A stretch of 64,000 nt of DNA from positions 10,934,601-10,998,600 of the forward strand of contig NC_092677.1 in the NCBI RefSeq assembly GCF_964355755.1, written 5' to 3'. Shown here one piece after another: positions 1 to 64,000 of the stretch. This DNA comes from Antedon mediterranea. Its lineage: Eukaryota; Echinodermata; Crinoidea; Comatulida; Antedonidae. A program made the position numbers and the translations under genes. A model generated the notes under the pieces. It was not told the origin of the DNA, did no database searches, and saw only the letters and a program-made list of their open reading frames with translations. The number at the start of each line of letters is the position of its first letter. Positions within the stretch are counted from its first letter, which is position 1.

Positions 1-3000
1 TATTATGCTATAGTAACCATTTATGTCAAAAAATAAAAGGGTCGAAAATCAGCCAAATTTCGTAAATTTTCCTGTACTATAGTACAGGGATTTTTTCAAG
101 AAATGGCCAATTTTCGACCATTTTATTTTTCGATAAAACTAGTTACTATAGCACAATTGACATGCGCAGAACCCATTATTCGACTCTGCGCATGTTTATT
201 ATACTATAGTAACCATTTATGTCAAAAGTGGTTACTATAGCACAATTGACATGCGCAGAACCCATTATTCGACTCTGCGCATGTTTATTATGCTATAGTA
301 ACCATTTATGTCAAATATTAAAAGGGTCGAAAATCGGGCATTTTTCGTAAATTTTTCTGTACTATAGTACAGGGATTTTTTTCAAGAAATGGCCAATTTT
401 CGACATTTTTATTTTTCGAAAAAACTGGTTACTATAGCACAATTGAAATGCGCAGAACCCATTATTCGACTCTGCCTATGTTTATTATGCTATAGTAACC
501 ATTTATGACAAAAGTGGTTACTATAGCACAATTGACATGCGCAGAACCCATTACTTGACTCTGCGCGTGTTTATTATGCTGTAGTAAACATTTATGTCAA
601 AAAATAAAAGGGTCGAAAATCGACCATTTTTCGTAAATTTTCCTGTACAGGGATTTTTTCAAGAAATGGCCAATTTTCGACCATTTTATTTTTCGATAAA
701 ACTGGTTACTATAGCACAATTGACATGCGCAGAACCCATTATTCGACTCTGCGCATGTTTATTATACTATAGTAACCATTTATGTCAAGAGTGGTTACTA
801 TAGCACAATTGACATGCGCAGAACCCATTATTCGACTCTGCGCATGTTTATTATGCTATAGTAACCATTTATGTCAAAAAATAAAAGGGTCGAAAATCGG
901 CCATTTTTCGTAAATTTTCCTGTACCATAGTACAGGGATTTTTTCGAGAAATGGCCAATTTTCGACATTTTTATTTTTCGAAAAAACTGATTACTATAGC
1001 ACAATTGAAATGCGCAGAACCCATTATTCGACTATGCCCATGTTTATTATGCTATAGTAACCATTTATGTCAAAAGTGGTTACTATAGCACAATTGACAT
1101 GCGCAGAACCCATTATTTGACTCTGCGCGTGTTTATTATGCTATAGTAACCATTTATGTCAAAAAATAAAAGGGTTGAATATCAGCCATTTTTCGTAAAT
1201 TTTCCTTACTATAGTACAGGGATTTTTCAAAAAATGGCCAATTTTCGACCTTTTTATTTTTTGATAAAACTGGTTACTATAGCACAATTGACATGCGCAG
1301 AACCCATTATTTGACTCTGCGCATGTTTATTATGCTATAGTAACCATTTATGTCAAAGGTGGTTACTATAGCACATTTGACATGCGCAGAACCTATTATT
1401 CGACTCTGCGCATGTTTATTATGCTATAGTAACCATTTATGTCAAAAAATAAAAGGGTCGAAAATCGACCATTTTTCGTAAATTTTCCTGTACTATAGTA
1501 CAGAGATTTTTTCAAGAAATGGCCAATTTTCGACCTTTTTATTTTTCGATAAAACTGGTTACTATAGAACAATTGACATGCGCAGAACCCATTATTCGAC
1601 TCTGCGCATGTTTATTATACTATAGTAACCATTTATGTCAAGAGTGGTTACTATAGCAAAATTGACATGCGCAGAACCCATTGTTCGACTCTGCGCATGT
1701 TTATTATGCTATAGTAACCGTTTATGTCAAAAAATAAAAGGGTCGAAAATCGGCCATTTTTCGAAAATTTTCCTGTACTATAGTACAGGGATTTTTTCAA
1801 GAAATGGCCAATTTTCGACCTTTTTATTTTTCGATAAAACTAGTTACTATAGCACAATTGACATGCGCAGAACACATTATTCGACTCTGCGCATGTTTAT
1901 TATACTATAGTAACCATTTATGTCAAAAGTGGTTACTATAGCACAATTGACATGCGCAGAACCCATTATTCGACTCTGCGCATGTTTATTATGCTATAGT
2001 AACCATTTATGTCAAAAAATAAAAGGGTCGAAAATCAGCCATTTTTCGAAAATTTTCCTTACTATAGTACAGGGATTTTTCAAAAAATGGCCAATTTTCG
2101 ACCTTTTTATTTGTTGATAAAACTGGTTACTATAGCACAATTGACATGCGCAGAACCCATTATTTGACTCTGCGCATGTTTATTATGCTATAGTAACCAT
2201 TTATGTCAAAAGTGGTTACTATAGCACAATTGACATGCCCAGAACCCATTATTTGACTCTGCGCGTGTTTATTATTCTATAGTAACCATTTATGTCAAAA
2301 AATAAAAGGGTCGAAAATCGACCATTTTTCGTAAATTTTCCTGTACTATAGTACAGGGATTTTTTCAAGAAATGGCCAATTTTCGACCTTTTTATTTTTC
2401 GTTAAAACTAGTTACTATAGCACAATTAACATGCGCAGAACCCATTATTCCACTCTGCGCATGTTTATTATGCTATAGTAACCATTTATGTCAAAAGTGG
2501 TTACTATAGCACAATTGACATGCGCAGAACCCATCATTCGACTCTGCGCATGTTTATTATGCTATAGTAACCATTTATGTCAAAAAATAAAAGAGTCGAA
2601 AATCGACCATTTTTCGAAAATTTGTTTTTTCAAAAAATGGCCAATTTCTACCTTTTTATTTTTTGATAAAACTGGTTACTATAGCACAATTGACATGCGC
2701 AGAACCCATTATTTGACTCTGCGCATGTTTATTATGCTATAGTAACCATTTATGATAAAACTAGTTACTATAGCACAATTGACATGCGCAGAACCCATTA
2801 TTCGACTCGGCGCATGTTTATTATGCTATAGTAACCATTTATGTCAAAAAATAAAAGGGTCGAAAATCGGCAATTTTTCGTAAATTTTCCTGTACTATAG
2901 TACAGGGATTTTTTCAAGAAATGGCCAATTTTCGACCTTTTTATTTTTCGATAAAACTGGTTACTATAGAACAATTGACATGCGCAGAACCCATTATTCG

Positions 3001-4086
3001 ACTCTGCGCATGTTTATTATGCTATAGTAACCATTTATGTCAAAAAATGAAAGGGTCGAAAATCGGCCATTTTTCGTAAATTTTCCTGTACTATAGTACA
3101 GGGGTTTTTTCCAGAAATGGCCAATTTTCGACCTTTTTATTTTTCGATAAAACTAGTTACTATAGCACAATTGACATGCGCAGAACCCATTATTCGACTC
3201 TGCGCATGTTTATTATACTATAGTAACCATTGATGTCAAAAGTGGTTACTATAGCACAATTGACATGCGCAGAACCCATTATTTGACTCTGCGCATGTTT
3301 ATTATGCTATAGTAACCATTTATGTCAAAAAATAAAAGGGTCGAAAATCAGCCAAATTTCGTAAATTTTCCTGTACTATAGTACAGGGATTTTTTCCAGA
3401 AATGGCCAATTTTCGACCTTTTTATTTTTCGATAAAACTGGTTACTATAGCACAATTAACATGCGCAGAACCCATTATTCGACTCTGCGCATGTTTAGTA
3501 TGCTATTGTAACCATTTATGTCAAAAAATAAAAGGGTCGAAAATCGGCCATTTTTCGTAAATTTTCCTGTACTATAGTACAGGGATTTTTTCAAGAAATG
3601 GCCAATTTTCGACCTTTTTATTTTTCGATAAAACTAGTTACTATAGCACAATTGACATGCGCAGAACACATTATTCGGCTCTGCGCATGTTTATTATACT
3701 ATAGTAACCATTTATGTCAAAAGTGGTTACTATAGCACAATTGACATGCGCAGAACCCATTATTCGACTCTGCGCATGTTTATTATGCTATAGTAACCAT
3801 TTATGTCAAAAAATAAAAGGGTCGAAAATCAGCCATTTTTCGAAAATTTCCCTTAATATAGTACAGGGATTTTTCAAAAAAATGGCAAATTTTCGACCTT
3901 TTTATTTGTTGATAAAACTGGTTACTATAGCACAATTGACATGCGCAGAACCCATTATTTGACTCTGCGCATGTTTATTATGCTATAGTAACCATTTATG
4001 TCAAAAGTGGTTACTATAGAACAATTGACATGCGCAGAACCCATTATTCGACTCTGCGCATGTTTATTATACTATAGTAACCATTT

Positions 4087-5972
4087 ATGTCAAGAGTGGT
4101 TACTATAGCAAAATTGACATGTGCAGAACCCATTATTCGACTCTGCGCATGTTTATTATGCTATAGTAACCGTTTATGTCAAAAAATAAAAGGGTCGAAA
4201 ATCGGCCATTTTTCGAAAATTTTCCTGTACTATAGTACAGGGATTTTTTCAAGAAATGGCCAATTTTCGACCTTTTTATTTTTCGATAAAACTAGTTACT
4301 ATAGCACAATTGACATGCGCAGAACACATTATTCGACTCTGCGCATGTTTATTATACTATAGTAACCATTTATGTCAAAAGTGGTTACTATAGCACAATT
4401 GACATGCGCAGAACCCATTATTCGACTCTGCGCATGTTTATTATGCTATAGTAACCATTTATGTCAAAAAATAAAAGGGTCGAAAATCAGCCATTTTTCG
4501 AAAATTTCCCTTACTATAGTACAGGGATTTTTCAAAAAAATGGCAAATTTTCGACCTTTTTATTTGTTGATAAAACTGGTTACTATAGCACAATTGACAT
4601 GCGCAGAACCCATTATTTGACTCTGCGCATGTTTATTATGCTATAGTAACCATTTATGTCAAAAGTGGTTACTATAGAACAATTGACATGCGCAGAACCC
4701 ATTATTCGACTCTGCGCATGTTTATTATACTATAGTAACCATTTATGTCAAGAGTGGTTACTATAGCAAAATTGACATGTGCAGAACCCATTATTCGACT
4801 CTGCGCATGTTTATTATGCTATAGTAACCGTTTATGTCAAAAAATAAAAGGGTCGAAAATCGGCCATTTTTCGAAAATTTTCCTGTACTATAGTACAGGC
4901 ATTTTTTCAAGAAATGGCCAATTTTCGACCTTTTTATTTTTCGATAAAACTAGTTACTATAGCACAATTGACATGCGCAGAACACATTATTCGACTCTGC
5001 GCATGTTTATTATACTATAGTAACCATTTATGTCAAAAGTGGTTACTATAGCACAATTGACATGCGCAGAACCCATTATTCGACTCTGCGCATGTTTATT
5101 ATGCTATAGTAACCGTTTATGTCAAAAAATAAAAGGGTCGAAAATCGGCCATTTTTCGAAAATTTTCCTGTACTATAGTACAGGGATTTTTTCAAGAAAT
5201 GGCCAATTTTCGACCTTTTTATTTTTCGATAAAACTAGTTACTATAGCACAATTGACATGCGCAGAACACATTATTCGACTCTGCGCATGTTTATTATAC
5301 TATAGTAACCATTTATGTCAAAAGTGGTTACTATAGCACAATTGACATGCGCAGAACCCATTATTCGACTCTGCGCATGTTTATTATGCTATAGTAACCA
5401 TTTATGTCAAAAAATAAAAGGGTCGAAAATCAGCCATTTTTCGAAAATTTCCCTTACTATAGTACAGGGATTTTTCAAAAAAATGGCAAATTTTCGACCT
5501 TTTTATTTGTTGATAAAACTGGTTACTATAGCACAATTGACATGCGCAGAACCCATTATTTGACTCTGCGCATGTTTATTATGCTATAGTAACCATTTAT
5601 GTCAAAAGTGGTTACTATAGAACAATTGACATGCGCAGAACCCATTATTCGACTCTGCGCATGTTTATTATACTATAGTAACCATTTATGTCAAGAGTGG
5701 TTACTATAGCAAAATTGACATGTGCAGAACCCATTATTCGACTCTGCGCATGTTTATTATGCTATAGTAACCGTTTATGTCAAAAAATAAAAGGGTCGAA
5801 AATCGGCCATTTTTCGAAAATTTTCCTGTACTATAGTACAGGCATTTTTTCAAGAAATGGCCAATTTTCGACCTTTTTATTTTTCGATAAAACTAGTTAC
5901 TATAGCACAATTGACATGCGCAGAACACATTATTCGACTCTGCGCATGTTTATTATACTATAGTAACCATTT
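4087..5972. repeat. 943-bp higher-order repeat inside the satellite
   Basis: Units in the order 285, 373, 285, 285, 373, 285 recur with a 943-bp offset: 4372 matches 5315, and 4745 matches 5688. Diagnostic variants travel with the block, such as CAGGCATTTTTTC in place of CAGGGATTTTTTC near 4897 and 5840. This shows recent block duplication rather than independent unit drift. Confidence 0.8.
5030..5314. repeat. Representative 285-bp satellite unit
   Basis: This clean basic unit holds one short-linked and one long-linked palindromic module. The same unit starts at 4087, 4372, 4745, 5315, 5688 and 5973, with spacings of 285 or 373 bp. The 373-bp spacing arises from one additional short-linked module of 88 bp. 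Confidence 0.9.
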
Positions 5973-8900
5973 ATGTCAAAAGTGGTTACTATAGCACAAT
6001 TGACATGCGCAGAACCCATTATTCGACTCTGCGCATGTTTATTATGCTATAGTAACCATTTATGTCAAAAAATAAAAGGGTCGAAAATCAGCCATTTTTC
6101 GAAAATTTCCCTTAATATAGTACAGGGATTTTTCAAAAAATGGCCAATTTTCGACCTTTTTATTTGTTGATAAAACTGGTTACTATAGCACAATTGACAT
6201 GCGCAGAACCCATTATTTGACTCTGCGCATGTTTATTATGCTATAGTAACCATTTATGTCAAAAGTGGTTACTATAGCACAATTGACATGCGCAGAACCC
6301 ATTATTTGACTCTGCGCGTGTTTATTATTCTATAGTAACCATTTATGTCAAAAAAAAAAAGGGTCGAAAATCGACCATTTTTCGTAAATTTTCCTGTACT
6401 ATAGTACAGGGATTTTTTCAAGAAATGGCCAATTTTCGACCTTTTTATTTTTTGATAAAACTGGTTACTATAGCACAATTGACATGCGCAGAACCCATTA
6501 TTTGACTCTGCGCATGTTTATTATGCTATAGTAACCATTTATGATAAAACTAGTTACTATAGCACAATTGACATGCGCAGAACCCATTATTCGACTCGGC
6601 GCATGTTTATTATGCTATAGTAACCATTTATGTCAAAAAATAAAAGGGTCGAAAATCGGCAATTTTTCGTAAATTTTCCTGTACTATAGTACAGGGATTT
6701 TTTCAAGAAATGGCCAATTTTCGACCTTTTTATTTTTCGATAAAACTGGTTACTATAGAACAATTGACATGCGCAGAACCCATTATTCGACTCTGCGCAT
6801 GTTTATTATGCTATAGTAACCATTTATGTCAAAAAATGAAAGGGTCGAAAATCGGCCATTTTTGGTAAATTTTCCTGTACTATAGTACAGGGGTTTTTTC
6901 CAGAAATGGCCAATTTTCGACCTTTTTATTTTTCGATAAAACTAGTTACTATAGCACAATTGACATGCGCAGAACCCATTATTCGACTCTGCGCATGTTT
7001 ATTATACTATAGTAACCATTGATGTCAAAAGTGGTTACTATAGCACAATTGACATGCGCAGAACCCATTATTTGACTCTGCGCATGTTTATTATGCTATA
7101 GTAACCATTTATGTCAAAAAATAAAAGGGTCGAAAATCAGCCAAATTTCGTAAATTTTCCTGTACTATAGTACAGGGATTTTTTCCAGAAATGGCCAATT
7201 TTCGACCTTTTTATTTTTCGATAAAACTGGTTACTATAGCACAATTAACATGCGCAGAACCCATTATTCGACTCTGCGCATGTTTAGTATGCTATTGTAA
7301 CCATTTATGTCAAAAAATAAAAGGGTCGAAAATCGGCCATTTTTCGTAAATTTTCCTGTACTATAGTACAGGGATTTTTTCAAGAAATGGCCAATTTTCG
7401 ACCTTTTTATTTTTCGATAAAACTAGTTACTATAGCACAATTGACATGCGCAGAACACATTATTCGGCTCTGCGCATGTTTATTATACTATAGTAACCAT
7501 TTATGTCAAAAGTGGTTACTATAGCACAATTGACATGCGCAGAACCCATTATTCGACTCTGCGCATGTTTATTATGCTATAGTAACCATTTATGTCAAAA
7601 AATAAAAGGGTCGAAAATCAGCCATTTTTCGAAAATTTCCCTTACTATAGTACAGGGATTTTTCAAAAAATGGCAAATTTTCGACCTTTTTATTTGTTGA
7701 TAAAACTGGTTACTATAGCACAATTGACATGCGCAGAACCCATTATTTGACTCTGCGCATGTTTATTATGCTATAGTAACCATTTATGTCAAAAGTGGTT
7801 ACTATAGAACAATTGACATGCGCAGAACCCATTATTCGACTCTGCGCATGTTTATTATACTATAGTAACCATTTATGTCAAGAGTGGTTACTATAGCAAA
7901 ATTGACATGTGCAGAACCCATTATTCGACTCTGCGCATGTTTATTATGCTATAGTAACCGTTTATGTCAAAAAATAAAAGGGTCGAAAATCGGCCATTTT
8001 TCGAAAATTTTCCTGTACTATAGTACAGGGATTTTTTCAAGAAATGGCCAATTTTCAACCTTTTTATTTTTCGATAAAACTAGTTACTATAGCACAATTG
8101 ACATGCGCAGAACACATTATTCGACTCTGCGCATGTTTATTATACTATAGTAACCATTTATGTCAAAAGTGGTTACTATAGCACAATTGACATGCGCAGA
8201 ACCCATTATTCGACTCTGCGCATGTTTATTATGCTATAGTAACCATTTATGTCAAAAAATAAAAGGGTCGAAAATCAGCCATTTTTCGAAAATTTCCCTT
8301 AATATAGTACAGGGATTTTTCAAAAAATGGCCAATTTTCGACCTTTTTATTTGTTGATAAAACTGGTTACTATAGCACAATTGACATGCGCAGAACCCAT
8401 TATTTGACTCTGCGCATGTTTATTATGCTATAGTAACCATTTATGTCAAAAGTGGTTACTATAGCACAATTGACATGCGCAGAACCCATTATTTGACTCT
8501 GCGCGTGTTTATTATTCTATAGTAACCATTTATGTCAAAAAATAAAAGGGTCGAAAATCGACCATTTTTCGTAAATTTTCCTGTACTATAGTACAGGGAT
8601 TTTTTCAAGAAATGGCCAATTTTCGACCTTTTTATTTTTTGATAAAACTGGTTACTATAGCACAATTGACATGCGCAGAACCCATTATTTGACTCTGCGC
8701 ATGTTTATTATGCTATAGTAACCATTTATGATAAAACTAGTTACTATAGCACAATTGACATGCGCAGAACCCATTATTCGACTCTGCGCATGTTTATTAT
8801 GCTATAGTAACCATTTATGTCAAAAAATAAAAGGGTCGAAAATCAGCCATTTTTCGAAAATTTCCCTTACTATAGTACAGGGATTTTTCAAAAAATGGCC

Positions 8901-11900
8901 AATTTTCGACCTTTTTATTTGTTGATAAAACTGGTTACTATAGCACAATTGACATGCGCAGAACCCATTATTTGACTCTGCGCATGTTTATTATGCTATA
9001 GTAACCATTTATGTCAAAAGTGGTTACTATAGCACAATTGACATGCGCAGAACCCATTATTTGACTCTGCGCGTGTTTATTATTCTATAGTAACCATTTA
9101 TGTCAAAAAATAAAAGGGTCGAAAATCGACCATTTTTTGTAAATTTTCCTGTACTATAGTACAGGGATTTTTTCAAGAAATGGCCAATTTTCGACCTTTT
9201 TATTTTTCGTTAAAACTAGTTACTATAGCACAATTAACATGCGCAGAACCCATTATTCCACTCTGCGCATGTTTATTATGCTATAGTAACCATTTATGTC
9301 AAAAGTGGTTACTATAGCACAATTGACATGCGCAGAACCCATCATTCGACTCTGCGCATGTTTATTATGCTATACAGGGTAGTAACCATTTATGTCAAAA
9401 AATAAAAGGGTCGAAAATCAGCCAAATTTCGTAAATTTTCCTGTACTATAGTACAGGGATTTTTTCCAGAAATGGCCAATTTTCGACCTTTTTATTTTTC
9501 GATAAAACTGGTTACTATAGCACAATTAACATGCGCAGAACCCATTATTCGACTCTGCGCATGTTTAGTATGCTATTGTAACCATTTATGTCAAAAAATA
9601 AAAGGGTCGAAAATCGGCCATTTTTCGTAAATTTTCCTGTACTATAGTACAGGGATTTTTTCAAGAAATGGCCAATTTTCGACCTTTTTATTTTTCGATA
9701 AAACTAGTTACTATAGCACAATTGACATGCGCAGAACACATTATTCGGCTCTGCGCATGTTTATTATACTATAGTAACCATTTATGTCAAAAGTGGTTAC
9801 TATAGCACAATTGCCATGCGCAGAACCCATTATTTGACTCTGCGCATGTTTATTATGCTATAGTAACCATTTATGTCAAAAAATAAAAGGGTCGAAAATC
9901 AGCTATTTTTCGAAAATTTCCCTTAATATAGTACAGGGATTTTTCAAAAAATGGCCAATTTTCGACCTTTTTATTTGTTGATAAAACTGGTTACTATAGC
10001 ACAATTGACATGCGCAGAACCCATTATTTGACTCTGCGCATGTTTATTATGCTATAGTAACCATTTATGTCAAAAGTGGTTACTATAGCACAATTGACAT
10101 GCGCAGAACCCATTATTCGACTCTGCGCGTGTTTATTATGCTATAGTAACCGTTTATGTCAAAAAATAAAAGGGTCGAAAATCGACCATTTTTCGTAAAT
10201 TTTCCTGTACTATAGTACAGGGATTTTTTCAAGAAATGGCCAATTTTCGACCTTTTTATTTTTCGATAAAACTAGTTACTATAGCACAATTGACATGCGC
10301 AGAACACATTATTCGACTCTGCGCATGTTTATTATACTATAGTAACCATTTATGTCAAAAGTGGTTACTATAGCACAATTGACATGCGCAGAACCCATTA
10401 TTCGACTCTGCGCATGTTTATTATGCTATAGTAACCATTTATGTCAAAAAATAAAAGGGTCGAAAATCAGCCATTTTTCGAAAATTTCCCTTACTATAGT
10501 ACAGGGATTTTTCAAAAAATGGCCAATTTTCGACCTTTTTATTTGTTGATAAAACTGGTTACTATAGCACAATTGACATGCGCAGAACCCATTATTTGAC
10601 TCTGCGCATGTTTATTATGCTATAGTAACCATTTATGTCAAAAGTGGTTACTATAGCACAATTGACATGCGCAGAACCCATTATTTGACTCTGCGCGTGT
10701 TTATTATTCTATAGTAACCATTTATGTCAAAAAATAAAAGGGTCGAAAATCGACCATTTTTCGTAAATTTTCCTGTACTATAGTACAGGGATTTTTTCAA
10801 GAAATGGCCAATTTTCGACCTTTTTATTTTTCGTTAAAACTAGTTACTATAGCACAATTAACATGCGCAGAACCCATTATTCCACTCTGCGCATGTTTAT
10901 TATGCTATAGTAACCATTTATGTTAAAAGTGGTTACTATAGCACAATTGACATGCGCAGAACCCATCATTCGACTCTGCGCATGTTTATTATGCTATACA
11001 GGGTAGTAACCATTTATGTCAAAAAATAAAAGGGTCGAAAATCGACCATTTTTCGAAAATTTGTTTTTTCAAAAAATGGCCAATTTCTACCTTTTTATTT
11101 TTTGATAAAACTGGTTACTATAGCACAATTGACATGCGCAGAACCCATTATTTGACTCTGCGCATGTTTATTATGCTATAGTAACCATTTATGATAAAAC
11201 TAGTTACTATAGCACAATTGACATGCGCAGAACCCATTATTCGACTCGGCGCATGTTTATTATGCTATAGTAACCATTTATGTCAAAAAATAAAAGGGTC
11301 GAAAATCAGCCAAATTTCGTAAATTTTTCTGTACTATAGTACAGGGATTTTTTCCAGAAATGGCCAATTTTCGACCTTTTTATTTGTTGATAAAACTGGT
11401 TACTATAGCACAATTGACATGCGCAGAACCCATTATTTGACTCTGCGCATGTTTATTATGCTATAGTAACCATTTATGTCAAAAGTGGTTACTATAGAAC
11501 AATTGACATGCGCAGAACCCATTATTCGACTCTGCGCATGTTTATTATACTATAGTAACCATTTATGTCAAGAGTGGTTACTATAGCAAAATTGACATGC
11601 GCAGAACCCATTATTCGACTCTGCGCATGTTTATTATGCTATAGTAACCGTTTATGTCAAAAAATAAAAGGGTCGAAAATCGGCCATTTTTCGAAAATTT
11701 TCCTGTACTATAGTACAGGGATTTTTTCAAGAAATGGCCAATTTTCGACCTTTTTATTTTTCGATAAAACTAGTTACTATAGCACAATTGACATGCGCAG
11801 AACACATTATTCGACTCTGCGCATGTTTATTATACTATAGTAACCATTTATGTCAAAAGTGGTTACTATAGCACAATTGACATGCGCAGAACCCATTATT

Positions 11901-14900
11901 CGACTCTGCGCATGTTTATTATGCTATAGTAACCATTTATGTCAAAAAATAAAAGGGTCGAAAATCAGCCATTTTTCGAAAATTTCCCTTACTATAGTAC
12001 AGGGATTTTTCAAAAAATGGCCAATTTTCGACCTTTTTATTTGTTGATAAAACTGGTTACTATAGCACAATTGACATGCGCAGAACCCATTATTTGACTC
12101 TGCGCATGTTTATTATGCTATTGTAACCATTTATGTCAAAAGTGGTTACTATAGCACAATTGACATGCGCAGAACCCATTATTTGACTCTGCGCGTGTTT
12201 ATTATTCTATAGTAACCATTTATGTCAAAAAATAAAAGGGTCGAAAATCGACCATTTTTCGTAAATTTTCCTGTACTATAGTACAGGGATTTTTTCAAGA
12301 AATGGCCAATTTTCGACCTTTTTATTTTTCGTTAAAACTAGTTACTATAGCACAATTAACATGCGCAGAACCCATTATTCCACTCTGCGCATGTTTATTA
12401 TGCTATAGTAACCATTTATGTCAAAAGTGGTTACTATAGCACAATTGACATGCGCAGAACCCATCATTCGACTCTGCGCATGTTTATTATGCTATAGTAA
12501 CCATTTATGTCAAAAAATAAAAGGGTCGAAAATCGACCATTTTTCGAAAATTTGTTTTTTCAAAAAATGGCCAATTTCTACCTTTTTATTTTTTGATAAA
12601 ACTGGTTACTATAGCACAATTGACATGCGCAGAACCCATTATTTGACTCTGCGCATGTTTATTATGCTATAGTAACCATTTATGATAAAACTAGTTACTA
12701 TAGCACAATTGACATGCGCAGAACCCATTATTCGACTCGGCGCATGTTTATTATGCTATAGTAACCATTTATGTCAAAAAATAAAAGGGTCGAAAATCGG
12801 CAATTTTTCGTAAAATTTCAAGAAATGGCCAATTTTCGACCTTTTTATTTTTCGATAAAACTGGTTACTATAGAACAATTGACATGCGCAGAACCCATTA
12901 TTCGACTCTGCGCATGTTTATTATGCTATAGTAACCATTTATGTCAAAAAATAAAAGGGTCGAAAATCAGCCAAATTTCGTAAATTTTCCTGTACTATAG
13001 TACAGGGATTTTTTCAAGAAATGGCCAATTTTCGACCTTTTTATTTCTCGATAAAACTAGTTACTATAGCACAATTGACATGCGCAGAACACATTATTCG
13101 ACTCTGCGCATGTTTATTATACTATAGTAACCATTTATGTCAAAAGTGGTTACTATAGCACAATTGACATGCGCAGAACCCATTATTCGACTCTGCGCAT
13201 GTTTATTATGCTATAGTAACCATTTATGTCAAAAAATAAAAGGGTCGAAAATCGACCATTTTTCGAAAATTTCCCTTACTATAGTACAGGGATTTTTCAA
13301 AAAATGGCCAATTTTCGACCTTTTTATTTTTTGATAAAACTGGTTACTATAGCACAATTGACATGTGCAGAACCCATTATTTGACTCTGCGCATGTTTAT
13401 TATGCTATAGTAACCATTTATGTCAAAGGTGGTTACTATAGCACATTTGACATGCGCAGAACCTATTATTTGACTCTGCGCATGTTTATTATGCTATAGT
13501 AACCATTTATGTCAAAAAATAAAAGGATCGAAAATCGGCCATTTTTCGTAAATTTTCCTGTACTATAGTACCGGGATTTTTTCAAGAAATGGCCAATTTT
13601 CGACCTTTTTATTTTTCGATAAAACTAGTTACTATAGCACAATTGACATGCGCAGAACACATTATTCGACTCTGCGGATGTTTATTATACTATAGTAACC
13701 ATTGATGTCAAAAGTGGTTACTATAGCACAATTGACATGCGCAGAACCCATTATTTGACTCTACGCATGTTTATTATGCTATAGTAACCATTTATGTCAA
13801 AAAATAAAAGGGTCGAAAATCAGCCAAATTTCGTAAATTTTCCTGTACTATAGTACAGGGATTTTTTCCAGAAATGGCCAATTTTCGATCTTTTTATTTT
13901 TCGATAAAACTGGTTACTATAGCACAATTAACATGCGCAGAACCCATTATTCGACTCTGCGCATGTTTAGTATGCTATTGTAACCATTTATGTCAAAAAA
14001 TAAAAGGGTCGGAAATCGGCCATTTTTCGTAAATTTTCCTGTACTATAGTACAGGGATTTTTTCAAGAAATGGCCAATTTTCGACCTTTTTATTTCTCGA
14101 TAAAACTAGTTACTATAGCACAATTGACATGCGCAGAACACATTATTCGACTCTGCGCATGTTTATTATACTATAGTAACCATTTATGTCAAAAGTGGTT
14201 ACTATAGCACAATTGACATGCGCAGAACCCATTATTCGACTCTGCGGATGTTTATTATGCTATAGTAACCATTTATGTCAAAAAATAAAAGGGTCGAAAA
14301 TCGACCATTTTTCGAAAATTTCCCTTACTATAGTACAGGGATTTTTCAAAAAATGGCCAATTTTCGACCTTTTTATTTTTTGATAAAACTGGTTACTATA
14401 GCACAATTGACATGTGCAGAACCCATTATTTGACTCTGCGCATGTTTATTATGCTATAGTAACCATTTATGTCAAAGGTGGTTACTATAGCACATTTGAC
14501 ATGCGCAGAACCTATTATTTGACTCTGCGCATGTTTATTATGCTATAGTAACCATTTATGTCAAAAAATAAAAGGATCGAAAATCGGCCATTTTTCGTAA
14601 ATTTTCCTGTACTATAGTACCGGGATTTTTTCAAGAAATGGCCAATTTTCGACCTTTTTATTTTTCGATAAAACTAGTTACTATAGCACAATTGACATGC
14701 GCAGAACACATTATTCGACTCTGCGGATGTTTATTATACTATAGTAACCATTTATGTCAAAAGTGGTTACTATAGCACAATTGACATGCGCAGAACCCAT
14801 TATTTGACTCTGCGCATGTTTATTATGCTATAGTAACCATTTATGTCAAAAAATAAAAGGGTTGAAAATCAGCCATTTTTCGAAAATTTCCCTTACTATA

Positions 14901-15459
14901 GTACAGGAATTTTTTCAGGAAATGGAAAATTTTCGATCTTTTTATTTTTCGATAAAACTGGTTACTATAGCACAATTGACATGCGCAGAACCCATTATTC
15001 GACTCTGCGCATGTTTATTATGCTATAGTAACCATTTATGTCAAAAAATGAAAGGGTCGAAAATCGGCCATTTTTCGTAAATTTTCCTGTACTATAGTAC
15101 AGGGATTTTTTCAAGAAATGGCCAATTTTCGACCTTTTTATTTTTCGATAAAACTAGTTACTATAGCACAATTGACATGCGCAGAACCCATTATTCGACT
15201 CTGCGCATGTTTATTATACTATAGTAACCATTTATGTCAAAAGTGGTTACTATAGCACAATTGACATGCGCAGAACTCATTATTTGACTCTGCGCATGTT
15301 TATTAAGCTATAGTAACCATTTATGTCAAAAAATAAAAGGGTCGAAAATCGGGCATTTTTCGTAAATTTTCCTGTACTATAGTACAGGGATTTTTTCAAG
15401 AAATGGCCAATTTTCAACCTTTTATTTTTCGATAAAACTGGTTACTATAGCACAATTAT

Positions 15460-15682
15460 ACCAAATTTTGGATTTAAAAACAACATATAGAGGTGACATG
15501 CGCAGGAGTATATAGTAATACTGTGGGCTAGTGTTACCAGACAGTTCTGAAAATTTTACTTCGTTTTGATTTAGGTTTTTTTTTCTATCTTTATTGAGAT
15601 CCAGCCACTGGTATCAACAGCATTGTTTCAGTAATTTGCCTTTTGGATAGGCCTATTATACGCATAAAAAAACATGGCGGCC
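15460..15682. other. Satellite edge and DHRS1 3' flank
   Basis: This stretch lies between the satellite edge and the DHRS1 stop codon. It contains a stray ACATGCGCAG satellite fragment near 15496 and the DHRS1 polyadenylation signal. No other gene is seen. Confidence 0.7.
15590..15595 (-). promoter_or_regulatory. Polyadenylation signal of DHRS1
   Basis: AATAAA on the minus strand, 88 bases after the DHRS1 stop codon and before the satellite begins. Confidence 0.6.
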
Positions 15683-18600
15683 TCAAGGTCCTATTGCATT
15701 TGCTATTAATAATGACTTTGGAGCCATGACAAAACGTGGAATCCATTTAGCCAGTCGCCATTTTCCTATGTAGAGCATATTTGCCCGAAGACTTAATGGA
15801 TGCAGAGGTTTAATTCCATGGACATCAGTGAACTTAAACGTATCCGCTATATCTACAGTTGTATAAATTTCGCCGGTTTTATCCATGATATTTTGATCTA
15901 TATAAAGAGACAGTTAAATATCGTTTATAATTTGTTTGGTTAGATAATAACAATTATCATGTTTTTATTATTAATAACATGAACTTACACATAAACATGA
16001 ACTTATTCACAAATATCAAACATAAAATTAGACTCCCCGGCGTACTCAACGAATATTTGAGGAGTACTCAACTAATTTGAGGCGTACTCAACGAATATTT
16101 TGATAAACTTTCAATATCGAAGTGAGCCCTACTATTCCTATTGTATAAATCCCTTCATATTTAATTTACTAAAAACATTAATAATTTGTCTTATTTTAAG
16201 CAATATTGTTTGTAGTAATAATTCATTAATAAGAGGGTGAACATAAACATCGACAAAAATAATAAAGTGTCGATGCTTGGCTATACAATACACAGCCTTG
16301 TAATTTTGCCAAAAACTAGTTGAATTTTGACAATTTCGATAATTCTTTTTTAACACGAAATTATTATATACGAGTAACCTGAAAACTGTATCCAAATGAT
16401 TACTAAATACAATGAATATAATAGATTATTTCAAAAATATAAAAGTTTTACCTGTTACCAGATTCAGCACTGCTTTAGCTACGAACTGAGGAGTCTCACC
16501 TTGAGAAAGAGCCATTTCTTCCTGATAATAAGGACGTTGCAGTATTATAATAGGGAGGTTTCGCAACCTTACGAATACGATAACGAAAACGGATACGTCA
16601 CACATTTGTGAAACTTTTGATCCCCATTTCATATTCGTAAAGCGTATTCGTGTTGACGAATATCACCAGTCATATTCGTAACTACAAAACGAGTATAGGT
16701 TTTTATCTATTTTGCATTTGAATCAGGAATGATTCATGACTATAATATAATTATACCTTTATTGAAAGTAATTTACTAAAGTAATTTACTAAAATGCTAG
16801 GCCAATTTTGATATAGCCGTTTGCTGTTGGTGTTTCTACATCAGCTGGAGGTTTTACTACATTAGCGGTGGATTGTTCTACATTAACGGTTGTTTCGACA
16901 TTAGTTAGCGTTTTCTACATTAGCGGTTGTAACACGCCGCGCAAAGATAAATTGCATTTTAATATTATTGCGCATACATGTTAGAGAGTGAATTGTGGAA
17001 CGTGTGTTAGGTAAAACAACTTTTTAGATTTAAGCCACTGAAATGAAATATTTATTTTCAACCTAAAAGATGAATTTGAAAGCCAAGATTGAAATATTTA
17101 AAGTAAAGTTAAAGTAAACGTACTTCAAAGTTAAGTTTGTTTTGATTTACACACTCAAGAAGGAACTCGGTCTTGACTAAGCCAGGCAAAAGCGACAACA
17201 CAGCCACACCGTATTCTTTAAGTTCTCGTGAACAATCTTCTGTCATTCTATCGCACTGAAAATTAGATTAGTAAATTATCATAGAACAAACCAGACTACA
17301 GAGATATTAAACTATTGAATTTTATTTACAGCATGCGTAGGTCTTGTTGAGAAAAATTGAAGTTGAATAAAATTATAATGCCCGGTTTAAATACCAACAA
17401 CAGTTTATATCGAAATAAAAAAAATACGATTTTGTCATTTAGTGCCCTCCATACCTATCATAATAATTTGTACGACATACGGAAAAAACGATATACCTAC
17501 TGCCGCTTTATTGATTCCATATGCTGTGTTAAACAGTGCTTTGAATCCGGACATCGACGATACATTTATAATGACGCCTCTTCTTGCTGGAACCATCAAA
17601 GAAGCGGCTCGTCTCGAAGCTATATAGTAAGACCTTAACACAGAAAGGAATACTTAAGTGTAGGTGTGTGAATGCAGGTAATGTCTGTTGAATTTCAATG
17701 GTTCGTTAAGGGTTAGTTCACACTAGAAGCATTAAATTCGTGTCTAATTTTAGTATTTGTAGTCTTACGAGAATTCTAAAGTTCTATAAAAATCATACCT
17801 CATTCCTGCTTGACTGGCCATATCCCATAATTCCAATGAAGCTTGCCAAAATGGCTCATTTCGTTTTTCTTTCAAAACCTAATTGCAACATAGAATGATA
17901 CTTTATTCAGCATGCATTTTGCAAAATCAGTCGAAGAAAATGCGGATATGGAAACAAATTTCCTTCAAATCTCCTACGACAGATCCTTTAATTCCTTCTT
18001 CTAAGGCTTGGTTGCCAATAGCGACGGAACGTAACGCAACCGACGCAACGTAAGAAAATGCCATTCCGATAATTCTGTTTGCCCCCGCCTGCGTGAAATC
18101 AAATCTGCGATATTTGCAGCATTGTTGCGTCGTCGGTTTCCATTTGTGATTACGCAATACAGCACTTTGCGTCAATACGTCACTGCGTTGCGTTGCTAGT
18201 GGGAACCACGCTTCACAATTAATGACCTGTTGTATGGTTGCAGTAACTTTATATTGTACTACTTGCATTAAATATCTATGATATGGTCCCCAATAGGACG
18301 CAACGTAAGCGAGTATATAATAATAATCCATCGCTTGTGATTGGTCAAATTACTTGCATTTCATCCTAGTATTGTAAAATTCAACTACTGAAAGTTGTAA
18401 TAAAAGTATTTTATACTATAAGTTTTAGTGGGGAAACCAAGCTTTAACAACACTCAAGAAACATTACTACTTCAGTAACCACCGCAGTAAAAAATGATAA
18501 TGAATCTTACTGGTTCTCCAGAAAAGGCACAGTTGACAAGCACGTCCAGTTGACAGTACTTCTCGTCTCTTACTCTGTCAAACAGATGTTCCATATCATC

Positions 18601-21600
18601 AACCGAGGTGTGATCACATTCTACCGGTATGCATATTCCACCAGCAGCTTCGGCCTACAAAATGTTTTATTTCAGTCCAATGTATTTCAAAAATGCAAAC
18701 ATATTGAAGTGGAATTTGTTCAAGAATAACAATAATTAACGATTTTTTTATAAATTATAATAAAGGAAGTACTGTATAGATACTAAAATAAAATGATCCT
18801 AAAAATAAAAAACAAAGGAAACGAAAGAAGAAGCAAACTAAAACCATACAATTGATAGGTCTAATCGAAAAAAGTTTATTGATATTTCAAAGTAATTTAA
18901 ACAGAGCTGTATCGACACTACACTATAGAAAGCTATGTAATATTTTGATTATGGTTTTATCGACTCAATCTAAAAAATTTACTTTGTAAATTACAAAAAA
19001 TCGACAGTTTAGTGGTCCAGTCGAGTCACTTATACACACACAGTATAAACTAATTTCGTTCTGGACCAGTCGTTTTAATTCACTTGCCCAAGTTAAGACG
19101 ATTATTCAACCTGAAAGTTGTTTAAACCGCGTAAGCTTGCCTACTCATGATTCAACCAGAACAATTACTACACTTCCCTATATTAGAATATCGTAAATAC
19201 TGTTATAATTGTCAGTTGTTGATATTTGGTTCAAAGCGAGAAAGTAATTTTGATGGTCTGTTAAACACGTTTGCGTTACATCTTTCTAATTTCCGTGTGC
19301 GTTTCTTTACTCGACGAAAACACGCCGCTTTCTTTTCTACGGACGTATAGCGGTATTTTCGTAAGCAGTTTTCCATTTCATTTGTTTTAATGAAACAACA
19401 ACAACCGTCCGGGGAAACGTATAGTTTATTTCGTCTAGAAATCTCACCGTGTACCTGTATGACTTCAATCAACGTATCATCGTTGTGATAAACGTGCACT
19501 TCTTGTTCTCTTAATAAAACTAGAGTCTGATTTTTAGAATCGACAGTTACGGCGATCGGGTGCTGCTCACCAAAATCACCGAAACGTTTTATATCTAGGC
19601 AGCTATCTTTCATGTTTACTCTGAAAACAACTTTTGAGTCAGTATCACAAACGTACATAAACCCTTTCTCAGAAAAACATACATCCGACGGCCATTGTAG
19701 TGCTTCAGGAAGCGATAACCTCCTGTTTTCACCGCCGGTAACCGGATCCATAACATACACGCACTTGCTTTCTGTGTCGCTTACCAGTAACTCGTTTGTA
19801 ATTTTGTTGACGCATAATGCACTGGGAGACGCAATGCTCGTTACTCTGACGGAATACAACATCTTGTGCGTTTGTACGTCATAAACTTCTAAAACTTTCT
19901 TCAAAACGAATAAGACATAAAGTTTTAAATCTACGCTTGTTATTAATGAAACGTCTCTTGTTTGTACTTGAATATTTGAATGAAATCTTCCGGCTGCATC
20001 CAAGAGGACGACACGGTTATTTTGGGCGGTGTCGGCAACGATAATGCGGCCATCTTCTGTCACACATATATCGGATACTTTACCGAAGAACTCCGAGGAA
20101 GGTCCACCATCAAACTGCAAGTGGTCGCTGACGTCAACAGTTATTGACGAATATCTAAATGAAGCATTATTGACTTTAATATCCAAAGTGTGACAACCAA
20201 TAGTTGTAGGAAAGAATGATATAGTCCAGGAATTTCCGGTGAATGATACGTCACAAACTTGAGAGAAGCCATCGGGACTTTTGATGTTAGCGGAGAATGT
20301 TGGGATGTAATCCAGTTGTTTCTGAATGAATCCACAGCAATCCAGTGCGTAAACCATGACATCACACGTTCCGTCAACAAGGGCACCTCTAACATCAACC
20401 ATCAAACTCCCAACTTTGCATTCCAATACGAATTCTTTGAGCTTTCTCTCCGAAATGAATATTTTAAAAATACCATTAGATTCTGGAAAGAATGTTGCCA
20501 TTAGAGAACTTTTATTGTCAACAGACGTCAACTCAAATGGCATATTTACGTCTTCTGGTGAAGCTATCCTTATGGAAGTTTTAACTCCTGGAGTTTTTCC
20601 AAACTTCACAACATTCTCCACATATGCAAATGAGGTGCGCATTGCGCACTCTTTAACTGGAACCTTAAAATGTTTCACCTTTTCTTCTTCTTGATCTGAT
20701 ATAACTAATGTATACGGATCTAAGCTGCGAGGTGTAAATGTTACACTAGCTGCCATTTCGTGAAACTTACAAGTGCTAACTACTACATTCGTTTCGTCTG
20801 AATGAACACGAATGTCAAATTTTTTCAGATCCAAAGATTTGGTTCCAACAACTTCAAATTTAACTTGCGATTCTTTACCAAAGTAGGCATGTGAGGAAAT
20901 TAATATTACATCATAGCAATCGACATGACCCTGTAACGTGTGTGTCGTGTCTGAAAGGCGCGTGTATGGTACGCGTACTTTTATGGTATGTTCTCCAACG
21001 TTTAGCGGCAAGAAACAAATTGTGTACGTACCATTATGGTTATCAATAATTTTACATTTGTGCGATTCAGTGGTAGGTGTATGTACCTCGGCAGTGAATT
21101 TTATGCCGCCAAACTTACAAACATTTCTATCACGATCGAACGTCTTCAACTGAAGTTTACAAAGTTTACCAACAACCGCAGCCGTGCAGCCCTTTAATTC
21201 TGTCAGCGACGGAACAAATGAACAAAAGTTAATACTGCCAGCGATATTATTAACTTCATTAGTAAAGTCATCAAAACATTCTGAGTTCCAATTTATAATG
21301 TAATCTGTTGTTACAAATGGGCTACGTGAGCGTGATTGAGAACGTACCAATTGTTGATGGGTAGTCATTGTTTGTTTCTTAGTCGTTTCGTATTCGTCAT
21401 CAATAACATTGTGTATCTTTAAACGCGTTTTACTGACTTCGTCGCGTAAAGATTCCTTTCTTTTTTGTAAAACATCTATCAATTTATTAAATCGACCATT
21501 TATCATTTTTAAGGTTTCTTCACATTGATTGTTAACTTCATCTTTTTTCTTCTCTATTTTATAATATAAATCTTCTTTTGAAGTTTCCGAATTGCTATCA

Positions 21601-24600
21601 ATTTGGCGTATTTCTAGTTTCTTGTACGGTTTTTGTTCCTGACCTCCGACGTCACTTTCACCTGGAGGTGCTTCCAAGTGACCATTTGTTAACTGTTCAA
21701 CGTATTCGTCATCAGCAAAAGTTTCTTCACTTTGTTGGTTAACTTCATTTTTTTTATTCTGTATTTTGTGATGTACATCTTCTTTTGAAGTTTCCGAATT
21801 GCTATCAATTCGTCGTATTTCTAGTTTCTTGTGCGGTTTTTGTTTCAGACCTCCGACGTCACTTTCATCAGAAGGCGCTTTCACGGGGTCATTCGTTAAC
21901 TTTTTTTCAACATTTTTTTCACATTGTCGATTAACTCCATCTTTTTGCTTCTGTATCTTAAGATGTACATCTTCTTTCGAAGTTGCCGAAAAGCTATCAA
22001 ACCGCCGTATATCTAGTTTCTTGTACGGTTTTTGTTTCAGAGCTCTGACGTCACTTTCATCAGAAGGTGCTTTCATGTGACCACTATTCTGTTTAATGAA
22101 TTCGTCATTGGCAAAATTGTACAATGTGACATTATGACCAGAAGTATGACACTCCTTACACGATGAACATATCTTTTTGATGCAAGTGTCGCACCAGGCG
22201 ATGGCGTGGTTGTCGTGGCAGATGTTACATTTATTTATCCTGGGGTATTCAACTTGCCCAGGCTGGCTCTTTTGCGATGTGTTTACGCGATACATGATCA
22301 AATGTGCAACACACAACGCCTAAGCCCAAAACATCAGTAACTACTTGCCGGTAATAGCCTAGCTTTGGACATCATTTGTTGGCTTCTTATGTTGAGTAGA
22401 CATTCCGTATGTTATAAAGTACGGTGCAGTAAGACTAATGGTACAGTAAGTAGTAGTCCACGGGTTTCATTAAATGAATCCACGTTACAAAAAAATGTTA
22501 TGAAATAATGCTGTCGATATATAAAACTGTCCGAATTGGTAAGCTTACACCATAACGAAACACGAATGTTCTACTAGTGTTTTAGAATGGGCGAGACAAA
22601 TAATACACAATAGTTTGGACTATGAACTCAGATGATAAATGAACAACGTGTGAGGATGTTTGTCTTACGATAATAAAGCTTATACAATTAAACATTTAGG
22701 TTAAAACCCATTAATTCAAGATTACATTTTCTACCATAAAATATGTTATTTAAGAAAAAAAAAACATTTTTATTTTATTAAATATATTTTAAAACAAACA
22801 CAATTAAAAGTATTCGATATATTTACCAACAACAGAATAATGCCTAGACAGTTTGTGTCTAAAGCACTATAGCCTTCGCTATACAGATATGTTATTATTG
22901 ACGTAAATAGCTGTTTCACTCAAGAAAAATAGTTATTGTCATTGTTTATTTAATATAATTGTTATAATAGCACATCAATTTCAGATACACTGTACTGTAC
23001 ACTGTAATTGTGCATTTTAAATATTCAGTTGGTACAAACGTCCCAAGTTAGTTTGCAGCAACACTGCCTCATTTTATTATTATTTTATTATTAAAAATGG
23101 GGAAAACAATAATGTAATAATAACAACTTAGGTTACAGTATTAAACATGTTCTTCGCACACAACAACTCTATACCACTTTCGGTTGGTGGCTGAGTGCTA
23201 TTGCAATGTACAGTGTCAAACTATAATGTTTTGTCAATGTTTACATTAACTCTCTATTCTTCATTGTGGAGTAGACTCAAATCTAAACAACTTCGTGATT
23301 TTTTATCCTGGCCAGGAAACTGAAAAGGAAGACAGAGTAGAAGGCGACTCAATGAATCCGGACTTGAACTTGCACTTCTTGAGCTAACCACTAGTGACCC
23401 ATTTGAAGAGAACCGGCGCCCTCTTGGTCGACCACTTGTACGATGCGACGTCCTAATTTCTAGCGTTGATTTCTCAATCGAGCCATAATGATACTTCCTC
23501 AAACAATTCTCTTTCTCGTTGTTTTTGATAAAGTATCCATCTGGCATTAACTGCATCTTGCTTCTTCTGGATAGGGAACCTCTAGTTTTCAAAATTCCCA
23601 AAAGCTTGCAATCATTCCCGTAAAGACACATTTGCTGAGTGCGCAATAAAACCAGCAATCGGTTATCGTCATCTATAGCAACGGCGACCGGGTCTTTCAA
23701 CACATCCTCGCTTCCAACATTCTTGTTAACTTTAGCACCTCGTTTATTCATCACGAAAACTGTACCGGCATCCGTGTCGCAAACGTATAAGATACCCTTC
23801 TTATCAACGCACACGTCAGACGGCCATTTTAGAGGTGCGTCAAGAGGTGTGATACGATAATCTTCTTTAAAATTCTCTGGATCAATGACGAAAATACATT
23901 TCTTCTCAGTGTCACTAATTAGCAAGGTATTGTCGTACCTATCCAAGATCAGCGCACTAGGTGCGCCAATTCCATCCATGGACGTAGAAAATAAGCATTT
24001 ATGGGTCTGGATATCGTAAACTTCCATTATCTTCTTTATTATGCATAACACGTATATTTTAGTTCCAGAGTAGTTAATGGCAATTAATGAAACATCTCTT
24101 GTTTTTACTGGAATTGAAGAATGAAATCTAGAGTCAGGGTCCAATATCACAATGCGATTACTTTCAACTGTGTCTGCAATGTACGTGTCTCCGTCAACTG
24201 AAGTGCATATATCAGAAGCGATGCCGAAAAACTCCGAAGACGAACCTCCAAAGATCTCCACATGCTTATTGACTTCAATTTGTATTGGGGATTCTCTGAA
24301 GACAACGCCGTCGAGGAATAACATCATATGGTAGAAGCCGATTGACTTGGGAATGTACGAGATCTGCCAAGATCCGGTTTGCAATAAAATGTCACAGTTG
24401 ACAGTACATCCATCCAAATTTGACAGTTGAGCGGTTAGTTGAACATCTTCAATGGCGTCATTAAGTGGAAACCCTGAACAATCACAAGCATTAACGATAA
24501 CAGTACAGGTTCCGTTTACGACAGCACCTTTGACATCAACAAGCAATGAACCTACGTGAATGTTCGTACACAAAGCTAAATCATCGTCATCCTTGACTTG

Positions 24601-27600
24601 CAATTTCAAAATTCCTTTAGCTTCTGGAATGAATTTGTACGTCTGAATACCAATATCACCTCCCATATAAACAATCGGTACATCTTGTCCATCAACTGTT
24701 TCCATCTCTACTTTCATGTCAGCAATGTTTACATGTTCAAAAGTTATAGAACTTTCCAGGTTTGCGAAGATATGCTTATAAAGCATTGTTCCAATTGGTA
24801 GCCTGTAGCTGCCAATGACGTCACCGGTTGAAGACCGGATTAACAGTGTATGAGTGTCTTTGGAAAGTGGTACGAAGGATAACGATAGTGAATTCTGTTG
24901 TAGAGTACATTGTGTATCGAGAACAACGCCAGACGGTGACAGAATACATCCAGATAGTGATGAAAGTTCTGAAGAAGTATTGGTGTCATCTAAACGGAAC
25001 GATACCTGTGACTGGACATTGGCAAACGCTGGATGCGATGTAACAAGAATCCGAACGACATTAACTTCAACTTCCATACAATGCTGAGACTCCTCTCCAA
25101 CGCACATTGACACGGTGTATGCCCCGGCATGACATGGTAGAAAACGAACTTCATACGTGCCATCGTTGTTGTCAATGACGTCACAGTGTAATGCTCGTTC
25201 CTGTACATTACTGAACACACAAGCGCTGAATGTCATTCCGCCGAGTACGCAGTGAGTTCCATTAGGACTGAATGTGATCACCTTTAAACGGTAATTATAA
25301 CCAATACCACCAATGCCGTGTTCAACCTTGGTCTTATGCGGTGCCATGGATACCATCTTCAAGACTGCTGTCTGATCTACCTCTTCCATAATATCTTCCA
25401 TTTTGGCAGAGTTCCAAAGAAAAAAATAATCAGACGATAACAAATTTAAATCTGATTGAACGTTACACTCTGAATTCATTTGAGAATGCTCATTACTTTT
25501 GTTCATCCAGTTCTTTTCAATTAATTCGTACTCTTGTCTGATATCTTTTTCCAATTTAGTCTGATGTGTCACTACCTCTTGTAAAAGACACTCACGTCGT
25601 TCTCGTAATGTCGCTTGAAATTTTATAAAGAATTTGTTGATTTCATGAATAGTATCGTTAGCTTTTGTCGATATAATTTTGCATAGAGCTTCCATATGTT
25701 GCATTGATTGCACAACAGTGACATATTTTTCAGAAGATGATATTCTTGATACACGTTTTTTAAACATGTCTACCTCCTCTAACATGTCGACCTCTGACAT
25801 GTCGTCCTCTGACATGTCGTCCTCTGACATGTCGTCCTCTGACATGGTTACTTCTAACACGTCATCCTCCGAATTGACAAGGTCTAGTCCAGTTGAAACG
25901 TCATTCAATGTTTTTAGTTGTACATTGTCACTTACGTTATTGTCATCACCCTTTTTCTTATGAAAACGGGCACAAGCTTTATTTCTTGCGGCATATTCTT
26001 CTTCTGCCGTAGCACCAAACGTTGGTCTACGTGACGTCAAAGTGTCTGGTTGTTTCTTCCCTCTACGATTTACTTTACTGATGAAGGCGCCTCGTTTTCT
26101 TGGGTTATCTGTTCGGTAGACATCGGGTACAACATCGTTGTCGTTATTGTTATCAACATGGCTTCCCTGTTGCAGTTGAACTTCAGTCCGAGCATGATTT
26201 CTTGCGAGATATTCCTTTTCTGCCGTAGCACCAAATGTTGGTCGACGTGACGTCAAAGAAAGGGGAGGTTCATGCTTTGATGCATTACCAGAGTTCTTTA
26301 TCTTAGTAACTATTCCACGTTTACGATACATCCTTGAGAGTATTACTGTTCAGTACAAACTTAGACCTACTCGTATATTGTGGAATGATAGGCTACCGAC
26401 ATCGACACACTACGCTTTCCTTAACTCTACACAATCGCGGCACTTAGTAGGCTATACCATAAATAGTTTGACAGAAGTGTATGCCTATTGTCTATTAAAA
26501 GGTGGCAATACAGATCATCCGGTATCCTGCTTACCGGAAGGTCTTCACCTCGGGTAGGAAACGTATCAAATATTACGAAGTGTCAATGCCTGGCACTGGC
26601 CGCATGACATCATCATTTCCACGCGTGGTTTCTTTTATAGTCACTGTCATCTGATTTCTATCACATACGCCAAATTTAAATAATATGGCTATTATCTTTA
26701 TCTGATTTAATTTAAGAAATATTTGAACCGTAACAATGAAATAAGCTGATGGGGCAAGAACCCATATGACACCATACGATACCATATGACGCCTACGATA
26801 TCATAAAGCTCGGTTCAAAAAGCCTTTGTGGCATAAACGCGATGGATGTATCACTTAATATCAGTTTCATATAAATATTTTGGGTATTTTTTGTTAACTG
26901 TCCGGTTATTTCCCCGATCACTATTTAGAAATAGATTTATCACCAATGACTTGCAGAATTAATTACATAAGCAGGATATTCTAAAATATGGGACCTTAGA
27001 ATGCACAGCATTATGGAAATACGGAAAGATTAATCCCCGAATATAGCCGGTACATTCAAACTTACTTATTTTGTGATGATATATGTATATTTATGCTTGT
27101 TTAACCTAAATATGTTAATTTGTATATATAAATATTTGTACTACAAATGGAGAGAGGCATTATATACCAATAGATATTTGGTCCTCTCTCCTTCATCTTT
27201 TTTTTTTGTAATGTATTATACCATATGGACAATTGTCTGAAATAAAAAAGTTGAATTGAAAAATATTCGTTATGCCCAGGGGCGTCTAAATAATCGTTAT
27301 GCCCAGGGGAGTCTAATAAACGTTATATAGCCAGGGGCGCATAAACAATAGTCACGCCCAGGGGCGCCTAAATAATCGTTATGCCCAGGTATTAAGCGGT
27401 GGATCTCTCAGAGAATTTCATAAAGGGCTAGGGCCAACCTTATTAAGCTTACCTCTCTTACTGTGTTTTGGAGACATGGTACTAGAGTTTCATTTCCACC
27501 TTCAACTTTTAATGGACCTAGAATCAAACATATATACATGATATTAAAATCTAACCACATATTGTGAGCCGCAATGATTATACGATATCTTGAAGTGTTC

Positions 27601-28090
27601 TCAGAAGATCAAACAAGGAAATGACTATATCATATCGCACATACATCGAATACTGTATTACTATTTACAAATACAATCAAGCTCTGTCTACACTAGCAAA
27701 CTTTATGCGACAACAATGTGATGTGCCCATATATGGACATGATGATATCATATCACTACCATATTTGGGTATATCTCTACCATACTTGGGCACATCAAAC
27801 TGGTTTTATAGTGTAGAGAGAGCATTATAGTCATCACCAATTCAGAATTTAATTGTATATTAACTTGGCGGTAGGCCGATTTTTCTGCTGTTTAATTACA
27901 AACATTTATTCCATATTTGCAGTTTTTAGGGTAATACAGTAATAATTCTATATTGGGGTGGATATAGCCCCTTTTCGTTACCTGATATGTATACAATAGC
28001 TCCCGCTTCTGCCAGGGCGATAGCCACGGCTTTCCCGATGCCGTCAGCGGCTCCAGTCACCACGCAAATTTTACCTGATAGTGGTACCAT
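15683..28090 (-). CDS. DHRS1: Dehydrogenase/reductase SDR family member 1 (8 coding exons)
   Basis: Exons on the minus strand are 28090-27982, 27517-27453, 18654-18511, 17878-17799, 17633-17501, 17255-17124, 16521-16452 and 15897-15683. All have GT-AG borders and the phases close to a 315-aa protein (human DHRS1 is 313 aa). It is a classical short-chain dehydrogenase/reductase. The nucleotide-binding motif TGAADGIG is at residues 12-19, the catalytic serine is S158 or S159, and the YxxxK pair is Y171/K175. The usual NNA motif reads NCA (about residues 100-102). The C-terminal stretch ending KWIPRF...LLIANAIGP matches the DHRS1-specific tail rather than generic SDRs. Family members are NAD(P)H-dependent oxidoreductases of steroids and other carbonyl substrates at the endoplasmic reticulum; substrate here is not shown. 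Intron 2 (27452-18655) houses two intronless genes. The start of exon 2 is the least certain border. Confidence 0.92.
16040..16100. repeat. Short tandem repeat, GTACTCAACGAATATTTGAG type
   Basis: Three copies of a roughly 20-23-bp unit containing GTACTCAAC, in DHRS1 intron 7. Confidence 0.7.
16836..16932. repeat. Degenerate tandem repeat, TCTACATTAGCGGTTG type
   Basis: Four to five diverged copies of a unit of about 20 bp in DHRS1 intron 6. The spacer has no coding character. Confidence 0.65.
18005..18345. mobile_element. Inverted-repeat element related to the one at 63270-63395
   Basis: In DHRS1 intron 3, the arm TTGGTTGCCAATAGCGACG near 18008 is inverted in GTTGCTAGTGGGAACCACG near 18190. 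Further right, CCATCGCTTGTGATTGGTC occurs near 18330. Both the GTGGTTCCCACTAGCGACGC and CATCGCTTGTGATTGGTC motifs recur near 63270-63395, which marks a dispersed family of non-autonomous elements. A 134-codon open frame over it on the minus strand is not a gene. Confidence 0.55.
18875..18880 (-). promoter_or_regulatory. Candidate polyadenylation signal of the B-box/NHL gene
   Basis: AATAAA on the minus strand, about 330 bases after the stop codon at 19212. It is also inside DHRS1 intron 2, so use during DHRS1 transcription would truncate that transcript. Confidence 0.4.
19212..22316 (-). CDS. Intronless B-box, coiled-coil, filamin, NHL protein (TRIM-like, no RING)
   Basis: A single open frame of 1034 codons. 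A B-box zinc finger is visible: C30, C33, C42, C45, C50, C53, H57, H61. Then come three copies of a roughly 60-residue unit (about 81-140, 146-200, 214-270) with the shared core ETSKEDVHHKI, and a coiled coil (about 255-330). A filamin/ABP280-type Ig repeat follows (about 380-470, with IIDNHNGTYTICFLP and VGEHTIKV). More beta-rich segments lead to an NHL-type propeller (about 735-985) with repeats such as SDICVTEDGRIIVADT, PSDVCFSEKGFMYVCDTDS and HPIAVTVDSKNQTLVLL. The layout resembles TRIM2/3/45/71 without a RING, so ubiquitin-ligase activity is not supported. The paralog at 23254-26331 begins MYR, as does codon 8 here, so 22295 is the likelier start. It lies in DHRS1 intron 2 on the same strand; lack of introns suggests retrocopy ancestry. 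The function is unknown, plausibly a scaffold or RNA/protein-binding regulator. Confidence 0.88.
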   Translation of the reverse strand: MCVAHLIMYRVNTSQKSQPGQVEYPRINKCNICHDNHAIAWCDTCIKKICSSCKECHTSGHNVTLYNFANDEFIKQNSGHMKAPSDESDVRALKQKPYKKLDIRRFDSFSATSKEDVHLKIQKQKDGVNRQCEKNVEKKLTNDPVKAPSDESDVGGLKQKPHKKLEIRRIDSNSETSKEDVHHKIQNKKNEVNQQSEETFADDEYVEQLTNGHLEAPPGESDVGGQEQKPYKKLEIRQIDSNSETSKEDLYYKIEKKKDEVNNQCEETLKMINGRFNKLIDVLQKRKESLRDEVSKTRLKIHNVIDDEYETTKKQTMTTHQQLVRSQSRSRSPFVTTDYIINWNSECFDDFTNEVNNIAGSINFCSFVPSLTELKGCTAAVVGKLCKLQLKTFDRDRNVCKFGGIKFTAEVHTPTTESHKCKIIDNHNGTYTICFLPLNVGEHTIKVRVPYTRLSDTTHTLQGHVDCYDVILISSHAYFGKESQVKFEVVGTKSLDLKKFDIRVHSDETNVVVSTCKFHEMAASVTFTPRSLDPYTLVISDQEEEKVKHFKVPVKECAMRTSFAYVENVVKFGKTPGVKTSIRIASPEDVNMPFELTSVDNKSSLMATFFPESNGIFKIFISERKLKEFVLECKVGSLMVDVRGALVDGTCDVMVYALDCCGFIQKQLDYIPTFSANIKSPDGFSQVCDVSFTGNSWTISFFPTTIGCHTLDIKVNNASFRYSSITVDVSDHLQFDGGPSSEFFGKVSDICVTEDGRIIVADTAQNNRVVLLDAAGRFHSNIQVQTRDVSLITSVDLKLYVLFVLKKVLEVYDVQTHKMLYSVRVTSIASPSALCVNKITNELLVSDTESKCVYVMDPVTGGENRRLSLPEALQWPSDVCFSEKGFMYVCDTDSKVVFRVNMKDSCLDIKRFGDFGEQHPIAVTVDSKNQTLVLLREQEVHVYHNDDTLIEVIQVHGEISRRNKLYVSPDGCCCFIKTNEMENCLRKYRYTSVEKKAACFRRVKKRTRKLERCNANVFNRPSKLLSRFEPNINN
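21600..22080 (-). repeat. Three in-frame 60-residue repeats inside the B-box/NHL gene
   Basis: Three diverged direct copies encode the core KKLEIRRIDSNSETSKED followed by a lysine/glutamate-rich helix. The linkers carry similar ESDVGG motifs. The copies are in frame and lengthen the stalk before the filamin domain. Confidence 0.85.
22317..23253. other. Spacer between the two filamin-NHL genes
   Basis: AT-rich DNA within DHRS1 intron 2. It holds the 3' flank of the upstream paralog (polyadenylation signals near 23073-23089) and presumably the promoter of the downstream paralog. No distinct promoter motif or further gene was recognised. Confidence 0.5.
23084..23089 (-). promoter_or_regulatory. 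Candidate polyadenylation signal of the second filamin-NHL gene
   Basis: AATAAA on the minus strand about 165 bases after the stop, with a second copy at 23073-23078. Both are in a TTATT-rich stretch. Confidence 0.45.
23254..26331 (-). CDS. Intronless coiled-coil, filamin, NHL protein lacking the B-box
   Basis: A single open frame of 1025 codons, paralogous to the gene at 19212-22316. The N-terminus has two copies of a motif starting LTSRRPTFGATAE (about residues 26-50 and 97-120). An acidic tract of repeated MSEDD follows (about 165-190), then a coiled coil (about 205-290). A filamin-type Ig repeat (about 355-440, with VIDNNDGTYEVRFLP and HAGAYTVSMCV) leads through beta-rich segments to an NHL propeller (about 715-960), with ASDICTSVDGDTYIADT and PSDVCVDKKGILYVCDTDA. 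The tail is Ser/Arg-rich. No cysteine/histidine zinc-finger spacing is present, so the B-box is absent and RING-type ligase function is not expected. It sits in the same DHRS1 intron and orientation as its paralog, consistent with tandem duplication. A role in cytoplasmic scaffolding or innate sensing would be guesswork. Confidence 0.87.
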   Translation of the reverse strand: MYRKRGIVTKIKNSGNASKHEPPLSLTSRRPTFGATAEKEYLARNHARTEVQLQQGSHVDNNNDNDVVPDVYRTDNPRKRGAFISKVNRRGKKQPDTLTSRRPTFGATAEEEYAARNKACARFHKKKGDDNNVSDNVQLKTLNDVSTGLDLVNSEDDVLEVTMSEDDMSEDDMSEDDMSEVDMLEEVDMFKKRVSRISSSEKYVTVVQSMQHMEALCKIISTKANDTIHEINKFFIKFQATLRERRECLLQEVVTHQTKLEKDIRQEYELIEKNWMNKSNEHSQMNSECNVQSDLNLLSSDYFFLWNSAKMEDIMEEVDQTAVLKMVSMAPHKTKVEHGIGGIGYNYRLKVITFSPNGTHCVLGGMTFSACVFSNVQERALHCDVIDNNDGTYEVRFLPCHAGAYTVSMCVGEESQHCMEVEVNVVRILVTSHPAFANVQSQVSFRLDDTNTSSELSSLSGCILSPSGVVLDTQCTLQQNSLSLSFVPLSKDTHTLLIRSSTGDVIGSYRLPIGTMLYKHIFANLESSITFEHVNIADMKVEMETVDGQDVPIVYMGGDIGIQTYKFIPEAKGILKLQVKDDDDLALCTNIHVGSLLVDVKGAVVNGTCTVIVNACDCSGFPLNDAIEDVQLTAQLSNLDGCTVNCDILLQTGSWQISYIPKSIGFYHMMLFLDGVVFRESPIQIEVNKHVEIFGGSSSEFFGIASDICTSVDGDTYIADTVESNRIVILDPDSRFHSSIPVKTRDVSLIAINYSGTKIYVLCIIKKIMEVYDIQTHKCLFSTSMDGIGAPSALILDRYDNTLLISDTEKKCIFVIDPENFKEDYRITPLDAPLKWPSDVCVDKKGILYVCDTDAGTVFVMNKRGAKVNKNVGSEDVLKDPVAVAIDDDNRLLVLLRTQQMCLYGNDCKLLGILKTRGSLSRRSKMQLMPDGYFIKNNEKENCLRKYHYGSIEKSTLEIRTSHRTSGRPRGRRFSSNGSLVVSSRSASSSPDSLSRLLLCLPFQFPGQDKKSRSCLDLSLLHNEE
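25777..25850 (-). repeat. 15-bp coding microrepeat (MSEDD)
   Basis: Four or five 15-bp copies of GACATGTCGTCCTCT (plus strand) lie within the second filamin-NHL gene and encode MSEDD/MSEVD. The period is a multiple of three, so copy-number changes keep the frame. Confidence 0.9.
26332..27262. other. DHRS1 intron 2, 5' part
   Basis: AT-rich intronic DNA upstream of the second filamin-NHL gene. It probably includes that gene's promoter, but I see no convincing TATA or initiator. No further gene was recognised. Confidence 0.45.
27263..27392. repeat. Minisatellite, TTATGCCCAGGGGCGTCTAA type
   Basis: Five diverged copies of a roughly 26-bp unit containing GCCCAGGGGCG and TAAATAATCGTTA, in DHRS1 intron 2 just downstream of exon 2. 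Confidence 0.8.
27679..27824. mobile_element. Palindromic MITE, TCTGTCTACACTATCAAACT family (copy 1)
   Basis: Foldback element with ends AAGCTCTGTCTACACT and a degenerate inverse, and an interior GTGATGTGCCCATATATGGA. It lies in DHRS1 intron 1. The same family recurs at nine or more other places listed here. Confidence 0.8.
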
Positions 28091-28465
28091 CGCGTCTCTA
28101 CTACTAACAAAGTCCTGAAAAGAAATATTATTGGTTAACATTATCTGTGACACAAGTGAGTATATACAGGAATTAAAACCTGCCAGAGGTAGTAGAATGA
28201 ATATGTGATTGAATATGAGAAGCCTGGTTAAACTACAATAACGTTTTAAAATAATCAGAGAGATTAAATTGTTAGATTGACATGAATTACTTGTTACAAA
28301 GTGAAGGTTTCTCCAACAATGCCTCTTTTTTGCGTTGAAAATTGTTTTTAGCAAAACAAAGAATTTTAAAATAGTTCTCTTTAGAGGTCATTTTACAATC
28401 AGGAGAACCATTTAATTGTGAAATAGAATTTAAATAAAGCGGCGAGAACAGAAAAATGAACATAC

Positions 28466-28500
28466 CGATTCTAAATTCGGCCGCACATCGAGGCAAGGCG
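28466..28500 (-). other. Possible DHRS1 5' untranslated exon with a short upstream ORF
   Basis: The coding exon begins after a pyrimidine-rich acceptor (CTTTTCAG, about 28117) 24 bases upstream of the ATG, which implies a separate 5' exon. A good donor (AATCG then GTATG) lies at 28466/28465. It is preceded by a five-codon ORF starting at 28488 and ending in TAG at the donor. The 5' limit is arbitrary; this is inference from splice signals. Confidence 0.35.
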
Positions 28501-28790
28501 ACATAGATTCACTAATCAGCGCCGGTTAATCAGTAGGCTATGTTTCCAATATCAGGCTACCAGTAAGAAAACAAAAACGCTCATAAAATACCAAAAAACG
28601 GATGGAAACACCCATAAAGCAGCTGTATGCTATGAATTTATTTTAAAAATCGATTATCAAACTAATATTTGAGTAAAGGTTTCATTGTCAAATGTTACAA
28701 TACATCATATAATGAAACGTATTCATTATTAGGCCTATATAATTAACGGCATTGCTTGCTTAGCTTCCTTATACTATGGTGGAGCAATGC

Positions 28791-29032
28791 TCTTCAATAA
28801 AACTCGGAAGATAGGCCTAACCATACGTTAGAACAAGTTGTGATCCCGATAATGATCGGGTCTACTACTAGTATGCCTAGAACATTATACAAATAAATCG
28901 GTCCGAAATGGTCTTCAATAAAACTCGGACGATAGGCCTATCCATACTTTAGAACAAGTTGTGATCCCGATAATAATCGGGTCTACTTCTAGTAGTTATA
29001 CTGTACAAATAAATCGGTGCGGAATGGTCTTT
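28791..29032. repeat. 121-bp direct repeat, two copies
   Basis: The segments 28791-28911 and 28912-29032 are near-identical. They share TCTTCAATAAAACTCGG, GAACAAGTTGTGATCCCGAT and ACAAATAAATCGGT. Confidence 0.85.
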
Positions 29033-29439
29033 TATAAAATTCTACATAATACTACGCCGCTCGCGAGTAGTTATTGGGGAGATGGAACACGCAATATATA
29101 CGGTTAATCCTATTAGAAATTATGGATATTCTACGAAACAGTAGAATCTGTTATTTTGGGGCACTTTCCTGTGAAACGAACGTGATGGAATATGTATGTA
29201 CAGTATATCTCCACTCCAAAATCGTATACAGGTATCAACGGAAGTGATATAAACATATCCTTTGTCATATACGTATAAAGTAAATGTAATATATTGATTA
29301 TTGATATATTCTGTCGGTCTATTGTATTACCTAACACGTTCCTTACGTATACATAAATAAAACAAACATAATTAATATCTACCTACCAAACTGTTAAGGT
29401 CACCGTAGACTACGATCGAGTTTGAATCAGTGGGCCACA

Positions 29440-29522
29440 AATGGGTGCGACTTCTTCCCAGGAGTATTACATACTATTGGGCGCAATGGGTGCGACTTTT
29501 TTGGAGTATTCCATACTATTAT
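29440..29522. repeat. 46-bp direct repeat, two copies
   Basis: AATGGGTGCGACTT...GGAGTATTNCATACTATT occurs twice in tandem. Confidence 0.75.
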
Positions 29523-29757
29523 CACAAGAATATTATCGTCTGAAACAGGCAAGAAACGTCACACGATCAGATGATTCGAGGCAATAATTATGCAAATGAT
29601 ATATTTATAAAAGGGTTTATTATGACAAGAGATAAAGACTTGCTGGTAGGAGATAAAAATGCAAATCACAATATTAAAAAATACACTTTTATTATAGGCC
29701 TAACTGTGTACAGGAGCAAAGTTGAAAACACAGTGATGAGAGGGTGAGGTATCTCTA

Positions 29758-29895
29758 AAGCTCTGTCTACACTATCAAACTTTATGCGACAACAAATGAT
29801 GTGTGCCCATATATGAACACGATGTCATATGACTACTGTATTTGGGCACATCACACTTGTTTGTCAAACTAGTTTGATAGTGTATAAAGAGCTTT
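29758..29895. mobile_element. Palindromic MITE, TCTGTCTACACTATCAAACT family (copy 2)
   Basis: Ends are AAGCTCTGTCTACACTATC and an inverse with GATAGTGTA...GAGCTTT. The interior has TGTGCCCATATATG and TTTGGGCACATCACA arms. Confidence 0.85.
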
Positions 29896-31009
29896 AAATT
29901 TATCGGGAAACGTGTGTGGTCATTTTTAACTTTTGTGTATATAGGCCTAACATCAAGAGTCTAGAATTATCTTAATATTTAATATTAAGAATGTGAAAAT
30001 GTGTTCCCAACTGTACCGTAATGATTGTAGTAGGTGTAAATAAACAAACGAAGTTGTTCTGTGATTGGACTAATGTTTCACATTCAAATTACGTCACGTT
30101 TCTCTCCAAAGGTCACTACGAACGGTCACTCAGTATTCAATCTGTGACATGGACAATATAGAAACCAATTATATACCAGGGTAACAATCTAGTTGTCTCA
30201 GTGACGACATATCTGGGTTTATTTAAATACGAATCTACAGCTCTTTATCCGAAAAGACATTTTATACAGCCATGTATTCACTGTACTTATTTTATTCATG
30301 ATACAACCAATTGGATCATGTTGGTACAAACACTATGCTGACTATTTTATAAGTTACTACAGTAGTATGTTTTTCTTTGTTTTTCTGTTATGTTACTCCA
30401 CCATTTAATCTTTCGATTTCATACTATAGATTCGTGTTTTATTTAGCAAATAATAAATCATACTAAATAATATTTGTTTGTACTTTCTTTATTATTACAT
30501 TACGAATACAAAACTGAATATATCTAACTATGGGGAAAGACATGCATGATCTTATGTAATGTGTGCATAATATCCAACACTTGTTAGGAATTCTATCTGC
30601 TCTGCCTCACGCATTGATAGTTACATAGTATTCATAGAACAATCATTATTAGATGATCTACATATTTATAATACTATATTATATTAGTGACAATAACAAT
30701 TACTGTACTACATAACATTTTACACATTGCACTATGTTTAAATATCACTTGATACAATATATTTGGACAAGATGAAGCAAAAAAAATGTATGGTTCATAA
30801 TATGAGAATAAATACAGCCATGTATTTTATTAGAAGTTAAGTACTGTACTTACTTGGCAAACATAATAAAACAGTAATAAATAATAATAAACCACAAAAT
30901 ATTTTGAAAACTCTAAGTGCTGTACATATTATAATTTTTTGGATAAAAAATGTATGGAAAACATACTCCCATAATGCAGCTAATAATCAGCGCAAAGTTG
31001 TGTCTTTAC

Positions 31010-31165
31010 CTTACCAGGTACAACCCATTTGCACACCTGGGCAGAGAGGGGCAAACGTACGTAAAGTGTCTTGCCCAAGGGTACACACAATGTGAAAAGC
31101 GTTTGGTTGGAACCCACAATCTCACGATCAGTAGTCCAACATACTGCTCCACACACTTGTATGTA
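31010..31165 (-). mobile_element. tRNA-derived SINE remnant
   Basis: The minus strand shows a tRNA-like head (GGAGCAGTATGTTGGACTA, then a B-box-like GGGTTCCAACC) followed by a body. The plus-strand body reads AAGTGTCTTGCCCAAGGGTA and CACCTGGGCAGAGAG, motifs common in animal tRNA-SINEs. Confidence 0.5.
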
Positions 31166-31350
31166 TGTTAGAAAATAGTATGTCCACAATTTTTAAGTTA
31201 AATATAAGTTGGGTATACTTGGGTACAGTATATTTAAAATTGGATTTACTATTTTTTTGTGTATGTATATAAATATATAAATATATAAATATTAAAAATA
31301 TGTATCCCTTGTTTCATAAACATGTTTACTATACCTATGCAGAACATGTT

Positions 31351-34300
31351 TCATTTGATAAATAGCCGATAAGCACCAAGCATTAACGTAACCGAACCTA
31401 GTAGCGTCGCTGAAAATAAAAGAAAAAACGCTTTGTGACTACTTTTAATTATTATTCTTTCTAAAATATTAATTGAATTACTATGTTAATACTGTAATTA
31501 CTTAAAACTCTGTTTAGAAATAGCTAATTTTAATTGTGTCTTTTGTGCCCATATATTCAAATAACAGTCCACTTGTCATAATAATATTCGGTTTTTTTTC
31601 ACATTGACAATAGACTACGGTTTCCGATAAAATATATTTTTTTCATACACAAGTAAGACAGCAAGTAACAATTACGGATAAACTAATCATTTTTACCAAC
31701 TAAGTCTCATTTTTGGCTTTGTTCGTGGAGAAGAAACAGTACTAGGCCACTCGGGATTGAACCCTGACACTAGGTCAGGATTGAACCCCGACACTAGGTC
31801 AGGATTAATGAACCCTGGCACTAGGTCAGGATTGATTAACCCTGGCACTAAGTCAGGATTGATGAACCCTGACACTTAATCAGGATTAATCCCTAACATT
31901 AGGTCAGGATTGAACCCTGGACCTTGGGATTGGAAGGCAAGCCTGTTAACTACCAAGCTACAGCTCCACTACAAGGAATAATGAAGCCACAAGCGATTGG
32001 TGTGACATTAAAGCAAGCAACATGTGATCTTCATGAAAACATCGCATTATTTATTTCCATTATAATAATAAATAATGAATAGTATTATTTATTCTCAATA
32101 TCCAAACAGGCTGGGCTAATCACTTTTGCTTTCCTTTGGAGTCTTATAATAAATCCTAATAATGCCAACAAATACAAACATAACATCATTTGTGATTTAA
32201 AAAATTTAAAATCTTACCTCCAAAATATTTCAATGATTCAAACTTAGTGGCTTCCATCTTTGCGTTCAGATTCGCTATTTCTGTCGTGATCCTATTATTT
32301 GTATTTTTTATATCTTGTTCAGATACATTATTCTGAAAATATTCAAAACACAATTCAAAATACATTCATTCAGTCACATGTTTTTTCGTTACTTTATTTA
32401 TTTGTTTTGATTCAGTTTAGATTTTCTTACCGCTTCTTTCGCTCTGCTCTTCTCTAAATTTATGTCTAAACTAAATGCATTTTTAAGTTTCACTACTTCA
32501 TCCTGAAATGTGAGAAGATAAATGTACAAATAATCACAAAAAAATAACACTAATAATGAAATTGACTGATAAAACCATATCAAACTATAAACACTACAAG
32601 TAGTAGTAACCTTGGCAATTAAATTTTTTTTAAATAAAACATAATGCTGATACAAATTATTAAAAAATAATCATTTTTAAATTTTAAAAATATTAGAAAA
32701 AAAACCAACTCACTTTTAATTGTACTCTAAGCTGTTGTACTTCTATTGCCAATTTCTGTAAAAAATATAAATTTATTAATAGATTAGTTGAGGTTAAAGT
32801 TCAAACAGATGCTTGACTGTCATTGTTTCATACTTTGGATAGGCAATTAAATAAAGTTGAACCAATATTAAGTGTTAATAGTGGTGTCTCCTGAATAGAG
32901 GTTGACCGTAGTATTAAAACATATATTTATCATTGTTTACTTCATAGGAAGGTGTCCCTTGAACGGGATGTCCCATAGGTGTAGATCTACTGTGTGTGGA
33001 TTGGTGGCTGACATGGAATTGTGCTATAATAACTACTATGGTTGTAACTAGAAGTTTACGAGAACCATCAAACTAGTGAATTGATAATGATCTCTGTGAC
33101 CCGATTGTGACGTAGAGTATACAGTTGAGAATTAACCACCCAAAGAAATTGATCAAAAAACACAATTTACCATTCTAACATAGCCAAATGGCTCAGGGGC
33201 AATTAAAAGGTGTCCCAGCTAGAATGGAGTGAGTATAGGTTTGGGAAAGTTTGGGTTAGTGGTTTTACAATATAGATTTTTCAATAACAAACCTCATTTT
33301 CACCCTTGAGAGCAGAGAACTGGCTTTTTTCTAAGATCACCATATCTTTCTTAACAGCAGCAATTTGCGCCATTACCTGTTGTAACATTATTTCCTACGA
33401 AAAACAAAATGATACTTTTGATTGATTTGTAATCATTTCAATACAATTTAATTTACCAGTTCTAACCTTTATGTGAGAAAAAATGTGATGTGCCCATATA
33501 TGGACATGGTTATATTTTTTTAAATTTTATGTCTTTAGGCAATGTGGTCAAGGATTACCAATAATGAATTAATCACTGTCCTATCAGATAGGTGGTAATC
33601 CCCCTGATACAGGGGCTATTGTGTGAACCAGTTTACCGGGGTAACCCCCTACTGTTCTCGAATAATGAACTGGGTTCTTTAAAGTACACACAGGTTATAA
33701 CTGTGTACACTGGACCTACGGTTTATAGTCCTTATCCGAGAAGACTTGTTCCACCACCAGAACTAGGAGCGAGTCGGCCTCGAACCCTTGCCGATGTTGT
33801 TGGCTCTTTAGGTACGGTAAACGGCGCCCCTGCCTTAACCGCTTGGCCATATGACTCGTTCAATCTGATCATATCTCTAACATATTTGGGGACATCACAC
33901 TTTATTTGACAAAGCTTTAAAATATAATTCCTTCAGTCTTGCCATTAAAATTTGAAAACTTATCTTTATAAGATTAACTTTTCAATGCATATAAAACTGG
34001 ATCTAAAACCAAAAAATAAAAATTAGTGTTCAAAAGTGCTATATCGATTCTAAATAAGGATATTTGGTTCATGTCACGGGTGAGCGGTTTAGTGAAAGTT
34101 GATTGTACATACCTGTTGTTCCTTGGTAACCATGTCCTTGCCCTGAAGCTCTGCAACCCTTTGCATTAATTGATTTAATATGGAAGTAACACATTCAGAC
34201 TGAACGCGATTTAACCCTGCAAAAGAAAGGCATATTTTCACATCATATGGTACACAAATATTTAAGTACATTTTACATTGGAAACTTAAAAGTCTAACTG

Positions 34301-35531
34301 TATCTCGGAACTGTATAAATATACTGTATGCTGTCATGTTGGATGAACAGGTAATAATAATATTATATAATTATAGAGATATTGCCTGCTTGGAGGTTAA
34401 AATACCATTTGACAACCCAAATTTTAATGCGAGTTCCTCAAGGGCAATATAACCTGTTTTATTGACCAGGTTTTCGATCCTCGGAAAAGTAGTCATGCCA
34501 TTTCATGTTCATGTACATTATTTACACAACCTAACACAATGTAATATATTAAAAACCTACCACTTTCTTCTAGTTTAGATACAGCTGCATGTGTATCAAA
34601 TATCAGTCTGTCTGCATGGCCTGTAGGAAGAATGCTCACATCACGGCTACCGTAGCATAAACACCGTACAGCAACTTTAATAACCAATCATTTTCAATCA
34701 ACAAGAAAAACACAAACACTACAATTTATTATTTAGTCTACCAATGGCCTAGGCTCTAATAAATATAAAGTATAAATTAGGCCACTTAATCAATCACTAA
34801 GGCTACTGTACATAGGCCTAGCCTGCCTATATGTCATATTTTTCATTATATTATATCCTTTTTCCTGACAGGTAATTGTCAACATTGCATCAGTTTCTAC
34901 TCTAGTTTCTACCTACTACCAACTAGGCCTACTAGAGAGGGTAGCCTGATCTGGGATGTTTAGTGCCAGCCAGGTGTCTCACTTTTTAGTTCAAAATTAC
35001 TCACGTTTAACATAAAAGTATTTTGTAATTTGTAAAATTTATTTTTTTGTTAATCATGTATTTTTTAATCAAGGAAGTTTAATATTTAATAATAAGCCTA
35101 AGTATATATGCTAATAATAATATATTAATTTACAATTTCCTCAACTCAAAAATCAATATTTATAATATTTAATAATGAAAAAACAAAACAGATTTGCTCA
35201 AGTTCAAAAAAATATATTTTATCAGTACATACGAAATGGGCCGAAACGTCCATAAAATGGGACGAAACAACGATGCAGCTACTACCGCCTGGCACAGGCT
35301 AGACCTAATCCAATACTTTAGACACCACAGACAGCACAGTGTGTATGAGCCTAGAATAATCTCAACAAAAAACAGTGAGCCTAGATTATGTAATCAAACT
35401 TATTATCAACATTGCTTACCTACTGATACAACATGACTTGAAGTTAATTTTTTACTGGAAAAAGAGTGCTGAATTTTACATAAAACGTCTTTATTAAGCG
35501 GTTTTTTGAAAACTCTTACGGAGGCTGCCAT
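31351..35531 (-). CDS. MCUR1/CCDC90B-family mitochondrial coiled-coil membrane protein (8 exons)
   Basis: Exons on the minus strand are 35531-35420, 34620-34561, 34216-34113, 33394-33293, 32754-32713, 32502-32431, 32332-32218 and 31409-31351. All have GT-AG borders and close in frame to 221 aa. The N-terminus is basic and Ser-rich (VRVFKKPLNK), fitting a mitochondrial presequence. FDTHAAVSKLEES (about 44-56), VTKEQQ...MAQIAAVKKDMVILEK, LDINLEKSRAKEA and a C-terminal hydrophobic segment (about 202-220, GSVTLMLGAYRLF) are family hallmarks (DUF1640). MCUR1 is a proposed scaffold or regulator of the mitochondrial calcium uniporter; CCDC90B is its paralog. The protein is shorter than human CCDC90B (254 aa), mainly at the N-terminus, so the two cannot be told apart. 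It is head-to-head with UBE2C, 228 bp apart. Confidence 0.92.
31743..31918. repeat. Minisatellite whose unit contains a Pol III B-box
   Basis: About seven copies of a roughly 24-28-bp unit, plus strand CAGGATTGAACCCTGACACT. On the minus strand each unit contains GGGTTCAATCCTG, which matches the RNA polymerase III B-box. The array abuts a tRNA-like head at 31905-31975. Confidence 0.85.
31905..31975 (-). mobile_element. tRNA-like SINE head next to the B-box minisatellite
   Basis: On the minus strand GGAGCTGTAGCTTGGTAGTT (A-box region) is followed by GGTCCAGGGTTCAATCC (B-box). It resembles a degenerate tRNA and is not a canonical tRNA gene. Confidence 0.55.
33468..33916. mobile_element. Palindromic MITE (copy 3) split by a SINE insertion
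   Basis: The left part of the MITE (TTTATGTGA...GTGATGTGCCCATATATGGA, 33468-33510) and the right part (CATATTTGGGGACATCACAC to CAAAGCTTT, 33868-33916) flank a SINE. The nesting dates the SINE as the younger insertion. It lies in intron 3 of the MCUR1-like gene. Confidence 0.65.
33585..33858 (-). mobile_element. tRNA-derived SINE (copy 1)
   Basis: On the minus strand the A-box TGGCCAAGCGGTTAAGGC (33849-33832) and the B-box CAAGGGTTCGAGG (33790-33778) form a Leu/Ser-tRNA-like head. The body shares ACCGGGGTAACCCCCTA and GTACACTGGACCTACGGTTT with the copy at 48300-48510. Confidence 0.8.
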
Positions 35532-35759
35532 TTTGTCGATGACATAAAACATTTATTTTATTTAAACATCGTAGAGGGCTTCTATCGAAAAAAGAATGAT
35601 GCTGATTGGTCATTGTTTTAAAACTCATTTCTGATTGGACAATGTTCTAAGAGCGGCAGTGTTTAAATACCAAATTTTATTTGAGAAATTTAAAAGGCCA
35701 GAATCCGCACACATTTCATTCGGTTTTTGTCTCGACTATTTGGTTCAATTTTAAACGAA
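35532..35759. promoter_or_regulatory. Bidirectional promoter of UBE2C and the MCUR1-like gene
   Basis: 228 bp separate the two divergent start codons. Two inverted CCAAT boxes (ATTGG at 35605-35609 and 35634-35638) are 29 bp apart. TTTAAA motifs, variants of the cell-cycle homology region (CHR), lie at 35662-35667 and 35689-35694. Vertebrate UBE2C promoters use NF-Y-bound CCAAT boxes and a CHR for G2/M expression. The same logic here is inference. Confidence 0.7.
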
Positions 35760-37277
35760 ATGGCTTCACAAAACATAGATCCAGCTACGGTGGTTCCAAG
35801 ACGTAAAGAAAATACAACATCAGTGACAGGAAAACGAGATAATCACTCGGTAACAAAAAGGTATGGCTAGCCTAGCCAGACAAACAATAAATGGTTGGCT
35901 TCTTAATCTTGATCTGATGCATGTGACGTGTATGTAGCCTATCTGTGTGTGACTGGTTGACCTAGGCTAGGCCTAGAAAAAAATAGATAGTAGAACTAAA
36001 ATTATTTAAGTTTGAGCATCCATCATGATAAATTGAAATAAATAGGCCTACCCTAGGCCTACCATAACATTATGAATTTATGGAAAGGCCCCAGCTTGCC
36101 CAATATTTTATTTTAAAGTGACTTTTTTAACCAAACAAATCTCTGTATTTTTTACCATTTTTATTTCTTTCAGATTACAAACTGATCTTATGACTTTAAT
36201 GGTAAGTATGGCAGGGTCAACTGCATTTCATATTTAATTTATTAATTGATCATTGTCGATTTAAACCCATCCTTAAATTGCACAATTATGTGACTACACA
36301 AATTTAAATCTTTTTATACACAGATGAGTGGAAGTAAAGGAGTTTCAGCTTTTCCAAATGGAGATGATATGTTCAACTGGGTTGCTACAATTCACGGTTC
36401 AAAAAACACTGTCAGTAACAACTATGGATCGCACCAACTGAAAATAAATTTATATACCTAGGCCTAGGCTAATTATTTATCATTAATATTCAGTATACCA
36501 CTGGGCTGTTTAGAATTTGTTTTTTGTGCCTGTTAAATTATTTATCACTAGGCTAGTACTAAACATATAATCTTTCACAAACTAATTCTTCTATGTTACG
36601 AATCCGTCCTGAATCTTGTGCTTATTGTATTAATACAGTATGTTTATATAGATTCAAGATAAAAACAAATAGATTAACATGGAGGACTTCTTATTTCATA
36701 TTATTAATAATAGGCATATGAAGACATGTCCTTCAAGCTTAGCCTGGAATTTCTGAATGGATATCCGTACAACCCACCAACCATAAAGTTCGTCACCCCA
36801 ATATTCCATCCAAACGTTGATCAGCATGGTAACATCTGTCTGGATATACTGAAAGAAAAATGGTCACCTTTGTACGATGTCAGGACCCTTCTTTTGTCAT
36901 TACAAAGTTTACTGGGAGGTAATAAATACAATAATAGTCTTGTATTGTACAGTATTAAATAGAGATTCGTTTGTTCCTCACTGTATAAAAGAAATACTAT
37001 CTATCAATATAAATTATTAACAGAAATAACACTACTGAATTACCAAAGTAATATACAATTAAACATATATAGATTTTAGTGTTAAAAAAGTACAGTATTC
37101 CAGTACAACTACTGCAGAGGAAACAAAAAAGTTTTTTTACATTAATTGTATTTTTCAGAACCTAATAACGAGAGTCCACTGAATGTAAATGCTGCTGAAT
37201 TGTGGGAAGACCAAAAGGAATTTAGACGAGTTGTTCGTGAGAAATATGAAAAGAAAACGAAGCCATCAACGAGCTAA
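35760..37277 (+). CDS. UBE2C: Ubiquitin-conjugating enzyme E2 C (5 exons)
   Basis: Exons are 35760-35860, 36174-36201, 36324-36410, 36714-36918 and 37159-37277. They give 179 aa, the same length as human UBE2C. The UBC fold is complete: [12 protein letters not shown] (35-46), [16 protein letters not shown] (79-94), the HPN motif at 104-106 and the active-site cysteine C114 in [11 protein letters not shown], at the same number as in the human enzyme. The N-terminal extension (1-33), specific to the C type, is present. The C-terminus diverges, ending in KTKPSTS. The enzyme transfers ubiquitin with the anaphase-promoting complex and primes substrates such as cyclin B and securin for K11-linked chains. 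The first intron border is AG then GTATGG. AATAAA occurs at 37288-37293, 37439-37444 and 37527-37532. Confidence 0.96.
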
Positions 37278-37526
37278 AATTAAACGAAATAAAATATTTT
37301 TATATAGTATTTTTTATCATGCATGTCGTTATTAGACAATTTTAGTTTAGAACCTGTCCAGCGTAGTTTTAATGTAAATATTTATTTGATATAATCATGT
37401 GATTAAATAGTACTATTTTAAGTTACCATATTTTAATTAATAAAATCATCATGATAATACAGTATTTAAGATTATTTTAAAGTTTTCATTTTATTATGAT
37501 TTTTATTACATGTACAAAAAGAGTAA

Positions 37527-37532
37527 ATAAAA
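37527..37532 (+). promoter_or_regulatory. Candidate distal polyadenylation signal of UBE2C
   Basis: AATAAA followed by a GT/T-rich stretch. Alternative signals are at 37288 and 37439; the first is only about 10 bases after the stop and is an unlikely sole signal. Confidence 0.4.
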
Positions 37533-37579
37533 GGTTTGGTCATATTTAGTCTTGTTTCTTGAATTTGTACGCTCTGTCC

Positions 37580-37938
37580 AAAGATTATATAGTGCCGCGA
37601 GATAGGTAACTGTTGCCAAGCTCCTATCTTATAACACTACGCGCCCAGTAAATCCATGGACGCCATTCGGGCGGACAGGTTATTGTGATTTAAATGTAAA
37701 TGGTTTAAAGTTTGCGGTCCGCCTCGAAGTATCTGTGGTTAACCATCTTTATGATTGATTCATGGAAAAGGGAAGAAATTATGTAAACAAAGTAAAATAA
37801 TTTCTTTGGGATCTGGACACTTTCTGATTCCGATTGGTTAGACAACTTTATTCCGGTTCAAACTTGTCCGCCGGAATGGCGTCCATGGATTACAAAGGTC
37901 TCACCCAGTTACCTATCTTGCGGCGCTATACAATCTTT
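37580..37938. mobile_element. 359-bp foldback MITE with 9-bp target-site duplication (Mutator-like)
   Basis: Terminal inverted repeats start AAAGATTATATAGTGCCGC and end as the inverse of AAAGATTGTATAGCGCCGC, continuing into AGATAGGTAACTG on both sides. Inner arms around GGACGCCATTC/GAATGGCGTCC also pair. Perfect 9-bp direct repeats GCTCTGTCC flank it at 37571-37579 and 37939-37947. A 9-bp duplication with long inverted repeats is the signature of Mutator/MULE elements. It has no coding capacity. Confidence 0.88.
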
Positions 37939-40900
37939 GCTCTGTCCAGAACGAGCATCCAACATCAAACCCTAAAGGGACACTTTCCTGTGAAATGAAC
38001 ATGGGAAATACAGTATCCAGCAATTGCTGATCATTAGGGACCTTAGAGGTTCACAAGAAAAACATATACACAAGATGCTCTACATAAACAAAGTCTTATT
38101 ACAGAGTGAGTGAGAGTGGAGTTGTAATTTTGTTCGAAGAAAACATCCTGACATGTGGCATCATAACCACCAAGCCACAACTCCTCTCAAATGACCTGTT
38201 AAAACAAAACAGATTTAAAAAAAATGACAATACTATAGGAAACAGTGATGTATGTTTTTTTATTTTCACCCACTGTAATTCTGGTTTGCATACAAGAATA
38301 TTTAAATTAGCTAGAGTTCACCGAATTTCATGTATGAACACCAGGAGACTAGACGTTGAGGGCGCTCTTACACGATGAGTTGTTCAACAGAACGTCTTGT
38401 TCTTTTCGGTTTATGCCGTCTTTGCCACCTGTAAAGCTTCCTATATAATCTACTTCAAACAAACAACTCCTTTTTGAAAACTTTTTTCTGCTACAGAAAA
38501 ATATTTAAATTATTAGATGACAAATCTAGTCATCTAATCGTTACAGACTTCAAATATATTAAATGGATTATCAGGTACTAGTATTTAGTTGAATTGTTTA
38601 TGACTAGACAGGAATACCACACGACAAATTTTCAACATAAAACACATGCATCATACAAAATAGCAAAAAAATGTATAAATTCAATTTGTGTTGGCCATAG
38701 TCGATACATGATAAAAAACCCAAATGCAATAAATATCTGCAAGGCTTTTTTAAATAGATCAGGTTACAATTGAAAATTATTAAATTAAATTACATAATAA
38801 TACCACATCTATTTTTCACATAATACAAAATATTTTATTTGAAATTGATTAATACATATAGCTTACATAATTTAAAAACTATTCCTAGTTACATAATAAG
38901 CAAAATGTATTCTATATAGTTTTTAAGGCATTATTAGGAAAAATTAGTGCCTTTGAACACAAAGGCAAAGCTGTAATGAACATAAAATTGTATTTTACCA
39001 AATTACTAGTGCCTTTTTAAATTAGTGCCTAATATCAAACTTGAAGGCAATATAAATACACCAATGAATATACTGTAAAGGTATAGTGTACCACTTTATA
39101 ATTAGTGTCTTATTCAAATAGTGCTTTGTTGTATACGTCATATTGCATTTTGTAATGAGATGTGCCTGTTTAGTTGTGGAGTAAAAAACACTCAGGTAAA
39201 GAATTAATAATTCATTAATAAATAACAAACATTAATAAATTATATTCTTCTATTTCATGTTGTATTTTGCTTTTAAAAACATATTTTTAGATTATATTAG
39301 AAAAATTAACAAATAAATGTCCATAAATAAGTATACAGTAGTAGTAAAGAAGCTAAATTAAAGATATTTTAGTATCTAAATAAAAAAAAAAAAAAACAGT
39401 TGAGAGAAAAATAGTGTTACTATAGTTCTGACAATTCCAATCGCTCCGCTATACAATCTTTTGCCGTGGAATACAAATTACATTAAAAAGGGTTTAGGAA
39501 TATAGTAAACCATTTAACCATTATTTTACTGTTTTAATATATTCCTATACCAAGTATATAAGTTTTGATTAATTGGTAAGTGTACATGACTTTTCTCATC
39601 ATAAAAAACAGAATTATATTTGTTCATATTATGTTGTAACACAACAAACACTGTGTCTGTTTTGTGTGACGATTTCCACATTTTAATTGCACGACACACC
39701 AGAGTGTGCACTTTTAAAAGTTTGAGAGTTTCCGTTTTGTGACTATGGAACTCTCTGATTCAGTATTTTTATACCTATATATCAGTATCATATTTGGAAA
39801 ACAAATTAAACATTTTTAGGCTTGTGTTGAACAATGGCGTCATGCAGGAGGCCTGGTTTAGCACTGTTAAAAGGCCCTCAAACGCTGGGTAGCTACATTG
39901 AGGCTGTTCAAGACTTGGGGGCCCCTGAGTGCTCATAGCCGTAAAGATTTACTAAAATTGTACACATTTTCTGTTGTGTTTTTTTCTTGTTTATGTGATG
40001 TTCAAATGATTTGCTTACTTTCAACTACAGCAGAACCCTCTATTCTGGGGACATCTCTATTCTGGGGACACTTTCCTATGAAATGTATACATATTTTAAC
40101 ACTAACGCCCACCTCAATTCAAAGGACAACCCTGTTGGGTGCTGAAGGTGTGTCTTAATAGAAGGTTCTACAATATAACTAATTTGTTCTTCATGCATTT
40201 TCCAGACACATACATCAAATAGTGCTTACCCGATTGGCGCAATCATACTCCCCTATCTCCCACCCTACATACGTGATATTTATTTTACTTTATAAGCCAC
40301 TTCCAACCTCTATTGTTCTATTAATATATGTCCACTATACCATAATCCTTTACAACAAAAACAACTTTCATTTACAATATATACATCTTTTAAACATCTT
40401 AAATACAGGCAGATTTTGGGGATTAGGGTAGAGGGGCACTTGGCACAAGACAATAGCAAGCAATCAAAACAGTTAACAATGTGCAGCATCAAATTGCGTA
40501 CACTTCAGTACAAGATTCCTATGATATTCCAACAGGATTTGTCCTATTGTTAGGTCTCGTCTGTTTTGAGAGCTTGTTACCGAGATGTGGCACCCTTTAC
40601 TTATGTGGATTTACATGAACAAACAAACCCATTATTTCATCATACTTTGATTTCAGATGTTAAGACTCCCTGATGTACATAATATAATATTATCCCATTT
40701 TGAGCAAACCTCCTAATCAATCACATTCCTAAACACCATATTTGTAATGATCAAAATAGTATCATAAAAATTGTGATAGTAATTAAATAGGAACAAAAGA
40801 AACAGAGTGTGGATAATTTGTACGACATGTATAAATGCAGACGTGGTGCTTTGCAATTTTTTTTCGATTGGCAATGAAAAAATACAAATATGCAAACGAC

Positions 40901-41070
40901 AAAATAATGCTAACCTAAATGGTTACATATCAAACTAGTTTAAAAGCATACTCAAATTAACTTCAGTACATAAAAAAAATTAGTAAAAAAACTGAGACTT
41001 AATTATTGAAACCGGACATGTGCACTAGGACTAAAAAGGTTACCTATTACTAGTATAGTGAAAAACCACC

Positions 41071-41216
41071 ATTAAGGTTTTACACCTGTTCCGGCACGGT
41101 TCCAGTCATAACGCTACACACGGCAATCAAAATGCATGTAGCCATGTGAAAATGAACTGTTCATTGGATTTGCGTCGGACCGGAACTGTGCCGAAACAGG
41201 TGTGAAAGACCCTTTA
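41071..41216. mobile_element. Short foldback element
   Basis: The left arm TTTTACACCTGTTCCGGCAC pairs with the right arm GTGCCGAAACAGGTGTGAAA, about 75 bp apart. It is MITE-like; the target duplication was not resolved. Confidence 0.6.
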
Positions 41217-42579
41217 GAAACCATTGTAGTTAAAGAGAGTTGTCAATTTAAAAGGTAAGGGCCTAGGAACTAACAAGTCCATTACATCATGTATGAAAGT
41301 ACTGTATACACCATACACTAAGCAATAAAACACACACATTATGTTAGGATTCCATATTCATCAGAAATCACAATCAAAAGCTTTCTCTGCCCAAGGGTGA
41401 AATTTCTATTAATGCAACAACTTGTTGGTCCTTTAATAGAGAATTTCAACGGCACACAAACCCATCACGAGTAGCCAACACATTGTCAATTAGTTTTGTC
41501 TATATCTCAATAATAAACCTTTTGTTTTATATTCCACATAATATATTTTAAAGTATGCTTCAAACATTAAATAGGAGTCTTTATTCATGTTTAATTATTG
41601 ATTAAGGTAATTTTGTTAGCAGCTGCTGCAGTAACTGTATGATTGAATGGCAAATAGTATCCTGGTAGACTATGGACAATAAATATAGTTATGTATATTT
41701 TTAAAACCAGCACCTTTTACTAGGCTAGAGCAGCATAAATCGCATTAATAAATATCAGAGAGACGATTTAATTTAATTTTTTTGTTGGTTGCACACCGAT
41801 CATCTGTTATAAACTAAATTGATAATTCATTTAGAAAAATAACATAGCATATTGTTTCAAAAACTCAACAAAAATTGAAAATAATTGATTTGTTGTGATG
41901 GTACATTAAAATGTTTTTAATCTAACAACATTTCCACCTATAAACCAATCATTCTTAAGCCAAGCATTACCAACCAATAATATATCCAATCATTGAAAAC
42001 CTAACATTGTTAACTAACAAACGACTGTTAGTTTGCATGATATACAATCTTGTACCAAATTCATTTTAAAATTAAAATGTAATGATGATAATTTCAGTGA
42101 TCTGTAGTCATTTGACGGCCAAGTAGAATTAAACCCACTGTTTAGTAAGTAAAGCTCTGTTCACACTAGGTTTGCTAGGTGATATGAAAGGGGCATATAG
42201 CCGGTTTCAAGAACTGAGGATACCATTCTTAAAATGAAATTACAAAAACAAATGAAATAATTTCATGCTTTTGAGTTTTTGTTTTTTGTTGGTTTTTTTG
42301 TGCGTAAAATATTATAATTATACACTTTTTTTTTAAAAGATGAAAGAGTCTTTTAGGATTTGAAGAATGTATTGTCTAAGTGAATCTAATTTTACTATAC
42401 ATTTCCACTCGTAATTAAAAAAACTTTAGACAGCATCTATTATTACCGATCTGTATCAAAACACATTATATAGAGGATACCCTGATATCATTCTTGTTTA
42501 AGGTAAACAAATAAAGCAAGGCCTAGATATCTGTCATACATTCTGTAGCAGATACGTTAGGCAATGTATTGCAAGGCTT

Positions 42580-42713
42580 AAGCTCTGTCTACACTATCAA
42601 ACTTTATGTGACAAAAAAATGTGATATTCCCATATATGGACATGTCATATCAGTACCATACTTCGGAATATCACACTTTTTTGTCACATAAAGTTTGATA
42701 GTGTAGACAGGGC
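42580..42713. mobile_element. Palindromic MITE, TCTGTCTACACTATCAAACT family (copy 4)
   Basis: A near-complete foldback: AAGCTCTGTCTACACTATC... and ...GATAGTGTAGACAGGGC. The interior has GTGATATTCCCATATATGG and the matching inverse. Confidence 0.9.
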
Positions 42714-42725
42714 ATTGCAAGGCTT

Positions 42726-42848
42726 AAGCTCTGTCTACACTATCAAACTTTATTTGATAACAAAATGTGATGTGTATGATGTCATCACTACCATATTTGG
42801 GCACATCACATTTTTTTTCACATATACTTGATAGTGTATACAGAGCTT
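42726..42848. mobile_element. Palindromic MITE (copy 5), adjacent to copy 4
   Basis: Same ends and interior as copy 4, starting 12 bases after it ends. The join carries a repeated GCAAGGCTTAAGCTCTG, consistent with tandem duplication or insertion next to an existing copy. Confidence 0.88.
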
Positions 42849-43081
42849 CAAAAATGTTTAGACAGAACACAAAGTGATTACTGTTGTCCTATCTTTTCAA
42901 GCCTTGCAAATACTTTTCTAGGCCTTATACTTAATCTATGTTTGTTCCTTGAATTTGCCTTTCTACCCTTGACCTAAAATTTAATTTTCTAGGCCTAGAC
43001 CTCACCTCAAGTCCACCAATTAACATGCCCCGTGATCTTTCTCTCCCTGTGATTGCATGAAATGTTGTAAGAATTGAATAG

Positions 43082-46000
43082 CTAACATACATAATCTTTT
43101 ACACTGGTAAAGGCACAAGACCCTAGGCCTACTTTTGACATCAGTTTGACGGTCTGCACAGCTTGACCAATTGCTAATTCCAGCGGTGGCTGACGAGGCA
43201 TATTGTGAGATTCTGTACGGAGAAAAACACAAATATAATTGGATATAAACACTTTTTAAAAGATATGTAACTATTTTCTAAATTTAAAGATATATACATA
43301 AATTTCAAGAGTGATTAGATTTACTGAATTTTCAATGAGGTGACAGCCTCACCTAAAATAGCACTATTGAGAGCAGCAGATACCGGTTCACGTTTGAGTG
43401 GGTCAAGTTGGAAGCCTACAGGACTATTCCATGGGTCAGCATAAGCAAGTAGACTAAACGCATCCTGAAAAGTTACAAAATCAGTTTTAGTATACTAGTT
43501 TGCATACATATATATTCAACATCACCATCTTCATCAAGCTCTGTCTACACTATCAAACGATATGTCCAAACATGGTAGTAATATGTCCATATATGGGCAC
43601 ATCACATTTTTTTGTCACATAAAGTTTGATAGTGTAGACAGAGCTTAAGCCTTGGCTTATTATTGTAAAAGTACCAAACAACTGCTTAATTATGTATGGT
43701 TCTCTTTATCTTAAACTAAGACCTGTTTCCTCCCCTCTACCCTTCCCCAATTTCTCTCGCCTATAAGGTCAATTTTTAGCCCCTTTCTGCCTTCCTGAAT
43801 GATATTAGTAAATTAGTCCACAAGCTCAATATTTGATAAAGAGGTTAAAATTGAGTTATCTTATTTTAAACCTCCTATGGCCATGTTATAAGTTGATATC
43901 TGTTTGTTTATTTTTCATGGCAATAAAAGTGAATGAATTGAATATTAGTATTATGTACTTACAAATAATGTTTTCCTATTTGCTTCATTGACGCCATGTT
44001 TTTGCTCAAGAAGATCGCTTGTACGTTGTAGATCTCTTCCAAAATTAAGCATGTGGTTTATAGCCTCTTCATCTCCACCACATAATTGGCGTTTCCTAAT
44101 TGGTATTTGGTTTTCCATATCTAAAAGATTATTTGCAGGTTGATGAAATGTTTTATGTGGTCAAAAAGAGTAAGCTTAAGGCCTCGTCCCAACCCCCAAT
44201 CCTGAATGATAGTGCCCATTTTGGGTAACTAATTATGGTAATTTCTGACTACCATTTTTGGTAATGATAAATAATTTCTTACCCATATCTTCTACATCCA
44301 TTCCATCATTTATATGACTACCATTTTGTACAGATGATGTCGACGATGTTCCATTACTAACACTAGAGGGCGCAACACCATTGCTAAAGCTTTTACCATT
44401 TCCGACATGATCGTTCAAATCTACTTCCATATCAACATCTGCATCCTCATTAATTATTCTACATCCTGAGCCGTTAATAACGTGTGAATTTGAAGAATTT
44501 ATTGCGTTGAGGTCCGAAGAAGAAGGCGATTTTGATACTTCTGTAACAATTTCCTTCTTGCTGGACATTAGTTTTGCGTGTTTAATATTTGTTGAGGAGG
44601 CGGGGCTTGATGGGCGACTATTGCTAGTACTAAGTGATGATGTTGAGTGGTCCATATATGTAGAATGCATTGATCTGTGTGGTGATGATATATTATTCCT
44701 GTGTGGACTCATAGATGGACTAGATTGCCGACTAGTGGATCGGGATCGTGGATGGCGAAGATTACGAATTTCACTATCAGAACCGTTAACCATTTCAACA
44801 AATTGTCTACATTTCAGCATGAACATTAAGTCGGGGTTTTCCTCTAAAAGCCCTGGATATAGTCGGTGTGTTTCGTTGATTGCCTCGCCCATTCTACCTG
44901 CAAGTACGAGTCTTTGAATTTCTGTGAAAATAAATACAAAATCTGGTATAAAATTTTTTTTAAATAAATTACAAGTGTAATAATAATGTATACCAAATAC
45001 AACTAACAGATAACTCCTTCACTTTTGGCTATATTGACAGTCCTATGTTGGTTTTACCAAATTAAATTGTGAACACAGTAAGGCTCTGTCTACACTACCA
45101 AACTTATGCGACAAAAACATTTGATGTCCTCATATATAGATATGATGAAGTTATCTCACAACCATATTTGGGTATATCACTTCCATATTTGGGGCACATC
45201 ACACTTTTTTTTGTAAAACTAGTTTGATAGTGTAGACAGAGCTTTACACATAAATTATCTTACTTTGTCGATTTTTAATTGAAGCGATTTCTTCATCAAA
45301 TTTTTGACCCGTACTTCTTCCAAAGGCTTCTGCAGTTGAGCAGTACCCGTGATGTACTAGATAAGTTGAAACTAACTGATTTAGTGTGCTCTGCCATTCT
45401 CCTTTACTGTTCTCTACCGAGAAACGTTCTATAGATGCTTTGGTCTTTAACGTCATTTCCTACGAGAAAACAAATTATTTAGAGCATGCCGAATTTTTCA
45501 TTTCACTTAATATTCAATTGACATAAAGCACACACTCTTGCAAATCAAGCAGCTCAACAGATACAAGATAGAAATAAATGAATTTATTCGGTCTTGTACA
45601 ATATAGTTCAAGGGTAGCACAGATTTGTGCATATAAATTTACCTAATGGAACAGGTTTCAGAACGTACATAATTTCTCATTTCATTTATTTGACATATTT
45701 TAATATTATAAAGTAAATTAGTAAAAATTGTCCGAATCATAGTGGGTTGAAGTGGGGCATGAACCCCAGATTTTAGTGCCCTTTGAAAGACCATGCGGGA
45801 GGACAGTGCAGGATTCGACCTCCGATACTGGTAGAGAACTAACTACTGTTCCACCGGATTTCAATGTAATATTATTTGCATATAGTGCCAAGACAAATAT
45901 TTGAACACAACAGGTACCAGCAACTTATATAATAAATCATACATACAGATCATATGCTATTTTATTATACAACATAGTACACATATATTACAGATATTAA

Positions 46001-49000
46001 TTACTGCTTCGTTCCCACGCATAACCCTTCATAGGCTATGCGTTGGGCATTGTTTTTTTTATTGCAAACCCATGAAGTATTGTCATGGTAAGGGTACGGT
46101 AGGTTTATAGTCAGATTGTATTGACAATGGACACCAAAGCCTTGAATCTGAATTTAGCCAAAATTAGGGTTGGGATTATACTTGAGCATGGGATTATACT
46201 TGAGCCAGTGCATTATGATATTTCATAAATTCCATATATTGAAGTTTGGTCAAAAGTTACCATCTGGGAAAATTCCTACTCTTACAAATCTGTTCATCTT
46301 CTTTACATTGTTTATTCCACAATGTTAAGCTCTGTCTACACTATCAAACTTTATGTGACATCCCTATATATATGGACATATTGATGTCATATCACTACCA
46401 TATTTGATTGGGCATATCAAACTTTTTGATAGTGTAGACAGAGGTTAAAAAAATAAATTTTAAAAACTGTATACCAACCTCCACCATGTCTTCTATATTG
46501 TACATGAAAGGACTCTGACCAAAATTTGTGACTACAACTTCACCTGGAGTATGTAAGCCTACTATAGGGTACAATTTACTCTGTAAATAAAATAGAATGT
46601 TTGTTAACAGTAACACCATTAGCAAACAGGCGACTGTGTTAACCTGCGGGACATATTTTACTAGAATGTAAAGGACATAAATTCGCCAGATGTGGTAGGA
46701 TGTACATTTGACCATTTTCCTTTGTTACTGTACTTAGTTATTTATCATACACTTATACTTACAGGTAAATTTGTAAATGCAACACCTACAAAAAAAAAAG
46801 AAATTATTAAATATTTGTATCCCTAATGTGTTTGGGTAAATTAAGGTAGATTTATAAAATCTTTGATGTTTAAAATGTTAAATGTCATTAATAAAGTGAA
46901 GCCTTATTCACCAATAAAATGTATGCTAATTTAGGAACATTTCTGACATATTTATTATCACTGATTAATTTATACAGTTACAAACATGTCACAAATAAAT
47001 GTAACATATATTTAGTTAGATCAGACATGGAATATAAACTATATTCCTGTTTCTATATAAGTTACACATAAATCCGAATCTTTGCCCTGTATCTCATATT
47101 GCTTTAAATGTTCAGTATCATTCATAGGCAAATTCAATGTCACATATTAATCACATGTGATACCTGTATTATGTTAAGGTTTATTGAATGCCATAACTTA
47201 CCAAGATGTAAACCATTTTTTGTATAGAAGCAGGTATTATCAATGAGGTTAATTCCGCAGCCAATCACATCACCCGTAGTAAATGTAGGACCGTATGGAC
47301 GTCCCATACCAGTCGTTGTACTGGTTGAATTGTGAATTTGCCCACTGTCACCATGGTAACCATATGAGTATTTGCCATAACCTAAGGAAAAGTTATATTT
47401 GTAAAAATATTTATTTAGTATTATTAGGAAGAATTGGGTGAAAACAACGTCTAAAATTGTTTCTTCAGTAATATTATTGCACAAAGTACTGTACAGTCGC
47501 AATATCCGACACGTCCTCTGGGCTAAAGACCAAAATATCCAGTTTTCAGAAAGTTTGTTTTTACAATTTATTTGCGCCGCATTTTTAATACAGGAGTATA
47601 GAAAAGACTTTTAGAACAATAAGATAACTTTGATTTTAGCAGAGTTCTCGGGTCTCAAGGAATTTAATTTTGGAAAAGCTGAATAGTACTGTAAAAAATT
47701 AAAATCTAAAACGTCATTATATTTAAATATATATACAGTATATTAATAGTATACTATCTGTACTAGTAATAATACTATGCATTGCTTAAGTCAAGTTGAT
47801 GTAATTATCATTAAACAGGTGATAGTGTCTGTTACAGCAACCTTAACCTTTGGCTACCCTGATTTAATGACCTAATTTGAGACAGAATTAAGTATGTATG
47901 ATTATGTGTACCAGATAAAAATACCATATGAAAAATTATATAAAGTAGATTTTCAAAATATAAATATTTATTATTAAGGTTTGATTTATTATTTAAGCTA
48001 ATGTATTAATGTAATAGCTTGATTTTTTTTCCATATGAAATTATATAAATATGATATTTAATATATAAATATTTATAAATGTTTGATTTATTATTTAAGC
48101 TAATGTACTAGCTTGATTATATCCAAAATGTCTGGTTTTTGGAAAGACTGTTTTTCCAAACAGAATTCTGAATTTGATTTTGGAGAAGTTGAAGAAGATG
48201 CTGTCAGTGTCAGTCATCACACTACCATTTTATGAAATATTTAATTATTCTGGGCAACCTCTTCAGTCAAAGACTGGTCTCCCAGAGGGCCCAGTTATGA
48301 TCACTGGCTGTGATGTACTGTACTAATACACCGGGGTAACCCCCTACTCGTCTCAAAAGATGTACTAGGTTCTTTAAAGTGCACATTAGATACAGTAGAT
48401 GTGTACACTGGACCTACGGTTTATAGTCCTTATCCGAAAAGATTTGTTGTACCACCAAATGGCTACGTAAATTACGGTTTCGCTGTCTTAACCGCTCGGC
48501 CACTCACTCACTACTCACTAATAATTTTATTCTTTTTTAAAATCATAATCCTTGTCCTTATACCAATTATAATCACAATCTTTATCATCATCATAATTTA
48601 TCTCACCTGGAAGTTTGTTCAGGCTAACATCTTTTACTGAGAGTCCAATGCCTATATAACTAATGATAAAGAAAACAAAACGTAATTAGTGATAAATTAC
48701 ATAGTAATTCTAAAATAACGTTTTAAACAAGAAAAAGAAAAGATTGTTCTTCATTGTGAAAATCAAAGTCTGTGAGGAATTGGAAATTTGAGGATTTTAA
48801 CCAATTTAACACAAAAATAGTAACAAAGGTCACTGTACTATCCTAGAGGCCTGGAATAAAGGTTTTGAAGATTCCATTTTCAGAATCAACTAAAAAAGTT
48901 ACAGGCAATAATTAGAATTTATGAATTTATATTCAACAAATATAGACGTCAAGATGCTCTTCAGGTGGAATGCCATCCTGAGATGAGAGCGCTTCGTCTT

Positions 49001-52000
49001 GTAGTAATCAATTTAATTTTAATTTTTAATTTGTACATAATTTTCATTTTCCATGGATTTGAGATTCTAAAATAAAAGATTGAATAAATTTTATTAAAAA
49101 ATAAAGTTATGTAAATTTTCTGTACTAACGAATGTCCTTTGCAATTTAGGTTTAATGTTCTTTCCCAATTTGTGCATTCAAGTGTCATCTCTGTGAAAAT
49201 AGTATGATGACTTTCAGTATGACAATTGTATCAAATTATCAGATTAGTTAATCTATTGGGAAATAATAATTAATTTAATTATCCGTGTTTACCAAGAAAG
49301 TTTAAAATAATCAATGGATGGAGATTGAAAAGGGGGACGCAACGACATGGGGTTAATGTAACGTACATCAACATAGTGTGTTTACTGTAGATACAGTGGG
49401 TAACCTTGTAGTATTTATTAACGGACGGAAACCTAAAAAAACATAGGATTATCACTGAGGATGTGCAAACAAAGAATGATTGTGGGGAGGGGGATGTGAA
49501 TGAGAGGGGTAAGAAAGGGGGAGGGGAGAGAATTACGATAGATAGTGATGATGACTCTCTGTAGAGGTGTTGGAAAATTAAAATTATTATCAGCACATGT
49601 ACAGTAGGCAATAGACAATACAGTAATACTTTATTTAAATAAGTGTTGAGTCCACGTTAAGTCTGTACTAGTAATACATTAGACTGACCTTTGTTATAAA
49701 AACATGGCATTCAGAAGAAGACATGAGTTGATATGCAAGTACTGTATGACATTTCAAATATTAATATAGTTGATAAATGCATTGCATAATCAACCAAAGT
49801 AGATGAAATATACTTTAAATTCTATGAAAACCCTCAGTGAGTGAGTAACGTTAGCATATTTAATTATGCAGGGTAAAGAAACATAGGTTAAAAAACAATA
49901 GAACCCCTGTTAAGGGAGTAAAGCGCAGGATTTGCTATTATTTGCTATTTTTGCAATTACACAGCTATTTGTTTGCTATTAATTGCTATTTTTGCTGTAT
50001 CAGGTATAGCAATTACACAGCTATTTGTTTGCTATTAATTGCTATTTTTGCTGTATCAGGTATAGCAATTACACAGCTATTTGTTTGCTATTCTATTGCT
50101 ATTTTTGCTGTATCAGGTATAGCAATTACACAGCTATTTGTTTGCTATTCTATTGCTATTTTTGCTGTATCAGGTATAGCAATTACACAGCTATTTGTTT
50201 GCTATTCTATTGCTATTTTTGCTGTATCAGGTATAGCAATTACACAGCTATTTGTTTGCTATTCTATTGCTATTATTGCTGTATCAGGTATAGCAATTAC
50301 ACAGCTATTTGTTTGCTATTCTATTGCTATTTTTGCTGTATCAGGTATAGCAATTACACAGCTATTTGTTTGCTATTAATTGCTATTATTGCTGTATCAA
50401 GTATAGCAATTACACAGCTATTTGTTTGCTATTCTATTGCTATTTTTGCTGTATCAGGTATAGCAATTACACAGCTATTTGTTTGCTATTAAATTGCTAT
50501 TATTGTTGTATCAGGTATAGCAATTACACAGCTATTTATTTGCTATTATTTGCTATTATTGCTGTATCAGGTATAGCAATTACACAGCTATTTGTTTGCT
50601 ATTCTATTTCTATTTTTGCTGTATCAAGTATAGCATTTACACAGCTATTTGTTTGCTATTTATTGCTATGACCAATCCTGCACCTTAGTGTGTTAAGGAG
50701 ACACTGTTTGGACCTAAGAAAGTGTTCTCTTAGGGTGTTCTCTTAATAGGGGTGTCCTCCGATTAGGTCGACTTATGCATACAGTATTGCCACTTTGTTC
50801 TTTAAAGTGTCCCCTTGTAGTTGTACAATACTATTGTATGGAACTGGGTGAAATCTTTGTAGAGGCTGGGACATACAGTATGAGGATATGAGAGCAGGCA
50901 GGAATCTCACAATGATTAATAATGTTGACAATGTACAGTATACAACAACCATACTATGTTTTTTAAAGTATTATTTTTTGTAATCAAATCAGTAATTGTA
51001 TTCATGAATGAAGCCTATTGTATGCAAAGGTGGATGTTGTAGTAATGTACTACACAGCACTGTAGATTAGTTTGCACTCTGTACCACCAGCCAAGGTCAA
51101 ATTTCATTGACTGTAATAGTAATTTTATGCAAGTCTGTATGTAGGATGTAAACATGTAAAATCATTATCATAATCTAAATGGAAATTCCCTACTTCCTTA
51201 ATCTAAGTACAATATACTTTGTCAGTCACAGTAATAATACAGTACAGTACAATAAAACCTTCCTTTTGGGACACCCCTATTAACGGTACACTTTGCTGTG
51301 AAATGAATGAATATACTGTACTGTATAGTACAGCATGTTTTACCACTATGGCTAACCTCTATTTAGGGGACACACTATTAAGGGACACTTTCCTGTGAAA
51401 TGAATTAGGGATACAGTACAGTGATTGAATCACTATGGCTAACCTCTATTTAGGGGACACCCCATTAAGGGACCCTTTCAAATGAAATGAATGAGGGATA
51501 TATAGTAATAGTATGCTGTACACACTATGGCCAACCTCTATTTAGGGACACCCCATTAAGGGAACTCTTTCAAATGAAATGAATGAGGGATATACAGTAC
51601 ATGTTGTAACACTATGGCCAACCTCTACCAAGTGGACATTTTCTGTTGAGTCCTTGTGTTGCTAGAGGGAAGGATTAACCAGTACGGCATTTGAAGTCTA
51701 AATAAAAGATAACCATAAATTTAAAAGAAATCTACAAAACAATAATAATGGGTGTAAACACAGTTGTTGCTATTCAACACAGTGTGTCCATAGAAAGAAA
51801 TCAAGCTAGAAGATACACACATTACAGTAGAGAGTTATAGTATTAAAAATCATTCAATTCATCGAGTATGCAATGCAATAACCATTGTTTGTGTTATGAA
51901 TCGACAATCTGTTGTTGACATAAAGGTTCAACTCATTTGCATGTTTAACCCCCAAATGAATTGAATAATCAATGACCTTATTAAATGACCAGTGGGTCAA

Positions 52001-55000
52001 CGTACTGACAATAATCATAATTATAAATTATCTTCACCGTTTACCTACTGCCAAGTCATTTACAACAAAATAAAAATTGTAATTTTTTTCCAGATGTTTA
52101 TAATTATCTTTGTGCCAGTTTTACTGAATTACAGCAAATTTCTAAATGTTTTCCAAAGTTTGTTGCTGTACAGAACTTCATTAAAATGTGAATATATTGA
52201 ACTATATTCAAACTTGACTACTGTACTGTACTGTACTGTAGCTGCTGTTCAAACGAATCTTATCATAGCGTCAATTTACAGACAAAAAGACATCTTCCAT
52301 GATAAAAAGTTACAATGATTTTTGATATGCAGTATTAAGCCTGTTTACTAAAGCTGTGTTTACACGCTCTTTTTGGAGTAAAATATACAGTGACTGTTAC
52401 ATTTCATCTTGCTCTGCGTTCAAACATGTATGGTCTAACGTTACATCAGATATAACTCTTTATCAGAATTTTATTTCAATTCCAATTGCAGTATAAAATC
52501 ATATAAGTCAATTGGTAGGTATTAAAAATATTAACAAAACATGGCCTCTAAAGTATTGCTTGACAATAAATAATATTTTGCAAACTTTTTGAAACTATTT
52601 ACATTTTGTATGTTTTGGATCGAAAGAGGCAATATAAAGTAATAGTCCAACAGTTTTATCAGTTCTATATTTAGATTACCTTGTGACTTAGTAACTTGCA
52701 TTTCATTGTTTTTATATTTTAGTTTCTTCATACACACTTTGTACAAAATTGGTGTAAACAATGACGGGTATGAACAAGAGGCTCATGGGATATCAGGATA
52801 TAGATCAAACAACAAATTTCATGTGTAGTATTATCTGAATAATCTATGAGATTGTTCTGTTTACATAATTGTTTTGGTTTGAACTAGAAAATTACAAGAA
52901 CAAAGCGCCCGTTTTGTATATTGTACAGTATCTCCATGGTATTATGTGTCCAGTATCACAGGCAAATTCTAGTGTCACATGCATCACATGTTGTGCCTAT
53001 ATTAATGTTATGGTATATGATACAGGCATCACATGTTGCACCTGTTTTATGTTATGGTATGATACAGACATCACATGTTGAACCTGTATTACGTTATGGT
53101 ACATGATACAGGCATCCACATGTTGCAGCTGTATTATGTTATGGTATGATAGTTGATACAGACATCACATGTTGAATCTGTATTATGTTATGGCCTATGA
53201 TACAGACATCACATGTGCTATTCTGTAAGAATTGACAGTACCTGTGATCCTGTACAATTATAGATACAGGGTATTTAAAACTGTCTGAACAAAGCTGGGT
53301 TTACAAATAATAAAGATCATACTGTACAGTAACAGAATATAAATGATATCCTTCCTTAGATGAGATGATGGAGATAGTTCCCAAAGGTATCAAAACAAAT
53401 CAGTATGGTGGCACAGTAGTAAACAATGGAACAAATAGAACCTGTGCAGCTAACTAACAACGTACAATATTGGAAATGGGAACAAAGAAAGGTCAAAATC
53501 TCCATGATTCAAAGACCAGTGACTGTAGTCAGTATTACCACAAGTTAAACTCATTGAGCAATTGGGAAAATAACTGTAGGCAAGTCTTCATCTGCAGTGG
53601 AGGATCAATTATAGGATTTTTTTTAATTTGGGTTTGGGTGAGAATGAGGGATAGGGGGCAAGGGGGTTGGGTTGTGATAGGGGAAGTGTTAGAAATGGTA
53701 AAATGAATTCCTACTATTCTAACTGTATAATATGTCCCTTTTTTTCAATGCAATTTATGACTGTATGACACTGGACAGGGCTTCCTTGGATTTACATACA
53801 TGAATATGATTCGACTTGAACACTAGCATTACATTGAAAACTAAATTCGATCAGTAGATTTATCTTTGTTTCTGTTTGGGTAGCCCTAGTTAACAATTAG
53901 GACAAGTTCCCACCATATTCAACACAATATACTACTAATGTCTGTGATATATTCTGAAACTGGCAATTGGGCTACTGTACTACAGTATTAGGAATCCACA
54001 TTTATCCATCCAATGGGAGAAAGAAACTAAAATTTAGCCCAATTAGCATCATGTTTATGTTTATTTCAGTAATAACTATTCATTGTTTAAAAGTATGCCA
54101 AGCATTTTCATGATTAGTAAATGCAATCATTTTCAAAATAAATTTACCCAACAAAAACATAAAATGCTCTAACACTGACAAGGCAGGAGGTGCCTGAATC
54201 CGGGATGACCGAGACACAACTGGTGCTGACCGGGGTTCAATTAGACCGATCCCTGGCGACGAAGGCATATCTCCTTACTTCGGTTTGTTTTTTTTGTTGA
54301 CATGGTTGGAATCCCCTATTTTCGTATTAGTTTATGTACAGCGCTTAGAGGTTTCACAACATTAGGCGCTATATATAAAATCCAGGATATTATATTATCC
54401 AGGATATTATTATTATTAATGCAATTGTTTTTTATGTCAGTAAAAAAATCCAGATTTGAACCCCATAACTTTGCAATGGATAGGCAAGCAAATTTACCAA
54501 CAAAGCTTTCCACTTGTAATTATACAAATAGATCATGCAGCACATAACACAGCATACAAACGACCATTTTCTGTCACCTGATTTAAAAATGCTATCTTTC
54601 TGTATTAAAAATCTATGACTAACATTAACAAATCATCATACTACTAAGTACAATACACTCACTCTTTATGTTTTTAGTATTAATTATAAATAATCTTTGA
54701 CATTACAATATTTAATATATTATTAATATATTATCAATATCATTATAGTTATACTATGTATGAATGACATAATAAATCGAATCTGAATCTGTATTTATTT
54801 AATAAATCTGCACTTCCTTTTCTTTTAATAATATATAATATTAATAATTAATTCATTATTATATTGTTTAGTCATAGATGCTGGTATTTGCCAAGAATCT
54901 TTCAATGTTCAAATGGCAGTGTTTCCTGGAAATTAGCGGCGATGCATCATAAAGGGATTTGCAGTAGATAATGTTAAAGTCGGCTGCAACTAGATTCATT

Positions 55001-58000
55001 TAATTGCAACGGATTACATTTAATATTATTCAACTACTGCATGTCAACTGAAATGTTTCTTAAGCTCTGTCTACACTATCAAACTAGTTTGACAAAAATG
55101 GACAAATATGGTAGTGATATGTTCAACTATGGTAGTGATTTCACATATTGTAGTGTATATTGTGGACAAAAAATCACTATCCACAATATACACTACAGGT
55201 AACCCTGTTAAAGCCTATATTTCTGTTGGAATTCAAACATTATTTATTATTATCTGTCTGAACATAAATTTCAATAAAAAAGCACTTAGGGTGCAGTATG
55301 TTCAGATGCATGGAATTACGCTTTCGTATCGCAAGCAATGAATTAGAGTCGTAGCAGCAAAGTTTTCAGACTCGCTTAACTAACGCTTTCGTTACAAACT
55401 GAAGTGTCACTGATTTGGGCAAACATTTGGTGAGTGCATGCAGTGAGTAAATTTGATTGGTTGGATGTCAAAATTGTTGATGATGTATCATAAGCGTTGT
55501 TTACTAATCTTGTACCTTGAGCAGTCGTAACGAATGAAAGATGGCTTCTACTAATCTGTTCCTGGCTCACCCAACATGTATGGAGTTGTACGCCACATGT
55601 GATATAAAAGCATGACTCCATAAGTCTGAACAGGCCCTTAAATAATGTTAAACTTGTTTTCAGAAATTAACCTGGCATATAGATCTGCATACTGTAGAGT
55701 TTAGACATAAACATTTAAAATTCACTCATTGTGACATCTAAAATCAATTGTCTACTGTCTATTATTTTTACTCGGGGTACCCGAGTCTAGAACTCTCTCA
55801 TCTTCTACTCCATCCGACACTATTCAAGTAAAAAGTGCGATTTATAAAGTACTACTCCTCCCTTATTCGTTGTAGTAATGAGCTGGGATTTGGCATGAAT
55901 ATACTACAGGGACATGTCCTCAAAGCCAGATTTTAAAATTTCAAACCGGATGAAGCCATATCACGTCTCGAAGATGGTACCGTATAGCAGTATTTGGTAG
56001 CGAGGTTATTGATGTGTATGTGACGTCACATCCGGTCTTATGACGTCATTACAGCTTCTTTTGCTGCTATACCCCGAGTATCGCACATTCGTGCTTGTTA
56101 ATAGGAAAAACTTACCCATCACGACCTTTGCTAATAATCTTGACCTCAAAATAATAGATGCCACAAGAAGCAGGTATAGAATGTGTCGCCTTCACAGCTG
56201 CTGCATCTTTCTGTGCTTTGCCTGTTAAAAATAATTTTATAAAATAATTGAAATTGATTAATACAACAATTTATGATACAACTTTTATATTAGAATCTTG
56301 GGCCTTTACAATTTTTGAAAATCAGATGGATTAAATGGGGAGGGGGAAGCTTGCTTGGATCTGCCTATGTGTACTCACTTAAGAATATCTGTACGCCCAA
56401 TCATAATGTCAGACCATATTCATTATCACATTTTTAAGAAGATTTATAAATTGTCAATAACAATATTTATCCATCAAAAAAGTAAAATTAAGCCCCAATT
56501 TGGCAGTTTCCCAAATGCAAATGAGAAATTGTTTGAAATTGTAAATAAAAATACTGTTTGTTTGTGTACTAATTATTTATTCTTAAGAATTGTTTACAAA
56601 ATAGAATCTACTACCTCATGATCATGTAACTAAATCTCCCACAGAATGTTACCATAGGTTTGACATGAGTAATCGGACACCTGCAGTTCATGTGCATTTT
56701 ATAATATGAACTGGCATTTTATAATTATGTTAATCCACAGACTAAATACAATGAAATTATCAATAACAAATTTTTATTAAAGGGCTTGTTTTTTAAACAA
56801 TCATATTATATAATTTGTTATTTATTATAAATTATAAATAAATTAAAATTATAAATTATATAAGCACTATAATTTGTTATGAGTGAGGAATTACATTATA
56901 TAGTCCGGTGGCAGAAGAGGTGGGGGAGGGGCCAAATTGGCTCCCAACTTTTCTAGCCAAAATGGCTTTCATCAGCACCTCTCAATATTTTTAGACAGAA
57001 ATTTCATCGCCAGATTTTAGTGGTGTGTTCAAACACTCAGCGTGTCGCATCCACTGAATGTTAGACATCCACTCAATGTTATATGTGGTAAAACAATTTT
57101 TCATACACCTTTCTAGATGGGAAGTCACTTGAAAATATATGAATGGAAGAGAATGAATATTTTCCAGATGTTTTAATATTTTTCGTATTAATTTCTTGAA
57201 AAAAAAACCCCAATTTTTTTTTTAATGCAGTGACAACATTTGCATGTGGGCGCTGCAGCTGGTGGGAACTATGTCATATCCCATTACATGGCCAAGGTAT
57301 GTCACAGAGGCAAAGGCATAGTAACTAAACCTACACACACTACTGTACAGTAGGTCCTTGGTAATTATATAATTTGAGGATGTGGTTAAGTTTAGTTTCA
57401 TAAGAAACAAAGACAAAATAAGTGTAATTGTTATTTATGCTAGTTAATCTTATCATGTAATGTAATACAGGATCGGCAGGAAATGATTATAAAACCAAAC
57501 CAGGACAAAAATGTGGTGAAAAGGTATGATTAGTACTAGCCCAACAAACAATGGCTAGTAAAAAATACTGCCGACTAGAGGCAATACAATATATTAAATG
57601 CTTGTAAAAAATTAGCGTCAAAAAGCCTCAACATAAGTGTACTGATGTTTAATTATAGTTAGATTTGACTTTTTGCAAAATTATAAGTGGGATAGTAAAA
57701 TTTAGGTAAATAATGTTTAGATAGTAGTCCAATGGGATGATATTTCTTTGTTTTTTTTTGGTGTTTTTTTTTATCTGTTTTTTATTTGTTGTATATGGAA
57801 TATTTATTCTGAAATAAAGTGTTCAATTCAATTCAGAACAAAAAATAAATAAAGCACCGGTACAGTACATGGTAATTTTAACAGATTCGGCGTAGATAGA
57901 ATCAACAAAAAGATAAGAAGTTTGAGTTTGTACAAGCTTGCCCTATTGTTAGCCACAGAAAAGATATCCCTTTGCTTAAAACATGCTTATTAATTACTGT

Positions 58001-59592
58001 ACATGTCCAAGCATAGGCTAGAAGATTTACTCGAAAAGTGTCCAAATCCATGGAACATTTCACAATGATACAGTTGTTGGTATGAATCAGATAATGGTTC
58101 ATGGTTAAAGCTCTGTCTACACTATCAAACTTGTTTGACAAAAAAAATGTGATGTACCCAAATATGGTAGCGATATGCCAAAATTTGGAAGTGATATGAC
58201 ATTACACATTTTTTTGTAACATAAAGTTTGATAGTGTAGACTGAGCTTTAGAGTATATTCCTCGCATATTATATAATGTACCTTTTAGTTTTATTATGCA
58301 AGATATGAGGATTCATTAAGAATACATTCACATTACTTGAGTTAACAATTCAGCTATTGGCTTGAAAACTTGTATTAAATCATTTATTCATTTTCCACTG
58401 TTTTCAATTATTTCATTCTTCTAATGAAATTAGGATTTCTACAGAGATAAACAGTTTAATTTACTATGACCTCAAAGGTCAATTGGTGAAAATTAAATTT
58501 GATTGTTTTGATATAGTATAGAAAGTGCATGAACTAAAATAGTTTAATAAACAAAGGTTCAAGGATGACAAATAGTAAACAATAAACAATAGAAAAGTGT
58601 TGGTACAGGTATTAGACTATTAATTATTAGAAATGTTTCATATACTAACTGTATAAGAAGATAGCTGTACTAGTACTACCCACTATTCTTGTATTAAGCC
58701 TTTGCATTATTTTATCATTTTTGGATGTGTGCACATTCTAAATAATATCAATTAGGGCAAGGTTTTCAAAAGAAATGGTGTAAGAAAGTGTGACGATTTA
58801 AAATACCAAATGAGGGCGCTATGTAATTTACCTTAGGTTCTTTGCGCTTTTTCGTAATACAGAAAGTTGAAATGATTTTTCTGTATTTTTGTTTTTTTTT
58901 AATGTTATTGCTATTGAAATTATGTGATTATTAAAAATTATAGGATATAATCATGTATGTACATGTGTATAACATTAAAAACAACATTGTTCAATTCTTT
59001 AATCATGCAAACATTACTGGCAATCATTTCATCACAAAGGTGTTTTACTATACTATACTCATTATCATGACCAAGCATAAGCAGGCTGTCTGCTGGTAGC
59101 TGAAAAAATATAATCAGCTGATCGTTGCTCTTTTTTACAGAGGCCTAACTACACGTCCGATTTCTGTAAACACTCTTGCAAATATATTAAATAGGAGTAA
59201 GAATACACATACAGAAACGTAAAGCATTATTAAACAAACACTAGGCCTACATATTTCAAATATGATGAGAACAAGGCTACGCCAAAAGGAGGGTCTCTGA
59301 CGAAATAGAGAGTGAGTCATAACCAATTCGCCAACAAAACAAACCAGAGACAACTAAAAACGTCAGCCATCATCGACAGCTCAGACTAACCTTTTCCTTT
59401 GTAGTGTACACGGAGATTGCCTTGTGACAGGCCTATAAATGTAGATTTATCATTGCAACTCCATGAATGTGGTAAAGGAGTTTCATCTTCATTTACTGCA
59501 GGGTATAACCCCTTTATTCGATCTAAGGAAGTGCTAGATAAAGGATTATGTCCAGCTTCAGAACTCGTACTACTAGCTCCGTCAGCCGCCAT
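43082..59592 (-). CDS. RANBP9/RANBP10: RanBPM orthologue, CTLH-complex scaffold (11 exons)
   Basis: Exons on the minus strand are 59592-59391, 56221-56116, 48659-48607, 47381-47202, 46785-46763, 46580-46479, 45459-45264, 44921-44283, 44120-43963, 43464-43353 and 43212-43082. The phases close to 633 aa. Domains: the SPRY (about 85-220, with GIYYFEVKI and [15 protein letters not shown]), LisH (about 247-279, [16 protein letters not shown]), CTLH (about 283-345), a Ser/Asn-rich linker (346-500) and the C-terminal CRA (about 510-633, [17 protein letters not shown]). The family is a core subunit of the CTLH/GID E3 ubiquitin ligase and an adaptor for Ran, kinases and receptors in cytoplasm and nucleus. 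Vertebrates have two copies, RANBP9 and RANBP10; this is probably their single invertebrate counterpart. Exon 5 is a 23-base microexon. I chose the internal ATG at 59592 (MAADGASS) over an upstream in-frame ATG because the upstream residues look untranslated. Confidence 0.95.
43536..43646. mobile_element. Palindromic MITE (copy 6) in a RANBP9/10 intron
   Basis: Ends AAGCTCTGTCTACACTATC and GATAGTGTAGACAGAGCTT are perfectly inverted. The interior is shortened. Confidence 0.9.
45080..45245. mobile_element. Palindromic MITE (copy 7) in a RANBP9/10 intron
   Basis: Inverted ends AGGCTCTGTCTACACTA and TAGTGTAGACAGAGCTTT, with an interior TTTGGGGCACATCACAC. It ends about 20 bases from exon 7's splice donor (45264). 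Confidence 0.88.
45731..45866 (-). mobile_element. tRNA-derived SINE remnant
   Basis: On the minus strand TCCGGTGGAACAGTAGTTAG (A-box-like) is followed by GGAGGTCGAATCCTGC (B-box). It is in a RANBP9/10 intron. Confidence 0.6.
46327..46446. mobile_element. Palindromic MITE (copy 8) in a RANBP9/10 intron
   Basis: Inverted ends AAGCTCTGTCTACACTATC and GATAGTGTAGACAGAGGTT, flanked by TTA on both sides, which suggests a TTA/TAA target duplication. Confidence 0.88.
48300..48512 (-). mobile_element. tRNA-derived SINE (copy 2)
   Basis: Shares ACCGGGGTAACCCCCTA and GTACACTGGACCTACGGTTT with the copy at 33585-33858. A decayed A-box (TGGCCGAGCGGTTAAGAC on the minus strand, 48502-48485) remains, but the B-box segment is deleted. 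It lies about 100 bp from RANBP9/10 exon 3. Confidence 0.75.
48660..49941. other. RANBP9/10 intron 2, 3' part
   Basis: No gene or clear repeat recognised. It is AT-rich, with a G-rich stretch near 49485-49530. Confidence 0.4.
49942..50671. repeat. 57-bp minisatellite in RANBP9/10 intron 2
   Basis: About a dozen copies of a 57-bp unit with AATTACACAGCTATTTGTTT and TTTGCTGTATCAGGTATAGC. Because 57 is 19 codons and the unit lacks stops, long false open frames run through it in several phases. Short inverted GCAGGATT/AATCCTGC motifs bracket the array. Confidence 0.95.
51251..51640. repeat. Tandem repeat of about 100 bp, CCAACCTCTATTTAGGGGAC type
   Basis: Four to five diverged units. Each contains CTATTTAGGGGACACCC, ATTAAGGGACACTTTCC, GTGAAATGAATGAGGGATA and ACACTATGGCCAACC. 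Single copies or fragments of the same sequence are scattered near 29158, 32885-32980, 37977, 40020-40160 and 50695-50830. Confidence 0.85.
51641..52957. other. RANBP9/10 intron 2, middle part
   Basis: No gene or organised repeat recognised apart from a CTGTA microrepeat near 52220-52240. Confidence 0.4.
52958..53218. repeat. Minisatellite of about 43 bp, ACAGGCATCACATGTTG type
   Basis: About six diverged copies of GATACAGRCATCACATGTTG followed by ACCTGTATTATGTTATGG. A single related unit lies near 47120-47175 beside exon 4. Confidence 0.85.
53219..54179. other. RANBP9/10 intron 2, 5' middle part
   Basis: No gene or clear repeat recognised. Confidence 0.35.
54180..54425 (+). mobile_element. 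SINE/LINE-tail-like remnant
   Basis: A B-box-like GGGGTTCAATTAGACC near 54232 is followed, 100 bp later, by TACAGCGCTTAGAGG and GGCGCTATATATAAAATCC and ends in TATTATTATTATT. That tail is typical of animal SINEs mobilised by L2/CR1-type LINEs. The family is not identified. Confidence 0.5.
55062..55196. mobile_element. Rearranged palindromic MITE (copy 9)
   Basis: The left end AAGCTCTGTCTACACTATC is intact. The right side is replaced by a perfect 17-bp hairpin, 55150-55166 against 55180-55196 (GTAGTGTATATTGTGGA), with a 13-base loop. Confidence 0.7.
56230..58107. other. RANBP9/10 intron 1, 3' part
   Basis: No gene recognised; AT-rich with mono- and dinucleotide runs. Confidence 0.4.
58108..58248. 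mobile_element. Palindromic MITE (copy 10) in RANBP9/10 intron 1
   Basis: Inverted ends AAGCTCTGTCTACACTATC and GATAGTGTAGACTGAGCTT, flanked by TTA/TTA-like bases. The interior contains GTGATGTACCCAAATATGG. Confidence 0.9.
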
Positions 59593-60762
59593 GATAAATT
59601 CTATACTAATGTATAGGAAAACAAAGATTGAAGAATGACCTTCCGTAAACACTTTATTAAAAACATTTGTTCCAAATATAATTGATATTTTTATAAATAT
59701 TAAACATAATTTGGGCTTTTCTATTTAATTGAACATTTTTTATATTTATTTTTCTAATTATTATAATAAATAAATTATATTTAAATATATTTGATGATGA
59801 AATAAATATACTTTTTATTTAGTCTGTTACTTTTGACCGCACGATTATCATCAAAAGGGGTGACAAGATTAATTAAATAACAAACACGAATGTATATATA
59901 AATAAAAATTGAAAAAAATAATAATATACTTAAAAATAAAATCATGTTAATAATAAATTACCCCTAATTAATTAATTATGATTATATATATATATATTTT
60001 TAATGAAATATTATGAATGCCACCCTCACAAAACAATGTACGATTCGTGTTGGTGATAAGGGTCTTTAAATAGTATTGTTTCTAATCAAAGGGGAAGTGA
60101 ATATTATAATCAATTTTTTGCTACTAAATTATCATTTTGATGAATATTGTAATACTTACTGTGAAATATTATTATATCATTATTATCTTCATCCAATAAA
60201 ATTAGCTCAGGTCTATGTAAAATAGGGGGTAAGTCACCTTTAAATTTAGAGAACGAATTAAACAAATTCTCCCTCACCATTTTTCCAAATTTCCACATTC
60301 TTAATCTTACGAGACATATAACATAAACATAAAAATGTTGGCCTATAATACCCACATGAAGAGGAATCTCGTCATATGAATCATTTATTGGTGACTATTT
60401 TTTCTATAACATTGTTCAATCGGTGTATTTCAACATTTGAGATCCTCCTTGAATGATTTTTTGTTCTCAAAACATGCAATACGTACCACCATAATTATCA
60501 TAATCCCTCAAGACAAATATAACTCCCTCGGGGGCATCTCAAACGTTATAATACACCACCTCTAAGCAGTCATTTTAGTAGTAAAACACAAGGGTCGATC
60601 GCGCGCGACCCATATTATTCATATTGACATCATTTTGACGCTATTATTGTTGTAGAATTGGTGGCCGCCGCCTCCGTGTGGTAAGCCAGACCATATATTA
60701 TATATAATTGTTCCTTTTCTTTTTTTAAAAACTTTTTCTTTTTGTCCTTATCTTATTTTTTA

Positions 60763-60830
60763 GGGAGGCGTTTATTCGAGGGAGGCGTTTATTCGAGGGA
60801 GGCGTTTATTCGGGGGAGGCGTTTATTGGG
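60763..60830. repeat. 18-bp tandem repeat, GGGAGGCGTTTATTCGA type
   Basis: Four copies, G-rich on the plus strand in an otherwise AT-rich region. Confidence 0.9.
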
Positions 60831-60918
60831 TGTAATATGGTAACATGTATGTCAAATAAATACCTCCTTGATGAACAAAAATAAATCTCGAATAAAGATG
60901 GTACAGTATGGCTCTGCA

Positions 60919-61898
60919 GAGCCATATATATAAAGAGTTAAGCTATATCTACACTATCAAACTAGTTTGACAAACAAAGTGTGATGTGCCCAAATATGGT
61001 AGTGATATGACATCATTATGTCCATAATGGAAACATCACATTTTTTTGTCACATAAAGTTTGATAGTGTAGACAGAGCTTTACGACATTGAAAATTAGAA
61101 ACCATTTTTGTGTCAAAGAATTCGCACGCTGAGGGCGCGCGCGTCTCTTTTGTATAGCGTTTTCCTATTAGTTCATGCATTATTTTTAGATTTTGTTGTC
61201 AATGAAATAACGCTTAGATTCCGTTTTTATTTTTGTAAATAATTTTATTAATGGTATTGATTTGTTAAAAATATATATATATTTGTTATAATAACAAACA
61301 AATAAATGCTAGGGCCTACATGGAAGTTTAAGGATACATCAAAGAATGAACCAATACAAAAAACAAACAAATTCACCCCTATTTTTATGCAGTATATGGC
61401 TCTCTGTGTGTTTTTTACACAAACTGCGCCGCCAACGTTATTAACATTCAAAGACTCGTTCATCATTTCATTTGTAATAATTTGCCTTTATTATTTTAAT
61501 ATTGTTCATATCCTTTTCAGTATATTAACAAATATATCCTCAACACATTATTATTTTATTTAGTCATCAAAGCATGCATTATGAATTGAAAATATTACAT
61601 AATTTTTATTAATAGGACGTAGTTATGGGATGTTTTGTTCCAAAATCAATCAATAGAACGTTATAATGTACTAACGCACGCGCGCGCAATATTCTTTGGC
61701 GCAAGTACTTCTGTACGCTGTGCACGTCGATATTTTACCGTAAAATGTGCAATTACATTTTTTTAAATATAGGAAAAAGTTGAAAGTATTTTGTTGCTCC
61801 TATACTTTACATGCATTAATGGAGACAAGTTTGACACATTTTGATCTGCATATCACGTGACTATAATCCAATGCCGTAACTCTTTATATATATGGCTC
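60919..61898. mobile_element. Candidate 980-bp element with 22-bp perfect terminal inverted repeats
   Basis: The 22 bases at 60919-60940 (GAGCCATATATATAAAGAG...) are the exact reverse complement of 61877-61898. Internally, GCACGC..GGGCGCGCGCGT near 61122-61142 is roughly inverted near 61675-61700. A palindromic MITE copy (60940-61080) sits against the left repeat. No coding capacity is seen; class unknown. Confidence 0.5.
60940..61080. mobile_element. Palindromic MITE (copy 11)
   Basis: Ends AAGCTATATCTACACTATC and GATAGTGTAGACAGAGCTT. The interior has GTGATGTGCCCAAATATGG. The left end has diverged from the family at three or four bases. Confidence 0.85.
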
Positions 61899-63269
61899 TG
61901 TGGCTCTGAGAGCAAGAGCGCCCTCACTTGTTTGGTGTGTGGTGGGTAGCTGATCATACTGGAGGTGCGGTCCTATTATACAACACGTCTTCGGACGTCG
62001 TGTGGACGTATTTCACAGTTATCAAGAGCTCATCATATGCAATTTATTTCCAGTTAATGCCATAAATCAAAATCCGTGCAATTACTCCCACTATGATCCA
62101 TTAGGCTATTATTAACCTCTAACTTGGCCTAAGTGTAATAGGCTACTACTATAGTTAATATTAAGAAACATTCATTATCGAATTGTAAAAACAGTAGGCC
62201 TTATAAACCAGGCTACCAATATCTAACAAAAACTGATTAAATCGGAAATATACCGTAAATACGCAACAACCAGACATCATTCTACATCAAACTTTAGTCG
62301 GATATTATAGTACAGTCTGACAGAGGACAAAGCTTGCCTATAGGATCTAGCTAACCACCATTCAAACACATTGATCAATTTATATGTGCATTCAAATACT
62401 ATTAAACTTACATAAATAAACATGTAACCTCAAGATAGTGAATAAACTCAATTATCCGTATTTTCCGCACCTGTATTAACTATGCAAATACAAACAAAAT
62501 GGAGTAGCGCCCTCTCTCTGTATCATTCACCCCGTTAAGCTTATTCTTTATCATCCGTTTTTTAATTGTTCCTTGCTAACCCGTCCTCTCTTTATTGAGA
62601 ACATCGCAACATCATGCCATGTGTGTATTCTCTACACACCAAAACTTACATTTTCAACCAACTTTTTATTACTTTAAAAGACGTGTTGTGCAATTTGTGT
62701 AACAAATCTAGTCGTAATAAATAGCCATGAAGTATAGGCCTAATTGGCTTAAATTCGATTTAATTTTTTGTTTGGTTGCCTACTGAACATCGTTCGTTGA
62801 TACGCTTTTTGGTAATTTATGCGAAAGAAAAAAGTCTCTGTCTATAAAGAGTATTGAAAATGTTTTTTCGAGAATGTTATTTTTTTCGGTAAATTTCCGT
62901 AACGTTTAAAAAACATACGTATTTCCACCTACATAGTATTTCATACAAACCATAGTTACGAGGTAAATACCATGGACAAATAATTATAATATTATTAATA
63001 TACTTATTTCTCCATGTTCAAAGATTACTAATTCGAATTGTTCACTCAAAAACGCAATCAAACTCCACGAGATATTGCCCATTCTTCATTCGTTCGTTCG
63101 AAAATGTAATATAAAACACACAATTGAAAATAGTTTAATTTATTTCTGCAACAATACATGACTTAAATATTTAACATACAACAAAAATAATGAAAAGTAT
63201 AACTAATGTTTCCATTCCAGACAAAACACAAGGACGTAGACGCAAGGCAGGCAACCAATGACAAGCGAC

Positions 63270-63395
63270 TGTTTGAATAATCCATCGCTTGTGATTGGTC
63301 GACTCGCTTAAGCGTGGTTCCCACTAGCGACGCAACACAAGGACGTAACGCAACGCAAGTGAATTGACCAATCACAAGCGATGGCTTATTCGCTT
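63270..63395. mobile_element. Foldback element related to 18005-18345
   Basis: AATCCATCGCTTGTGATTGG (63278-63297) is inverted as CCAATCACAAGCGATGG (about 63368-63384). Between them lies CGTGGTTCCCACTAGCGACG, shared with the DHRS1 intron copy. Confidence 0.7.
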
Positions 63396-63400
63396 GTGAT

Positions 63401-63847
63401 TGTAATAAATTACCATTCCCTAACATATAGAGTAACATAGTATTTACATGAACATTCTAGAATAAGATGTTTTGATTTAATAAACCATGTATAATTAATA
63501 AGAACAATCAAGAACATTCCAGAAGTGCTATTAATAGAAACTGTAATCATGTAATAATGAGAAGTATAAAGAATGATCTAGAAGGATAGGAGCATCTTGT
63601 ATATAAAGGGATGTAAACTATTGTAAGGTTGTTGGATTAGAGGTTGGATGTTATATTGTAAAGTCATTGTGAAGCTGTTGTTTAAAGTGCTTACTGGATT
63701 GTTGAAAGTTGAAGTTGATTGAAATTAAAGCTTTGTTTTTGAGTTATTTTACAACTTTGTGGATTTTGTGTGTATACTTTTATGTCACAAGGGAGTTCCT
63801 AAAGTATTTCAACCGCTCGGAAACATACGTGAGAGGAGTTCGTGACA
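63401..63847 (+). mobile_element. Putative 5' LTR of a retrotransposon
   Basis: The segment starts TGTAATAAAT and ends GTGACA, giving TG...CA termini, and is followed five bases later by a primer-binding site. A TATA box (GTATATAAAG) lies near 63599 and an ATTAAA polyadenylation variant near 63722, so U3-R-U5 order is plausible. The start is inferred, since no second LTR is in the window. Confidence 0.55.
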
Positions 63848-63852
63848 TAATT

Positions 63853-63865
63853 TGGTGGCAGCGGT
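63853..63865 (+). other. Retrotransposon primer-binding site (tRNA-Leu)
   Basis: TGGTGGCAGCGGT is the exact complement of the CCA-bearing 3' end of the tRNA-Leu whose acceptor ends ACCGCTGCCA. Internal retrotransposon sequence would continue beyond the right edge. From here to 64000 no coding frame is established. Confidence 0.65.
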
Positions 63866-64000
63866 TATTTCGATCTACTGTTCGACTTAACTGTGTATTT
63901 ATCTACGGTTGTGATATTTTGTGGTAGCAGTTTGATCTACTGTATTTTGCCATAGATTGGTGGCTGTTTTAGGATCAACTGTACTTTATTGATATTTTGT

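Follow-up and report, generated by a model that had tools for sequence, protein, structure and literature searches.

A palindromic satellite of Antedon mediterranea that probably spreads as cargo of a non-autonomous cut-and-paste DNA transposon

MITEs, foldback elements and Helentrons that carry satellites have been published (PMC12628747, PMC9659126, PMC4079207, PMC7492417), and the comparisons below hold for the accessible parts of those papers. For miDNA4, a MITE found in Xenopus tropicalis, Scalvenzi and Pollet proposed that a pre-existing tandem repeat was captured via microhomology; like the element described here, miDNA4 is non-autonomous, has terminal inverted repeats (TIRs) and contains a satellite array of variable length, and the loss of element ends from its longer arrays counts as a further likeness (PMC12628747, PMC9659126). 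It differs in having an assigned superfamily, Tc1/mariner, and the accessible parts of its descriptions make no mention of a palindromic cargo or of a target in the cargo's linker (PMC12628747, PMC9659126). Tetris and the TIR-220 satellite of Drosophila virilis also resemble the present case, in that a DNA transposon supplies tandem repeats that expand into free arrays, and element-borne and end-less arrays both exist there as they do here. However, the repeats of Tetris form part of its long inverted arms, and it makes duplications of 8-10 bp (PMC4079207), whereas here the array occupies the middle of an element with TIRs of ~30 bp and the duplication is likely 4 bp. The Cg_HINE Helentrons of the Pacific oyster are likewise non-autonomous, carry central tandem repeats, are dispersed through the genome and are in some cases inserted in other repeats, but they use TT sites in T-rich regions with no duplication, in contrast to the TIRs, palindromic target and likely 4-bp duplication found here (PMC7492417). 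Among the matches listed from the open-access literature, no DNA transposon combined a palindromic satellite cargo with a target in that cargo's linker. Unusual in the present case are a cargo made up of palindromes and the preference of its element for the palindromic middle of the cargo's linker. The satellite probably spreads as cargo of this non-autonomous cut-and-paste transposon. Satellite jumps between chromosomes are an old question; in this one genome array-free, array-carrying and end-less stages coexist, which, with the sharp target preference, makes the order of events (landing in satellite, picking it up, spreading it and losing the ends) testable by comparison of junctions.

The stretch that we studied is C8:10934601-10998600 on the forward strand (64,000 nucleotides, hereafter the window), and the genome searched comprised 354 Mb in 18 contigs. 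Repeat detection and unit alignment delimited a tandem array at window positions 1..15457 on the + strand, in which both modules and linkers are palindromic. Its module M (76 bp, TGGTTACTATAGCACAATTGACATGCGCAGAACCCATTATTCGACTCTGCGCATGTTTATTATGCTATAGTAACCA; for example 14959..15034, +) has an outer stem of 14 bp, inner stems of 3 bp and 12 bp and a loop of 14 bases, and precedes either a 13-bp spacer (for example 15231..15243, +, with a module on each side) or a linker of ~120 bp (for example 15035..15154, +), which is a long imperfect palindrome centred on CCTGTACTATAGTACAGG. The array holds 107 module starts. Of its units, 52 measure 89 bp and 54 are longer, in most cases 194-196 bp, and the short and long units alternate along most of the array. 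Every alignment match in it, 109 to M and 56 to the linker, lies on the + strand. Mean unit identity is 95-96% over 15.4 kb, the mark of a long homogenised tandem array and hence of satellite DNA. Duplications within the array, which reach 2.9 kb at 97% identity, suggest that unequal exchange took place repeatedly. The array that a sequence-only reading had placed at 1-15459 is thus real, but its last base is 15457 and its left start falls outside the window: the full array occupies C8:10933503-10950057 (~16.6 kb) and begins ~1.1 kb beyond the window edge. At its left edge it passes, at linker sequence, into degenerate material of the type II repeat described below; at its right edge it breaks 19 bp into a module (M positions 1-19, at 15439..15457, +) and gives way to non-satellite DNA without a transposon end.

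The same reading had described a tandem satellite of fold-back modules and linkers, and this was borne out, since both palindromes outscored all 1000 dinucleotide shuffles: self-complementarity was 46 for M against 11.2 +/- 2.8 in shuffles and 74 for the linker against 16.1 +/- 3.6, with 0/1000 shuffles as high in either case. The individual arms it had named are also present, namely the 11-bp arms ACATGCGCAGA/TCTGCGCATGT around a 14-base loop (81 exact occurrences), the 12-bp outer arms GGTTACTATAGC/GCTATAGTAACC (54 exact occurrences) and the 18-bp linker palindrome (30 exact occurrences, 45 with <=2 mismatches). Modules and linkers justify the description as palindromic, but spacers and loops do not, so that 'entirely' was slightly strong. 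Folded as single-stranded DNA, one M reached z = -11.2 and one linker z = -6.6, and one 285-nt stretch folded as RNA reached z = -19.0, with 0/200 shuffles as stable in each case. These values describe computed folding potential; cruciform extrusion, and long hairpin RNA feeding small-RNA pathways, both of which had been proposed, would be possible consequences. The array was also considered as a known RNA gene and rejected, because in a permissive comparison of 14000-16000 with Rfam 129 of 129 matches, mostly to miRNA-type hairpins, fell below the gathering scores.

The satellite is widely dispersed. With <=3 mismatches the two half-modules occur 3399 and 3652 times genome-wide (reversed control, 0), and the exact 18-bp linker centre, which is the empty insertion site discussed below, occurs 1194 times. 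The matches listed include arrays of ~1 to 9 kb, distributed over nine contigs; the best listed ones to 600 bp of the window array are 93% identical and likewise dispersed on nine contigs, and the query's own place is not among them. A related repeat, type II, has the linker in common with the window satellite (type I) and a different module; its search gave at least 361 matches with the best 40 of 1513 candidates scored. A third kind of array occurs at L023, and linker homology is common to type I, II and III arrays. While the window array has a single orientation, M occurs in both orientations within arrays L021, L028 and L035. Two further arrangements were seen: at L016 and L017 (C4:4657815-4663910) a satellite array is bordered on both sides by another repeat of ~10 bp (GGAACTACTC-like), and at L027 (C1:1617500-1621200) the modules of a variant array alternate with a short inverted linker piece.

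At other loci of the genome, arrays whose M consensus is the same are enclosed by the left and right ends of a single element family. A unique 112-bp sequence terminating in ...CAGTTGAGTCGTTCTTTCATGACGGGGCAG stands at the array edge of several loci, and an inverted copy of its last ~30 bp lies across the array, where it opens a unique left end of ~0.5 kb. The carrier is thus a separate non-autonomous TIR element, with inverted repeats of ~30 bp starting from CTGCC, a left end of ~0.5 kb and a right end of 112 bp. A 32-bp inverted-repeat pattern with <=3 mismatches matched the genome 49 times, against 0 for the reversed control. Searches with the right and left ends, each with at most the best 40 candidates scored, gave at least 46 and at least 45 matches, respectively, some of the former covering the inverted repeat only and maybe being left ends. 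The clear case is L044 (4597 bp), which consists of a left end, 4 kb of array and a right end; L042 (941 bp), L050 (3365 bp) and L049 (5165 bp) also have both ends with an M/linker array inside, so that the element-borne array is variable in length and the total element ranges from 0.9 to 5.2 kb. L077, which is without a left inverted repeat, was left out of the both-end copies. Array-free copies were found as well: L051 (1328 bp) has both ends and a visible interior, L043, whose interior is likewise visible, has a right end without the outermost bases, and L052, which also shows the interior, is more diverged. Compared with these copies, the array stands in place of ~0.5-0.65 kb of element interior. 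At the common left junction (e.g. L049, L050, L054, L056 and L042) ~655 bp is missing relative to L051, and at a second one (L053, L055) ~480 bp. The right junction, TTATTATGCTA/ATCAAAATAAT, interrupts M at one common position in 13 of 14 readable array-bearing loci, L039 being the one that differs. Inverted repeats of this type also delimit a 204-bp element seen at 11 loci (L064-L074), in one of them enlarged to 910 bp.

These element ends bear directly on what is mobile. An earlier suggestion was that a foldback-type or MITE-like transposon, amplified in tandem, makes up the palindromic unit itself, and M does have good terminal inverted arms, the linker is a long inverted repeat, and both orientations of M occur within the arrays named above. 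Against this, the same spacer or linker sequence adjoins M at its boundaries, and the mobile ends are other sequences that lie outside the array. The isolated copies of M with target duplications that such an origin had led one to expect were not seen among the C1 clusters examined. The 100 listed exact M-half matches, all on C1, form 17 clusters, of which 14 were examined; nine of these have at least one element end, and in the other five no element end was found in the flanks looked at (0.3-0.9 kb; those at 4.41 and 18.76 Mb partly). Two of the 100 matches are singletons, at 7.30 and 34.88 Mb, and both belong to degenerate arrays (L031 and L018). Foldback elements have long arms of tandem repeats, whereas the both-end copies here have a central array, short TIRs and a unique left end. 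A link between transposon and satellite and the wide dispersal therefore stand from the earlier proposal, but the palindromic unit as itself a foldback transposon does not, and we regard that explanation as quite unlikely.

The ends of the carrier element lie by preference in the middle of the linker palindrome, mostly within the related type II repeat. The outer flanks of the element mostly end in CCTGTACTATA, which is half of the linker palindrome. The 48 printed ends comprise 45 distinct ends from 37 insertions, since five rows represent just two ends, those of the 204-bp relative. Of the 45, 42 are among the 49 inverted-repeat matches, and the remaining seven of the 49 are outside the count. 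CCTGTACTATA was found within 2 mismatches at 27 of the 45 ends, or at 30 of 45 with interrupted variants, and 26 of the 37 insertions are in the palindromic target. With the same tolerance this 11-mer occurs in the non-satellite part of the window (17001-64000) at 0.04% of positions, and inside three type II arrays at 0.4-0.5%. The flanks of the 45 ends are type II in 30 cases and possibly type I in one. Four further ends, which did not fit the CCTGTACTATA pattern and are outside the 45 (L029, L045, L075 and L087), are also at linker-palindrome sites of this kind. L048, L051, L052, L078, L039 and the 204-bp relative lie outside satellite palindromes, and L018, L046, L061, L062 and L080 are in satellite yet off the pattern. 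When the flanks of L042 were joined with a 4-bp overlap, CCTGTACTATAGTACAGG was restored, and TATA stands on both sides in all four palindrome copies printed, the length of a duplication being ambiguous within a perfect palindrome. Outside palindromes, a plausible 4-bp repeat (AAAA) was found at L051 alone, with none at L048, L052 or the 204-bp relative. From these junction sequences a 4-bp target duplication (TATA) is favoured as the probable footprint of the carrier element. The 204-bp relative was rejected as a source of target duplications because one flank is common to its 11 loci (one base differs), and its near-identical flanks indicate that it is probably one insertion amplified inside another repeat.

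Since most element ends have type II flanks, one could also propose that the linkers of pre-existing type II arrays recombine or undergo gene conversion with one another and so spread the arrays, with the element ends as passengers. The linker homology common to type I, II and III arrays agrees with such a process, as does the position of the borders between free and type II arrays, which fall at linkers. Loci were compared inside the element and 20-130 bp beyond its ends. Median identity between loci was 95.2% inside and 76.4% outside for the right ends (n=8), and 94.9% inside and 78.1% outside for the left ends (n=14), with single pairs of outer flanks reaching 86.9% and 91.5%. This drop at the element ends, from ~95% to 76-78%, favours transposition over joint duplication of element and flank and speaks against conversion, and the ends are moreover precise, whereas conversion tracts would stop at varied places. 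Spread by conversion, with passenger ends, is in our judgement unlikely, and transposition of an array-bearing element is the reading that we follow below.

Among the copies examined for coding capacity (L044, L048 and L049), none was recognised as autonomous or as encoding a transposase. The longest stop-to-stop frames of L044 and L049 are 145 aa and 119 aa, respectively. The 8.5-kb L048 was considered as an autonomous copy and rejected, because both of its ends are in pieces and the five of its seven listed ORFs that were scanned against Pfam gave no match. The array-free interior, used as a query, returned 13 matches, of which four exceeded 500 bp, including the query's own place. As to superfamily, Tc1/mariner elements follow a TA duplication rule, but a TA-only duplication is disfavoured here because its empty site, CCTGTACTATATAGTACAGG, is rare, with 26 occurrences against 1194 for the 18-mer CCTGTACTATAGTACAGG. 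In the copies off the palindrome, the bases before CTGCC vary. Helentron and HINE elements have no TIRs, whereas the carrier has TIRs and a palindromic TATA target.

How the window array relates to these elements is a separate matter. Neither edge of the window array has an element end, and none was found in the 8.1 kb of sequence to its left. Its right flank was considered as an element end and rejected, since it matched no other array edge, just a dispersed repeat of ~95 bp; this repeat, at window 15554-15648 to the right of the array, has at least 40 other matches in the genome at 72-85% identity. The M consensus of the window shows 0/76 differences from L019/L041 (one locus), L038 (right end), L044 and L050 (both ends), but it is also identical in the end-less arrays L021 and L034, and as M is short and its consensus is common to end-less arrays, the identity gives no direction. 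The window linker differs from those of other loci at 2-17 of ~121 positions, and the window units form their own local subfamily in spacer and core bases. These subfamily variants, the missing element ends, the internal duplications and the length of the array, the longest among those seen, would all suit an ordinary local satellite of which the element separately captured a copy. We hold this to be possible though rather unlikely, in view of the M consensus shared with element-borne arrays and of the 93% identity of the best listed 600-bp matches dispersed on nine contigs. Since no element end adjoins the window array, we infer rather than observe its origin inside an element, and regard it as a freed or truncated descendant of an element-borne array. 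More generally, the simplest reading of the end-less arrays is that they would be descendants that have lost their ends, for example via linker recombination.

Spread as transposon cargo would then run as follows. A transposase encoded elsewhere would move the carrier element. In an ancestral copy, satellite would have taken the place of ~0.5-0.65 kb of interior. Gap repair that was interrupted and had the satellite DNA around the insertion as template is a possible route, and it would fit the different left junctions. Unequal exchange would alter array length, and recombination between the linkers of cargo and flanking arrays would remove the element ends, leaving free arrays like that of the window. 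Because the cargo holds many copies of the preferred target palindrome, each cargo-bearing insertion would add landing sites. A self-provisioning partnership, in which the cargo palindromes serve as new landing sites and interrupted repair in satellites reloads elements, is nevertheless doubtful: at most one of the 45 ends is in a cargo-type (type I) array, which speaks against it. The palindromic target also raises the question of whether the transposase reads a sequence or the shape of an extruded hairpin.

Beyond the array, the window contains a few other features. On its minus strand, two adjacent open frames at 19212-22319 and 23254-26349 (1035 and 1031 aa) match Filamin and NHL domains, the first with an additional weak B-box match, and we take both to be TRIM-like. 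A 261-aa open frame at 44233-45018, also on the minus strand, matches the CTLH domain and is, we presume, possibly an exon of a RanBP9/10-like gene. At 49953-50669 lies a 57-bp minisatellite (12.7 copies, 95% match), partly under an open frame of 171 aa.
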